From an uncultured Bacilli bacterium (GTDB lineage Bacteria > Bacillota_I > Bacilli_A > RF39 > UBA660): a stretch of DNA of 52,946 bases. The stretch covers positions 1-52,946 of the forward strand of contig CALVQV010000003.1 in assembly GCA_944358325.1 (NCBI GenBank). The letters are read 5' to 3'. Shown piece after piece: positions 1 through 52,946 of this stretch; position 1 is the stretch's first letter; every line of letters begins with the position of its first letter. The position numbers and the translations under genes are program-made. The notes below the pieces were generated by a model. It made no database searches. It saw only the letters and a list, made by a program, of their open reading frames with translations, and was not told the origin of the DNA.

Positions 1-35
1 AATTTAATTTTTATTTTGAAAAAGATGTTCAAAAT

Positions 36-60
36 AAAACCTCTAGAAAAAATCTAGGGG
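36..60 (-). terminator. Rho-independent terminator after the histidine kinase
   Basis: On the minus strand CCCCTAGA and TCTAGAGG pair around a T-rich loop and are followed by TTTTATTTT. It lies about 25 bases past the kinase stop codon. A second inverted repeat, GAAGAATA/TATTCTTC at 75-94, overlaps the stop but has no T-run. Confidence 0.8.
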
Positions 61-85
61 TTTGTCTACAGTCTGAAGAATATTT

Positions 86-1927
86 CTATTCTTCTTTCTT
101 AAATATCATATCCAGTTTTTCTTTAATTTGTTCACGATTAAATGGCTTAGATATATAATCAATAAAACCTTCATTTATGTATTTTTCTTTAGCACCTGAT
201 ATTGCATCAGCTGTTAAAGCAATAACCGGTGTATTAAAGTCTGGTCTCTCTTTTAATTTCTTAATGGTAGTTTCTCCGCCCATAATTGGCATCATGATAT
301 CCATTAATATTAAATCATAGGTTTTACCGCTATTAATTAGATCTAAACATTCTTGACCATTATAGCATTCATCAATTACTTCAAAATTAAATATTTCCAA
401 TGCTCTTCTAGCAACTTTAATATTTAATTTATTATCATCAACTACTAATATTTTTTTATCATTATAATTAATATTGCTCAATGCCCGTTCTAGCTCTTCA
501 CGTTTGATTATTTGTGTTTTAGTTAAATCATTAGTCATTTTACCAATTCTTTGTGGTATTGTAACCATGAATATAGAGCCTTTACCAAAACTACTTTCAA
601 CATTAATTTTACCGCCCATAAGTTCAACTAGTTTTTTAGTTATAGCAAGTCCTAACCCTGTTCCTTCAGCCGTAGTATTTTTTTCAACATCTAATCTTTC
701 AAATTTACTAAATAATTTATTAATATTTTCGGATTTTATTCCGCGTCCTGTATCTTTAACACTAATAAATAGAGTACATATATTATCCTTAATAATACAT
801 TTAGCTGTAAGTTCAATCATACCCTCATTAGTATATTTAATAGCATTGGAAAGTAAGTTATTAACTATTTGTTTTACATGCGCTTTATCACCTATTAATT
901 CATATGGAATATCTTCAGCAATGTTAATCTTGTAATCAATAGGTTTATCACCTATTTTTGAGCCATTAACACGAAAAAGTGTTGTTATTTCTTCTTCAAA
1001 ATTATATGGCATTTCTATTATTTCCATTTTATCACTTTCAATTTTATTGATATCCATAATATTACCAACAATTTCTAAAAGTGTTTCAGAAGCAGATAAA
1101 ATATCATCTAAATCTTCTTGCATATCATTAGGACAATTACCTCTACTTTTCATATCTTCTGATAATCCTACTATTGCATTTAATGGTGTTCTTATTTCGT
1201 GACTCATACTACTTAAAAAATCACTTTTAGCACGATTGGCTTTTTCCGCCGTATCTTTAGCAATATTTAACTGTTCAATCATCTTTAAATCTGGATTTTC
1301 AATTGTAAAATACATAACTAATAAAACAAACACAATACAATATGTTTCTGTTATAATTTCTGGAAAATATATTCGTAAAATAAATGCAAAGATAAACATA
1401 AATATTAGTGTTAATAAAGGAATATCTTTTTTTAATTCTTTATTACTGAAGACATATTTAACATTTAATAACATTAATAAAATGAAATAAAAGCCAACAT
1501 TAATAATTGTAGCATAATATGCTAAACCACCTACATCTAATATTTCATCATGATTAATTACTTCAATTGGTAATATCAATGTCAAAACAACTATTCCAAA
1601 ACATAATATTTTGTTACAAATATCAAAGATATTTTTATTCTTTGTACTAAAAGAAGAAATGTTAATATTATAACTTAAAAAATAAGAAGCTATAACATTC
1701 AATAATGATAAATGTATTTTTTGCAAACAGCCAATAATAAAAACATTCCCAATCATTTTGGCATATACATAAACCACTAACGCATTAAGCGAAAAAAAGA
1801 AGCTACTTAATAACAATTTACCATATATTTTTACTTCTTTATTGTCAAAATTTTTACGACAATAAAAGATAATAATTAAAAATATATTAATTGTTAAAGC
1901 AGCTCCTAATAACCAAATACCACTCAT
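86..1927 (-). CDS. Membrane hybrid sensor histidine kinase
   Basis: Phosphorelay sensor kinase of the inner membrane. The first ~210 residues hold about six to seven hydrophobic segments with no recognisable extracellular sensor. A linker leads into a HisKA domain with the phospho-acceptor in [11 protein letters not shown] (His near 243), then an HATPase domain with N-, G1- and G2-box patterns ([23 protein letters not shown]), and a C-terminal receiver domain with DD near its start and the acceptor Asp in LMDIMMP. The longest open frame begins at a GTG 9 bases upstream, but that GTG lies inside the ribosome site GAGGTGA, so the ATG at 1927 (5-base spacing) is chosen. It has no separate regulator or output domain beside it, so its target is unknown. 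Confidence 0.92.
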
Positions 1928-1959
1928 ATAAGTCACCTCTATGATAGTATTTTAACATT

Positions 1960-2973
1960 TTATTTTTTGTTTTTCAACAATTGTATTTTCTTTTCTTTTA
2001 TAACCTCACGAGCTAAAAAAGCATTATTTTTATTTAAATTAAGATTAAGTAAATATGCATTTGCTTCTTCTCTTGTTATTCTTTTTTCAGCATTAGGTTT
2101 TTGATATTTAGTTTTATTTATTTCTTCAATTGTATATCCATTTTCAGTATCACACATAATTGAGTCAATAAATTCATTATAACCTTGATACCAATCTTCT
2201 GGTAAATCATCACGTTTTACATTACCATATTTTTCTAATATATCCCATTTTAATCCCATTAAAAGAGATCTAAGTTCATCAGCCTTGGCTTCTGCTTGTT
2301 CCAAAGAACATCCTTCTAAAGACACATTAGAACCTATATTTACATAATATTTTTTAATATTATTAACTTTGTATTGTTCAATTGCAATAGGAACAATCTC
2401 AGCTCCTGTCTTTATGGCTCTTCTAACAATACCAGGATGAATTTCACCAACAGGTACTTGAGGATCCATATGCCATGCTTGTTCAGGAAAACACAATTCA
2501 TTGCCACCTTGTTTTAATATTTTGATTTGACGAGCATTAACAGTATGAGCATCAAATTTAAATTCTGGATCTTTCCCCATATCAAACCAACTAACACCAA
2601 TAATTCTTAGCATTAATCCTTCAAAATTACGATATACTTCGCCAGGATCACCCATTATAAACCAAGCAGACTCTCCAATTGCTTCAATTGCACTTTCAAT
2701 ATCATAACGAGCAACATGAGTACAAGCATATATCTTTGGTTTATCATTTTTAACCCTTTTATCACCAACAATAGTAACACTTCTTGATGATATTAATTTA
2801 TCAATTTTTAAAAACAATGATACCAAAGGATATAATTTTTTTCTAACTTCAATTCCTTTAATAGGTAAATCTTGTTCATATTCATATTTTCGTAAATCAC
2901 GATAATATTTATTAAGTTCTTCTAATGTCATTTTTTGTTGCTCTAAAAAATTCTTATACTTAAAATCAGACAT
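1960..2973 (-). CDS. PlsC-like lysophospholipid acyltransferase family protein
   Basis: Probable membrane-associated acyltransferase acting on lysophosphatidic acid or a related lysolipid. It shows the HxxxxD catalytic motif as THVARYD (His near 87, Asp near 92) and, about 70 residues later, FPEQAWH in place of the usual FPEG substrate-binding motif. At ~337 residues it is longer than a minimal PlsC, with extra charged sequence at both ends and no strong transmembrane segment. Two ATGs are adjacent; the second is preferred because GGGGTGA then lies 4 bases upstream. Family is fairly clear; the exact lipid substrate is not. Confidence 0.78.
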   Translation of the reverse strand: MSDFKYKNFLEQQKMTLEELNKYYRDLRKYEYEQDLPIKGIEVRKKLYPLVSLFLKIDKLISSRSVTIVGDKRVKNDKPKIYACTHVARYDIESAIEAIGESAWFIMGDPGEVYRNFEGLMLRIIGVSWFDMGKDPEFKFDAHTVNARQIKILKQGGNELCFPEQAWHMDPQVPVGEIHPGIVRRAIKTGAEIVPIAIEQYKVNNIKKYYVNIGSNVSLEGCSLEQAEAKADELRSLLMGLKWDILEKYGNVKRDDLPEDWYQGYNEFIDSIMCDTENGYTIEEINKTKYQKPNAEKRITREEANAYLLNLNLNKNNAFLAREVIKEKKIQLLKNKK

Positions 2974-3027
2974 CATATCACCCCAACTTGCCTATATTAT
3001 AACACTGCTTCTAAATATAAACAAATT

Positions 3028-3052
3028 AAAAAAAAGAATATTTCTATTCTTT
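3028..3052 (-). terminator. Terminator overlapping the peptidase stop codon
   Basis: AAAGAATA and TATTCTTT pair around four bases and, read on the minus strand, run into eight or more T. It overlaps the stop of the HExxH protein and ends the unit that begins with the P-type ATPase. Confidence 0.75.
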
Positions 3053-3697
3053 TTCTTTATAATAATTAATCGCATCGATAATTAAATTGTTTTTAATCCC
3101 ATTAACTTCATTGATGTTTTTAATAACTTGTAAAAATTTAGTTTTACCTAAAGTTTCAATCAAATATGAAATCATCAAATATGCATAATCATAACTATCA
3201 TATTCATGATGACCAAATTCATGTTCTAGTTCATAAATAGAAGGTATAGGATATTTTGATATGTAATTTTCAATTAACCATTTCTTCCCTTTTTTATATG
3301 TACCATCTAGATAAGTAGCAATACCTTCAGTTATCCATTCATACTGACTACCATAGATTTGATAATTAATCGCATGAACTAATTCATGAAAGATAACATT
3401 ATCATATTTCTCTTTTGACCACTCATCACTACCAGGATTATCTTTAGGTTCAAATAAATTAAGAGAATTATCTTCATCTTTAAAACAAGCACACATATAA
3501 CTAGGCATAGATAAAAATCCTCTATCATTCATGCCTTTAACTAAAGACTCAATAGTATCATAAATATAAAGATTAAAACTCAAATCTAAATTATCAACTT
3601 CAAAAAAATCAAATATTTGTTCTTTATTTTGATCAATTAAATTCAATACTCTTTGCTGATATTCCCTATTTCTATTATAAAAATTAGTTTTTATCAT
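3044..3697 (-). CDS. Putative HExxH metallopeptidase (gluzincin type)
   Basis: About 217 residues, no signal peptide. FHELVH gives the zinc-binding HExxH at about residues 104-108, and a downstream WITEG supplies the third ligand Glu near 124, the arrangement of the gluzincin peptidases (MA clan). The substrate is unknown. The longer open frame starts at a TTG; the ATG at 3697 is chosen because it overlaps the upstream glycosylase stop as ATGA and has GGAAGGA nine bases before it. The genes are therefore probably translationally coupled, although no functional link to the glycosylase is obvious. Confidence 0.72.
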   Translation of the reverse strand: MIKTNFYNRNREYQQRVLNLIDQNKEQIFDFFEVDNLDLSFNLYIYDTIESLVKGMNDRGFLSMPSYMCACFKDEDNSLNLFEPKDNPGSDEWSKEKYDNVIFHELVHAINYQIYGSQYEWITEGIATYLDGTYKKGKKWLIENYISKYPIPSIYELEHEFGHHEYDSYDYAYLMISYLIETLGKTKFLQVIKNINEVNGIKNNLIIDAINYYKEKE

Positions 3698-4266
3698 ATT
3701 TGTAATTCCTTCCAAAAATTTTCTCCTATTTTTTTAAAAATGGGAAGATTCCCTTTATAACTTTGTGGCGAAATAGGAGAAGGATGATAAATAGGTATTA
3801 TTTTTATATCATCTAATAAAAATTCCTTCCCTACCACGTCACTATATTTTTTATATTTTACTGATACAATTGTTTTAAAAGCAGCATTCCCTAAAACTAA
3901 AACTACTTTAGGTTTTATCTCTTTTAACTGTTTTAATAAAAATTTTCTGCAATTCTTACTGCAAGTAGATAAATATTTTCTATCCTTTGGATAACATTTT
4001 ATGGCTTCTAGAAAATAAGTATTTTCTAATTTAATATTTAATTCATTTAATAATTTTTGCATAACAACCCCTGATGGTAATAATTTTTTATTACTATCAT
4101 ACCAAGCAATGCCACTTTTACGCCATCCATTGTTTGCTGGTGCTTCTCCTAATATTAAAATGTCATTATTTATACCTTTTGAAACAGTCTGTGATTTTGG
4201 AAAATGTTCAACTTTATCACCACATAAATTGCAATTTTGAATTTCTATATCTATGTTATCTAACAT
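3694..4266 (-). CDS. Uracil-DNA glycosylase superfamily protein, probable Fe-S type
   Basis: Base-excision repair enzyme of the uracil-DNA glycosylase superfamily. The active-site motif appears as GEAPANNG (about 40-47) and the second motif as HPSP (about 161-164). Cysteines at 12 and 15 (CxxC), 91 and 106 match the four-cysteine pattern that carries a 4Fe-4S cluster in family 4/5 enzymes, while HPSP is closer to the family 1 form, so family assignment is mixed. It starts two bases after the ATPase stop, with AAGGA upstream, and overlaps the following peptidase by four bases, so the three genes form one operon. Confidence 0.8.
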   Translation of the reverse strand: MLDNIDIEIQNCNLCGDKVEHFPKSQTVSKGINNDILILGEAPANNGWRKSGIAWYDSNKKLLPSGVVMQKLLNELNIKLENTYFLEAIKCYPKDRKYLSTCSKNCRKFLLKQLKEIKPKVVLVLGNAAFKTIVSVKYKKYSDVVGKEFLLDDIKIIPIYHPSPISPQSYKGNLPIFKKIGENFWKELQI

Positions 4267-4268
4267 AT

Positions 4269-6872
4269 TTACTCATCCTTAAATAAATTAACAATAAATG
4301 GTTTTAATAGTTCAATTGCTACAAAGGAAATAATATTAACTAAAATAACAAAAATAAGTTGACTAATAGTTATAGTAGTTAAGCCAAATAATTTACCTAT
4401 TGGTGTAAAGAATACTAGTAATTGAACACCAAATAATAACAATATACCACCATTTAAATATTTGTTACTAAATATTCCTCTTTTATGAATTTGTTCTTTC
4501 AAAGAACGACAGTTATAAGCAAAGACAAATTCATTAATTACAATACTAAATAAAGCAAGTGTTTGAGCAATATTTGTTCCTAAATGTTTATAATGATAAT
4601 AAACATATAAGCTTATTAGAGTTTCTAGAATAACTGAGATAATCAAGAAAGCGCTAAAGAATTTTGTAAAGATTGGTTTATTTAAACCATTTGGTTTTCT
4701 TTTCATTACATCTTTTGAAGCTCCTTCAAAAGCTAAAGTAATAGATGGTAGTGTGTCAGCTACTAAATCAATATATAGAACATGAATAGCTGAAATAATT
4801 GTATTCCCTGTAAGCATACCAAAAAGAATAATCGCTATTTCTGTAAAATTACTAGATAAGTTATATAAAATATTAGTAATAACATTATCATATATTCTTC
4901 TACCTTCTGATATTGCTACTTCAATTGTATTAAAACTATCATCTAAAAGAATGATATCAGCAGTATCTTTAGTTACATCTGTTCCACTTTCACCCATACC
5001 AATACCAACATTAGCTAATTTAATGGCAGGTGCATCGTTAACACCATCACCTGTCATAGCAACAACTTTACCAGTCTTTTGAATCGCTTTAACTATCTCT
5101 AATTTATTTTCTGGACTTACGCGAGCAAAAACAGAATACTTACTAATATATTTAATTAATTCTTTTTCGTTAAGATCATTTAATTCCGTTGCATTAATAC
5201 ATTCATCATCACTTTTAGCAATACCTACTTCTTTAGCAATAGAAGATGCTGTTTTAAGATTATCGCCTGTTAACATAATTGGTCTAATATTAGCTGTTTT
5301 ACATGCATTAATAGCTTCTTTTATGTTATCTCTAACAGGATCTTTTAATCCTATCAACCCAACAAATACTAAATCTTTTTCTTCCTTATAATATTCATCT
5401 TCTTCATTAATTTTTTTCTTTATATCTTTATAGGCAAAACCAAGAACTTTTAATCCTTCGCCAGATAACAACGTTTCTATTTCTAAATATTTATTTTTAA
5501 GTTTTTCATCAATTTTAGTCTCTTTGTTATCTATTAATACTTTAGAACTAAGATTTAAAATAGTTTCTAAACTTCCCTTAGTATAAATTATTTCTTTACC
5601 ATCTACTTCATAAATAACACTCATCATTTTACGATCAGGATCAAATGGTATTTCCATAATCTTCTTATCATTTTGACTTTTGATTTTATTATCTTGTAAA
5701 TAATTTTTTAATGCAACATCAACTGAATCACCAGTATAAATATCCTTATCACTTAAAACCGCACTATTACAATAATCAATAATATTAATAAAAGGAGTTT
5801 GTAATTCTTTAGCAGTAATTTCTTTTAAATTGCTATAAATTTTAATTACTTCCATTTTATTTTCAGTTAAAGTCCCTGTTTTATCCGTACATATTACTTC
5901 GGTTGCTCCTAATGTTTCAATTGCTGCTAAGTTTCTAACAATTGACTTCTTCTTAGCCATTTCACTAACACCAATAGAAAGAGTTGCAGTTATAGCTATA
6001 GGTAAACATTCAGGAACACTTGCAACAATCATTGATATACATAACATGACAATCGTTAATAAATCATAACCTTTAATTAAACTATAAATTAAGACAAAAG
6101 TAATTAATAAAGAAGCTACTACCATAATAAAATTACTTACTCGTTTTACTTTCATTTGTAGTGGTGTCATAGGATCTTTACTATTATCCATAACTGAAGC
6201 AATTTTACCTAATTCGGTATTCATTCCAGTTGCAGTGACAATGGCTTCTATTTTACCTGTAACTAAAATAGTCCCTGAATAAACCATATTACTACGACTA
6301 GAAAGCAATACATCTTCTTTAATAGTATCTTCATTTTTACTAACGCTTTCACTTTCACCAGTCAAAATAGATTCATCTACTTTAGCAAAATAACTTTTAA
6401 CAATTCTAGCATCAGCCGGTATCTTATTTCCTGATTCTAAAATAATATAATCCCCTACCACTAAATTTTTAGCATTTACTTTTTTAAACTTATTATTTCT
6501 TTTAACAGTAACATAATTAGCCGAATATTTTTTTAATTTACCAACGGCATCTTCAGCTTTAGACTCTTGTAAAAAGCCCATAAAACAATTAACTAAAGTT
6601 GTACCTAAAATAACAATTGGTTCTAAAAAATCACTTTTATTAACTAAAGCATAAATTAAAGATAGAATTCCAACTATTAATAGTAAAATAATCATACCAT
6701 TTTTAAATTGATCAACAAAAATATCTAACTTCGTTTTTTTATCTTTTTCGATCAACTCATTCTTACCATTAATCTTTATTAAAGATCTAACTTTATTACT
6801 ACTTAAACCTTTTTTAGAACTATCTAACTCTTTATATATTTCTTCAATATCCTTTTTATACGCATCTATCAT
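4269..6872 (-). CDS. P-type cation ATPase, Ca2+-transporting (PII) type
   Basis: An 867-residue integral membrane pump driven by an aspartyl-phosphate cycle. Visible motifs are TGES (171-174), the phosphorylated Asp in CTDKTGTLTEN (330), TGDGVNDAPA in the hinge, four N-terminal and about six C-terminal membrane helices, and an N-terminal cation-ATPase domain. The M4 ion-site motif reads VPECLP where calcium pumps usually have PEGLP, and M6 reads DLVAD where SERCA has NLVTD. Ca2+ export is the best guess, but these changes leave the ion uncertain. The ATG has GGTGA five bases upstream. First gene of the operon with the glycosylase and peptidase. Confidence 0.9.
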   Translation of the reverse strand: MIDAYKKDIEEIYKELDSSKKGLSSNKVRSLIKINGKNELIEKDKKTKLDIFVDQFKNGMIILLLIVGILSLIYALVNKSDFLEPIVILGTTLVNCFMGFLQESKAEDAVGKLKKYSANYVTVKRNNKFKKVNAKNLVVGDYIILESGNKIPADARIVKSYFAKVDESILTGESESVSKNEDTIKEDVLLSSRSNMVYSGTILVTGKIEAIVTATGMNTELGKIASVMDNSKDPMTPLQMKVKRVSNFIMVVASLLITFVLIYSLIKGYDLLTIVMLCISMIVASVPECLPIAITATLSIGVSEMAKKKSIVRNLAAIETLGATEVICTDKTGTLTENKMEVIKIYSNLKEITAKELQTPFINIIDYCNSAVLSDKDIYTGDSVDVALKNYLQDNKIKSQNDKKIMEIPFDPDRKMMSVIYEVDGKEIIYTKGSLETILNLSSKVLIDNKETKIDEKLKNKYLEIETLLSGEGLKVLGFAYKDIKKKINEEDEYYKEEKDLVFVGLIGLKDPVRDNIKEAINACKTANIRPIMLTGDNLKTASSIAKEVGIAKSDDECINATELNDLNEKELIKYISKYSVFARVSPENKLEIVKAIQKTGKVVAMTGDGVNDAPAIKLANVGIGMGESGTDVTKDTADIILLDDSFNTIEVAISEGRRIYDNVITNILYNLSSNFTEIAIILFGMLTGNTIISAIHVLYIDLVADTLPSITLAFEGASKDVMKRKPNGLNKPIFTKFFSAFLIISVILETLISLYVYYHYKHLGTNIAQTLALFSIVINEFVFAYNCRSLKEQIHKRGIFSNKYLNGGILLLFGVQLLVFFTPIGKLFGLTTITISQLIFVILVNIISFVAIELLKPFIVNLFKDE

Positions 6873-6899
6873 TCTATCACCTATTATTAATTATAACAT

Positions 6900-6932
6900 A
6901 ATAAAAAAGAATAATAAATTATTATTATCCTC
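6900..6932 (-). terminator. Probable terminator after the kinase-like region
   Basis: On the minus strand AATAATAA/TTATTATT is followed by CTTTTTTATT. The stem is all A-T, so the call is moderate. It separates the HD/kinase unit from the P-type ATPase, whose own TATAAT box follows immediately. Confidence 0.45.
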
Positions 6933-6940
6933 TTTGATAA

Positions 6941-7675
6941 TTAACTAAATTCTTCATCAACTTGTTTTAAATAAAATCTACGCATATCGTTTAAAATCAC
7001 ATCAGCTACTTCAATTGCTATTTCTCTTTCTGTTTTATCAGTTGTATCAAATAAATTAAAACTAATATTTTTTTCTATAGCTAATGCACGCATATTTAAT
7101 AATGATCTATTATATTCAAATATATTTTTTTCATTTAAGAAATTTCTTTTTTCTAAAGATAAATTTGCTCTATAATCTCTTTTTAAAGAAGTTAAACTAT
7201 CAGTATAACTAGCAATAATAATATTTATATTTTTATTAATTAAAGGTACATATAAATCTTTAAATTCATTATATTCGTCATTATTTATTCCTTCATCTAA
7301 ATATAATCTATCAATCCATATCAATCTATCAAATAAACATCTATCAACAATTATAATATCAAAGTTATTTTTAAGATTTTCTTCTAAATCTTTTAAGACA
7401 TATTTAGGTATTTCAAAATTAATTTCCTTTCGAGGTTTCTCTTTTAATAATGGATATATAGTTTGTTTATATCTTTTTGAAGTTGTAAATTCCTCTAAAA
7501 CATTAATTCCAAAACCACCTTTTTTAAAAAAATCATTTAAATTATTAATTAAAGTTGTTTTTCCTGTTCTAGGTGTTCCTGTAAATTCAATAACATATGG
7601 TGTTTTTTTAGATAATACTTTTTTTAATTTATATATTTCTTGTTTTTTATAGTGGAGTTTTAATAACCTAACATA
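6941..7675 (-). CDS. P-loop nucleoside/nucleotide-kinase-like region with no start codon, in frame with the HD gene
   Basis: This frame is open from the TAG that ends the HD gene down to 6941 (about 244 codons) but has no ATG or GTG at all, and its first TTG, at 7324, lies in the middle of the domain. It encodes a complete-looking P-loop kinase fold: GTPRTGKTT near residues 30-38, then IIIVDRCLFDRL (a DR[YS]-like motif as in deoxynucleoside and thymidylate kinases), and a C-terminal region with DTTDKTEREIA. The frame is identical to that of the HD gene upstream, so HD and kinase probably were, or still are by readthrough, one polypeptide of about 445 residues. An ATG overlapping the junction (TAGTATG) is out of frame and stops after four codons. 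Alternatives are a recent frameshift at the junction or a non-canonical start. Confidence 0.6.
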   Translation of the reverse strand, partial: YVRLLKLHYKKQEIYKLKKVLSKKTPYVIEFTGTPRTGKTTLINNLNDFFKKGGFGINVLEEFTTSKRYKQTIYPLLKEKPRKEINFEIPKYVLKDLEENLKNNFDIIIVDRCLFDRLIWIDRLYLDEGINNDEYNEFKDLYVPLINKNINIIIASYTDSLTSLKRDYRANLSLEKRNFLNEKNIFEYNRSLLNMRALAIEKNISFNLFDTTDKTEREIAIEVADVILNDMRRFYLKQVDEEFS

Positions 7676-8275
7676 CTATTCTTCTCTATTTTCAAAAATA
7701 TTATTTTTAACAAAATCTTCATTTCTCTTATCATAAAAAATGTAATCAATTAATTCTTTCAAACGTCTAAATATATCTAAACTTTCATCTTCGTTAAAAA
7801 CTAAACTATTATATACTTCTTGATAATACCATTTTTGTTTATCAAAACCTCTTTTAAAAGCGCTAAAGTCATATTCACCTTTTATTTCTGAAATAATTCG
7901 TAAATCTTCTAAATTACTTATTTTATCAGCACATATGATTGCTTTATGTCTTAAATCTAGATTTTTGACAAGATCAATTGTGTGTTGTTTTCGATCTTCC
8001 CAAGATAAACTTTTATCAGGTTCACTTGCCCCCATAACTAATGAAGCAATATCTTCACCAAATTTTTTAATAATATCTTTTTCTTCATATTTAGTATCTT
8101 CAACAACATCATGTAAATAACCAGCTGCAACAACATTATCATCAAAATCATACTCTTTTAAGATATTAGCTACATTAATAGGATGTATAATCATTGGTTT
8201 ATCTAAATCGCTTTTTCTTTTTTGCCCCTTATGAGCTTTAATCGCAAACTTTTTTGCTTTTGATACAATATCCAT
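7676..8275 (-). CDS. HD-domain phosphohydrolase, RelA/SpoT hydrolase-like
   Basis: About 199 residues, cytoplasmic. It resembles the hydrolase domain of RelA/SpoT and the small alarmone hydrolases: a conserved His in KAHKGQKR (about 16), His in MIIHPINVA, the metal-binding LHDVVEDT (about 55-62), and DKISNL near 137. It could hydrolyse (p)ppGpp or another nucleotide; no synthetase domain is present. The ATG at 8275 is preferred over the TTG just before it because GGGGTGA lies four bases upstream. The next codon after its TAG stop continues in the same frame into a P-loop kinase-like domain, so the functional product may be longer. Confidence 0.85.
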   Translation of the reverse strand: MDIVSKAKKFAIKAHKGQKRKSDLDKPMIIHPINVANILKEYDFDDNVVAAGYLHDVVEDTKYEEKDIIKKFGEDIASLVMGASEPDKSLSWEDRKQHTIDLVKNLDLRHKAIICADKISNLEDLRIISEIKGEYDFSAFKRGFDKQKWYYQEVYNSLVFNEDESLDIFRRLKELIDYIFYDKRNEDFVKNNIFENREE

Positions 8276-8293
8276 CAAATCACCCCTATATTC

Positions 8294-8302
8294 ATTATAT
8301 CA
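8294..8302 (-). promoter_or_regulatory. Extended -10 promoter of the HD gene
   Basis: Reads TGATATAAT on the minus strand, about 20 bases before the GGGGTGAT ribosome site. No good -35 box is seen, which fits an extended -10 promoter. Confidence 0.55.
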
Positions 8303-8315
8303 TGTTTTATAATTT

Positions 8316-8347
8316 AAAAAATCAGGATGTTTTAATTCTGATTTTTT
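8316..8347. terminator. Bidirectional terminator-like hairpin
   Basis: AAAAAATCAG and CTGATTTTTT form a ten-base inverted repeat around a 12-base loop, so either strand ends in a T-run. It insulates the HD promoter from the left end of the mobile element. Confidence 0.5.
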
Positions 8348-8635
8348 AATATTTTTATATATGGTTTTTGTTTAAAATGCATAATATTTATAAATTATAT
8401 TATTCTATTAATAAATGTTTAACTAGCTTTATATCAATCAGAGATTACAAATAAACTACTCAATATTTAGAAATTAATTTAATGATTAATAAATACGTTT
8501 TATGCTCTCTTCAGGGGGCAAAAATATATGACGCATAAAACCAATTATTGCTAGTTAAATTCCTTATATTTCAAGCAATTTCAAATTAAATATATTTATT
8601 AAATTTTAAATATAATTAACAAATATTACAAATTG

Positions 8636-8655
8636 AGTACCTAAATGGGTACCTA
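8636..8655 (+). repeat. Left end repeat of the integrative element
   Basis: Matches the right end repeat in 17 of 20 positions in direct orientation. Each copy contains two GTACCTA units 12 bases apart. It may be the attachment core or an integrase arm-binding site. Confidence 0.6.
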
Positions 8656-8704
8656 AAAATGATAATACTATTATTAATTCTTCACATACAGAAAGGAAAT
8701 TATT

Positions 8705-9058
8705 ATGGAAATAACTTATAAAAAATGTGGAGATTATTTATTACCAAATTTAGTACTAGCTGAAAAAGAAAATAAACAATTAAATAAATATGGATTATTA
8801 AGACTAGAATTTTTAAAGAACCATAAAAAAGTATTATATCAAGAATTACTTATGAAAGATAAATTAAATGAACATCTTTTTTCGGTTGGTTTAGAAGCAG
8901 AAGTTAAAGTTAGTCACTTAATAAAGAAACTTATAGAATTTGATGGCACTATTAACGAAGAATTAAAAGAAAAGAATCAATTGCTTTGGATACAAAAAAT
9001 GAATAATTGCAAGTATATAGCTGAAGAAATTATATTAAAGGAGTATATCTATGTGTGA
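8705..9058 (+). CDS. tnpV: TnpV-family transposon-encoded protein
   Basis: A 117-residue protein of the TnpV family, a small protein of unknown biochemical role often found on Bacillota mobile elements. Family features recalled and visible here are the tyrosine-rich start (ITYKKCGDYLLPNL), KYGLLRLEFLKNH in the middle, and a C-terminal WIQKMNNCKYIAEEIILKE that resembles the RRMNSIRNRAEEIVL end of other members. AGAAAGGAAATT precedes the ATG. It overlaps the next gene by eight bases. No transposase accompanies it here; the only recombinase is the tyrosine integrase at the other end. Confidence 0.82.
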   Translation: MEITYKKCGDYLLPNLVLAEKENKQLNKYGLLRLEFLKNHKKVLYQELLMKDKLNEHLFSVGLEAEVKVSHLIKKLIEFDGTINEELKEKNQLLWIQKMNNCKYIAEEIILKEYIYV

Positions 9059-9350
9059 TGTAACAGAGAAAGAATGGAACCAGAAGTATTTACCTTTTTA
9101 TAATAATTTCAGCAAGTATATGATTAATTATATTATTCCAGATACAATAGCATTTTACTTAGCCAATAGCTTTAGTAGAAATTGTTTATGTGATTCATCA
9201 CTTTATAATCATATTAATTCTGCAAAAGATGTATTTAACATAAAATGTGATACTAATAAATTAATACCTAAAATAAGCGAAATATTAAAAATAAAATACA
9301 ATCTAAAAATAATAAATAATAATCCTTTGAGATTAAATAGATATTATTAA
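9051..9350 (+). CDS. Small protein of unknown function downstream of tnpV
   Basis: A 99-residue soluble protein, not recognised. It overlaps tnpV by eight bases and is preceded by AAGGAGTATATCT, so it is translated from the same message. It contains a Cys pair (RNCLCD) and an aromatic-rich first half (WNQKYLPFYNNFSKYM), with a basic C-terminus ending in LRLNRYY. A perfect hairpin terminator follows nine bases after the stop, so the tnpV unit contains only these two genes. Confidence 0.6.
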   Translation: MCDVTEKEWNQKYLPFYNNFSKYMINYIIPDTIAFYLANSFSRNCLCDSSLYNHINSAKDVFNIKCDTNKLIPKISEILKIKYNLKIINNNPLRLNRYY

Positions 9351-9358
9351 AAGAAGAG

Positions 9359-9387
9359 AAACACTATCTAAAATGGATAGTGTTTTT
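9359..9387 (+). terminator. Terminator of the tnpV unit
   Basis: AAACACTATC and GATAGTGTTT form a perfect ten-base stem around a seven-base loop, followed by T on the plus strand. It lies nine bases past the preceding stop. The A-rich 5' side could also serve the minus strand. Confidence 0.9.
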
Positions 9388-9394
9388 ACATAAA

Positions 9395-9468
9395 TGGGAT
9401 TATCCCTGTTGTCTAGCCAGCACTGAATTTCTACTCCCGCACGAAATTCATATATGGGAACAATCCCA
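9395..9468. ncRNA. Structured element with a closing stem and an internal hairpin
   Basis: TGGGATT (9395-9401) pairs with AATCCCA (9462-9468) and TCCC (9403-9406) with GGGA (9456-9459), closing a domain that contains a perfect eight-base hairpin TGAATTTC/GAAATTCA (9424-9450). It is unlikely to be a plain terminator, since no T-run follows on either strand. It sits between the tnpV terminator and the end of the KAP gene. Strand and role are unknown: a recombination or replication site or a structured RNA are all possible. Confidence 0.45.
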
Positions 9469-9482
9469 TAACCCTTTACCTT

Positions 9483-12392
9483 TCAGTTTACAATTTTAAC
9501 TTTTTTTATTAATTTAGTAATATTAGATTTTATTCCTGTTGAAAGATGCATTTCTTGTGCATAACTTCTCATATTTTCTAAAAAATAGTTATCATCTATT
9601 CCATTATTTCTGCAATGTGAAATATAATCATTTAGTATATTACAATCATTTAAACGATTAAATAAACTTATGCTTTTAGCATATTGTTTCAAACTTGGAA
9701 TCAACATGTCTATTTTCCAAAAATTATTTTCATTATAATTTATTTTAGAAAAATCAAAATTATCTACAATTTTATTTGTAATTCCATGTGAATATTTATA
9801 TTCTTTAAAATCTTCACTCATTTCTATATAAACATTATTTATAGCATCTATATATTTAGGATTATTTGATAAACTAGAATCAATACTCATTTTTTGATTA
9901 TTAATTATATTAGAATATAATAATAATTTAAAATATTCTTTTCTTTTAAATAGTTTTTCATAGTATTCTGTATAACCATATTTAGTTGACAAAGAATCAA
10001 TTTTATCTAAAATATTATTTGATAAGTCATATTCTTTATTTTTTAAATATTCTATCATATTCTTTTCAACTTTTTTATCATTTAAATTTTCAATTATATA
10101 TTTATCAATCAAATCATTGTATCCATATTTATCTAATATATTTTGTAATTCAAATTCACGCAAAACAAAATTAGAATTAGAATTAAATTCTTTATATATC
10201 AATTCAATATTTTCGAATATATATTTTTCATTTAAAATGATATATTTTTTTAAATCTAATTCAAAATCATTTTGTAAAATATATTTTTCTAATTCCAATT
10301 TTAACTTTTCATCATCCATTTTACATATATCTTTTATTATATTTATATCGATAAACGGTTTTATAGAATTCCATTTTATTTTTTTATCAACTAACATTTT
10401 ATATATTACTGAAATATTATTCTCTTTTTGCTCTAATAATAAATCAAATATATCCTTTGGAACTAAAATATTATCCAGATATTTTGTTAAATCATAATTT
10501 TTAATATTATTTTTTAGATTATTAATAAGTATACTAAATTCGCTTAAAAATTTATTCAATTTTTGAGAATCTTCACCATCTTCTTTATTGATATATTGAG
10601 TATATAAATTATCTAATGATTGAAAAATAGTTTTGTTATCTAAAAAGAATTCATATTCCATATAATTTTGAAATTTTATACTAATATTAAAATTTTTATA
10701 AAAGTCTTTTGTATCAATGTCTAATTTGTAATTTTTTTTCACATATTCGTAAAATTTTTTATCACCTAATAATAATATTTTTTCATTATTTGGCAAATAT
10801 TTATATATTTGGTTGTAAATTTTTGAATAATTTATTTCTTCTTTTTCTAAAATGTTATAAACCTTTTCCCATTCTTCATTTCCAGAAAAAGGATCGTTTG
10901 AAATACTATAAATAGCTTGTTCACTTGCATTTAGTATATTATTTGCATCTATAAAATTAGTCAAATAAATATAATAATTATTATCAAGCATATTTTTTAT
11001 ATAAGCTTCCTTTATTATTAGGTCAATTGTTGAATCAGTCAATTGTTTATTTTCATTAATAAATTTATCAAGTTTTTTATTTAAAGATTGCACACAATCA
11101 AATCCCATTAAAATACTTACAATTATTAATTGAGAGTAATTTATATTGGTCACTTCTTTATCATTTAAATATATATACTTTGTAATAATTCTATTAAAAA
11201 GATGTTTAACTTTTCTAATAGAATTATAATTATTATTAATTATGCCTATAATATAATCCTTGTTTTTAACTTTATTAAATATATAGTTTAATATTTCATT
11301 TTGTTTAATTTGATTTTCTATATAATCTCTCATTATTATCGGCTGATTATTAGCAACATTCAATATATAATCAAATAATTTATCAGAATTTATATCTTTT
11401 TCTTTATCAATATCAATTTTATTTAAATCTATCATAAAAATAAATTTAATTTTAATATTATCTAGACAATTATCTAAATTATAATATTCATTATAAAATA
11501 AAGAAATAATTGGTAACTGTAATTCTTTATCAATTCTGTCAAGATCATCTATAATAAAATATATGTTACTATTTTTAGACACAGTATTATATAGAACTTT
11601 ACATAAATTATTTTTACACTTATCTATATCTAACATTGGACTTTTTTCAATTTTTTCAGGTTTATAAAAACCATATCCATATAATATCAATAATATAAAT
11701 ATTATAAATATAATATATGGCATTATATTACTTGCTATCTTATATAAATCAGCAAATATGGTAATAGATTTAAAAAAACCAGAATATATTAAGTACAAAG
11801 AAACAAAACCAACTAAAATAACTAATATTTTATCTATTATTATCTTATAAATATTATTCTTTTTTAACGAAGTTGTTGTATAACTAAATTGATTATTATA
11901 AAAAGTTTTTTCTACATCGTACGGATTTTTATACAAGCAACTTCCAACTTGATTAACAAAATATCTATGATATTTATCTATAATACTTGTATTATTATCT
12001 ATATCATGTTTGATTATAGGAATTTCTTGTTCTCCTAGTTTATTATTTGATTCTAATTCATCAATATTCTTCTTTGTAATTTTCTCGTTTATATTAAGAA
12101 AATTTACATTTAGAAATATATTTTTACGTTTTTCTTTTTTATTAAAACATATTTTAGTTTCAAATAAATTTATTATGCTGGACTTACCAGTACCATATTC
12201 TCCATCAACGGCTATAAATTTAGCCCCTTTTTTTATAGCATAATATAATTGCTCAGAATATGTTATTGCTCCAAAATTATCGTCTTTTTTATTAATAATT
12301 GGTGTTTCTAAAAAAATACTATCTTTTTCTACAATTAAATTATCTATATCTTTTATTCTTTGTTTTTTTTTATTAGCATTATTTTTTCTCAT
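9483..12392 (-). CDS. KAP-type P-loop NTPase with paired membrane segments
   Basis: A 969-residue predicted membrane NTPase of the KAP/YobI type. Walker A is DGEYGTGKSS near residues 63-72, two hydrophobic stretches near 185-207 and 223-241 are inserted between Walker A and Walker B, and Walker B is FIIDDLDRID near 279-288, the typical order for KAP proteins. The remaining ~650 residues are Lys/Asn/Ile-rich and predicted helical, with no recognised domain. KAP NTPases are recurrent in bacterial defence islands, and this one is next to a restriction-modification operon, so a defence role is inferred, not shown. GAAAGAGAG precedes the ATG. It is separated from the ASCH gene by a hairpin and is likely a separate unit. 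Confidence 0.8.
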   Translation of the reverse strand: MRKNNANKKKQRIKDIDNLIVEKDSIFLETPIINKKDDNFGAITYSEQLYYAIKKGAKFIAVDGEYGTGKSSIINLFETKICFNKKEKRKNIFLNVNFLNINEKITKKNIDELESNNKLGEQEIPIIKHDIDNNTSIIDKYHRYFVNQVGSCLYKNPYDVEKTFYNNQFSYTTTSLKKNNIYKIIIDKILVILVGFVSLYLIYSGFFKSITIFADLYKIASNIMPYIIFIIFILLILYGYGFYKPEKIEKSPMLDIDKCKNNLCKVLYNTVSKNSNIYFIIDDLDRIDKELQLPIISLFYNEYYNLDNCLDNIKIKFIFMIDLNKIDIDKEKDINSDKLFDYILNVANNQPIIMRDYIENQIKQNEILNYIFNKVKNKDYIIGIINNNYNSIRKVKHLFNRIITKYIYLNDKEVTNINYSQLIIVSILMGFDCVQSLNKKLDKFINENKQLTDSTIDLIIKEAYIKNMLDNNYYIYLTNFIDANNILNASEQAIYSISNDPFSGNEEWEKVYNILEKEEINYSKIYNQIYKYLPNNEKILLLGDKKFYEYVKKNYKLDIDTKDFYKNFNISIKFQNYMEYEFFLDNKTIFQSLDNLYTQYINKEDGEDSQKLNKFLSEFSILINNLKNNIKNYDLTKYLDNILVPKDIFDLLLEQKENNISVIYKMLVDKKIKWNSIKPFIDINIIKDICKMDDEKLKLELEKYILQNDFELDLKKYIILNEKYIFENIELIYKEFNSNSNFVLREFELQNILDKYGYNDLIDKYIIENLNDKKVEKNMIEYLKNKEYDLSNNILDKIDSLSTKYGYTEYYEKLFKRKEYFKLLLYSNIINNQKMSIDSSLSNNPKYIDAINNVYIEMSEDFKEYKYSHGITNKIVDNFDFSKINYNENNFWKIDMLIPSLKQYAKSISLFNRLNDCNILNDYISHCRNNGIDDNYFLENMRSYAQEMHLSTGIKSNITKLIKKVKIVN

Positions 12393-12418
12393 ACTACCAC
12401 TCTCTTTCTTACTTCATA

Positions 12419-12463
12419 AAAAAGCGCAATACAAAACTATAAAGCCTGTACTAGCGCCTTTTT
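12419..12463 (-). terminator. Probable terminator after the ASCH gene
   Basis: On the minus strand AAAAAGGCGC and GCGCTTTTTT pair across a long 26-base loop that itself has little structure. It lies just past the ASCH stop, separating the restriction-modification operon from the KAP gene. Confidence 0.5.
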
Positions 12464-12469
12464 ATTCTT

Positions 12470-12844
12470 TTATATATTCCATATTCCCTGTTTTCCAGAT
12501 ATCGCTTTATCATCATCTATTTTTTCAACAACTTCTAGTTTCCAAGCATATCCAGTTCTATCATATTTATGTCCATACACTAATTCATTTTCTTCAATTA
12601 TTTGCCTATTTATTTCATCATTTAATTCAATACAATCTAAAATTTTTACTTTTGCTATTATTCTAGAATGAGGATAATTTAAATTAAGATGTTCAAATTT
12701 TTTCATTGCATCTTTATCTACACCTTTGCCAGCATGAATTAATATTTCTCCCCTATAACTATATTTCCAACTTCTAAATTCATATTTTTTTAATCCCTCT
12801 GCTACTAATGTTGCCCAAGGTTGCTTAAGAGTTATTACTCGCAT
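12470..12844 (-). CDS. ASCH-domain protein
   Basis: A 124-residue single ASCH domain (PUA-like beta-barrel, thought to bind RNA or modified bases). It shows the family start ITLKQPWATLVAEGLKKYEFR, RGEILIHAGKG, and a late YAWKLEVVEKI. ASCH and related EVE proteins are often found beside restriction systems, where a modified-base reader role has been proposed. The ATG overlaps the endonuclease stop by ten bases and its only ribosome site is a weak AAAGAAG, so translation is probably coupled to the endonuclease. Whether it protects, senses or regulates is unknown. Confidence 0.85.
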   Translation of the reverse strand: MRVITLKQPWATLVAEGLKKYEFRSWKYSYRGEILIHAGKGVDKDAMKKFEHLNLNYPHSRIIAKVKILDCIELNDEINRQIIEENELVYGHKYDRTGYAWKLEVVEKIDDDKAISGKQGIWNI

Positions 12845-13590
12845 TCTTCTTTAAATCCTTCATAAGTGCTAAAAGCTAGCATGTATAATGATTTTAAGAT
12901 ATCAGGGTTCTTTGAACGCAATTCACTTATTACCGTATCATCTTCAACAACAAATTCATCATTCTCTGCAATTATTTCATCAATTATGATTGGTAATTGT
13001 TTGCATATCTTATAAAATGCCTCTTTATCCCCAGTTACCTCTTCGTAAAATTTATCTATTGATACTCTTTTTATATGTTCATTTGAAACTTTCTCATAAT
13101 CAAGAGAAACATTCCAAATAATATTTTGACTTTTCTTTGCAATTATTTCAACTAAATAACAATCACAATTATCATCATTAAGTAATTGAGTTGTCATTTT
13201 TAAAAATGTTTTTTGAGCAGCCGAAGAATTCATAGTATTATGTTTATTTTTCATTTCAACATAAACTTTACTTCCATTTGGTCTAGTATATATTACATCA
13301 AATCCCACATTTGGAACTTCACAATTAGCAATATATTTAAATAAATTTTGGTGAAAATATCCAATAGCGTTAGTATTTGTTTTATCTCTCTGTCTTACAA
13401 GTTCATTATCAATTACTTCTTCTATTGTTTTTCTATACACCTTACTATCAAATGTCAATTTAATAGGATCAATAATATTACTATTAAAAGATTGTAAATT
13501 AATACTTTTTAAAGTGTCATCATACGTTTGTATAGTATTAGATACATGCTTTTTAAAATTCTCTCTATCTATAAAATTTAAATCCCACAT
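12835..13590 (-). CDS. Type II restriction endonuclease, Eco47II family
   Basis: A 251-residue enzyme recognised as the Eco47II/SinI type, whose known members cut at GGWCC or GGNCC sequences. The N-terminal WDLNFIDRENFKKHV, the central NAIGYFHQNLFKYI, and a nuclease-like DVIY(x)7KVYVEMKNKHNTMNS, which supplies Asp, Glu and Lys in a PD-(D/E)xK-like arrangement, support this. It begins in a one-base TAATG overlap with the methyltransferase stop. Recognition sequence is inferred from family, not read from this sequence. Confidence 0.85.
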   Translation of the reverse strand: MWDLNFIDRENFKKHVSNTIQTYDDTLKSINLQSFNSNIIDPIKLTFDSKVYRKTIEEVIDNELVRQRDKTNTNAIGYFHQNLFKYIANCEVPNVGFDVIYTRPNGSKVYVEMKNKHNTMNSSAAQKTFLKMTTQLLNDDNCDCYLVEIIAKKSQNIIWNVSLDYEKVSNEHIKRVSIDKFYEEVTGDKEAFYKICKQLPIIIDEIIAENDEFVVEDDTVISELRSKNPDILKSLYMLAFSTYEGFKEECE

Positions 13591-14606
13591 TATACTTCAC
13601 CTCCATTTAATGCAGTCATTATTGATTCTCCAACACATTTTGCTAAATTTACAGGAACAGCATTCCCTATTTGTTTATATATATCATTCATTTTACCCGC
13701 AAAATTCCAATTATCAGGGAAAGATTGTATTCTTGCATATTCCCTAGTCGTAAATGGTCTACTTTCGTCTGGATGACATCTATCTGTCTGTTTCATCATA
13801 GGTGAGCAAGTTAATGTTAAAGATGGCTCATCCCATGATAGTCTTCTTGCTATTCCTGTTCTTCCTCCACCCATATAATAACATGATTTCATGTATTCTT
13901 TAGCAACGTCATCAGGTAAATCTCTCCAATATCCGCCCGGTGGAACTAAATCAAATACTTTCTTTTTCTTCTCTGGATATTTTGCTCCAACTGATTCTGG
14001 AACATCTTTTAGAACATCTCTTAATACTGGTTTATATTCATGTGGAATTGGATATTCAAATTTAACTTTATCAGTCAAATCTTTTCTTATTCCAATGATT
14101 ACAACCCTTTGTCTTTTTTCAGCGACACCATAATCCCATGCATTTAAAACTTTCCATTCAACTTTATAACCTAAATCTTCAAAAACATTAATCATAGTTT
14201 CAATAGTTTTACCGCCATCATGTGTAGTCAATCCTTTTACATTTTCTGCAAAAAACATTTTAGGCTTTAACTGTTTTATAAATTCAGCATAGTAATAAAA
14301 CATAGTTCCTCTAACATCATCTAAACCTAATTTTTTTCCTGCATAACTAAATGACTGGCAAGGATAACCACCTGAAATCAAATCAAGTTCCCCTTCTTTT
14401 AAATTAAATTCTTTTAATAAATCTCTTTTTGACACTTCTACAATATCTTCATTTAATACATTCCATTTAGGTCTATTTAATTTTAACGTTTCACATGCTG
14501 TTTTATCTATTTCTATTAAAGCAACTTCTTCAAATCCTGCTTGTTCCAATCCTAAAGCAAGTCCCCCTGCTCCTGCAAATAATTCTATACATTTTCTATT
14601 TTTCAT
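13590..14606 (-). CDS. DNA (cytosine-5-)-methyltransferase of the restriction-modification system
   Basis: Transfers a methyl group from S-adenosylmethionine to cytosine C5 and protects host DNA from the partner endonuclease. Motif I is ELFAGAGGLALGLE, motif IV with the catalytic Cys is GGYPCQSFSYAG, motif VI is FFAENVKGL, motif VIII is EKRQRVVIIG, and motifs IX-X are RRLSWDEPSLTL and KQIGNAVPVNLA. Between VIII and IX lies the target-recognition region. The frame is open to an ATG eight codons further up, but that one lacks a ribosome site; the ATG at 14606 has AGTGAGG seven bases before it and is chosen. First gene of the operon, followed by the endonuclease and ASCH genes. Confidence 0.95.
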   Translation of the reverse strand: MKNRKCIELFAGAGGLALGLEQAGFEEVALIEIDKTACETLKLNRPKWNVLNEDIVEVSKRDLLKEFNLKEGELDLISGGYPCQSFSYAGKKLGLDDVRGTMFYYYAEFIKQLKPKMFFAENVKGLTTHDGGKTIETMINVFEDLGYKVEWKVLNAWDYGVAEKRQRVVIIGIRKDLTDKVKFEYPIPHEYKPVLRDVLKDVPESVGAKYPEKKKKVFDLVPPGGYWRDLPDDVAKEYMKSCYYMGGGRTGIARRLSWDEPSLTLTCSPMMKQTDRCHPDESRPFTTREYARIQSFPDNWNFAGKMNDIYKQIGNAVPVNLAKCVGESIMTALNGGEV

Positions 14607-14657
14607 TTCATACCTCACTTTGTAATTCATAATTTTTTTTTTAAATATTCATATATG

Positions 14658-14719
14658 TGACATCAATGACAACTTTACTACACACTAACCGTGTATCTAT
14701 AACTTCTGTCATAGTGTCA
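14658..14719. promoter_or_regulatory. Four TGACA repeats in the leader of the methyltransferase operon
   Basis: TGACA occurs at 14658-14662 and 14667-14671 on the plus strand, and on the minus strand at 14707-14711 and 14715-14719. The two pairs face each other about 35 bases apart. The layout looks like a pair of operators around the operon promoter. The adjacent XRE protein is the likely binder, but that is inference. Confidence 0.4.
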
Positions 14720-14735
14720 TCACTAACTAATATAG

Positions 14736-15263
14736 CTATTTATTATTAGTTAGCAATTTATTTAAATCATCTATTGATACTTTTTTACTTTCTATTTCTT
14801 TTGCATTATCCTTAATGAACTTTTTTATAAGTTTAATAACTCTATTTTGTTCTTTCTTATCTAATTCAGAAATAATACTTAATTCCTCTAAATTACAATT
14901 ATCTAATAATTCCTTAATAACCATTTTAATATATAATTCATCTTGCATTTGATTAACTATATCATCAAGAACTAAAATTGGAGCATTTTCTGGTTTTATG
15001 ACTATACTACTATAAGAATTATTTACCGTTGCCTCAATTTCCTTTTTGCTATATTCACACAGTTCCATCAAATTTTCTAAAGAAACATTTAACACAGAAC
15101 TTAGTTTTTTTAAAGATAATACATTAGGTTTCTTTCTTTCACCTTTTTCAATTTTAGCAATTGTATTATTATCTATACCAGTAATTCTTGATAATTCTCT
15201 TTGCGATATACCAACTTTTTCTCTAGCCTCTTTTACTACACTAGCTAAAGTTTTATTGTTCAT
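14736..15263 (-). CDS. XRE-family transcriptional regulator of the element
   Basis: A 175-residue repressor-like protein. Residues ~7-65 form a Cro/cI helix-turn-helix (VVKEAREKVGISQRELSR, then IDNNTIAKIEKGERKKP). The C-terminal half is helical and charged, without a RecA-cleavable LexA/cI peptidase motif, so any induction would work by another route. The ATG follows AAAGAGGTG, and almost the same leader (AAAAAGAGGTGTA) precedes the next gene upstream. It probably controls the element's own operators and possibly acts as controller of the restriction operon just downstream. Confidence 0.85.
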   Translation of the reverse strand: MNNKTLASVVKEAREKVGISQRELSRITGIDNNTIAKIEKGERKKPNVLSLKKLSSVLNVSLENLMELCEYSKKEIEATVNNSYSSIVIKPENAPILVLDDIVNQMQDELYIKMVIKELLDNCNLEELSIISELDKKEQNRVIKLIKKFIKDNAKEIESKKVSIDDLNKLLTNNK

Positions 15264-15406
15264 TAACTACACCTCTTTTTAATTTTTATTATTTTATATA
15301 TTATTTTTTCTAGTTTGCTGTTAATATTTTGTTGCGTTTTTTTATTAAATCTATGTTATTTAGTTTTATCTTTAGAGTGTCAAATTCTTCAACATACTTT
15401 TATCAA

Positions 15407-16060
15407 TTAGATGCCTTTAATTTGCCCAATTAATAAAATTATTTGGGGGAAATACGCAATTACAAAATCAGCCCCTTTATCTAATAAGAAACTTAATATT
15501 ATTTTAATTTTTTTCCATTTATCTTTTTTTGATAAATCTTTATCATTGTAAATTTCCTTAATTTCATTTACAGAATCTATAATATCTTCTTTATTTTCTT
15601 CTGGTATCTTATTATCTTTATTTATACTTTCTATAATACTTTCAAATGTAATATTTATATTATTAACATTTGAATTATAATTGCTATTATCAACATTTAC
15701 AGTAATATTTGGAACATTTCCATTGTAATTGTCATTTCTTTTCACTGATTCTTTATCTAAAATAATTTCTTCATATTCATCATAAATTGACTCTAATTCA
15801 GATATTGTTTTTTCCAAATCACTTTTATATTTTCTATAAATAGTTTCACTATTATCTGAACCAATTACTAAAGCAGTTGGATAATAATATCTATTTTTTA
15901 GTCTGTTAGTATCAGTGTTATCAGAACCAAATTCTCTTTCCATAAATCTAATAATTGAAGTATTCCATGCACTAAATTTTGGATCATCTTTTCCACTTGT
16001 ATTATCAAGCAGTTCTTTTCCTTTTTCTATTAGTGATTTTAATTTTTCTTTTTTATTCAT
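15407..16060 (-). CDS. Coiled-coil protein with a C-terminal membrane helix, possible defence effector
   Basis: A 217-residue protein of unknown function. The first ~95 residues (LIEKGKELLDN, then FSAWNTSIIRFMEREFG) resemble a domain I recall at the start of several defence-associated proteins. An Asn-rich stretch with alternating hydrophobics (NITVNVDNSNYNSN, then VNNINITF) follows, then an acidic helical region, and a hydrophobic end at about 190-215 (FVIAYFPQIILLIGQI) that could insert in a membrane. Sensor domain plus short membrane tail is a layout seen in abortive-infection effectors, so that role is proposed only as inference. It is divergent from the xis operon, behind the shared operator region. 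Confidence 0.55.
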   Translation of the reverse strand: MNKKEKLKSLIEKGKELLDNTSGKDDPKFSAWNTSIIRFMEREFGSDNTDTNRLKNRYYYPTALVIGSDNSETIYRKYKSDLEKTISELESIYDEYEEIILDKESVKRNDNYNGNVPNITVNVDNSNYNSNVNNINITFESIIESINKDNKIPEENKEDIIDSVNEIKEIYNDKDLSKKDKWKKIKIILSFLLDKGADFVIAYFPQIILLIGQIKGI

Positions 16061-16125
16061 CAGTTACACCTCTTTTTGCTTTTCTATATTAATTTTACCA
16101 TAAATAAGATTATTCAACAATGTTT

Positions 16126-16144
16126 TTGTGATTAAAACTCACAA
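16126..16144. promoter_or_regulatory. Operator O1 in the divergent control region
   Basis: TTGTGA-TTAAAAC-TCACAA, extended to a nine-base perfect inverted repeat TTTTTGTGA/TCACAAAAA (16123-16147). It ends just before the -35 box of the rightward promoter and lies upstream of the leftward promoter, so a bound protein could affect both. Confidence 0.7.
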
Positions 16145-16150
16145 AAAGTA

Positions 16151-16180
16151 TTGACATTAATTAATAATAAATGATATTAT
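16151..16180 (+). promoter_or_regulatory. Rightward promoter of the xis-rep-int operon
   Basis: TTGACA at 16151-16156 and TATTAT at 16175-16180 with an 18-base A-T spacer. It lies between two matching operators, so repression by a Cro/cI-type protein is expected. Confidence 0.7.
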
Positions 16181-16184
16181 TTAA

Positions 16185-16203
16185 TTGTGAGTATTACTCA
16201 CAA
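16185..16203. promoter_or_regulatory. Operator O2 over the rightward start site
   Basis: TTGTGA-GTATTAC-TCACAA inside a perfect 21-base palindrome (16184-16204). Same half-sites and seven-base spacer as O1, with centres 59 bases apart. It covers the region where rightward transcripts should start. Confidence 0.75.
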
Positions 16204-16284
16204 TATAATTTCTTTCTTTAGTTGGTAATCATTGTACATAGATATATTTATATCTAGAGTCTAAACGAAAGGAGGATAGTTTAT

Positions 16285-16521
16285 ATGGATGCTAGAGAAA
16301 CTTTAAAACTTATTTCAAAGCAATGGTGTAATCTTGATGATTTAATGAAACTTGCTGAAATAGGTAAAAATAATGCAGTTAAACTTAGAAGAGAAATAAA
16401 AAATGATCTAATAAATAAAGGTTATACTCTACCAAATAATAGATTACCAATGATTGAAGTAGTCAATAAACTTAAAATAAACATCAATTATTTAGAAAAG
16501 ATGGCTAAAGAAAAATTATAG
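16285..16521 (+). CDS. Small DNA-binding protein, excisionase-like
   Basis: A 78-residue helical protein at the head of the recombination operon. It reads as an N-terminal helix-turn-helix (WCNLDDLMKLAEIGKNNAVKLRREIKN) followed by a short linker and a second helix; small winged-helix or helix-turn-helix proteins in this position usually act as excisionase or replication regulator. GAAAGGAGGATAG nine bases before the ATG is the strongest ribosome site in the element. The family is not firmly recognised, so excisionase is an inference from size and place. Confidence 0.65.
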   Translation: MDARETLKLISKQWCNLDDLMKLAEIGKNNAVKLRREIKNDLINKGYTLPNNRLPMIEVVNKLKININYLEKMAKEKL

Positions 16522-16534
16522 AAAGGAATTATAA

Positions 16535-17548
16535 ATGAAAACAATTGAAGAATTAAAAAATAGTATTGTCGATATTAATTATATAATTGAAAATATGATT
16601 AGAGAAAATGGTTTATACTGCTTGCTTGGAGAAGCAAAAGTTGGTAAATCTGCTCTTGCCCTTCAAATTGCTAATTCGGTTTGCAATGGTATTCCCTTCT
16701 TAAATTTAAATACTAATAAAACATCAGTATTATATTTAAGCACTGAAATGAATCCATCAGAAACTATTAGTCGTATTAATTTTATGAAATGTAATTTAGA
16801 AGAAAATAAATTCTTATATACTTTTCCAGAAGACAATATGACGCATATAAGTATATTAAAAGTAGAAAAAGAAATAAGTGAATTTAAAGAAAAATATAAT
16901 GGAAAATTAGTATTTATTGATATGTTTAATGGAATAAACTTTGGAAGTTATTACGATTTAAACAATTATCAAGATATGAGTCAAAAAATATTTCCACAAC
17001 TTCGTAAATTATGTAATGATTATAAAGTTTCTATCATTATTGTTCATCATTTAAATCGTAAAGGAAAATCTTTAGGAAGTACTGCTATAGATACTTGCGT
17101 AGATGGTAAACTTGCCTTAAAACAAGATGAAAATATTAAATCAACCTTTTATTTAAGATATGAAAGTAGAGATTATCCAAGTAAAGATTACGTACTGAAA
17201 AGAAATAATAACTTAACACTAATAATTGATGAAGAATCAAAAGAAACCCTTAATCCAAATTTAATTCAATTTTTAAAATATGCGATTAATAAAAAGGAAT
17301 TTACTTTTACTATTTCTGAAATGGTTAGTAAATTAAATTTATTTATTACTCCACCTGTTTTAGGTAAATTAATTTCGAGTAATAAAGAAGAATTAGAGAG
17401 ATTGGGATTGTTTATAGAATGTAAAAGGACTGCAACAGAAAGACTATATACTGCTAAATATAAGGAACCTCTAGAAATACTTACTAATGATATTTTTTCA
17501 GTAAGTAATAGCAATAATTCTGATAAGGAGGAAAATTATGGCAGTTAA
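16535..17548 (+). CDS. RepA-like RecA-fold ATPase of the element
   Basis: A 337-residue AAA_25/RepA-type ATPase. Walker A is LLGEAKVGKSALALQ (near 28-42), Walker B LVFIDMFN (near 126-133), and VHHLNRKGKSLGSTAID follows, as in RepA-type replicative helicases and prophage repA genes. A C-terminal ~80 residues may hold a winged helix. It could unwind or replicate the excised circle, which would stabilise it before reintegration. It starts 13 bases after the xis-like gene with AGAAAGGAAT and overlaps the integrase by 11 bases, so all three are one operon. Confidence 0.82.
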   Translation: MKTIEELKNSIVDINYIIENMIRENGLYCLLGEAKVGKSALALQIANSVCNGIPFLNLNTNKTSVLYLSTEMNPSETISRINFMKCNLEENKFLYTFPEDNMTHISILKVEKEISEFKEKYNGKLVFIDMFNGINFGSYYDLNNYQDMSQKIFPQLRKLCNDYKVSIIIVHHLNRKGKSLGSTAIDTCVDGKLALKQDENIKSTFYLRYESRDYPSKDYVLKRNNNLTLIIDEESKETLNPNLIQFLKYAINKKEFTFTISEMVSKLNLFITPPVLGKLISSNKEELERLGLFIECKRTATERLYTAKYKEPLEILTNDIFSVSNSNNSDKEENYGS

Positions 17549-18653
17549 ATTATTAGATAAAAATGAATGGACAAAAGATGGTCGTAAATGGATATTTTAT
17601 GACTATGTTAAAAATTTAGATGGTAGTAGAAGAAAATATAAATCAAAGAAATTTTTCACTAAAACTGAAGCATTAAAAGCCGAAAGAGAGTTTTTAACTA
17701 TTAATAGTGAAAGAAGCGATAAAGATCGTAATATGACTTTTAAAGATTTATATACTCTATTCTATGCTTATAAAGAAGACAAAGTAAAATATACTACTCT
17801 AAAGACTTATCGTGACAGAGAAAAGTTTTTCAAAGACTTAGATAATGTTAAATTAAAAGATTTTAATATTGAACACTTTGAAAAATGGAAAAAGCAAATA
17901 AATTCTTATGGATATACTACTAATCATAAAAATCATCTATTTAAATTTTTTAAAGAATTATTAAACTTTGCTACTAAATGGTATAATTTTAACTTTACTG
18001 CAACCTATAATAAAATGACTAATTTTACTGATCCAAATGAAATGCCTAAAGAAATGTTATTTTTTACTTATGATGAATTTAAAAAATTTATTTCTGTAGA
18101 AGAAGATATTTTATTTAAAACATTATTTGAAACTTTATATTATTGTGGACTTCGTCGTGGTGAACTTAGAGGTCTTACTTGGAAAGATATAGATTTTGAT
18201 AATCAATATTTAAGTATTAATAAAAATATTGTTGCTACTCAAGGCGATGAAAAGAAGCCTTATATTGTAACAACACCTAAAACAAAATCTAGTATAAGAA
18301 ATATCCCAATGCCTAAAGTATTAGTTGAAGATATGAAAAAATTATATGAAGTTTCAAAAAAACATTATGGTTTTAATGATGACTGGTATTTATTTGGCGA
18401 TACCGATCCAATTACTAACGGAAAACTAAGACATAGAAAAAATAAAAATTGTGAGTTAGCAGAAGTTAAACGAATTAGAATACACGATTTTAGACATAGT
18501 TGCGCATCACTTTTAATTAATAGTGGTGCAACAATAAATGTAGTTGCAAAGTATTTAGGGCATACAAAAATAGATGAGACCTTAAACACTTATTCTCATC
18601 TATTTAAAAATCAAATGAATGAAATTGTAAACATTATCGACAAACTAAATTAA
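17538..18653 (+). CDS. int: Tyrosine recombinase (site-specific integrase)
   Basis: A 371-residue integrase of the ICE/phage type. Order: a small N-terminal arm-binding domain (~1-60, with WIFYDYVKNLDGSRRKYKS), a SAM-like core-binding domain (~65-150), and the catalytic domain with Arg in CGLRRGEL (~206), HDFRH (316-320), LGHT (340-343) and the nucleophile Tyr in TYSHL (~352). It starts with AAGGAGGAAAATT before the ATG inside the end of the repA-like gene. The stop lies five bases before the right repeat, as expected for a phage-type element with int next to att. Confidence 0.95.
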   Translation: MAVKLLDKNEWTKDGRKWIFYDYVKNLDGSRRKYKSKKFFTKTEALKAEREFLTINSERSDKDRNMTFKDLYTLFYAYKEDKVKYTTLKTYRDREKFFKDLDNVKLKDFNIEHFEKWKKQINSYGYTTNHKNHLFKFFKELLNFATKWYNFNFTATYNKMTNFTDPNEMPKEMLFFTYDEFKKFISVEEDILFKTLFETLYYCGLRRGELRGLTWKDIDFDNQYLSINKNIVATQGDEKKPYIVTTPKTKSSIRNIPMPKVLVEDMKKLYEVSKKHYGFNDDWYLFGDTDPITNGKLRHRKNKNCELAEVKRIRIHDFRHSCASLLINSGATINVVAKYLGHTKIDETLNTYSHLFKNQMNEIVNIIDKLN

Positions 18654-18657
18654 AATG

Positions 18658-18677
18658 GGTACCTATTTGGGTACCTA
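18658..18677 (+). repeat. Right end repeat of the integrative element
   Basis: Partner of the left repeat, 17 of 20 identical, direct orientation, with two GGTACCTA units. Starts five bases after the integrase stop. Confidence 0.6.
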
Positions 18678-18708
18678 GTACATATATCAAATGGCATAAA
18701 GCCCTTAT

Positions 18709-18739
18709 AAACAAAGTATCCCGCCATTTCTGACGGGAT
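18709..18739 (-). terminator. Terminator-like hairpin downstream of the accessory genes
   Basis: On the minus strand ATCCCG/CGGGAT pairs around ten bases and runs into ACTTTGTTTAT, a weak T-run. A C-rich stretch CCCCCTGAA comes just before the stem. It lies between the right end of the element and the 18.77-kb gene. Confidence 0.5.
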
Positions 18740-18771
18740 TTCAGGGGGATATATACTCAATATATTCTTTA

Positions 18772-19104
18772 TCATTTATCCCAAAAAGGAAATATCTTTC
18801 TTTTTATGGCAAGTATTTTTTCTTTTCTTTTTTCTTTATGTTTTCTTTCTTCTTCCAATTTTGCTTGTTCTAGTAGTTGATTATTTCTAAGTTCATATAA
18901 AGCTTCTCTACTCCATTTTGGACAATCTTCTATTTTGATAAATATTTTTTTAAATATTTTATCTTCATTACCATAAATAACACTTGATACCATCTGAGAA
19001 TTACATTTATAATTATATTTATTTCCGTTATCGTTATGCGCAAGCAAACTCAATTCAAATTCATATAAAAGAGAATATAAACTTTTTTTAACAAATATAG
19101 ACAC
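18772..19104 (-). CDS. Short protein of unknown function with a basic C-terminal helix
   Basis: About 110 residues, no recognised family. The first part is hydrophobic-aromatic (SLYSLLYEFELSLL), and the end is strongly charged (EERKHKEKRKEKILAIKRK) before FPFWDK. The only start is a GTG without a ribosome site; upstream the same frame stays open for another ~17 codons without any start, and an ATGATG three bases earlier is out of frame. It may be coupled to the gene before it, or be the remnant of a longer gene whose start was damaged. Confidence 0.45.
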   Translation of the reverse strand: MSIFVKKSLYSLLYEFELSLLAHNDNGNKYNYKCNSQMVSSVIYGNEDKIFKKIFIKIEDCPKWSREALYELRNNQLLEQAKLEEERKHKEKRKEKILAIKRKIFPFWDK

Positions 19105-19124
19105 ATCATACCAACTTACAGCAA

Positions 19125-19856
19125 CTAAAAATCTTGAATTATAGCATGAATACTATAATTATTTTGCTTAATATAATCTTCATATTTCATAAATTCATCA
19201 TATTTTTGCATTATCTCTTTTCCAAAATAAACTAAAATATCATCATAAAAAGAACCTCCTTTTATGTATAGATCATCATTATTTTTGGCAAAAACTATTG
19301 TCTTAGGCTCAAAATGTAGATAATAAAAAGTAATTTTCAATTCTTTATTTTTATAATCAAAGCTAAATCTCAAACTGGTATTTAGTTCATTATATTTTTG
19401 TAAAATAATTCTTTCAAGTTCATAATCTCTACTCATAGATTCAAATTTAGCATATTTCTTTTTCATCAAAGTATAAACATCATAAAGTGAAATACATTTA
19501 TCATCTTTGATATCATCCATATTTAAAACTTTTTTAATTTCTTCTAAGATACTAGATGGTGAAGATAAAGGTTTACGAAGAATTATTGTACTTTCTTCCC
19601 ATTCTTTAGTTGATATTTCACTATCTGTATAAAAATATATTTTTTTATTTTCTTTTGAATATTGAATAGTATTAAAAGTAACTCCTGGATTAGATTCCAA
19701 AACTTTTTTTAAACATTTTTCAAAAGAAAATTCATCTACATCAGATATACTTGTTACTTTAATATTATCTCCTAAATCTTTTAAATTTAATACTGTATCA
19801 CTATGTACAACTGTTTGGTTTAATACTTTTACATATGGAACAATAGGTATAAACAT
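19125..19856 (-). CDS. Conserved-looking protein of unknown function
   Basis: A 243-residue soluble protein with alternating beta-strand-like and helical segments and no signal peptide or recognised motif. GGAGG lies eight bases before the ATG, so the start is secure. It is the first of two genes that end near the right flank of the mobile element; the next starts 21 bases downstream. No function is proposed. Confidence 0.7.
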   Translation of the reverse strand: MFIPIVPYVKVLNQTVVHSDTVLNLKDLGDNIKVTSISDVDEFSFEKCLKKVLESNPGVTFNTIQYSKENKKIYFYTDSEISTKEWEESTIILRKPLSSPSSILEEIKKVLNMDDIKDDKCISLYDVYTLMKKKYAKFESMSRDYELERIILQKYNELNTSLRFSFDYKNKELKITFYYLHFEPKTIVFAKNNDDLYIKGGSFYDDILVYFGKEIMQKYDEFMKYEDYIKQNNYSIHAIIQDF

Positions 19857-19970
19857 AATAACATCCTCCTATATCAAGTTATATTGTTTATTATAGCATA
19901 TATTTCATATTGTAATTAGATCAATTTTATTGACATCGAATATACTCTAACTTAAATTTTTGAAATAATA

Positions 19971-20267
19971 TTAGCAAAAAAAAGAAAGAAATTGATTAAC
20001 AAAATAATATAAACATTTACCTATAGAACTTCCTAATTTCCCTTTTGGTATATCTATATTATTTAATAATATCTTTACAATTTTATATGTAGCTACACTT
20101 ATTAAAATAACACCCAATATTTTAGTGCCTGTTAAAATAATCGACAAATCATTTGTCATTTTAAATATTCCAAAAGCAACATGAAAACTTTGTACAAAAA
20201 AAGTAAAGCTTCCAGAAAAACCAAGACTAAAAAGCAGAAATATTATCATTAATAATAATTTTGCCAT
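19971..20267 (-). CDS. Small integral membrane protein
   Basis: A 98-residue protein with hydrophobic segments at about 3-25, 45-65 and a final amphipathic stretch (FVNQFLSFF). GGTGAT stands before the ATG. The central KMTNDLSIILTGTKILG and LNNIDIPKGKLGSSIGK parts show no known motif. It lies alone between two intergenic gaps; function unknown. Confidence 0.6.
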   Translation of the reverse strand: MAKLLLMIIFLLFSLGFSGSFTFFVQSFHVAFGIFKMTNDLSIILTGTKILGVILISVATYKIVKILLNNIDIPKGKLGSSIGKCLYYFVNQFLSFFC

Positions 20268-20304
20268 AATATCACCTATTTACATTTTAACATAAAGCTA
20301 ATAT

Positions 20305-20330
20305 TAAAACTAGAGATTGTGTTCTCTAGT
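20305..20330 (-). terminator. Terminator of the hydrolase/cyclophilin-like unit
   Basis: ACTAGAGA/TCTCTAGT eight-base stem followed on the minus strand by TTTTAATATT. It lies about 50 bases past the cyclophilin-like stop. Confidence 0.75.
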
Positions 20331-20377
20331 CTAAGTTCATAATTTTATAAAATAGATATGTTAATATGAATTTTATT

Positions 20378-20896
20378 TTAATTATTTGCATTTTGTAACT
20401 CGAATTTTATTATAATATCACCATTACCTAAAGCTTCTTTTAATCCATCTAAATTATCAATACTACCTAATTTAGTATAACTATAAGATGTATCAAATGT
20501 TTCATAAAATAAGACTAGGCAATCGCTTCCAAACAACATAATATCTCCGCTATTAATTGTTTTAGGATTATATGGATTAGTTGGCAAACTGTGATCTAAA
20601 TAATAATATTTTTCATTTTCGTTAAGTTCCTTCATATTGATTTCTAGTGGAAGCAAAGTAATAAAATTTCTAGATGTAGCATTATCATCTAAAGTTGCAG
20701 AAAATAAGTTATTACCAACAACTATATTTATTTTCATATTCTCTTCTCCTTCCTGATTATCTTGATTGTCATCTTCTTTTTCCGTTTCTAATAAATTATT
20801 ATTTTGATTATTTTTTATAAAGTTTAAATTGCTAAATAAGAATAGTAAAATAATAAAAATACTTATACTTAAAATGATTATTATATGTTTTTTCAT
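20378..20896 (-). CDS. Membrane-anchored cyclophilin-like domain protein
   Basis: About 172 residues: a single N-terminal membrane anchor (about 4-24), a low-complexity Asn/Asp/Glu linker, then a cyclophilin-like (Cyclophil_like2) domain from about residue 53. Family hallmarks visible are VVGNNLFSATLDDNAT, LLPLEINMKEL, EKYYYLDHSLPTNPYNP, INSGDIMLFGSDCLVLFYETF and SYSYTKLGSIDN. These domains resemble cyclophilins in fold but lack the isomerase residues, and their ligand is not known. The N-terminal anchor puts it outside the membrane. It begins one base after the hydrolase stop with no clear ribosome site, so it is probably coupled. Confidence 0.85.
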   Translation of the reverse strand: MKKHIIIILSISIFIILLFLFSNLNFIKNNQNNNLLETEKEDDNQDNQEGEENMKINIVVGNNLFSATLDDNATSRNFITLLPLEINMKELNENEKYYYLDHSLPTNPYNPKTINSGDIMLFGSDCLVLFYETFDTSYSYTKLGSIDNLDGLKEALGNGDIIIKFELQNANN

Positions 20897-20897
20897 A

Positions 20898-21875
20898 TTA
20901 TTTCAAATTGTTTTTAAAGAAAGAGTCAATCTTATCAAAAGGAATAACATCTAAGTTATCATAAAGATCTGTATGAACTGCATTAGGTATAAGCATTAAT
21001 TCTTTATTATCTACATACTTAGAATCTTTAATCATATTAGCATAGGCATCTTTACTAAAATAACAACTATGAGCTTTTTCACCATGAATTATTAATACAG
21101 CACTTCTGATTTCGTTTGAATATTTTAACATTGGTTGATTCATAAAGGAAATACATCCGGTTACATTCCAGCCTGTATTAGAATTTAAACTTCGTACATG
21201 ATAAGCCCTACCTTTGTAATATTCAGAATAATCTTTTACAAAAAAAGGTACATTATCTGGTACAGGTAATTCTAGACAACCACCAGCTTTTAAATATGTT
21301 TTATTTTTAAAATCTTCTATTCTTTGCTTATTCATAGCAACTTTTTTATTATATCTAGCGTCTTCATTATCTTCTTCATCAAAGTAACCATTAGCATTAA
21401 CTCTTGACATATCATACATAGTTGAGCACACAGTAGCTTTAATTCTTGTATCAAGTGCTGCAACATTTAAAGCCATACCACCCCAACCACATATACCAAT
21501 TATGCCTATTTTTTCTGAATCAACTAATTCATTTGTCGATAAAAAATCTACAGTGGCTTGAAAATCTTCAGTATTAATATCGGGAGATGCCACACATCTT
21601 GGCATACCACTTGATTCACCAGTAAATGATGGATCAAAAGCTATTGTTAGATATCCTCTTTCGGCCATAGTTTGGGCATATAAACCTGAACATTGTTCTT
21701 TAACTGCCCCAAATGGTCCACATACCGCTAAAGCTGGTAATTTATTTTTGGCATCCTTAGGAACATACATATCTGCCACTAATGTAATTCCATATCTATT
21801 ATTAAATATAACTTTTGAGTGATTTACTTTTGCACTTTTAGGAAATGTTTTATCCCATTCTTTAATTAAATTCAT
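20898..21875 (-). CDS. Alpha/beta hydrolase, dienelactone-hydrolase-like (YcjY type)
   Basis: About 325 residues, soluble. After a DMYVPKD beta strand it shows an oxyanion region CGPFGAVKEQ, FDPSFTGESSG and a nucleophile elbow GICGWGGMAL, where Cys replaces the usual Ser, as in dienelactone-type hydrolases; the late IHGEKAHS and NAVHTDLYD supply the acid and His. It is the target gene of the MerR regulator just upstream, from a shared promoter. The ATG at 21875 (MNLIKEW) is chosen because GAGG lies nine bases before it and the MerR stop ends at 21877; an earlier in-frame start would overlap merR. Confidence 0.85.
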   Translation of the reverse strand: MNLIKEWDKTFPKSAKVNHSKVIFNNRYGITLVADMYVPKDAKNKLPALAVCGPFGAVKEQCSGLYAQTMAERGYLTIAFDPSFTGESSGMPRCVASPDINTEDFQATVDFLSTNELVDSEKIGIIGICGWGGMALNVAALDTRIKATVCSTMYDMSRVNANGYFDEEDNEDARYNKKVAMNKQRIEDFKNKTYLKAGGCLELPVPDNVPFFVKDYSEYYKGRAYHVRSLNSNTGWNVTGCISFMNQPMLKYSNEIRSAVLIIHGEKAHSCYFSKDAYANMIKDSKYVDNKELMLIPNAVHTDLYDNLDVIPFDKIDSFFKNNLK

Positions 21876-21876
21876 T

Positions 21877-22326
21877 TTAATATTCCTCTTTTCTAAAATT
21901 TTCTGGAACAATATCTACATCCAAAGTCGGATGATTAGAAACAACTTTTTCTACGACTTTTTCGGTTCCTGCTTCGATTGCTGTTTTATAATACCATTCT
22001 TTAAATTCAAACTCTTTATTACATTTTTCTAATTCTTTTATTTCATTTGCTATAATTTCTTTTTGCTCTAATATCATTTGATATCTTTGAGTTAAAGTAT
22101 CATCACCTTTTTGAACTAATTTAACATATTCGCAAATCTTTTTAATGGGCATATTTATTTTTTTCATACATTTAAGAACTCTTAGCCATTTAAAATCATC
22201 ATCTGTAAAAACTCTTCTACCATTTATTCTTTTTATATTAGGAAATATTCCTACCTTATCATAGTATCTTAAAGTTGATGGTTCTACTTCTAACATTTTT
22301 GCAACTTCACCTATTGAATATGTCAT
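21877..22326 (-). CDS. MerR-family regulator
   Basis: A 149-residue activator/repressor with the MerR winged helix at the N-terminus (YSIGEVAKMLEVEPSTLRYYDKVGIFPN, then KRINGRRVFTDDDFKWLRVLKCM), a dimerising helix, and a short C-terminal tail without the cysteine pattern of metal sensors. It resembles the AdhR/YcgE-like group that controls oxidoreductases and hydrolases. RBS AGGAGG is present before the ATG. First gene of an operon with the hydrolase and cyclophilin-like genes, under a MerR-type promoter. Confidence 0.92.
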   Translation of the reverse strand: MTYSIGEVAKMLEVEPSTLRYYDKVGIFPNIKRINGRRVFTDDDFKWLRVLKCMKKINMPIKKICEYVKLVQKGDDTLTQRYQMILEQKEIIANEIKELEKCNKEFEFKEWYYKTAIEAGTEKVVEKVVSNHPTLDVDIVPENFRKEEY

Positions 22327-22345
22327 GTTTTCCTCCTATAGTTAT

Positions 22346-22376
22346 ATTATACAAGTTGAAGTTAACTTTAAGTCAA
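22346..22376 (-). promoter_or_regulatory. MerR-type promoter with 19-base spacer
   Basis: TTGACT and TATAAT are separated by 19 bases, two longer than optimal, and the spacer holds the dyad AAGTTAACTT. This is the layout on which MerR proteins act by twisting DNA, so the gene is probably autoregulated. Confidence 0.85.
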
Positions 22377-22439
22377 GCAAATTATATAAATTTTACACTA
22401 TATTTTATTTGCAATAACTTTTAATTTTAATACCATATA

Positions 22440-22462
22440 AAAACTAGAGATTGTTCTCTAGT
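22440..22462 (-). terminator. Terminator of the SDR unit
   Basis: AACTAGAGA/TTCTCTAGTT stem with a short loop and T on both ends; A-run on the other side makes it possibly bidirectional. It begins two bases past the SDR stop. Confidence 0.75.
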
Positions 22463-22463
22463 T

Positions 22464-23201
22464 TTAACTTCTGGCTAAACCATCTACAGATAATATTTCT
22501 CCTGATATGTAACTAGCATTATCACTAGCTAAAAATAAGAAGGCATTAGCGATATCAATAGGTTTGCCAATTCTACCTAATGGTATTGTTTTAACTAGTG
22601 GTTCGATTACTTCTTTAGGTAAATTAGCAACCATATCAGTATTTATAATACCAGGTGCGACTGCATTAACTCTAATATTATATGGTGCTAATTCACGGGC
22701 AAGTGATTTTGTTAAACCATTTACAGCAAATTTACTAGTTGGATATCCTACACCTATAGGTTGACCATATATACTAACCATTGATGATGTATTTAAAATA
22801 GCACCACCATTATTTTCTTTCATATATGGTACTATAGCTTTAATCATATAAAACATGGCATTAACATTAATATCCATGATATTATTAAATTCTTCTATAG
22901 TCGTATCTTCTATTTTTTTGCTTGAAGTTATACCTGCGTTATTGATTAAAATATCAATATGACCATATTTTCTAATAATATCTTTAATTGTTTTTTCTAC
23001 CAAACTATAATCTTTTAAGTTAGGATAATAACCACTAACATTTAGATTCATAGCATTTAATTTTTCTATAGCTTTAGATACAGTTTCTTCTTTAGAACCA
23101 AAAATAATTACTTCAGCTTTATTTTTTTTAAATAGTTTAGCTACTTCAAACCCTATTCCTCTTGTACCACCTGTAATTACAACCACCTTGTTTTCTAACA
23201 T
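22464..23201 (-). CDS. Short-chain dehydrogenase/reductase, FabG-like
   Basis: A 245-residue NAD(P)-dependent oxidoreductase with the classical motifs: the nucleotide site TGGTRGIGFEV at about 10-20, NNAG near 88, Ser in SSM near 141, and YPTSK (Tyr-Lys) near 154-158. Its length and the ending YISGEILSVDG fit beta-ketoacyl-ACP reductase (FabG) and related SDRs; a role outside fatty-acid synthesis is possible since no fab genes lie nearby. It begins 15 bases after the DUF362 gene's stop, with AAGGATAG before the ATG, and ends at its own hairpin terminator. Confidence 0.88.
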   Translation of the reverse strand: MLENKVVVITGGTRGIGFEVAKLFKKNKAEVIIFGSKEETVSKAIEKLNAMNLNVSGYYPNLKDYSLVEKTIKDIIRKYGHIDILINNAGITSSKKIEDTTIEEFNNIMDINVNAMFYMIKAIVPYMKENNGGAILNTSSMVSIYGQPIGVGYPTSKFAVNGLTKSLARELAPYNIRVNAVAPGIINTDMVANLPKEVIEPLVKTIPLGRIGKPIDIANAFLFLASDNASYISGEILSVDGLARS

Positions 23202-23215
23202 TTTATCTATCCTTT

Positions 23216-24085
23216 TTAATCTAATTTTATAAGTTCATATTCTCGATTACCAATACCTAAATCATAAGCACATTTAATTGTATAAAGACCATTTCTGGAT
23301 TCAATTCTTTCAATTAAATGATCTTTGCCTGGATCATTAGAATTATATACTAGGTCAATACATGCTTGATCTATGGCAACTGGATCTGTACTTGCTAAAA
23401 TACCAATATCTTGCATGCATGGATCTTTCGCAACCGCGCAGCAATCACAATCGACTGACATATTACACATAATATTTATATAAAGAATATTATCTTTAAA
23501 TAAATCAGTAACACTTTTAGCCGCATCAGCCATTGAAGCTAAAAACTTATCATGATCGGCTGTCCAAATCTTTTCTGGTTCACCGGCTCCATGAATATAG
23601 GCTTTACCATATGATGATGCACAACCAATAGATAATTGTTTTAAAGCACCACCATAACCACCCATTGGATGGCCTTTAAAATGTGATAAAACTAACATAG
23701 AATCATAATTTTTAATATTTTTACCTAGATAATTCTTCTTAATCATTTTACCTTCTTTAATATCTACTTCTAAATCAGGTCCTTCACTATCCATAATATC
23801 GACATTAAAATATTTCGTCCAACCATGATTACTAATTAATTTTTTATGTTTTTCAGTTGTATTACGTTCACCTTCATAGGCAGTATTACATTCAACAACT
23901 GTACCATTTACTCTTGCAATTATTTTTTTCATAAATTCTGGTCTTAAATAATTTTGATTACCTTCTTCACCAGAATGCACTTTAACAGCAACTTTGCCTT
24001 TCAATTCTTTATTTAATGCTTCATAAATCTTGACAACATTATCTTCTGTTATTTCTTTTATAAAATATACTTTAGCTTTTTCCAT
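23216..24085 (-). CDS. DUF362-family protein
   Basis: About 289 residues. It belongs to the DUF362 family, proteins of unclear biochemical role often annotated as iron-sulfur or Ni-dependent-like; here a Cys cluster CNMSVDCDCC with a further Cys downstream (DPCMQD) could bind a metal or cluster. Other family features are VAVKVHSGEEG, LSHFKGHPMGGYGGALKQLSIG, and DPVAIDQACIDL. The ATG at 24085 is preferred to an upstream in-frame ATG because GGGAGG precedes it by six bases. Followed at 15 bases by the SDR gene, so a shared operon and possibly a shared pathway. Confidence 0.82.
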   Translation of the reverse strand: MEKAKVYFIKEITEDNVVKIYEALNKELKGKVAVKVHSGEEGNQNYLRPEFMKKIIARVNGTVVECNTAYEGERNTTEKHKKLISNHGWTKYFNVDIMDSEGPDLEVDIKEGKMIKKNYLGKNIKNYDSMLVLSHFKGHPMGGYGGALKQLSIGCASSYGKAYIHGAGEPEKIWTADHDKFLASMADAAKSVTDLFKDNILYINIMCNMSVDCDCCAVAKDPCMQDIGILASTDPVAIDQACIDLVYNSNDPGKDHLIERIESRNGLYTIKCAYDLGIGNREYELIKLD

Positions 24086-24113
24086 AACAATCCTCCCATA
24101 TTTATTATACACT

Positions 24114-24135
24114 AAAAAAGATAGATTTCTCTATC
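24114..24135 (-). terminator. Terminator after the antirepressor remnant
   Basis: GATAGA/TCTATC stem with a four-base loop, followed by TTTTTTAG on the minus strand. Confidence 0.7.
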
Positions 24136-24146
24136 CAATTAATATA

Positions 24147-24440
24147 TTACTTATTTTCTATTTGTTTTTCATCAATATATTGATAGTTTAATCTATTATC
24201 TTTTGTTACAATTCTTTCTCCAAGATTAGATTCATTTATTTTAAACATGCCTACCATATCCGTAACATCAGTTAAACGATATTTGCCATCTTGAGGCCTC
24301 GATTTCAACTGGTGACAATTTGTCACCATTTCATTTCCTTCTTCTTTCAATCGTTGTTTTAACTTATTCCAATATTTTCTACCATCTTTACTTTCAGTTA
24401 TCAATCCAACAACATCAACAACACTTATGTAATATTTTTC
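24147..24440 (-). pseudogene. Remnant of a phage BRO/antirepressor-like gene
   Basis: The frame reads as the start of a BRO-N/antirepressor protein: SVVDVVGLITESKDGRKYW then KLKQRLKEEGNEMVTNCHQL and QDGKYRLTDV, which I recall from BRO-family antirepressors of Bacillota mobile elements. It is open on both sides of 24404 but no ATG exists; the first start is a TTG within the domain. The normal domain continues with a long conserved tail, whereas here GMFKINESNL leads into an unrelated 30-residue end. It is a truncated fragment, probably a scar of a former mobile element. Confidence 0.75.
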
Positions 24441-24462
24441 ATTTTGACATTTTAAATATAAA

Positions 24463-24485
24463 TAAAAAAACTAATTTTCATTAGT
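24463..24485 (-). terminator. Terminator after the small XRE gene
   Basis: ACTAAT/ATTAGT stem with a four-base loop followed by TTTTTTTATT on the minus strand. Confidence 0.75.
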
Positions 24486-24504
24486 CTTTAATTCAATAAT
24501 AATT

Positions 24505-24957
24505 TTATTTCTTGTTATTCTTCCATTCATGCGCTAATATATCTTTTAAAACTAACATCGCATCTAAATCATTATATTGGTATTCATCTTTTAAAGATTC
24601 TAATAACTTTCTTATTTCTTTAGCATAAGTAGGAATATCTACAACTTTTTGATATGTTCCTAAAACAGGATATTTTTTACTCCAAGCTTTAGTCCAATCT
24701 ACTTTAGCTTGATTTTCTTCATTAGTATTTTTAATTATTTCTTCTATTTCTTGCATATCACTATTATTCTCCACTAATTCTTCTAATTTAACATTATATA
24801 ACTTAGCTAATTTATTACTTGCATAAATATCTGGAATAGTTTCATCTAGTTCCCATTTTGATATAGTTTGTCTACTAACATTTAATTTAAAGGACACTTC
24901 TTCTTGTGATAAACCTTTTTTCTTTCTTGCTTTAACTAAATTATTTCCTAAACTCAT
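24505..24957 (-). CDS. XRE-family transcriptional regulator
   Basis: About 150 residues: an N-terminal Cro/cI helix-turn-helix (NLVKARKKKGLSQEEVSFKLNVSRQTISKWELDETIP) followed by an acidic linker and a helical C-terminal region (WTKAWSKKYPVLGTYQ). The open frame extends 13 codons upstream to an ATG, but those codons are hydrophobic and contain a -10-like TATAAT, so the ATG at 24957 (MSLGNNLV) is chosen; its ribosome site is weak. Target genes unknown; a hairpin terminator follows. Confidence 0.8.
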   Translation of the reverse strand: MSLGNNLVKARKKKGLSQEEVSFKLNVSRQTISKWELDETIPDIYASNKLAKLYNVKLEELVENNSDMQEIEEIIKNTNEENQAKVDWTKAWSKKYPVLGTYQKVVDIPTYAKEIRKLLESLKDEYQYNDLDAMLVLKDILAHEWKNNKK

Positions 24958-25047
24958 AACAATCATCAATACCATTATATAACATACAACAAGCAATATC
25001 TACCACAATTGTGAGCAAAAATGCCCTTTTTCTTAACATGAGATAAC

Positions 25048-25073
25048 AAAAAAGATAGAAAATTCTATCTTTT
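25048..25073 (-). terminator. Terminator after the membrane-bound XRE gene
   Basis: AAAAGATAGAA/TTCTATCTTTT stem on a two-base loop, T-run extending on the minus strand. Confidence 0.75.
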
Positions 25074-25080
25074 CAAATTA

Positions 25081-26454
25081 TTATTGGGCATAATATTTAT
25101 TTTCATTTATTTTTATTTTTTCAATATTTTGTTTAGTAGTATATATTTTTATATCAGAAATATTATCTGTAAAATCTATAATTTCATAATCATTGATTTT
25201 ATCAATAATAATTTTAAAAGTCTCTAATTCATTACGGCAATAACTAGTTAACAAAGTATCATAATCATTAAATGAACTAATAGAAAGTGAACAATTATTT
25301 CTAATTGTATATTCTAACATTATATCTTCATTATCAGATTCAATATATAAAATATCTAAATTATAAGCTCTAAAAAACAAATCATCTTTCATAGGTAAAT
25401 GTTCTATTTTTGTAGAATATAGATCACTATCATAATCTTTTACAATCTCAAATTTCAAACTTCCAAGTAAAGATAACCCAATCCCACTTCCTAGAATAAC
25501 TAAAGCTATAATAAACGACCATATCATTCTTTTTTTATTACTTTGACGGTTGAAAATAAAATTAAATAAAAATAAGATAACAATAATATTTAAAGTGGCA
25601 AGCGCTAATAAAGAGATTACAATTCCTAAGAAGAAAATACCTGTCTTTACTATAGAAAAAGTAAAAATAACTCCTACAAACAACATTACTAAAATAAAAC
25701 ATAAGAATAAATTAAAGAACAAAGCAAATATTTTAATTATACCTATAATAAATTTAAATAAATCATTAATAAATCTATATTCACTATTTTTAGGATCTCT
25801 AATTATTATTTTATTTTCATTTTTCTTAAATAATATTTTATTATTATCTTCCTTTTGAGTAGGTCCGCAATCTTCTTCAGATATATTATTTTTAATTTTC
25901 AAATAATAATCTAAATAACGTGTTTTAAATATATGTGTTAAAACAATAAGGGAAAAAATTACAGCAAAAAATAAATATATACTATTTAAAATAGAAATTA
26001 AGATACGAAATATAGTATATGGTAAAATTGCCTCAAGCGTATTTGCAAGAATAATTTGATAAAAACCAAATCCTAATGTTAAAAGTATTATTAAAATAAA
26101 TCCTATTACACATTGTTCAAATAAACATTTTATCTTACTTTTAAAACTCATATTAGAAAATAAATTAATTGTATCTGTTATAAAATTTAAAAAATCATCT
26201 ACATATTTGTTTATATTGTTTTTAACTTTTTCTTCACCTTTAATCTCAGTAATATCCTTATTTAATAAGTCATCTATATTTAAATTAAACTTATTACACA
26301 TTTGGATTATCTTATCCATTTCGGGATATGATGTTCCTGACTCCCATTTAGAAATAGCTTGTCTTGAAACACCTAATTCCTCTGCTAATTGTTCTTGTGA
26401 AAGATTATTATCTTTTCTAATCTTTTTTAAATTATCTGAAAAATTATTATTCAT
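25081..26454 (-). CDS. Membrane-bound XRE transcriptional regulator
   Basis: A 457-residue one-component regulator: helix-turn-helix at residues ~8-60 (LKKIRKDNNLSQEQLAEELGVSRQAISKWESGTSYP), then several hydrophobic segments (roughly 113-135, 148-170, 232-258, 264-290, 300-320) and a C-terminal ~130-residue soluble domain (SLKFEIVKDYD onward), probably exported. This topology suggests an outside sensor linked directly to DNA binding. The ligand cannot be read. AAGGAGATAAG precedes the ATG. Stands alone with its own terminator. Confidence 0.82.
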   Translation of the reverse strand: MNNNFSDNLKKIRKDNNLSQEQLAEELGVSRQAISKWESGTSYPEMDKIIQMCNKFNLNIDDLLNKDITEIKGEEKVKNNINKYVDDFLNFITDTINLFSNMSFKSKIKCLFEQCVIGFILIILLTLGFGFYQIILANTLEAILPYTIFRILISILNSIYLFFAVIFSLIVLTHIFKTRYLDYYLKIKNNISEEDCGPTQKEDNNKILFKKNENKIIIRDPKNSEYRFINDLFKFIIGIIKIFALFFNLFLCFILVMLFVGVIFTFSIVKTGIFFLGIVISLLALATLNIIVILFLFNFIFNRQSNKKRMIWSFIIALVILGSGIGLSLLGSLKFEIVKDYDSDLYSTKIEHLPMKDDLFFRAYNLDILYIESDNEDIMLEYTIRNNCSLSISSFNDYDTLLTSYCRNELETFKIIIDKINDYEIIDFTDNISDIKIYTTKQNIEKIKINENKYYAQ

Positions 26455-26590
26455 ATTCTTATCTCCTTTACAAGACCATTTTATAAAATTCTACCGGTTG
26501 CGCACTACCACTTTTTGGTTGTTTTTTGTATAAATTAAGTTGCATTTATCTTTATTATACACAATATATATCTATTTTGCTTAAAAAATT

Positions 26591-26618
26591 AAAAAAAGAA
26601 ATTTTTCAATTTCTTTTT
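26591..26618 (-). terminator. Terminator overlapping the stop of the anchored protein
   Basis: AAAAAGAAAT/ATTTCTTTTT ten-base stem on a six-base loop, with an A-run making a T-run on the minus strand. Confidence 0.65.
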
Positions 26619-27318
26619 AAGACAACTTATTTAGTAAAACATCATATTGTTCGGCTAAAGCATTAGTATCAAAGTTGATGTTTTCTCCTTCAACATTCCA
26701 ACTACCTTTATTAGCAATTAAAAAATCAATAATTTCTTCAGTATTATTTAATAATTCTATAATTTCATTTATTGATGTAACCATTTCATCATCTTCGGCA
26801 ATAGTATTATCCATATCACCAACATATTCATTTTTGTATAAATCAATATAATAACTATCTAAATTTTTATCTTCTATATATGACATTACTTTATCATAAG
26901 TTAAAAATTCTTGATATTTAGTTTTACATTCCTCTAATTTGGTTTTAGTTTCAGTTAAATAAACTTTTGTATTAATAAAATCTGGTCCATCTTCTACATA
27001 ATTAGTAGCTGTTAGACTAGTAGTAATACGTTCATCATTTAATAGATTAACTATTTCAATACTATTATCAAAACTATCTTTTAAATAAGTTTTAAATGAT
27101 TTTTCAACTTTAGCATAATCACCTTTGGTAACAGTACGATCAAGTCTTTCATAAATAAGATCCAAATCTATGTTATCAGCATTTACAAGTTCATTTAAAC
27201 TATTTAATTCTTCTTTTAATTTATCTTCTTGACCTAAATCTGATACAACCATATAACCAACAATACCAGCAAAAACTAAAACAACAATACCGACACCTAA
27301 CAATATTTTCTTTTTCAT
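26617..27318 (-). CDS. Exported membrane-anchored protein of unknown function
   Basis: About 233 residues: N-terminal hydrophobic helix (ILLGVGIVVLVFAGIVGYMVV) anchoring a helical, acidic extracellular domain with repeated 'N/D-D/N' patterns and no recognised family (EDKLKEELNSLNELV then a series of alpha helices). It probably sits on the outside of the membrane. A second ATG is chosen over the first as GAGGG is then spaced five bases before it. Lone gene, preceded by a small-RNA unit and ended by its own terminator. Confidence 0.7.
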   Translation of the reverse strand: MKKKILLGVGIVVLVFAGIVGYMVVSDLGQEDKLKEELNSLNELVNADNIDLDLIYERLDRTVTKGDYAKVEKSFKTYLKDSFDNSIEIVNLLNDERITTSLTATNYVEDGPDFINTKVYLTETKTKLEECKTKYQEFLTYDKVMSYIEDKNLDSYYIDLYKNEYVGDMDNTIAEDDEMVTSINEIIELLNNTEEIIDFLIANKGSWNVEGENINFDTNALAEQYDVLLNKLS

Positions 27319-27379
27319 CATATCCCTCTTTTCTTAATTTAATTATACACTATTTATTATAATTTATCTATCTTTTTAT

Positions 27380-27475
27380 ACAAAAAGACTAGACTAAAAA
27401 GTCTAGCCCAGGGGGTTTTAAATCAATTCACATTAAAACGTGAAAGATTTAAAGCGCGATTCTTATTATCACGCT
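27380..27475 (-). ncRNA. Small RNA candidate with a C-rich segment before its terminator
   Basis: Complete small transcription unit inside the 189-base gap after recG. Promoter TTGACA (27504-27509) and TGATATAAT (-10 at 27482-27487) have a 16-base spacer. The predicted ~96-base RNA folds into a 5' hairpin AGCG...CGCT, a long stem TTTAAATC/GATTTAAA topped by TTCAC/GTGAA (27417-27453), then single-stranded ACCCCCUGGG (27407-27416) and a terminator hairpin CTAGACT/AGTCTAG (27389-27406) with TCTTTTT. An unpaired C-rich segment is typical of Bacillota sRNAs that bind Shine-Dalgarno regions. No homology is known to me. Confidence 0.7.
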
Positions 27476-27481
27476 ACTATA

Positions 27482-27509
27482 ATTATATCAGTGTCTAGAA
27501 TTTTGTCAA
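27482..27509 (-). promoter_or_regulatory. Strong promoter of the 27.4-kb small RNA
   Basis: TTGACA, 16-base spacer, TGATATAAT with extended -10. The -35 box begins two bases below the recG stop, so recG cannot be the target. Confidence 0.8.
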
Positions 27510-27510
27510 A

Positions 27511-29484
27511 TTAGTCTAGTTGTCTATTTTCAAAGACAATTTTTTCTAATTTACTTCCTTTATATTCACTACTATTTAAATATTCTAAACTATCTTCTTT
27601 AGCATGCATTAAGATATTAAAGTCTCTTTTAATATCAGCCATTTTAAAGACCATGTCACCGCTTTGTCTTAAACCAAATAAGTCGCCACTACCTCTTAAT
27701 TTAAAATCTTCTTCACTAATTTTAAAACCATCATTAGTAGTTTCCAAAACATGTAATCGTTCAGTTTCTTTATCACTTATTAAATAACAATAACTATCTA
27801 AAGCATTTCTTCCTACACGGCCGCGTAATTGATGAATTGTTGATAAACCAAAACGTTCACTATTAAATATAACTATCATGGTCGCATTATAAACATCTAC
27901 ACCTACTTCAATAACGGTTGTACTTACAAGGATTTGAACTTCATTATTTTTAAACTTTTGCATAATATCTTCTTTTTCTTGATTTTTCATCTTACCATGT
28001 AATAAACCTAAATTATAATATTTACCAAAAGCTTTTTGCATATTATCATACATTTCATTAATACTTGTATAATCACTATCTTCTTGTTCTAAAATCATTG
28101 GTACAACAACATATATTTGATGTCCTTTTTTTAATTCTCCTAACATGGCTTCTAAAACTTCTTTAATATCTTTATTTTGTTTTACATGCGTTATCACTGG
28201 TTTTCTACCACTAGGCATCGTATGAATATTTGATACATCCATATCGCCATATAAAGTTAAGGCATATGTTCTAGGAATTGGTGTCGCACTCATATATAAA
28301 ATATCTGGTGTTGTTCCTTTATTTTTTAAAATACTTCTTTGATTAACTCCAAAACGGTGTTGTTCATCAGTAATAACCAAACCTAAATTAGCAAATTTAA
28401 TATTTGAACTTAATAAAGCATGTGTTCCAATAATAATATCAATATTACCGTTTTCTAACTCTTTAATAATTTGTTTTTTCTCTTTAGCAGTTGTCTTACC
28501 TGTTAAAATACTTACTTTAATATTCGTATCTTTAAATAAATTAACTAAATTTTGATAGTGTTGACGAGCTAGAATTTCTGTTGGTGCCATCAAGGTACTT
28601 TGATAGCCACCTAAATAGTTAATATACATGGCAATAAAAGAAACAATTGTTTTACCACTACCAACATCTCCTTGAACTAATCTATTCATACGTGTTGGCT
28701 TAGTTAAATCATTATATATATCTTTAATACAAGCCATTTGATCAGGTGTTAAAACAAAAGGTAATTTATCTACAAATGTTTCTATTTTTTCATAATCAAC
28801 GACTCTTTTTAAACCAGGCATTTTATCTTTTTCTTGCTTTAAATAATTAATTTTTAAAGTAAATAAAAATAACTCTTCATATTTAATATAGTTAATAGCT
28901 TGTTTTAAAATTTGCTCATTACTAGGATTATGAATATTTTTAAGTACTACTTGATAATCTGGAAAATGATATTTATCTATTACCCATTCTGGTAATAGTT
29001 GGTTTTCATGGTATAAAGTTAATGCATCATTTATAAATGTTTTTAATTGTTTATTACTTATACCATTTATATTATGATATATAGGTTCAATAATTGGATA
29101 ATCAGAAAGCATACCAAAGTAAATATCCGTTGCTGTTACACTTTCTTTTTTTTGATCATATTTACCTATAATATAAACATTAGTCCCTGCTAATAATTTA
29201 CTTTTTAAATAACCACGATTAAAAATGGAAACATTTAGTATTTTATAACCAATATTTAATTTAAAAGTCATGCGGTCTTTATATTTCTTGAAATAAAAAA
29301 CATTTGCATTACTTTCTAGTACCCCATCAATCGTAATAACCTCTCCATCAATTAATTCTTTACTACGACTAATAATATTATATTTAAATGGATAAAAATT
29401 TACTAAATCGCTAATATTATTTATATTATGATTATTTAATATTTTTAAAGTTTTAGGACCTAAACCTTTTATATTTTCTAGCAT
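27511..29484 (-). CDS. recG: ATP-dependent DNA helicase RecG
   Basis: A 657-residue branch-migrating helicase that remodels stalled forks and recombination intermediates. It has the N-terminal wedge/OB domain, then helicase motifs: Walker A QGDVGSGKT (near 267), DEQHRFG (DExH), SATPIPRT, and the C-terminal STTVIEVGVDVYNAT and QLRGRVGR with the RecG-typical RGSGDLFGLRQSG. Full length for the family. Its ATG has AGGATG upstream. Core chromosomal gene. Confidence 0.97.
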   Translation of the reverse strand: MLENIKGLGPKTLKILNNHNINNISDLVNFYPFKYNIISRSKELIDGEVITIDGVLESNANVFYFKKYKDRMTFKLNIGYKILNVSIFNRGYLKSKLLAGTNVYIIGKYDQKKESVTATDIYFGMLSDYPIIEPIYHNINGISNKQLKTFINDALTLYHENQLLPEWVIDKYHFPDYQVVLKNIHNPSNEQILKQAINYIKYEELFLFTLKINYLKQEKDKMPGLKRVVDYEKIETFVDKLPFVLTPDQMACIKDIYNDLTKPTRMNRLVQGDVGSGKTIVSFIAMYINYLGGYQSTLMAPTEILARQHYQNLVNLFKDTNIKVSILTGKTTAKEKKQIIKELENGNIDIIIGTHALLSSNIKFANLGLVITDEQHRFGVNQRSILKNKGTTPDILYMSATPIPRTYALTLYGDMDVSNIHTMPSGRKPVITHVKQNKDIKEVLEAMLGELKKGHQIYVVVPMILEQEDSDYTSINEMYDNMQKAFGKYYNLGLLHGKMKNQEKEDIMQKFKNNEVQILVSTTVIEVGVDVYNATMIVIFNSERFGLSTIHQLRGRVGRNALDSYCYLISDKETERLHVLETTNDGFKISEEDFKLRGSGDLFGLRQSGDMVFKMADIKRDFNILMHAKEDSLEYLNSSEYKGSKLEKIVFENRQLD

Positions 29485-29562
29485 GTAACATCACATCCTA
29501 CTTAATTATACCAAACACACGTTTGCTTTTCAACTTTATTTAAAAAATATGCAACAAAATAC

Positions 29563-29591
29563 TTGACAAATCGACATTTTACGATTAATAT
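29563..29591 (+). promoter_or_regulatory. Strong promoter of the 29.6-kb small RNA
   Basis: TTGACA (29563-29568), 17-base spacer, TAATAT (29586-29591), plus strand, pointing away from recG and toward dnaE antisense. Consensus strength is unusual for this window. Confidence 0.85.
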
Positions 29592-29596
29592 AACAA

Positions 29597-29697
29597 GTAC
29601 CAATTCGAATTAGGCGAATTGGTGCTAGTATCACACTAGCCAACCCCTTTTTATTCTTTTATAGGAGCGGTTCTCAGGGGGAACCGTTCTTTTTTTG
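29597..29697 (+). ncRNA. Small RNA candidate with three hairpins and a G-rich terminator loop
   Basis: About 100-base unit between divergent-looking recG and dnaE ends, both transcribed leftward. After the consensus promoter come CCAATTCG/CGAATTGG (29600-29622), GCTAGT/ACTAGC (29624-29640), a single-stranded CAACCCCTTTTTATTCTTTT, and the terminator AGCGGTTC/GAACCGTT with loop TCAGGGG (29666-29688) and seven T. The terminator loop is complementary to the CCCCCTG of the 27.4-kb RNA. Not matched to any known family. Confidence 0.75.
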
Positions 29698-29712
29698 TAT
29701 ATAAAAATGAGT

Positions 29713-32628
29713 CTAGGACTCATTTAATATTTTTAAATTTTGAACAATCAATTGATATTTATCAAAACGTTTTTCTACTTTGGCATTAACTAAAATAATA
29801 TCACCAATGCCTAAATTAGGATACATCTCGTATGTCTTCGGAAATAAAACTATTTCTACTTTATTAGCTTCATCACTTCCCGTAATAAAAGCCATAGTAT
29901 CATTGTTTTTAGTATTAATCTTCTTTAGTTTATCAATATGACATATTAGATTAATATTTTTATTAAAATAATCTTTAATGTTGTCAATTGTAATTGTTCC
30001 AGGATTTTTCAATCTATATTCAGTTACAGGATGGTTAGATAAATAAAAACCAAACGTATCTAATTCTAGTTGCATTAATTCTCTACTTGTAAATTCACTT
30101 AACTCTTCGATAAGTGGTTTTTCAACTAAAGATGGATCTAAATCATGAATTAATTCGCCATAATTAATGATAACATCTAAGTTATGATGCAACGTTCTTC
30201 TATTTAAATTAAAACTATTAAATACACCGGCATCAATTAAAGATTCTAATGTTTTACGATTAATACTCTTACCATAACATCTACTTATGAAGTCATATAT
30301 ATCTTGAAATTTACCTTTTGCGCGTTTTTCTAAAATTGTTTTAACACTACTAGTGCCAACATTATGAATACCAGTTAAAGGATAAATAATTCCTTCTTTT
30401 AATACTTGATATGAATCGGTACTAAGATTAATATCTGGTTTAATAATTTTAATATTATTTAATTTACATTCATAAATATAATCTTTAGTTTTTATTTCAC
30501 TACCTATTACCATAGATAATAAGGCTTTCATAAAATAAGCTGGATAATATGCTTTTAAATAAGCCATTTTATAAGCAATAACTGAATATGCAATAGAATG
30601 GGCTCTATTAAATCCATAAGATGCAAATTCTAATATTAAATTATATACTTTCGTTGCTAACTCTTCACTATAACCTTTTTTAATACTGCGATTAATAAAC
30701 TTAACTTGTTCTTCTTTTAAAACACTTTCTTTTTTCTTACTAATAGCTTTTCTTAAAACATCGGCTTCACCTAAAGAATAATCAGCCATCACATTAGCTA
30801 CTTGCATAATTTGTTCTTGATATATCATAATACCATAAGTACTTTCTAAAATAGGTTTTAAAGATATATCTAAATAATCAACAGTTTCTAAGCCTCTTTT
30901 ACGTTTAATAAAAGTATCAATATTTTTCATAGGTCCTGGCCTAAACAAAGCAATAGCCGCACTTATTTCTTCAAAAGAATTAGGCTTAAACTTTCTTAAA
31001 AAATTCATCATACCTGTTGATTCAAATTGAAAAATGCCAATGGTATTAACAGTCGTAAATACATTAATAGCTTTAGGATCATTCATAGGAATAGTATCAA
31101 AAGTAAGATTAATACCATTTAAATTTAAATCATTTATAACATCACTTATTAAAGTTAAATTTCTTAAAGCTAGAAAATCCATTTTAAGTAAACCCAAACT
31201 TTCCAAGTATTCCATAGAATAACCGGTAAGATAGAAATTTTCATGATTATAAACGAGTGGTATAACATCATCTAAATCATACTTACACATAACAATACCA
31301 GCTGCATGAATACTAGTATGGCGTTTTAAACCTTCTAAATTAAGAGCAATCTTATATAATTTTAATAACTCACTATCTCCTTTTATATAATTTTGTAAGT
31401 TAATATTATTTTTATAATTAGCATTTAAAGATAGTTTAGGATCTAACATATTACATATTTTATCAACTACTTTTAAATTAATATCTAAAGTACGAGCAAC
31501 ATCACGAATAACTTGTTTAGCAGCTAGTGTTCCAAAAGTAATAATACCAGCAACTTTCTTTAAGCCATATTTTTTTACACAATAATCTATTACTTCTTCT
31601 CTTCTATTATATTCAAAATCAATATCGATATCAGGCATCGATATACGTTCAGGATTTAAAAAACGTTCAAATAAAAGATTATATTTTAAAGGATCGACTG
31701 TTGTAATATCTAAACAATAAGAAACTAAAGATCCTGCTGCACTACCACGGCCTGGACCTACTAAAATGCCATGTTCTTTAGCATATTTAACATAATCAGA
31801 AACAACTAAAAAATAATTACAGTAACCCATCTTTTCAATAATACTTAATTCATATTTCAAACGATCAATATAAACTTTTGAAACCATACTACCAAAATGT
31901 TTTTTAAGGCCTTCTTTACATAAATATCTTAAATATTTAGTACTATCCATATTATCAGGACATTCATAAATAGGAAGTAAAATAGGATTTTTAGGTAAAC
32001 TTAAATTACATAAATTTTTAAATTTATCTAAATTATCTAAATCATAATCATGTTTACTTATAAAGTGTTCTAAAGGATCATTAATAACTTCTTCTATTTT
32101 AATACCTTTTCTAATAGCTTCAAGATATGGGAAATAAACTTTATCTTCTTCTTTTAAATAATTAATAGAACGATTATAAATTAAATTACCACTTAAATTA
32201 TTTCTTTCTTCTAAAGTACTGTAACCTTTAAAAATATATTCATATATTTTATTATATGTATCATAATTACTCATACTTTCATAAGGTACTATCGCAACTA
32301 AATTAGAACTATATTTAGTTAATTCAGAAATAGTAACTTCTTCTTTAGACTGAATAGTTGTAAGTTTTAATAAGTTTTGATAGCCCTCATAATTCATTGC
32401 ATATAAAGATAGAGGCATTTTATCTATAATAACTTCTAAACCAACAATAGCCTTAATATTATTTTTAGAACAACTATTAATAAATTCCATAACACCTGAC
32501 ATGTTATTATCACAAATGGCTAGTGTATCTATATTATTTTCTTTAGCAAAATCAATTAAATCAGGAATACGAATCATACTATTAAGTAAACTATATTCGG
32601 TTTTAATATTAATAGGAAAATAATTCAT
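29713..32628 (-). CDS. dnaE: DNA polymerase III alpha subunit (DnaE)
   Basis: A 971-residue C-family polymerase. N-terminal PHP domain (IKTEYSLLNSMIRIPDLIDF), the catalytic-palm GPGRGSAAGSLVSYCL and PDIDIDFE with Asp residues, the beta-binding/HhH and tail region. Shorter than the ~1100 residues of E. coli DnaE, matching the low-G+C Bacillota form. It is the main or the second replicative polymerase (with PolC elsewhere). GGAGG is spaced eight bases before the ATG, and TATAAT lies in the intergenic region with queuosine-related genes. Confidence 0.96.
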   Translation of the reverse strand: MNYFPINIKTEYSLLNSMIRIPDLIDFAKENNIDTLAICDNNMSGVMEFINSCSKNNIKAIVGLEVIIDKMPLSLYAMNYEGYQNLLKLTTIQSKEEVTISELTKYSSNLVAIVPYESMSNYDTYNKIYEYIFKGYSTLEERNNLSGNLIYNRSINYLKEEDKVYFPYLEAIRKGIKIEEVINDPLEHFISKHDYDLDNLDKFKNLCNLSLPKNPILLPIYECPDNMDSTKYLRYLCKEGLKKHFGSMVSKVYIDRLKYELSIIEKMGYCNYFLVVSDYVKYAKEHGILVGPGRGSAAGSLVSYCLDITTVDPLKYNLLFERFLNPERISMPDIDIDFEYNRREEVIDYCVKKYGLKKVAGIITFGTLAAKQVIRDVARTLDINLKVVDKICNMLDPKLSLNANYKNNINLQNYIKGDSELLKLYKIALNLEGLKRHTSIHAAGIVMCKYDLDDVIPLVYNHENFYLTGYSMEYLESLGLLKMDFLALRNLTLISDVINDLNLNGINLTFDTIPMNDPKAINVFTTVNTIGIFQFESTGMMNFLRKFKPNSFEEISAAIALFRPGPMKNIDTFIKRKRGLETVDYLDISLKPILESTYGIMIYQEQIMQVANVMADYSLGEADVLRKAISKKKESVLKEEQVKFINRSIKKGYSEELATKVYNLILEFASYGFNRAHSIAYSVIAYKMAYLKAYYPAYFMKALLSMVIGSEIKTKDYIYECKLNNIKIIKPDINLSTDSYQVLKEGIIYPLTGIHNVGTSSVKTILEKRAKGKFQDIYDFISRCYGKSINRKTLESLIDAGVFNSFNLNRRTLHHNLDVIINYGELIHDLDPSLVEKPLIEELSEFTSRELMQLELDTFGFYLSNHPVTEYRLKNPGTITIDNIKDYFNKNINLICHIDKLKKINTKNNDTMAFITGSDEANKVEIVLFPKTYEMYPNLGIGDIILVNAKVEKRFDKYQLIVQNLKILNES

Positions 32629-32673
32629 ATAAAATACCTCCTCTAATTAAATTATAACATGAATTTTCTAATT

Positions 32674-32701
32674 TTAACTTTTTTTTAATATGTGATATAA
32701 T
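32674..32701 (+). promoter_or_regulatory. Promoter of the 32.7-kb gene and queH
   Basis: TTAACT, 16-base spacer, TGTGATATAAT (extended -10) on the plus strand. The dnaE promoter, on the other strand, also has a TGTTATAAT box about 40 bases away. Confidence 0.7.
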
Positions 32702-32725
32702 ACCTCTGGTTTAAGGAGGCCTATT

Positions 32726-33496
32726 ATGCTTAGTTACGAAGAGATGATGTTATTACAAACTGCTCAACGAGGTTATTTAGAACAATTAGAAGACATGCTT
32801 TGTAAAAAAGAAAATATTGATTATAACTATTACATGAAAATTGGTATTTATAATGCTTTAGAACGTAAACATTATATAAATATTTATGATGATCCTTTTT
32901 ACATAAATTTTTGTGAATGCGTTATTAATGACTTAGTATCTCTAGCAAAGAATGAAAAAATTGATTCTAATATTCACTATCTTAGTAGTGGTAAATTTAC
33001 TGATAGTTTTAAAATCGGTAATAAAATAATTACTTTTGGTAACGCTAAAGATGATAAAAATATTATCAATTATAGTATGCCATTAGTACCTAATTTTATC
33101 AAAAATTTTAAAGATATAAACTTTAGAGTATCTGTTGCTAATTTAGTTGATACTAAAAATATTACTGCAAATGATACTTATCAAGTATGGAAACAATTAT
33201 ATGAAGAAGGTTATTATTGGGCTGATCCACGTAATAATAATATAGGACGTCTAGTATTAGAAAATACCCATGGTTATCAAAATATTAGTGATTTAGGAAA
33301 AGAATTTCTAGGTATTCCAAATACCCCTAATTTAAAAAATACTAAAATTAATGATTTAGTCATATTTGATCACGATTATATTTATAATAAGAATAATATT
33401 CCAACATATATAAAAGAACAATTTAAAGAAGCAAATAATTTTGAAAAAAGGTACATGGAGGAAAAAAATGAAAAAATATCAAGCATTATTAGATAA
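32726..33496 (+). CDS. Unknown protein beside queH, weakly kinase-fold-like
   Basis: A 256-residue soluble protein. YLSSGKFTDSFKIGNKIITFG resembles the glycine-rich loop and beta strands of a protein kinase N-lobe, and the later DPRNNNIGRLVLEN plus LVIFDHDYI resemble the catalytic loop (DxxxxN) and a Mg-binding aspartate, with spacing of a small aminoglycoside-phosphotransferase-like kinase. The similarity is by eye and weak. RBS AAGGAGG, start secure. It ends 29 bases inside queH; the shared promoter puts them in one operon, but a role in queuosine synthesis is only a guess. Confidence 0.6.
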   Translation: MLSYEEMMLLQTAQRGYLEQLEDMLCKKENIDYNYYMKIGIYNALERKHYINIYDDPFYINFCECVINDLVSLAKNEKIDSNIHYLSSGKFTDSFKIGNKIITFGNAKDDKNIINYSMPLVPNFIKNFKDINFRVSVANLVDTKNITANDTYQVWKQLYEEGYYWADPRNNNIGRLVLENTHGYQNISDLGKEFLGIPNTPNLKNTKINDLVIFDHDYIYNKNNIPTYIKEQFKEANNFEKRYMEEKNEKISSIIR

Positions 33497-34097
33497 TATT
33501 CTTACTAATATTGAACAAGAAAATATAACACCTACACTACTTTTACATAGTTGTTGTGCACCATGTAGTAGCTATACTTTAGAATATTTATCTAAATATT
33601 TTAAAATTACTATTCTTTATTACAATCCTAATATATATCCCGAAGAAGAATTTATTAAACGTCAAAATGAACAAAAAGAATTTATTAAGAAATTAAAAAC
33701 GAAAAATCCTGTTAATCTTATTGAAACTAATTATGAACCAAAAATTTTCTATGATATGGCACGTGGTTTAGAAAACTTAAAAGAAGGAGATATTCGTTGT
33801 TATAAGTGTTACCTACTACGTATGGAAAAAGCGGCTTTAGTAGCTAAACAAAAAGGTTTTGATTACTTTACGACAACTTTATCAATTAGTCCTTATAAAA
33901 ATGCCACCTGGATTAATGAAATTGGTGAAGAGTTAGAACAAAAATATCAAGTTAAATACTTATATACTGATTTAAAAAAGAAAAATGGTTATAAAAGAAG
34001 TATTGAATTGTCTCATGAATATAATTTATATCGTCAAGATTATTGTGGATGTATTTATTCTAAAGTAGAACATGATAAAAGAGTTAGTGAAAACTAA
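33468..34097 (+). CDS. queH: Epoxyqueuosine reductase QueH
   Basis: About 209 residues. Non-homologous partner of QueG that reduces epoxyqueuosine to queuosine in tRNA (wobble base 34), using a 4Fe-4S cluster. Cys residues are visible in LLHSCCAPCSSYT, CYKCY and YCGC. Typical length and ending. The ATG at 33468 with GGAGG seven bases upstream is chosen over the upstream TTG in the same frame. The overlap of 29 bases with the previous gene implies coupled translation. Terminator overlaps the stop. Confidence 0.92.
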   Translation: MKKYQALLDNILTNIEQENITPTLLLHSCCAPCSSYTLEYLSKYFKITILYYNPNIYPEEEFIKRQNEQKEFIKKLKTKNPVNLIETNYEPKIFYDMARGLENLKEGDIRCYKCYLLRMEKAALVAKQKGFDYFTTTLSISPYKNATWINEIGEELEQKYQVKYLYTDLKKKNGYKRSIELSHEYNLYRQDYCGCIYSKVEHDKRVSEN

Positions 34098-34108
34098 CCC
34101 TTTTTATT
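34083..34108 (+). terminator. Terminator of the queH operon
   Basis: GTTAGT/ACTAAC stem with GAAA loop, then CCTTTTTATTTT on the plus strand; the stem contains the queH stop. Confidence 0.8.
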
Positions 34109-35842
34109 TTATTTAATTTTAATCCCCAATTCATCTAATTGTTTACTATCAACTACATTAGGGCATTCACTCATTAAATCAGATGCACTAGCTGTTTTAG
34201 GGAAAGCAATAACATCACGAATATTATCTGTGTTAGTTAATAACATAACTAAACGATCTAATCCTAAAGCAAGTCCACCATGTGGAGGTGTCCCATATTT
34301 TAAAGCTTCAACAAAGAAACCAAATTTATCTTTAATTTGTTCTTCAGTTAGCTCTAATGCTTCAAACATTTTACTTTGAACATCTTGATTATGAATACGA
34401 ATAGATCCTCCACCTGCTTCATATCCATTAATAACTATATCATATGCTTTTGAGTAACAATGGGCTTTATCAGTTAACAATTTGTCAATATCACTATCTT
34501 TAGGTGCCGTAAATGGATGGTGACAAGCTACATAACGTCCTTCTTCTTCACTATATTCAAATGAAGGAAAATCAACAACCCATAATAATTCATAATTATC
34601 ACTTATTAAATTTAATTTATTACCTAGATATAATCTTAAAGCACCTAAGGCTTGTTTAACAACACTATATTTATCAGAAATAATTAAAACTAAATCATTA
34701 TTAGTAATATTTAATTTTTCTTTTAAAGCGTTTAGTTCTTCTTCTTTAACAACCTTAACAATACTTCCTGTAAATTCTTCATTAAATTTTAAATAAGCGA
34801 GTCCTTTAGCTTTATATGTTTTAACAAAATCAGTTAGATGATCTAAATCTTTTCTAGAAAATTTATCTGCACTATTTTTAACTACTAAAGCATTAATAAT
34901 ACCATTATTAGATAATACATCTTTAAAAATAGTAAACTCAGTATTTTTGAATATTTCTGTAATATCGCAAATAGGCATATCAAATCTTAAATCTGGTTTA
35001 TCACTTCCGTATAAACTTATAGCATCATCATATTTCATACGTCTTAGTGGTAGTTTAATATCAATATTTTTAACTTCTTTAAAGATATGCGCAATTAATC
35101 TTTCTGTTAGATTCATTACATCATCTTCATCAACAAAGCTCATTTCCATATCCACTTGCGTAAATTCTGGTTGACGATCAGCACGTAAATCTTCATCACG
35201 GAAACATTTAGCAATTTGGAAATATTTTTCCATACCACCTACCATTAATAATTGTTTAAAAATTTGTGGTGATTGTGGTAATGCAAAGAATTTACCATTA
35301 AATATTCTTGAAGGTACTAAGTAATCTCTAGCTCCTTCTGGAGTACTTTTACATAAAATTGGTGTTTCAATTTCTAAAAAATCTTCTTTATTTAAAAAAT
35401 CACGAATAGCGAAAGTGATTTTATGACGTGTTTCAATTTTACTTTTTATTTCATCACGTCTTAAATCTAAATAACGATATTTTAGTCTTGTATCTTCTAA
35501 AGCTGTTGTATCTGTAAGAGTGAATGGTAAATCTAAACTTGTATTTAAAATTTCTAAATTAGTTACATCTACTTCAATTTCTCCTGTTGGTATATTTAGG
35601 TTTTTACTTTCTCTTTCAACAATTGTACCATTTACTTTAATAACATATTCACTTTTTAATGTTTCAGCTAAAGCATAATTATTATTTTCTGGTCTTATAG
35701 CTAATTGAATAATCCCACTGCGATCTCTTAAATCAATAAAAATTAAACCACCTAAATTTCTTTTTTTAGCTACCCATCCATATAACTCTACTTCTTCACC
35801 AACATTTTTAATATTAAAGTTTCCATTATTATATTTTTTCAT
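34109..35842 (-). CDS. aspS: Aspartyl-tRNA synthetase
   Basis: A 577-residue class II synthetase that charges tRNA-Asp. N-terminal OB-fold anticodon-binding domain (VELYGWVAKKRNLGGLIFIDLRD), then motif 2 (FRDEDLRADRQPEFTQVDMEM) and motif 3 GGLALGLDRLVMLL near the end, with the bacterial insertion between. Full length. It follows a T-box leader, the usual control for Bacillota aspS, so its amount follows the charging of tRNA-Asp. Confidence 0.97.
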   Translation of the reverse strand: MKKYNNGNFNIKNVGEEVELYGWVAKKRNLGGLIFIDLRDRSGIIQLAIRPENNNYALAETLKSEYVIKVNGTIVERESKNLNIPTGEIEVDVTNLEILNTSLDLPFTLTDTTALEDTRLKYRYLDLRRDEIKSKIETRHKITFAIRDFLNKEDFLEIETPILCKSTPEGARDYLVPSRIFNGKFFALPQSPQIFKQLLMVGGMEKYFQIAKCFRDEDLRADRQPEFTQVDMEMSFVDEDDVMNLTERLIAHIFKEVKNIDIKLPLRRMKYDDAISLYGSDKPDLRFDMPICDITEIFKNTEFTIFKDVLSNNGIINALVVKNSADKFSRKDLDHLTDFVKTYKAKGLAYLKFNEEFTGSIVKVVKEEELNALKEKLNITNNDLVLIISDKYSVVKQALGALRLYLGNKLNLISDNYELLWVVDFPSFEYSEEEGRYVACHHPFTAPKDSDIDKLLTDKAHCYSKAYDIVINGYEAGGGSIRIHNQDVQSKMFEALELTEEQIKDKFGFFVEALKYGTPPHGGLALGLDRLVMLLTNTDNIRDVIAFPKTASASDLMSECPNVVDSKQLDELGIKIK

Positions 35843-35862
35843 TTTCTAACCTCCTAAAAATT

Positions 35863-36055
35863 AAAAAAATTCTATAAATATAAGGACGAATTTCGCGGTA
35901 CCACCTTATTTCATAGAATCTATGCACTCAAATCTTTAACGCAGATATACGTTTATTTAACGTTTAATGTCTTCTATATATCTATTAACTAATTTCCACC
36001 AACCATTAGCTCTCTATCTAAATCAATATATATACTCCTTCAAACAAACAATTAA
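35863..36055 (-). promoter_or_regulatory. T-box riboswitch upstream of aspS
   Basis: On the minus strand the conserved T-box AATAAGGTGGTACCGCG (plus 35892-35910) is followed by ATAAGG/CCTTAT and ATAGAAT/ATTCTAT stems and TTTTTTT, i.e. the alternative terminator of a T-box leader. The specifier-loop-like sequence GAAGACATTAA carries GAC, an Asp codon (plus 35969-35971), matching the aspS gene downstream. Uncharged tRNA-Asp should pair and prevent termination. Confidence 0.9.
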
Positions 36056-36086
36056 TATGTATTTAATATATCACAAAAACTATTTA

Positions 36087-36791
36087 TTAGCAATATTTTT
36101 GTAATTTAATAATTAAACTATTACGTTTTGTTGTATTACTAATTTCTAGATATTTATATTTTCCATGTCTTCTAATACTAAAAACATCGTTTTCTTTTAA
36201 TCCATAACTTCCATTTTTTAATACCTCATAATTAAGAATTACTTCCCCATTATTAATTAATTCTTTAACTTGACTACGGCTTTTAGAAAGTAATTTAGAA
36301 ATTACTAGATCAAGTCTTAAACTATCAACTTTAAGATTAAGATAATCATAATTAGGTTCATAATCTTTTAGTAAAGATATATTCCTTCTAACTAAACTAA
36401 TATTTTCACGCCCTATTTTCTTAAGACTATATTCTAATATTCTAGCCCCTTCTAAAGTTGTATAAAAATAATATTTATCACTAACTATAATGTCACCTAT
36501 TAAATGAACATCAATTGCTTCACTTAAAATACTTCCTAATATCTTGGAATGCGTAAGTATTCCTTTCGAAACTATTTCTAATAAAATAATATTTGGTTCT
36601 CTATTAACATAAAATATCATTTTATTAGCGTCATTATATGGCTTATATATTTGATATAGTATATTGCTTTTATTTAAATAAGGTATTAATAACTTACACT
36701 CTCTTGGATCTAAAAAGAATGTTGGTTTATCTTTTTTTAAATCTTCTAATATACGAGCAATTAACATCTTATCTTCTTTTGAAAGTTCCAT
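36087..36791 (-). CDS. ylmH: YlmH-like RNA-binding S4-domain protein
   Basis: About 234 residues, cytoplasmic. The C-terminal S4 domain (LRLDLVISKLLSKSRSQVKELINNGEVILN) and the shorter N-terminal region FFLDPRECKLLIPYL match YlmH, a Bacillota protein of the division cluster recently linked to ribosome rescue/nascent-chain peptidyl-tRNA. Here it is separated from division genes other than the ftsW/mraY pair downstream. GGTGA lies four bases before the ATG at 36791. Confidence 0.85.
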   Translation of the reverse strand: MELSKEDKMLIARILEDLKKDKPTFFLDPRECKLLIPYLNKSNILYQIYKPYNDANKMIFYVNREPNIILLEIVSKGILTHSKILGSILSEAIDVHLIGDIIVSDKYYFYTTLEGARILEYSLKKIGRENISLVRRNISLLKDYEPNYDYLNLKVDSLRLDLVISKLLSKSRSQVKELINNGEVILNYEVLKNGSYGLKENDVFSIRRHGKYKYLEISNTTKRNSLIIKLQKYC

Positions 36792-36874
36792 CAAATCACC
36801 ATCTGTATTATATCATGTCTAAAGCATTATTAATAACATCGTATACACAAATTTTACTTTTTTTAAATTTGCTA

Positions 36875-36902
36875 TTACATAAAAATTTTTTTGTGCTAAA
36901 AT
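36875..36902 (+). promoter_or_regulatory. Promoter of the truncated MATE gene
   Basis: TTACAT, 16-base spacer, TGCTAAAAT (extended -10). It drives a transcript through the MATE remnant into the 37-kb gene. Confidence 0.6.
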
Positions 36903-36933
36903 GACTTCTGTTACAAAAAGAAGGGAGAATTTT

Positions 36934-37044
36934 ATGAAAGAATTAAATTTAGGTACTGAAAAGATTAACAAACTATTAATTACTTTTTCAATACCATGTA
37001 TTATCAGTATGCTTATAAATTCTGTTTATAACAAGGAGGAATAA
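36934..37044 (+). pseudogene. 5' fragment of a MATE efflux transporter gene
   Basis: The only 36 codons left encode the MATE N-terminus: ELNLGTEKINKLLITFSIP, then IISMLINSVYN, matching the first transmembrane helix start of MATE transporters, followed by KEE and TAA. GGGAGAATTTT precedes the ATG. The rest of a ~450-residue transporter is missing, so this is a deletion remnant that keeps the promoter and now runs into an unrelated downstream gene. Confidence 0.75.
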
Positions 37045-37082
37045 AGGATGAATTATTAAAAGTTAATAGTTCTGTTCAAGCA

Positions 37083-37463
37083 ATGGTAAATTCAATTACG
37101 CGTTTAGAAACTATTTTACAAGGTAAATTAGAATTATTTAATAATTGCCTATGTGAAGGATGTATCGATGTTACACCAACAGTAGAATTAACATTAACTA
37201 ATGAATTGGGTGGAACAATAACAGAAATAGTTAATCATGAATATCTATTTACTGGTACAAAAGAAGCAACTGATATAGTATTTACAACTACTCCAGATGT
37301 TCCTGTCGTTGCTAACTTTGTATTACCACAAAATATAACATTCAATAACAAAGTTTTAACAATTCCAGCCGCATTTAATTGGTCTACAGCTTATGAAATA
37401 AAATTCTTAGTTGGAGAAATGAACAATCAATATGAAGTTAAAATTAATACTGCAATTATTTAA
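37083..37463 (+). CDS. Unknown protein, possibly fused to a MATE promoter region
   Basis: A 126-residue protein of unknown function. After a short coiled-coil-like region (SITRLETILQGKLELFNN) with CLCEGC, the C-terminal 85 residues look beta-rich (VELTLTNELGG, EYLFTGTKE, FVLPQNITF), like a small beta sandwich. The coding frame is open further upstream to 37032 (with DELLKVNSSVQA in frame) but has no ATG there; a canonical ATG at 37048 after AAGGAGG is one base out of frame and stops after three codons. Either the start is damaged or ATG 37083 is used without a ribosome site. Confidence 0.5.
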   Translation: MVNSITRLETILQGKLELFNNCLCEGCIDVTPTVELTLTNELGGTITEIVNHEYLFTGTKEATDIVFTTTPDVPVVANFVLPQNITFNNKVLTIPAAFNWSTAYEIKFLVGEMNNQYEVKINTAII

Positions 37464-37464
37464 A

Positions 37465-37490
37465 AAAATCAAGCATAATGCTTGATTTTT
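37465..37490. terminator. Bidirectional terminator between the 37-kb gene and ftsW
   Basis: AATCAAGC/GCTTGATT around a four-base loop, with T-run on the plus and A-run (T on minus) on the other side; both convergent genes end here. Confidence 0.85.
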
Positions 37491-38571
37491 ATTTATTATT
37501 TCTACTAATATTTAAAAGAATTCCCATACCAAACAATGTAATTAATAAACTAGATCCTCCATAACTTAGAAATGGAAGTGTTACACCTGTTACTGGTATT
37601 ATACCTGTTACAACCATTAGATTCATAACTGTTTGAAATGCTAGTTGAAATGTTATCCCAAAGGCAATATATTTACCGAATAAATCATCTGTATGACGTG
37701 AAATATAAAAACCTCTATAAATAATTGTTAAAAATAAAATTGATATGATTAAGATACCTAAAAAACCAAATTCTTCACTAATAATACTAAAGATAAAATC
37801 AGTTTGTGGTTCTGGAAGATAAAAATGTTTTTGTCTTGAGTTTAAAAAGCCCATACCAAACAAACCACCAGGGCCAATCGCATATAAACTTTGAATAATT
37901 TGAAATCCACTGCCTAACGGATCACTCCATGGATTTAAATATGATAAAATACGCGCTAAACGATAAGGAGCTGCAACAATAAGACCAACTATTCCACCTA
38001 CTCCTAATATTCCTATTTTTAAAAAAAATTTAAAGTCTACCCCACCTACATATAGTAACCCCATAATACTCATAACTAAAATACTACCTGTTCCAAAATC
38101 AGGCTGCAACATAATAAGTCCAAAGATAAATAATGTTAGCCCTAATATAGGTAAAATACCTTTTTTAAAATTTTTCATTAAAGTTTCATTACGAGTTAAA
38201 TATTTAGATGTAAAAATAATAAGAGCTAATTTAGTAAACTCACTAGGTTGAATACCAAAACTACCTATCCCAAACCAACTTCTACTACCATTTCTAACTG
38301 TTCCTACACCTGGTATTAAAACTAAAACTAATAACAACATACATCCTAATAAAAGAATATTAGCTTTATCATAATATTTTTTATAATCAATTTTACTAAT
38401 AAATAACATCATGAATATTCCAATTATTAAAAATAAACCTTGATTTTTAACATATTTGAATGGATCATTATATTTATATTCTGCCCATATATAACTTGCT
38501 GAATATATCATAATAACGCCAAAAATACTAATAATTAAAATAGAAAAAAAGAGTTTCTTATCAAATTTCAT
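37489..38571 (-). CDS. ftsW: FtsW/RodA/SpoVE-family peptidoglycan polymerase
   Basis: About 360 residues with ~10 membrane helices. SEDS-family glycosyltransferase polymerising lipid II. Visible are IQPSEFTKLALI, LNPWSDPLGSGFQI, and the late VTGVTLPFLSYGGSSLL with the conserved glycines and Pro of the family. Membership is clear; FtsW (division) is likelier than RodA because it sits with mraY in the division-type arrangement. The ATG at 38571 overlaps the mraY stop as ATGA, with GGGG seven bases before it. Confidence 0.9.
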   Translation of the reverse strand: MKFDKKLFFSILIISIFGVIMIYSASYIWAEYKYNDPFKYVKNQGLFLIIGIFMMLFISKIDYKKYYDKANILLLGCMLLLVLVLIPGVGTVRNGSRSWFGIGSFGIQPSEFTKLALIIFTSKYLTRNETLMKNFKKGILPILGLTLFIFGLIMLQPDFGTGSILVMSIMGLLYVGGVDFKFFLKIGILGVGGIVGLIVAAPYRLARILSYLNPWSDPLGSGFQIIQSLYAIGPGGLFGMGFLNSRQKHFYLPEPQTDFIFSIISEEFGFLGILIISILFLTIIYRGFYISRHTDDLFGKYIAFGITFQLAFQTVMNLMVVTGIIPVTGVTLPFLSYGGSSLLITLFGMGILLNISRNNK

Positions 38572-39557
38572 AACCATACCCCATACATTAAAGCAATCAT
38601 ACTAGCAACAAGACCAATCAACCAAAAAAAACGAACAATTTTAACTTCATTCCATCCCATCTTTTCAAATGTATGATGAATTGGTGTCATTGGAAATATT
38701 CTTTTATGTGTTAATTTATAATAAAATCTTTGAATAACACATGTTAATGTTTCTATAACAAACACTATACCTATTAAAACAAGTAATAATTCATGACGCG
38801 TAAGAATAGCGATACTACCTAAAAAAGCTCCAAGTGCTAGTGAGCCTGTATCTCCCATAAAAATACGAGCTGGATTAACATTGAAAACTAAAAAACTAAG
38901 TAATGAACCTAATAAAGCAAAACACATAAGTCCTAATTCTTCATAACCTTCTAACCATGCTGTATTATAAGAAATAATACCAAAAGTAAGAATAGCTATA
39001 AAAGATAGTCCTCCAGCTAATCCATCTAAGCCATCAGTTAAATTAACAGCATTACTACTAGCAACTAATACTAATAAAATAAATAAACCGTAAAACCACC
39101 CTATATACATTTTAATACCTAATGAATGTATCCATAATAGAGGTTCATTATCAGCTAGCATAAATAAATAAAAAAAGATTATTGCTATTACTAACTGCAT
39201 CAATAATTTAGCACCTTCACTAAGACCTTTATTATTATGCTTAACAACTATAAGCATATCATCAATAAACCCTATCATAAAATACCCTAAAAAAACAACT
39301 ATCATAATTAACAAACTATAACTCATATGAATTTTATTAAACATCAATAACATTAGCATAACTATAATTGTAGGAATAACAAAAATAATTCCACCCATTG
39401 TTGGCGTATGTTCTTTTTTCTTATGCGTATCTCGTAAATATATGCTTAAGCTTTGATTAGCAAATCTTTTTAAAATGGGAATAACAAATATAGCAAAGAT
39501 ACAAGACAATATAAAACTAGACATCATAACAAACACTGACTTCGTAATTAATAGCAT
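38568..39557 (-). CDS. mraY: Phospho-N-acetylmuramoyl-pentapeptide transferase MraY
   Basis: About 330 residues, ten membrane helices. Makes lipid I from UDP-MurNAc-pentapeptide and undecaprenyl phosphate. Motifs are HTPTMGGI, GFIDDML, NLTDGLDGLAGG, FMGDTGSLALGAFLG and PIHHTFEKMGW (where most members have PIHHHFE). The ATG at 39557 (MLLITKS) is preferred over an upstream GTG, with GGTGA five bases before it. It is coupled to ftsW by a four-base overlap. Confidence 0.95.
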   Translation of the reverse strand: MLLITKSVFVMMSSFILSCIFAIFVIPILKRFANQSLSIYLRDTHKKKEHTPTMGGIIFVIPTIIVMLMLLMFNKIHMSYSLLIMIVVFLGYFMIGFIDDMLIVVKHNNKGLSEGAKLLMQLVIAIIFFYLFMLADNEPLLWIHSLGIKMYIGWFYGLFILLVLVASSNAVNLTDGLDGLAGGLSFIAILTFGIISYNTAWLEGYEELGLMCFALLGSLLSFLVFNVNPARIFMGDTGSLALGAFLGSIAILTRHELLLVLIGIVFVIETLTCVIQRFYYKLTHKRIFPMTPIHHTFEKMGWNEVKIVRFFWLIGLVASMIALMYGVWL

Positions 39558-39676
39558 TATTATCACCACTTAATTATATGCAAAGCCTTATTTTATAATA
39601 CTTTTTCTGCTTTACAAAACATGTTTTTAACTTTACATATATTTACATAGTTCACAAAAAATGTTTACGTTTTTGA

Positions 39677-39705
39677 TTGCCAACATTTGTAAATAATTGT
39701 ACAAT
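39677..39705 (+). promoter_or_regulatory. Promoter of the lone SipW-type gene
   Basis: TTGCCA, 17-base spacer, TACAAT on the plus strand, 27 bases before the gene, divergent from mraY. Confidence 0.7.
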
Positions 39706-39731
39706 AGAATTGTAGAAGGAGGAATATGTAT

Positions 39732-40358
39732 ATGAGTAGAAAACTTAGAATACTATTAGTTTTTATATCTCTATCGCTGACATTAAGCTTGATGAGTAAT
39801 ACTTATTCAAGATATGTAGCAGATACAACAAGTAATGTTGAAATGCAGTTTGCTAGTTGGCAAATTCTTGTTAATGAAAATGACATTACTTCATCAACTA
39901 CATCATCAATTGAATTAATGCCTGTCATGGAAGAAAATGAACATATTGCGAATAATACTATTGCTCCATCATCTAAGGGTTACTTCGATATTGATATTGA
40001 TCCAACAAATGTTAATGTATCATTCAGTTATGAAGTAAGTTTAGAAGTATTAAATGAAGATATGCCAGATTTAATGATTACTAAATATTCTATTTTAGAT
40101 AGTAATTATAATGAAGGTGATGAACTTAAAATAGAAACAATCACTGATAATTCAATTAAAGGAACATTAAATTATAATAATGATAATCAAGATTTTAAAT
40201 ATGAACCATTTACAATTAGAATCTACTTCGAATGGTATGATGGAATAGATAATCAAATGGATGATCAAAAAGATACAGAAGTTGGAAATAAAGCTGCTGT
40301 TGAAAATACTCAATTACAAATTAAAGCAAATATCAATTTCAAACAAGAAGTATTATAA
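39732..40358 (+). CDS. SipW-dependent TasA-like exported protein (lone copy)
   Basis: A 208-residue exported protein with N-terminal hydrophobic helix and a SipW-type signal motif TYSRYVADTTSN (T-Y-S-x-Y), then VEMQFASWQILVN, as in TasA/camelysin-like fibre proteins. It should be processed by the signal peptidases encoded at 41-47 kb, although it lies on the other strand with its own promoter and terminator. GGAGG nine bases before the second ATG decides the start (39732). No LPXTG anchor. Confidence 0.8.
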   Translation: MSRKLRILLVFISLSLTLSLMSNTYSRYVADTTSNVEMQFASWQILVNENDITSSTTSSIELMPVMEENEHIANNTIAPSSKGYFDIDIDPTNVNVSFSYEVSLEVLNEDMPDLMITKYSILDSNYNEGDELKIETITDNSIKGTLNYNNDNQDFKYEPFTIRIYFEWYDGIDNQMDDQKDTEVGNKAAVENTQLQIKANINFKQEVL

Positions 40359-40360
40359 AA

Positions 40361-40384
40361 ACTACTTAAAAAAGTAGTTTTTTT
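40361..40384 (+). terminator. Terminator of the lone SipW-type gene
   Basis: ACTACTT/AAGTAGT seven-base stem on an AAAA loop, followed by TTTTTT on the plus strand. Confidence 0.85.
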
Positions 40385-40390
40385 ATGGTC

Positions 40391-40422
40391 AAAAAAAACT
40401 TAAAGAAGAAATCTTTAAGTTT
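40391..40422 (-). terminator. Terminator of the SipW/AAA+ operon
   Basis: AAACTTAAAGA/TCTTTAAGTTT stem on a six-base loop, running on the minus strand into TTTTTTTG. It overlaps the stop of the 405-residue surface protein. Confidence 0.8.
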
Positions 40423-41638
40423 ATACTAAGTTAGTTTTACTAGCAACAATAACAGGAACTACACTACAAGAAGAAGTTTTATCTAGTCCATAAATTTTAG
40501 AATTCAAATCATCTATTTTAGTAAGTGAAAATCCTCTAGTAGTATCATATTCACTATTAATCCAATAACATTTATGTGTAACTAAATAATTAAATCTATT
40601 ATTTAAAAATTGATAATAACTATTATAGCTAATTAACTTAGAAACTTCAGTACTAACTCTATCCTTATATTGCATATCGCCAATAATAAGATTAGAAAGT
40701 TTTTCATTAACAATAATTGAATTAACAACATCCAATGATATAGGTTTGAGTACATCATCAATAGTCAAAGAGCGTGTTGAAACATTCCATTTATTAGTTA
40801 TACTAGTTAACAACGAATTGTAATTATTAAATGTCCCTTCAGCATAAGTACTATATAAATCAGGTAATAAATCTACTGTTGGATCACCCAATTTATTATT
40901 AGGATCAATAACATATGTTTTAATACAATTACCACCAAGTGTCATGCATCTTTGATTATTAACAACATCAAATAGAATAACTTCTCCTAAACTATAATTA
41001 GGATCACTAGAAGTTTCTGTTTCTAAATATTGTTCAGCATTTACACTAATTACAAGTTTTAATGGTGAACGCATTTGATAATTGGGATCATCAACGTGCT
41101 TTTTTTCTTCTGCTTGTTTAAATAAATATGTATCAGTTCCCCATTTACTATCTTCTTTATCATTATCAGAATCAAGTGGCCAAGATATAGATACTTCAAA
41201 TTCACTTATACCATCTTTAGCTAAAGCAAAATTTTTACTTAGACTGATGTTAACATGAAATGGATATTCATGAGATAATTGATCTTCTAAATATCCAGGT
41301 TCAAAATCAGAACTATGCATTTCATTATCTAAAATGCGTGCTGAAGTAATTTCATAACTAATTTGTGCTAATGCATCGCCTTTATTTTTAATTTGAACTT
41401 TTTCGCTATATGTTTCCATTCCAGGATAAACATCATCTAATGAAACAACAATGTCATTTGAAACAATTTGAGCATCTTTTTCAAATTCAATATACCAAGC
41501 TTGTACACCTATTTCAGTAGAAACAGAAGACATACCACTATATGCAAACCATGCTAGCGTTATTGAAATAAAAGATACACCGAGAAAAAATAATGACATT
41601 AAATTTAATTTTAAATAAACTTTATGTTTTGGTTTCAC
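40421..41638 (-). CDS. SipW-dependent surface protein with C-terminal extension
   Basis: A 405-residue exported protein. N-terminal hydrophobic helix and SipW-type motif SITLAWFAYSG (T-L-A-x-F) followed by EIGVQAWYIEF. The first ~200 residues look like the TasA-like beta domain (VQIKNKGDALAQISYEI); the rest, including CMTLGGNC and a final CYWIN with another Cys near the end, is a different, unrecognised domain with two Cys pairs. It is the last gene of the operon with the signal peptidase, AAA+ and DUF2357 genes. Confidence 0.78.
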   Translation of the reverse strand: MKPKHKVYLKLNLMSLFFLGVSFISITLAWFAYSGMSSVSTEIGVQAWYIEFEKDAQIVSNDIVVSLDDVYPGMETYSEKVQIKNKGDALAQISYEITSARILDNEMHSSDFEPGYLEDQLSHEYPFHVNISLSKNFALAKDGISEFEVSISWPLDSDNDKEDSKWGTDTYLFKQAEEKKHVDDPNYQMRSPLKLVISVNAEQYLETETSSDPNYSLGEVILFDVVNNQRCMTLGGNCIKTYVIDPNNKLGDPTVDLLPDLYSTYAEGTFNNYNSLLTSITNKWNVSTRSLTIDDVLKPISLDVVNSIIVNEKLSNLIIGDMQYKDRVSTEVSKLISYNSYYQFLNNRFNYLVTHKCYWINSEYDTTRGFSLTKIDDLNSKIYGLDKTSSCSVVPVIVASKTNLV

Positions 41639-41669
41639 CCCAACACCACCTTTAGTTCTTCTTTATAAA

Positions 41670-42239
41670 TTAATTTCTTTTTCTTCTTTCTTCTTCTTTC
41701 TCTAATAATGTAGAAATAATTTCTGAAACAATTATGTATACAATAGGTATTACTACAAAAATTAACAAACCTATTGGAGTTGAAATTAATTTATACATAA
41801 AAGAAAGTAAAATTGTTTTATAAACAACAACACCATATATTTGGTCTTCTGAAACTTCATATACATCTTCGACACCATATTTTATTCCTTTAGTTCTAAA
41901 AGAATATTTACCATTTTCATCTTTTTCAATTTTGGTAACTTCATGAGTAATTATCTTATCTTTGAAATCACCTTTATTTCCTAAATAGCTAATTGCATCT
42001 CCAACTTTAATTTCAGAAGGATCAACTTCTTTAGCTACCAATATATCGCCTATATTATATTTGGGCTCCATACTGCCAGAAATAACTGTAAACATTCGAT
42101 AATCAAAGAATGATATTTTATTATTACTAAAACGTTGTAAAGCAACAACAAATAAGAATAATAGTACAAAAACTACTATTAATATATTTAAAACTTTTTT
42201 TATAATTTTAAAATATTTATTATCTAATAAACTTTTCAT
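41670..42239 (-). CDS. sipW: Signal peptidase I, SipW (archaeal/ER) type
   Basis: A 189-residue membrane peptidase with N-terminal helix, catalytic Ser in TVISGSMEP (near 53), GDILVAK, and His in IITHEVTKIE (near 98) in place of the bacterial Lys, defining the SipW/ER group. Tail helix at the C-terminus. It processes the SipW-type TasA-like proteins encoded around it. It lies 10 bases after the DUF2357 gene stop. Confidence 0.9.
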   Translation of the reverse strand: MKSLLDNKYFKIIKKVLNILIVVFVLLFLFVVALQRFSNNKISFFDYRMFTVISGSMEPKYNIGDILVAKEVDPSEIKVGDAISYLGNKGDFKDKIITHEVTKIEKDENGKYSFRTKGIKYGVEDVYEVSEDQIYGVVVYKTILLSFMYKLISTPIGLLIFVVIPIVYIIVSEIISTLLEKEEERRKRN

Positions 42240-42248
42240 TTTATACCA

Positions 42249-43379
42249 CTACAAGTATTCTTGCATCCTTTCTAAGTATTCATCCATAGCATTTTTAAAC
42301 TTCTTTTTAACGTCATCTACACCAACTAAACGTTCGCTTTTTTCGTCTTTTAATTCTTTTGCAATCATACACATAAGTTCTTCATCAGTAATTTTATAAC
42401 CACAACTATTTAATAAAGAAACTATTCGTTTAATTTCCTCAGTAAGAAGTAAAACGGCATATTTAGACATTTTTCTTTTTTGTTCGCGCTTAGAAGAAGA
42501 CATAGAATCTAAAACAAAATAATCAATTAAAAATGCGTGATCCAAGAACCCTTTCATAACATCATTGCCATTGTTATCAACATTATCTTTTTCATCTTCT
42601 TTATTATCAAGATCATAAGTTCTAATATATTCCCACAATTTAACTGCTATTTTAAAATTAGGATTTTTTAAAATAATATTTGTTTTCTTAATTGGCGGTG
42701 CGATTAAAGGCACATGAGCACGATCAAGTGCCTTCATCATTTCGCTTCTTTGCCAACTAGAAATATACTCCTTAATGCGTTTAATTCGATGTTTAATTGC
42801 TTTTATTTCATCTTTTAATTTTTTATCAATATCAGAATTAGGTAAAGATTCAGTAGTAACCTTTAACTCAATATTAACTTTTTGATTTAAAGTTTCTGTC
42901 TTTCCTACATATTCTAATAACTTATCATCACAAACTTGAAAATTATTTAATAGTTCTTCCTTATCTGAGATAAAGCGAACCATATCATGTATCAATGTAT
43001 ATAGAAAACGATTTTCATAAATATTAAATGTTTCTTCATTACGAATATCTAAAATCTTTTTAGGTTCAACACTTCTATCTGCATTAACCTTATTGATATA
43101 TTCTGTATGTTTAGCTAAATTCTTAACACTAGAAACATTAATTCGTTTAGATTTTTCAATTAAAGTAACATTTTCTTCTTGAATAAGAGTTAACTTCGGT
43201 CTTCTAACGATAATATCAATAAATGGACAAGCTTCTTCTATTTCATCTACCCAATCAAATGACATTAATTCGCCAAAGTAATCAGATTTAAAATGCATGT
43301 CTGATTCTAATTTTTTATTAAATTTTGCACCGACTTTTTTTACTTCTTCAAGCGTTTCTTCTTTCAAAAAATCAGCCAT
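42249..43379 (-). CDS. DUF2357-like, McrC-type partner protein without visible nuclease
   Basis: About 376 residues, soluble. It resembles DUF2357/LlaJI-McrC-type subunits: a helical N-terminal region (FKSDYFGELMSFDWVDEIEE), then IRNEETFNIYENRFLYTLIHDMVRF, which I recall as a signature of DUF2357 proteins. DUF2357 proteins are usually followed by a PD-(D/E)xK nuclease, but no such motif is visible in the C-terminal 120 residues (DNKEDEKDN onward, then helical). The start ATG 43379 is chosen for AGGGG nine bases upstream. It begins seven bases past the AAA+ gene's stop, the normal McrB-McrC order. Confidence 0.7.
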   Translation of the reverse strand: MADFLKEETLEEVKKVGAKFNKKLESDMHFKSDYFGELMSFDWVDEIEEACPFIDIIVRRPKLTLIQEENVTLIEKSKRINVSSVKNLAKHTEYINKVNADRSVEPKKILDIRNEETFNIYENRFLYTLIHDMVRFISDKEELLNNFQVCDDKLLEYVGKTETLNQKVNIELKVTTESLPNSDIDKKLKDEIKAIKHRIKRIKEYISSWQRSEMMKALDRAHVPLIAPPIKKTNIILKNPNFKIAVKLWEYIRTYDLDNKEDEKDNVDNNGNDVMKGFLDHAFLIDYFVLDSMSSSKREQKRKMSKYAVLLLTEEIKRIVSLLNSCGYKITDEELMCMIAKELKDEKSERLVGVDDVKKKFKNAMDEYLERMQEYL

Positions 43380-43395
43380 ATACATCAACCCCTAC

Positions 43396-44928
43396 CTATA
43401 TACTCTTTTTAAGATTTTCCAAATAAGCTATACATTCTTTCATAACACCTTTTCCAAAATTCTTATTTAAATAAGAAATAAATGGATCTATTTCATCACG
43501 AATAAATGCAACACTTAATTGATCAAATTTACGTAAAATTTTTCTTGCAATAAAGTAATCTATCGCTTCAATTTCTTTACCACCACATGCTACATAAACA
43601 GGCACAAATGTATTTAATTGTTTCATAATACGATTACCAAATGCAATTCTAAAATGTTCGATAACATAATCATCAATATGACCAACATCATTTAAGCCTT
43701 TATCAGAAAGTGGATATTTTTGTTCTGCTTCTCTAAATAGAGATTCAAGATAACTAGCATTTACATTAACCGCATCTTGTTCACGACATTTAAATGGTTC
43801 TGTTTTAGTATTAATATCAAGTGGCATAGCACGGTCATAAACCTTATCAGTAACCATGAATGTTGAATCATCGTTATTGATTGTACCAATATACCATAAA
43901 TTACCTGGAATTTTTAATTTACCTTTAATAATTTTGGCTGGGTCGTTAGGCCATGGACTAGAAACTAAATCAACAATCCATTCATCACGACTAGGCATTT
44001 CCAAAATTGATAAGAAATCTGCAAAATAATATTCAACACGTGCTAAGTTCATTTCATCTAGAATGATTGTATGAACATCATCATCAAAACTTGCTGTATA
44101 TATTTCACCTAAAGCTTTTGTTTCATTAAACTTTTTAGTAAATTCATTGAAATATCCCAAGAAATCTGATTTATCACGCCATGATGGTTCAACAGATGCA
44201 ACACAAGAATCTTCTCCAACAAACTTACCCCAAGCATAAGCTAAGGAAGTTTTACCTGTACCAGATATCCCTTGTAGGATAATTAATCTACCACAAGCTA
44301 AACCAGCAAAGAAAGGTCTTAGAATATCAAATTCATAATATAAATGTAATTGACTTGCTGAGAAACATCTGAAATCATCGATTAATTCAGCTAAAGTAAA
44401 ATTATTTTCATAATTTTTAGGTTTAAAATTAACCATTTCTTTATCAATTGATACTAGTTTAGGGAATCTTATACTTGGATCTCCTTCATCAACAACTTCT
44501 TCATCAGTAGAACCAGTACCTTCTTCTTGATTTTCATCTTCAGGATTAAGTCCTAATTGTGAAACCTTCATAGCCATCAATTCGTCTTTTTCCTTCATTA
44601 ATTTACGAACTTGTTCATTTAAATTGCCAATTTCATTAAGTAACTCATCTTTACTCATATGAATACTTGCTCTTCTCGCCATTTTTCTAACAAATAAGAA
44701 AATTAACGCAGCAATAATTAAAATAATAATAACTAAAACTGCAATGCCTAAAAAAACAAATACTTTTTCAGGACCACTGAAACTATTTTTATAATTGTCT
44801 ATTATTTTGGCATATTCACCAAAATCAAAAATTTGCATAATTCCGTTTACAAGTCCTTCGACGATCATAAAGAAACCGTCGAAGAAAATGGAAACAAATT
44901 CATAGAAGAATCTAATAAATGTATTCAT
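43396..44928 (-). CDS. Membrane-anchored McrB-like AAA+ ATPase
   Basis: A 510-residue ATPase. An amphipathic stretch (1-38), a transmembrane helix at ~55-80 (FVFLGIAVLVIIILIIAALI), a coiled coil at ~93-121 and an acidic linker (EDENQEEGTGSTDEEVVDEG) precede the AAA+ core: Walker A LQGISGTGKTSLAYAWGKF (218-236), Walker B TIILDEMNLARVEYYFADFLSILE (288-310), and sensor 1 IGTINNDDSTFMVTD (347-360). These match McrB-type AAA+ proteins, but McrB is cytosolic and N-terminally carries a DNA-binding domain. Here the membrane anchor replaces it. It forms a pair with the DUF2357 protein, so a membrane-associated machine is inferred. No role in DNA restriction is supported. Confidence 0.85.
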   Translation of the reverse strand: MNTFIRFFYEFVSIFFDGFFMIVEGLVNGIMQIFDFGEYAKIIDNYKNSFSGPEKVFVFLGIAVLVIIILIIAALIFLFVRKMARRASIHMSKDELLNEIGNLNEQVRKLMKEKDELMAMKVSQLGLNPEDENQEEGTGSTDEEVVDEGDPSIRFPKLVSIDKEMVNFKPKNYENNFTLAELIDDFRCFSASQLHLYYEFDILRPFFAGLACGRLIILQGISGTGKTSLAYAWGKFVGEDSCVASVEPSWRDKSDFLGYFNEFTKKFNETKALGEIYTASFDDDVHTIILDEMNLARVEYYFADFLSILEMPSRDEWIVDLVSSPWPNDPAKIIKGKLKIPGNLWYIGTINNDDSTFMVTDKVYDRAMPLDINTKTEPFKCREQDAVNVNASYLESLFREAEQKYPLSDKGLNDVGHIDDYVIEHFRIAFGNRIMKQLNTFVPVYVACGGKEIEAIDYFIARKILRKFDQLSVAFIRDEIDPFISYLNKNFGKGVMKECIAYLENLKKSI

Positions 44929-44934
44929 CTAAAT

Positions 44935-46950
44935 TCACCCCCAGAAATTTCCTACTTTACTTTCAATATTTTCATAAACTAACTTATCATGTAAATCTTT
45001 TGGTAAAGTATCTAAAACATTACTTTTCTTAGCAACCTTTTTATCAATAAAAATATATTGCATTAAATTAATACATCCAAGATCTTTTGCTTTGATTGCT
45101 TCTACTCCTGTAATATCTAAAGCAAAGTTATACCCTTGTTTTACTAAATCTTTAATTACTTTTTTATTACCATCTAAATCTTGATATCTAACAACAACAT
45201 AAATACTATTTTTTGCATATTCATCGCTAAATAATTTAAACACTTTATCTAACTTATTAGCTTTTCCATATAAACTGCCAGGAACATATATTACATATTT
45301 ACGTTTAAAATCTGCATTAAGCATATCTTTAGTAATTTGAACTAATAAGATATTGATTAAAACTTCCATCTTATCTTCAGCAACAACACCCTCAGAATAA
45401 GTCTTATCAACGATATAATCGCTATATACTTTACTAAATTCAATATTGTGTTTTAATTCAACACCATAGAAATGTTTAAGTACTAAATTATTAAATTCTA
45501 ATTCAAACATCGTTGTATTAAGCTTATTTAATGAATATTTTAACATACCATAATGTAATTTTTGAACTTTTAAAATTTCATTTATCATATCTTTTAAAGT
45601 CTTAGCATCTAAGTCATTGATTACTTTTAATACTTTATTAGTATAGGCGTCTCTTTTTGATTGTATATCATCTAAAACTATATAAGCTTGTTCCATATAC
45701 ATAATTAATGTAAAGAAATTTAAATATTTATGAACTTTTTCACTATATTTAGCATCGCTACCTTTGTAACTTTTAACTAATTTATTAGCAAAATCTTTTA
45801 AAGCATTTTCAATTTTTGTATTCATATTTCTGCCATTATATTCAACATTGGTATCCCCACAGAAATTATAATATTTAGCATCAATATAAACTTTTAAAAA
45901 TTCTTCCTTAATAGTTGCTTCGTTTGGTTTATATTTTTCATTATTATTTAAAATATCAATAATTTTATTTAACTCTTCTGTTTTAATAAGCATAGCTTTT
46001 TCAATGATTGTTTTACATTTTTTCTTTTTCTTTTGTAGAATTTCTAAATTCAATTGAATTTCATCTTCATTTTCTTCTACTTCTTCTTCTACTTCTTCTT
46101 TTTTAGGAACAACAATTTCTTCTTCCTCTTCTAAACGAGCAATTGCTTTTTTAGAATAAACTTTTTTTAAATCATCTTCAGCAACAGAAACCATTCTAAA
46201 ATACATTGTCTTATCTAATTCATTTTCAGAAATAGCAGTGTCTTCTTCTGTATCAATAGGATTTGTAACCTCATTAATAGAAACTATTTCTTCTTTTGGT
46301 TCTTCTATTTTAACTTCTTCTAACTTTGTATTTTCTAAAACTTCATTTACTTCTTTTTTCTTATTAATAAAATTATTGATAGTATCTAAAATTTTCTTTA
46401 TCATCTTATCCAATCCCTTTACTAATTCATTATTTTTATTCTCATTATTATCTTTTTTAAATGTATAAGCAATCAAATATAAAGTAATAATTGATGCTAA
46501 TAAAACCCATGGATTAAATAAAATCTTATGAATAATTCCAAATCCTGGTAATATATTAACAACCTCACCTATTATTTGATCTTTACTTACTGGTTTCTCA
46601 TCTTTAGACTTATTATTATCTCCCATTGTAACAAAGGTTCCATTATATGCTTCAAGAACACGATGTGTTACTAACTTGCCATCTTCTTCGTATGTAATAA
46701 TATCATTAGGTTTAATATCATTACTTTTTTTAACAATTATCCAATCTCCTATTTCAATAGTACCAGACATACTACCTGTCTTAACTTCAAAAATTGAATA
46801 ACCAAAGAAATTTGAATAATCATTTCCTAATAATTTAACTTGAATATTATTATATACAGCAACTAATAAGATAATACCAAATAAAAAAATCAAAACATCA
46901 AGCATAATATTAATTACTTTTTCTAATACTTTATTCCCTTTTACCCTCAT
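44935..46950 (-). CDS. SipW-type signal peptidase fused to a cytoplasmic regulatory-like domain
   Basis: A 671-residue fusion. Residues ~1-175 are a SipW-type signal peptidase: N-terminal helix, catalytic Ser in VKTGSMSGTIEIGDW, His in LVTHRVLEAY and GDNNKSKDEKPVSKDQIIGEVV with a second membrane helix at ~150-165. A Lys/Glu-rich linker (175-310) follows, then a 360-residue domain not found in signal peptidases. Its last ~120 residues (GYNFALDITGVEAIKAKD, YIFIDKKVA) look like a degenerate EAL domain with the metal-binding acidic residues mostly missing, suggesting a nucleotide-binding or scaffold function. It precedes the AAA+ gene by only 6 bases. Confidence 0.82.
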   Translation of the reverse strand: MRVKGNKVLEKVINIMLDVLIFLFGIILLVAVYNNIQVKLLGNDYSNFFGYSIFEVKTGSMSGTIEIGDWIIVKKSNDIKPNDIITYEEDGKLVTHRVLEAYNGTFVTMGDNNKSKDEKPVSKDQIIGEVVNILPGFGIIHKILFNPWVLLASIITLYLIAYTFKKDNNENKNNELVKGLDKMIKKILDTINNFINKKKEVNEVLENTKLEEVKIEEPKEEIVSINEVTNPIDTEEDTAISENELDKTMYFRMVSVAEDDLKKVYSKKAIARLEEEEEIVVPKKEEVEEEVEENEDEIQLNLEILQKKKKKCKTIIEKAMLIKTEELNKIIDILNNNEKYKPNEATIKEEFLKVYIDAKYYNFCGDTNVEYNGRNMNTKIENALKDFANKLVKSYKGSDAKYSEKVHKYLNFFTLIMYMEQAYIVLDDIQSKRDAYTNKVLKVINDLDAKTLKDMINEILKVQKLHYGMLKYSLNKLNTTMFELEFNNLVLKHFYGVELKHNIEFSKVYSDYIVDKTYSEGVVAEDKMEVLINILLVQITKDMLNADFKRKYVIYVPGSLYGKANKLDKVFKLFSDEYAKNSIYVVVRYQDLDGNKKVIKDLVKQGYNFALDITGVEAIKAKDLGCINLMQYIFIDKKVAKKSNVLDTLPKDLHDKLVYENIESKVGNFWG

Positions 46951-46989
46951 ATAATCACTCCTGTTTCGAGCGTACTACTACTATAAATA

Positions 46990-47018
46990 ATTCTACCATA
47001 TTCGACACTTTTTTACAA
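46990..47018 (-). promoter_or_regulatory. Promoter of the signal peptidase/AAA+ operon
   Basis: TTGTAA, 17-base spacer, TGGTAGAAT (extended -10) on the minus strand, 39 bases before the first ATG. It separates this unit from the surface-protein unit. Confidence 0.6.
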
Positions 47019-47025
47019 CTAAAAA

Positions 47026-47052
47026 TTAAAAAAAACTAATATATAATTAGTT
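47026..47052 (-). terminator. Terminator of the surface-protein unit
   Basis: AACTAAT/ATTAGTT stem on a five-base loop followed by TTTTTTTT on the minus strand. The stem includes the stop of the signal-peptidase-like gene. Confidence 0.85.
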
Positions 47053-47574
47053 TTCTTCAGCACCATATTTAATTTCAACAATTAAAGCATAAACTTCATA
47101 AATAAATATTAAAAAACATGGAACAAGTACAATGAATAAAAAGCCCCAACGAGATTCTACTACTGATAAATAGCCACCTAAATCATTATAAACTTTAGTT
47201 GGTTTTCCTGCAATAAATTCTCTTGAATAGGAATTACCATTTTCAAAAGTAATTGCTTCATCATCAGGGTATACTTCTCCAACCACACCAATTTTAATAT
47301 GTGGTTTTCTATCTTTATCTACATAATAAGTAAATACAGTATCACCTTTTTTGTATTCAGAAATTTCATCTGCTTCAACTATAACTAAATCACCTTTTTT
47401 ATAACCTTCAAAACTTACTTTTTCAGTCAATTTAACTAAGGTAATTTCACCAAATTGTGTAACTCCATATTTATTGTAATTTAATAGTAATATTGTCATA
47501 CATAACGCAAAGCTGAAATATACAACTGCTATTAATGTAAACACAATTTTCTTTATAACCTTTAATGCTTTCAT
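47047..47574 (-). CDS. Signal-peptidase-like protein without catalytic residues
   Basis: A 175-residue membrane protein with N-terminal helix (VFTLIAVVYFSFALCMTILLL) and a C-terminal helix, matching the SipW topology. The catalytic-Ser position reads LTEKVSFEGYKKGDLVIVE (LTEK where active enzymes have SGSM) and no His of the THRV/THEV type follows, although YKKGD is retained. It should be inactive, possibly a binding or chaperone partner for the SipW substrates or the peptidase. Last gene of the unit. GGAGGT is present before the ATG. Confidence 0.75.
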   Translation of the reverse strand: MKALKVIKKIVFTLIAVVYFSFALCMTILLLNYNKYGVTQFGEITLVKLTEKVSFEGYKKGDLVIVEADEISEYKKGDTVFTYYVDKDRKPHIKIGVVGEVYPDDEAITFENGNSYSREFIAGKPTKVYNDLGGYLSVVESRWGFLFIVLVPCFLIFIYEVYALIVEIKYGAEEN

Positions 47575-47628
47575 CTTTACCTCCTACTATATATATATTA
47601 GCATAATTATTTCTAACAAGCAACCATT

Positions 47629-48531
47629 TTAAGGACAAGTATCCAATTCTGTTAAAGAAAAGGCATCCTTATTATAAATTGTATCTAATTTGTTTTTATA
47701 AAATATATATTGATTACTATCTTTACTATTAACCTTGATAGTTATTTCATTAATATAACCACTTGTATCTGTATTAAAAGAAATAACAGAATTAGAATTT
47801 AAATCAAATCTTAAATCAGAACTATTCCACTTAATATTAACACATTTATCGGTAGTATAAGAATTACCGATAACTAATGAACTATAATCAGCATATTCAC
47901 TATAAGATTTTGTAAGCATACCAATAAGACTTTGATCTTTATGAAGTGTATACTTACCACTTATAGTTTTCTTAAACGGACTAGTTGTAGTAGCAATTAT
48001 TTCAACAACCGCACTATCTATTTCTTTATCGCCTGTTTTTACTAATTCAAAATATAAATTACTAATAGCTTGATTATTAATCCAATCATATCCGTTTATT
48101 TCACACGTTGCTTTATCATAAGATGATACATCTACGCTATCACCATTATTATTAACGCATTCTTTATAATTAGATAAAACACCACTATAAGTATTTGAAT
48201 TAGTTCCATTTATTTTACAAGTTGCAATACTAGCCGCTTCACCTAAAACATTGCAAGTGACTTTATAATTAATATCATATTCTGTAACAACAGCATCATT
48301 AAGACTATTTTTTAAATTAAAATTAACTTTGCCACCATCCCAAATATTATTAGCAGTTGCCATTCCCCCTGCACTAAGATCATCACTAGTAAAATAAAAA
48401 CCTTTTGAATTTAAATAGTAATTCCAAACTGAATTAGATACATATTTAGCAAAAGTAAAACCATTAGTAGCAACTAAAATAAATGCTAACATAATAACTA
48501 AATATATTAAATATTTTCTAAACTTTAGCAT
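47629..48531 (-). CDS. SipW-dependent exported protein
   Basis: A 300-residue exported protein. N-terminal helix and SipW motif GFTFAKYVSNSVW (T-F-A-x-Y) followed by FKLNSKG-like beta start, then a beta-rich region (VNFNLKNSLNDAVVTEYDINYKVTCNV) with several Cys residues (VTCNV, TCKING, ECVNNN, TCEING), and a terminal KDAFSLTELDTCP. No anchor motif. It should be an extracellular fibre or fibre-associated subunit. Confidence 0.8.
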   Translation of the reverse strand: MLKFRKYLIYLVIMLAFILVATNGFTFAKYVSNSVWNYYLNSKGFYFTSDDLSAGGMATANNIWDGGKVNFNLKNSLNDAVVTEYDINYKVTCNVLGEAASIATCKINGTNSNTYSGVLSNYKECVNNNGDSVDVSSYDKATCEINGYDWINNQAISNLYFELVKTGDKEIDSAVVEIIATTTSPFKKTISGKYTLHKDQSLIGMLTKSYSEYADYSSLVIGNSYTTDKCVNIKWNSSDLRFDLNSNSVISFNTDTSGYINEITIKVNSKDSNQYIFYKNKLDTIYNKDAFSLTELDTCP

Positions 48532-48539
48532 AAAATCAC

Positions 48540-49085
48540 CTACTCACTCATCTTTTGCCAACTATTTATTTTTAGATCTAGAAAATCAACTAAATCAGCA
48601 TAATCTTCACTATCATAATCAGCTGGAAAACTAACTTTTAACTTGTAATTATCTAAAACACCTTGTTCATAACTCATCTCTTGAATAGCTGAATTACAAA
48701 CTAAAATATTAGATGTGTTTCGCGAATATGTTTCATCACATTGCATAATTAACTCTTCTGTTTTGCCATTAACTTTATATAAAGCAATATCAAGAGGCAT
48801 AAAATGAAAAGTTTCAATTGTGATTTGATAATTAATTGTAACATTACTAACTGTTTTATCCAAAGCGTTACTAATTGAAAATAAATATTCTTCTTCTTTA
48901 CCAGGGGTAATATTATCTAAAGAAAGTTCTAAGTGATCTAATTTTTCTGTTTCAAAAATAAACTTAGCTATTTGTTGATTAGCAAGAGTTAAATTAGAGG
49001 AAGAGGAAAAAATAGAATAAGTTATACCAGTTCCTAATAATAAAGCTACAAGACCAATCAGAATAATTAAAACCTTATACTTCAT
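48540..49085 (-). CDS. SipW-dependent exported TasA-like protein
   Basis: A 181-residue exported protein with one N-terminal helix and a SipW-type motif ITYSIFSSSSNL (T-Y-S-x-F), then IAKFIFETE. The beta-rich middle (LSLDNITPGKEEEYLFSISNA) matches the TasA/camelysin-like fold: the ITPG-exx-pattern is common in this group. Between the large surface protein and the 300-residue partner, with spacing of 8-11 bases, so co-translated. RBS GGAGG. Confidence 0.85.
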   Translation of the reverse strand: MKYKVLIILIGLVALLLGTGITYSIFSSSSNLTLANQQIAKFIFETEKLDHLELSLDNITPGKEEEYLFSISNALDKTVSNVTINYQITIETFHFMPLDIALYKVNGKTEELIMQCDETYSRNTSNILVCNSAIQEMSYEQGVLDNYKLKVSFPADYDSEDYADLVDFLDLKINSWQKMSE

Positions 49086-49096
49086 ACTATCTCCTC

Positions 49097-52000
49097 CTAC
49101 TTCACAATGAATTTCTTTTCTAATGCTCCAACACGTCTATTACCATCATATAATTCAAAAACAAGCTTATATCCATTACTTTCTAATTTAGACATATCTA
49201 AATTTAAATCAAAATGATTATAAGTATTCATTGTACCATCATACATTAATGGATTTGTAAACATGTAATATACATTACCACCTATTGGTGTTAAATTATT
49301 AGTAACATAATCTTTTAAATTAACTATCATATAATCTTGATTATAAGCAGTTAAAATACTCTTTTTATAAAGCGAAATGCGAATATTTGGACTTGTAAAT
49401 GTTCCATTTTGAATAGCATCTAAACCTAAAGTATAAACACTATCATTTTTCTTTAATATTTTATCTTGATCATCCATAAAAACATTAAAACTATAGTTTT
49501 CATTAACTACTTGATTAGAAAAACTTACAGGTACATTCACATAAGTACTACTATTTAAATCATCATGTAGTCCATCATAAGCAGCATAACTATAAATTTC
49601 AAAATGATAATTACCTTCAACAAATTTAGTATTATCTTGATAAGTTTCAATTGTTAAAATCTTATTAATTTCATTTAAACCACTTGTAAAATTAATTCTA
49701 ACAACACCTGCATTATCTGGCGAATAATCTTTACCATCAACTTTAAAACGCATATTTTTTAAATACTCACGTTCAATTGTTTTACCATTTTCATCAACTA
49801 ACTTTATGGCAATACCAATATTTTTATTTAAAAAACTACTATCATTAATAATTTCATTATTAATAGTTTTGTATGAGATACCAGCTTTTAAATTAATATT
49901 TGTTGTTGAATTACTATTATAGGAAATAATTGTTCCATCATAATCACTAGATATATATGGAAGAGCATCAACATTGTTATAAATATTAATTTTCTTAATA
50001 CTATTATCTAAAGTTGAACGTACAACTTCATCATCTTTATTACGAATTTCAATAAACAAACTAACATTTTTATAATCTGAAGTTATATTTGTATCTGAAA
50101 AATCAAGCATAATTTTATAATTTTCATCAACACTAGATTTTACCTCTTCAACATACTTATTTTCCATTGTTCCTTTACCTAATTCTTCAAATAAAGTAAA
50201 TGGATAAGTAGCTACTTTAACACAAGATGAATCCATACCATCACAACTATTATTGTAATTATATAAATCTTCATCAGTTGTTATTTTATAACTATAAATC
50301 TTATTAGTCTTCTTATCATATAATAATATCTTTGTATTTTTTGGTAGTAATATAGTTGAAACTAAATTATGTGTATAATCACTTTGATAAGGATTACTAT
50401 CAACATAACTAACATGCATACTTATACTTGATTTATCAGTAATATTAATAGGTCCAGATAAATAATCATCACTTCTACCTAAAGAAATGCCATTAACTTT
50501 ATAACCACCATAAACAATATAATCAGTATTAACATAAGTAATATGGTTCGTATTATCAACTACTTTAGCATAAACAACATAAGTTCCTTCTTTATCAATA
50601 GATAAATTAGAAGCATTTGTCCATAAACTTTCATCAAGATTACTAACTTCTGATGCAGTTAAAGATTTATTAGTAACATAATATTTAACACTAGCAACAC
50701 CAGATAAATCATCAACAGCTTCAATTTTAATATCACTTGTTTCTTTAACATAAACAGAATTTAAATCTTCTGTTAAAGAATTCCAATTTTTATTATTCAA
50801 ACTAATTGTTACATCACTACCTGATTTATCTAAAACTAATAAATCAGAATTTAAATATGCGACATTCCCATCATAATCAACTACTTTAGCATAAACAACA
50901 TAAAAACCTTCTTCTTCGATAGAAACTATATTTTCATAAGTATTCCATTCAGTTATAGCATCAATTTCACTTCTTAATAATGGTTCTTTAGATTCACTAA
51001 TATAATAATAAACTTCTTTTAAAGGTCTTAAAGTATCAGCTTCTTCAATACTAAATGCGATATTAGAATCTAAATAAATATCATTTAATTCATATCCAAC
51101 ATTATTCCAAGTATATGTACTAACATGCAAATTAGCTAGTGGATTATTAAGATCATCCATAAATAAGATTGGATAACCATCTACTTCAAAAGTCCATGCA
51201 TTGGCACTGTTACTTGCCATATCTACATTATCAATAAATTCTCTAAAACTTAAAGTACCAGTTAAAAAAGTCTTATCCTTTAAATTTCCAACCGTTGTTT
51301 TAGAAGCACTGCCACTTGTACTACCGTTTTTAACAACACTACCATCGGTATAATAAACTTTATTATTAGTAAGTCTAGCATTAGTTAAAGTATCATAAAG
51401 ATAATTAGAACCTACACTAAAACTATTTCTAACAGTTAGTAAAACACTATTATTAGTTAAATGTCCTACAAGTCCCCCACCATTAGGAGCTATAAGAATA
51501 CCAATATTATAAGTTTTATTAATAGATAAAGGATTAGCACCTTTATTAATATTACCAACTAAACCAGAAGCACTATAATTACTACTAACATTACCAGTAT
51601 TATATGATTGTGTAATTACAACACCATTTGTAGCACTACCAACAAGTCCCCCACTATATAAATGTCCATAGACTTCACCTTTATTGATAGTATTAACTAA
51701 CTCAATACGATCAGTTTCACCAATTAAACCACCAGCACTTGCACTTTCATATGAAACTTCATATTTCACATCAGTAAATTTAAAAGTTGTTGTTCCTTCA
51801 CTTTGATAATCAATAACTAATTTAGTATAATCTGTTAAACTCATACTAATAGGTCCATTAGTAACCGCATTACCATTAATACTAACAGAACCATTATCAC
51901 CAGTAATTTCTAAATTACCAGTTAGTTTAACTTCTTTTACATTGCCACTAATAAATGGTAAATCTAAATTAACTTCTTTATTTAAAGTTGGTTCACTTAA

Positions 52001-52759
52001 CACAACTTCTTCAATAATGACGTCATTATTTAATGTGTTAGTAACTAATTCTTTTTTACCAATTACATAACCATTAAATAAGACATTAGAAAGTTTAGCA
52101 TTAGTAGCATTAGAAGCAATCCCACCAGTTCTAACACCACCATATATTAAAGCATTTTCGACATATAAATTAGTAACTGTACCTTCTAAATTAGTAAATA
52201 AACCTAAATCATTAGCATTCTCATCACTTATATATAAACCATATATAGAATAATAATTACCATCAAATGTACCTTTAAAGTTATTTAAACTTTCAAACAA
52301 ATTAACATTACTAATTTTAACACCTGAACGACTAGTATTATCATAAAATTCATTTGTATAATTTTTAATATAGAAACGACTATTACTTAAATTATATTGC
52401 GGACCATTCGCTTCATCATATTCAAAAACACCTTGATTTAAAACAATGTCATGATTCAAAGCAAAATATAACCCATCATAATTTGTAGTCTTTAACATTT
52501 TGGCAAAATATGCAAGTTCAGAGCCATTAGAGATAATATAAGGATCATCTTTACTACCTGTTCCCGAACGATAACTATTAGCAACACTACCATCCCATTC
52601 TGCTACTTGATAAATAGAACTTCTATTTTTAAAACGAGCCAAAGTAGGAAAAGCAATTGAGACTAGCAAAGTAAAGACGATTAAAACAGCTATAATCTGC
52701 ATCTTATTTTTTTTGGATAATTTATTAAGAAAACTTTTTACTCTTTTCATAAAACTCAT
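49097..52759 (-). CDS. Large surface protein with GLUG-like and Ig-like repeats
   Basis: A 1220-residue exported protein. Residues ~19-45 hold a signal helix with a SipW-type motif FPTLARFKNRSS followed by VAEWDGSV. A parallel-beta-helix-like region (about 60-470) includes DPYIISNGSELAYFAKML and GLUG-like turns (GGLVGSATN, SGLVGNIN). Two later repeats of roughly 110 residues, each ending in VVYAKVVD and YLNSD/YVNTD, look Ig-like/PKD-like. No LPXTG or C-terminal membrane segment, so attachment, if any, is by other means such as the SipW-type neighbours. First gene of its unit; AGAGG before the ATG. Probably an adhesin or matrix/biofilm surface protein; the ligand is unknown. Confidence 0.85.
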   Translation of the reverse strand: MSFMKRVKSFLNKLSKKNKMQIIAVLIVFTLLVSIAFPTLARFKNRSSIYQVAEWDGSVANSYRSGTGSKDDPYIISNGSELAYFAKMLKTTNYDGLYFALNHDIVLNQGVFEYDEANGPQYNLSNSRFYIKNYTNEFYDNTSRSGVKISNVNLFESLNNFKGTFDGNYYSIYGLYISDENANDLGLFTNLEGTVTNLYVENALIYGGVRTGGIASNATNAKLSNVLFNGYVIGKKELVTNTLNNDVIIEEVVLSEPTLNKEVNLDLPFISGNVKEVKLTGNLEITGDNGSVSINGNAVTNGPISMSLTDYTKLVIDYQSEGTTTFKFTDVKYEVSYESASAGGLIGETDRIELVNTINKGEVYGHLYSGGLVGSATNGVVITQSYNTGNVSSNYSASGLVGNINKGANPLSINKTYNIGILIAPNGGGLVGHLTNNSVLLTVRNSFSVGSNYLYDTLTNARLTNNKVYYTDGSVVKNGSTSGSASKTTVGNLKDKTFLTGTLSFREFIDNVDMASNSANAWTFEVDGYPILFMDDLNNPLANLHVSTYTWNNVGYELNDIYLDSNIAFSIEEADTLRPLKEVYYYISESKEPLLRSEIDAITEWNTYENIVSIEEEGFYVVYAKVVDYDGNVAYLNSDLLVLDKSGSDVTISLNNKNWNSLTEDLNSVYVKETSDIKIEAVDDLSGVASVKYYVTNKSLTASEVSNLDESLWTNASNLSIDKEGTYVVYAKVVDNTNHITYVNTDYIVYGGYKVNGISLGRSDDYLSGPINITDKSSISMHVSYVDSNPYQSDYTHNLVSTILLPKNTKILLYDKKTNKIYSYKITTDEDLYNYNNSCDGMDSSCVKVATYPFTLFEELGKGTMENKYVEEVKSSVDENYKIMLDFSDTNITSDYKNVSLFIEIRNKDDEVVRSTLDNSIKKINIYNNVDALPYISSDYDGTIISYNSNSTTNINLKAGISYKTINNEIINDSSFLNKNIGIAIKLVDENGKTIEREYLKNMRFKVDGKDYSPDNAGVVRINFTSGLNEINKILTIETYQDNTKFVEGNYHFEIYSYAAYDGLHDDLNSSTYVNVPVSFSNQVVNENYSFNVFMDDQDKILKKNDSVYTLGLDAIQNGTFTSPNIRISLYKKSILTAYNQDYMIVNLKDYVTNNLTPIGGNVYYMFTNPLMYDGTMNTYNHFDLNLDMSKLESNGYKLVFELYDGNRRVGALEKKFIVK

Positions 52760-52795
52760 CTACCTCTTTTATCTCTAATACCATACTATAAAAAC

Positions 52796-52804
52796 ATTAT
52801 AACA
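52796..52804 (-). promoter_or_regulatory. Extended -10 promoter of the surface-protein unit
   Basis: TGTTATAAT on the minus strand, about 37 bases before the ATG. No clear -35. Confidence 0.5.
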
Positions 52805-52845
52805 TAAATCGTCATATTTTGCACCACTATATTATTTAATTATAC

Positions 52846-52878
52846 AAAAAAGAATAATCATTTGATTACTCTTTTTTT
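52846..52878. terminator. Bidirectional terminator at the right end
   Basis: TAATCA/TGATTA core extended by AGA/TCT, flanked by A-run and T-run, so it can end transcripts on both strands. It separates the surface-protein unit from the gene entering at the right edge. Confidence 0.7.
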
Positions 52879-52884
52879 AGCATA

Positions 52885-52946
52885 TTAAGCACCAGCTGTT
52901 GGTGTAATATCTGTACTTGGACCATCATATCCGCCCATAGTATCTT
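52885..52946 (-). CDS. C-terminal end of a gene entering the window
   Basis: Only the last 20 codons are present, ending TMGGYDGPSTDITPTAGA then TAA. The small-residue, Gly/Thr/Pro-rich tail suits an exported protein, but nothing more can be said. Frame and stop are clear because the terminator follows seven bases later. Confidence 0.55.
   Translation of the reverse strand, partial: DTMGGYDGPSTDITPTAGA

Follow-up and report, generated by a model that had tools for sequence, protein, structure and literature searches.

Introduction

We know of no energy source and no cytosolic controller for SipW-type fibres, such as those of TasA and BsaA. FimX, which carries an EAL domain, is a cyclic-di-GMP receptor that acts on pili. 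TasA has an aromatic residue at position P2', which is tolerated by SipW and not by LepB of Escherichia coli, as described in PMC10269814. In McrBC, the finger of McrC enters the McrB ring and activates hydrolysis through a basic residue (PMC7680126). The main text of Bell et al. (2024, eLife; PMC11090510) names DUF2357 as the N-terminal domain of McrC. It also describes a wider NxD coiled-coil clade, in which McrC is often without a nuclease, and a variant in which NxD is followed by D or E, found on the side of the McrB tree that holds CoCoNuT and CoCoPALM. The name CoCoPALM is given there, in a few sentences, to an association of the kind reported here, and a separate paper is announced; EAL, GGDEF, SipW and TasA are not mentioned in that main text. 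Our literature search found no further relevant paper under the name CoCoPALM.

In this study, we analyzed a stretch of 52,946 nucleotides (hereafter, the window) from an uncultured Bacilli bacterium. The window is the whole or one end of contig C3 of a 1.08-Mb genome that is 77% complete. A first-pass annotation of this DNA, made from the sequence alone, had proposed that a membrane AAA+/DUF2357 pair in a SipW-type secretion locus was recruited to a machine that processes or assembles surface fibres.

Materials and methods

Signal peptidases were assessed with the TIGR02228 model (archaeal/SipW-type signal peptidase; cut-off, 51.85 bits). Homologues of the AAA+ protein with scores above 480 bits were regarded as high-scoring, which gave 99 places. 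Forty loci from the genomes of the phylum that carry the AAA+ protein were examined. The near relatives are metagenome-assembled genomes with the titles uncultured Bacilli, Mollicutes or Clostridia, and gut samples are the source of many. Retrieved loci are referred to by L numbers.

PD-(D/E)xK nucleases were searched for by hmmscan in the DUF2357 protein of the window and in 36 aligned homologues. The restriction-type outgroup locus L113 was used as the positive control (DUF2357, E 4e-67; PDDEXK_7, E 9.5e-52). A strict cut-off was applied to GGDEF matches for the exclusion of many family matches of approximately 680 aa, which are probably GdpP (degenerate GGDEF).

Results

Organization of the operon

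Nine successive minus-strand genes (52759 to 40421) lie in one tight operon with intergenic gaps of 6-9 bases. The block around the AAA+ gene was kept in all 80 near relatives retrieved, as far as each contig reaches. Median gaps in the relatives were 3 bases between the EAL-like and AAA+ genes, 12 bases between the AAA+ and DUF2357 genes, and 4 bases between the DUF2357 and SipW genes. The first-pass annotation had listed SipW-type substrates at 40.4, 47.6, 48.5 and 49.1 kb, two SipW-type peptidases, a catalytically blank peptidase-like protein, a membrane-anchored McrB-like AAA+ gene and a DUF2357-like gene without a visible nuclease, all closely spaced. Each of these was found in place with the expected features; the degenerate EAL-like domain described below had been missed.

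The operon may extend past the end of the window, because in relatives the gene for the large surface protein is directly preceded by one of approximately 543 aa. Proteins of about 540 aa at this position, with no Pfam match, were seen in L030 (442-2073), L017 (636-2279), L020 (588-2219) and L060 (19191-20801). Both RF39-type loci and the extended Clostridia locus have this gene, which is probably an operon member past the window end.

SipW-type substrates

The first gene of the operon within the window (49097..52759, minus strand) encodes a large surface protein of 1220 aa with an N-terminal signal anchor, the SipW-type site PTLA-RF and repeats of an OmpL47-like beta domain. Its match to NCBIfam NF047446 (E 4e-7) is under the cut-off, and homologues were found in 30 loci. 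Three further substrates are encoded on the same strand: a 181-aa protein (48540..49085; site ITYS-IF; family in 57 loci), a 300-aa protein (47629..48531; site FTFA-KY; 51 loci) and, at the other end of the operon, a 405-aa protein (40421..41638; site ITLA-WF; 77 loci). A fifth substrate of 210 aa (39726..40358; site NTYS-RY) is encoded by a convergent gene on the plus strand, and an opposite-strand homologue was present in 59/80 loci.

In all five substrates, the hydrophobic stretch ends with a small residue-x-aromatic pattern (LA-RF, YS-IF, FA-KY, LA-WF and YS-RY). This pattern was found in 269 of 302 family members in the relatives, versus 204 in local shuffles; among other secreted-like proteins, 34 of 80 had it. 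The substrates had no Pfam or NCBIfam match to the TasA/camelysin domain, and their likeness to TasA is limited to the signal and cleavage region.

Two intact peptidases and one blank paralogue

Two proteins encoded on the minus strand exceed the TIGR02228 cut-off and keep the Ser-Met and His motifs. The smaller, of 189 aa (41670..42239), scores 81.6 bits and has its serine at S56. The larger, of 671 aa (44935..46950), scores 73.4 bits and has S60, transmembrane (TM) segments at residues 12-30 and 137-155, and a cytosolic C-terminal domain. Ser and His were intact in 43/43 homologues of this fusion; at the position of the 189-aa peptidase, Ser was kept in 74/76 relatives and His in 75/76.

A third protein of 175 aa (47047..47574, minus strand) is SipW-like, with two TM helices and a weak TIGR02228 score of 15.1 bits, and is devoid of both the Ser-Met and His motifs. 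By pattern, the serine was missing from 22 of 23 RF39-type homologues of this blank protein. By eye, the sole exception (L001) is a chance 'ESM' away from the active-site position.

EAL-like domain

The C-terminal 366 or so residues of the 671-aa fusion form the cytosolic domain, which has no Pfam match. The AlphaFold2 model of this domain (pLDDT 87.7; pTM 0.85) matched the EAL domains of Bd1971 and FimX in Foldseek (E 2.6e-4; probability 1.00). On the predicted structure, the domain is a degenerate EAL fold; the EAL-fold part is encoded at 44971..45507 (minus strand), and the helical N-terminal part of the same domain at 45507-46035. Sequence profile searches against the PDB and Pfam gave one weak EAL match only, and hhalign alignments to neighbouring EAL domains were in register and insignificant. 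The position of the EAL-motif glutamate, E193, is glutamate in 8/36 homologues, and the other motif and metal-site columns are variable. As the active-site columns are not conserved, the domain is unlikely to be an active phosphodiesterase.

The domain is not always fused to a peptidase. In Clostridia-type loci, it is a separate protein of approximately 330 aa encoded directly upstream of the AAA+ gene at the 3-base median gap given above, and the peptidase is its own gene. In three loci, a membrane GGDEF-EAL-like protein is encoded directly upstream of the AAA+-DUF2357 pair (L090, 11051-12418; L092, 10306-11592; L094, 7466-8794); these loci encode surface proteins larger than 2400 aa and have no SipW gene nearby. 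In L084, L088, L089, L091 and L093, a pair of membrane EAL/GGDEF proteins is encoded upstream of the SipW operon. An EAL or GGDEF-EAL protein was encoded in the stretch in 12/17 high-scoring loci outside the family, versus 0/22 lower-scoring loci (p 1.6e-6). An EAL-derived partner is thus a recurrent component of the module.

AAA+ protein

The AAA+ gene (43396..44928, minus strand) encodes a McrB-like protein of 510 aa. Its N-terminus consists of a membrane segment and a short helix: an amphipathic start is followed by a single strong membrane helix at residues 62-80 (44689..44745, minus strand; hydropathy 3.7), and a short coiled-coil-like stretch spans residues 95-120. The sequence RKMARR directly follows the membrane helix, which by the positive-inside rule places the ATPase domain in the cytosol. 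Pfam gave no match to a DNA-binding domain in this protein, and no DNA-recognition domain of the McrB type was found. The FtsB/DivIC family was absent among the Pfam matches listed for it, and the FtsL model gave only E 0.56.

A profile built from 25 AAA+ homologues retrieved the McrB structures 6ut6, 6hz4 and 7vsr from the PDB at E 1.5e-4, and the next chain was at E 0.24. Walker A K226, Walker B D291-E292, N294, the NxD motif N351-N352-D353 and R366 were invariant in all 25 homologues. The residue after the NxD motif was D in 23 of them and E in two.

DUF2357 partner and loss of the nuclease

The gene after the AAA+ gene (42249..43388, minus strand) encodes a soluble protein of 379 aa that matches PF09823 (E 1.4e-8), the DUF2357 or McrC N-terminal type. 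The window protein scored above the PF09823 cut-off, and PF09823 was matched by it and its 36 aligned homologues (37/37). No PD-(D/E)xK domain was found among these 37 proteins by hmmscan, PDDEXK_7 being matched in 0/37, and no conserved acidic/lysine pair was present in the C-terminal half of the alignment. In the predicted model (pTM 0.56), the C-terminus is short and all-helical. Long charged helical tails were seen on the DUF2357 proteins of the relatives L083, L085, L095 and L096. Among the basic residues, K241 is invariant and R127 is near-invariant.

A Foldseek search of the DUF2357 model against the PDB returned no significant match; the hits were mostly kinesin-type helical noise, and McrC (6hz4_M) ranked 37 with E 0.16. 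The assignment of this protein to the McrC finger type therefore rests on Pfam homology. A phmmer search of the L113 protein against the PDB gave no McrC match that would place the activating residue of McrC (Arg263/Lys157) on the DUF2357 protein.

Gene neighbourhood and distribution

The AAA+ protein was found in 59 of 295 genomes of the phylum. Among the 99 high-scoring places, a DUF2357 gene was adjacent in 95 and a SipW-type peptidase lay at most six genes away on the same strand in 93; outside the near relatives, a SipW peptidase was nearby in 13 of 18 such places. The maximum-likelihood tree placed the window within a fully SipW-linked clade of 16 (support, 97/93), and the SipW label required five changes on this tree versus 20 in shuffles. 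The only restriction-like homologues were remote ones of approximately 80-100 bits, such as L113, where DUF2357 is joined with PDDEXK_7; on reading the sequence, a cytosine-methyltransferase-like gene adjoins this pair. The first-pass annotation had named co-occurrence with SipW-type genes as support for its proposal, and restriction-nuclease neighbours or a PD-(D/E)xK nuclease in the DUF2357 protein as evidence against it; these checks came out in its favour.

Lower-scoring homologues fell into several groups. L095-L099 and L119 carry a tandem AAA+-DUF2357-AAA+ arrangement, have large surface proteins and lack SipW. L100-L104 have an AAA+ protein of approximately 600 aa with SipW and DUF2357, and L105-L109 have one of approximately 900 aa without SipW. 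L110-L116 are remote homologues, partly of restriction type. SipW processing is not the sole task of such modules, as some related ones have no SipW genes (L090, L092, L094 and the tandem class).

Several features of these lower-scoring loci were also recorded. In L095 (7832-12426), L096 (7806-12984) and L119 (genes 1 and 3), 1.1-1.2 kb of DNA is 99.7-100% identical between the two AAA+ genes, whose N-terminal membrane segments differ; this is an apparent case of gene conversion, by which a near-identical ring domain retains two anchors. The tandem pairs of L097-L099 have diverged to 76-79% DNA identity. The first AAA+ gene of L095 is preceded by a gene for a 447-aa membrane protein (6464-7807), which by eye resembles a degenerate AAA+ paralogue, with a similar C-terminal end and no Walker motifs. 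In L100, a gene for an ABC-transporter ATPase-like protein and one for a membrane protein follow the DUF2357 gene (11482-13817), which suggests a linked exporter. The partner of the 900-aa AAA+ proteins in L105-L109 is a DUF2357-like protein of approximately 520 aa, which in L105 matches a zinc ribbon; neither SipW nor a nuclease is encoded nearby.

Discussion

We favour, with a probability of roughly 60%, the reading that this locus encodes a machine for the biogenesis of SipW-type surface proteins (fibres), which has taken over a McrBC-derived motor and uses an EAL-fold adaptor. By analogy with McrBC, the AAA+ protein would probably be a McrB-like ring that hydrolyses NTP or GTP and is tethered through its N-terminal helix to the cytosolic side of the membrane. 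Having lost its nuclease, the DUF2357 protein would probably occupy the pore of this ring, as the McrC finger does, and stimulate hydrolysis; its invariant K241 and near-invariant R127 agree with the use of a basic residue by that finger. Both roles, motor and finger, are taken over from McrBC. The fusion and adjacency of the EAL-fold domain point to a probable adaptor or signal input, through which the ring would be linked to the peptidase and the substrates. NTP hydrolysis may then gate or drive what happens to the SipW-type substrates outside the cell, be it release, processing or polymerisation; a fibre output is suggested by their resemblance to TasA-type secretion. That the pair was recruited to a machine for surface proteins at the membrane, as proposed in the first-pass annotation, is well supported by the genomic data; the further claim of that annotation, that this machine processes or assembles fibres, is one that we likewise only infer. 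The earlier and independent grouping as CoCoPALM also speaks for the favoured reading. A more specific version, in which a nuclease-less, membrane-anchored rotary GTPase ring derived from restriction is coupled via the EAL-derived adaptor to the SipW-type peptidases and powers or gates surface-fibre assembly, is put forward tentatively.

It is very improbable that the locus is a membrane anti-phage system, Type IV restriction-like or abortive, with the SipW genes as passengers or a sensor module. In its favour, the module is patchy (70 of 243 family genomes), and the AAA+ protein matches the PADLOC model PDC-M26A (E 1.9e-42) as well as McrB. However, the PDC-M26B model matched the nuclease-bearing protein of L113, whose AAA+ protein also scored higher on PDC-M26A, and missed the DUF2357 proteins of the window and of L085. 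The pair has neither a nuclease nor a DNA-binding domain, and the SipW genes are linked with it too constantly to be passengers. We also consider it unlikely that the pair is a MoxR-like assembly chaperone of the SipW complex, inserting or remodelling the peptidases and the blank paralogue with no force on the substrates, although a cytosolic ATPase with a membrane anchor adjoins integral membrane enzymes and both peptidase genes are tightly linked. The link with surface proteins persists where no SipW peptidase is nearby (L090, L092, L094 and the tandem class), which suggests that the common client is a secreted protein or a membrane platform and not SipW.

Control by cyclic-di-GMP, with the EAL-like domain sensing the nucleotide and switching the ring and the peptidase on and off, would agree with the nearest folds of this domain (Bd1971 and FimX), with the GGDEF-EAL proteins adjoining the module in other families, and with the GGDEF and EAL proteins encoded on contig C14 of the same genome. 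The variability of the EAL glutamate and metal-site positions across 36 homologues speaks against it and makes it doubtful. Within the family, genomes that carry the module show only a small excess of GGDEF proteins (20/70 versus 29/173 without the module, p 0.05) and EAL proteins (10/70 versus 11/173, p 0.07), and most of them are without a strong GGDEF match. As this co-occurrence is borderline, we treat cyclic-di-GMP control as a rival to the favoured reading of an EAL-fold adaptor in a McrBC-derived surface-protein machine.

If the more specific version is true, Bacilli and Clostridia would have a fibre machine that draws its power from the cytosol, is under signal control and is related neither to sortase pili nor to type IV pili. 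A nucleotide-driven ring would be encoded with its peptidases and substrates in one operon in many of these bacteria, gut lineages included. The locus would also illustrate a route for the domestication of a defence motor, by loss of the nuclease and gain of a membrane anchor. The EAL-fold partner, whether fused, separate or replaced by GGDEF-EAL proteins, opens second-messenger control to direct test.

Compared with the McrBC Type IV restriction systems of E. coli and T. gammatolerans, the window pair shares the AAA+ core, the sensor/consensus loop, the Walker motifs and the DUF2357 partner. It differs in having NxD instead of NxxD, a membrane anchor in place of the DNA-recognition domain, no nuclease and other neighbours. 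For the candidate defence system PDC-M26, component A was matched and component B was not. The TasA-SipW fibre operon of Bacillus and the BsaA-SipW operon of Clostridium perfringens likewise combine SipW-type peptidases with substrates whose sites are small residue-x-aromatic; in the window substrates, in contrast, no TasA/camelysin domain was detected, and the operon contains additional blank and EAL-fused peptidases and the AAA+-DUF2357 pair. Degenerate EAL effectors of the FimX/LapD type share an EAL fold without catalytic residues and a tie to surface appendages, whereas the present domain occurs in Gram-positive-type hosts and is fused to or encoded beside a signal peptidase and a McrB-like ring.

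The closest likeness in components is to CoCoPALM, with an NxD-type McrB GTPase, an N-terminal TM segment, a DUF2357 partner and genes of the signal peptidase family. The D or E that follows NxD in the AAA+ homologues agrees exactly with the pattern published for that side of the tree. In CoCoPALM, the GTPase is fused to an FtsB-like TM segment and a coiled coil; the window AAA+ protein has its TM helix, an apparent coiled-coil stretch and the FtsL result noted above. A coiled coil is fused to the McrC homologue in CoCoPALM; the window DUF2357 protein is short and without a long coiled coil, and the long charged helical tails noted above occur in its relatives. The window peptidase further differs in its fusion to an EAL-like domain, and the main text of PMC11090510 gives no gene order or mechanism. 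Relative to that main text, the locus belongs to, or is a variant of, a kind already named but barely described, and the EAL component is its main addition.
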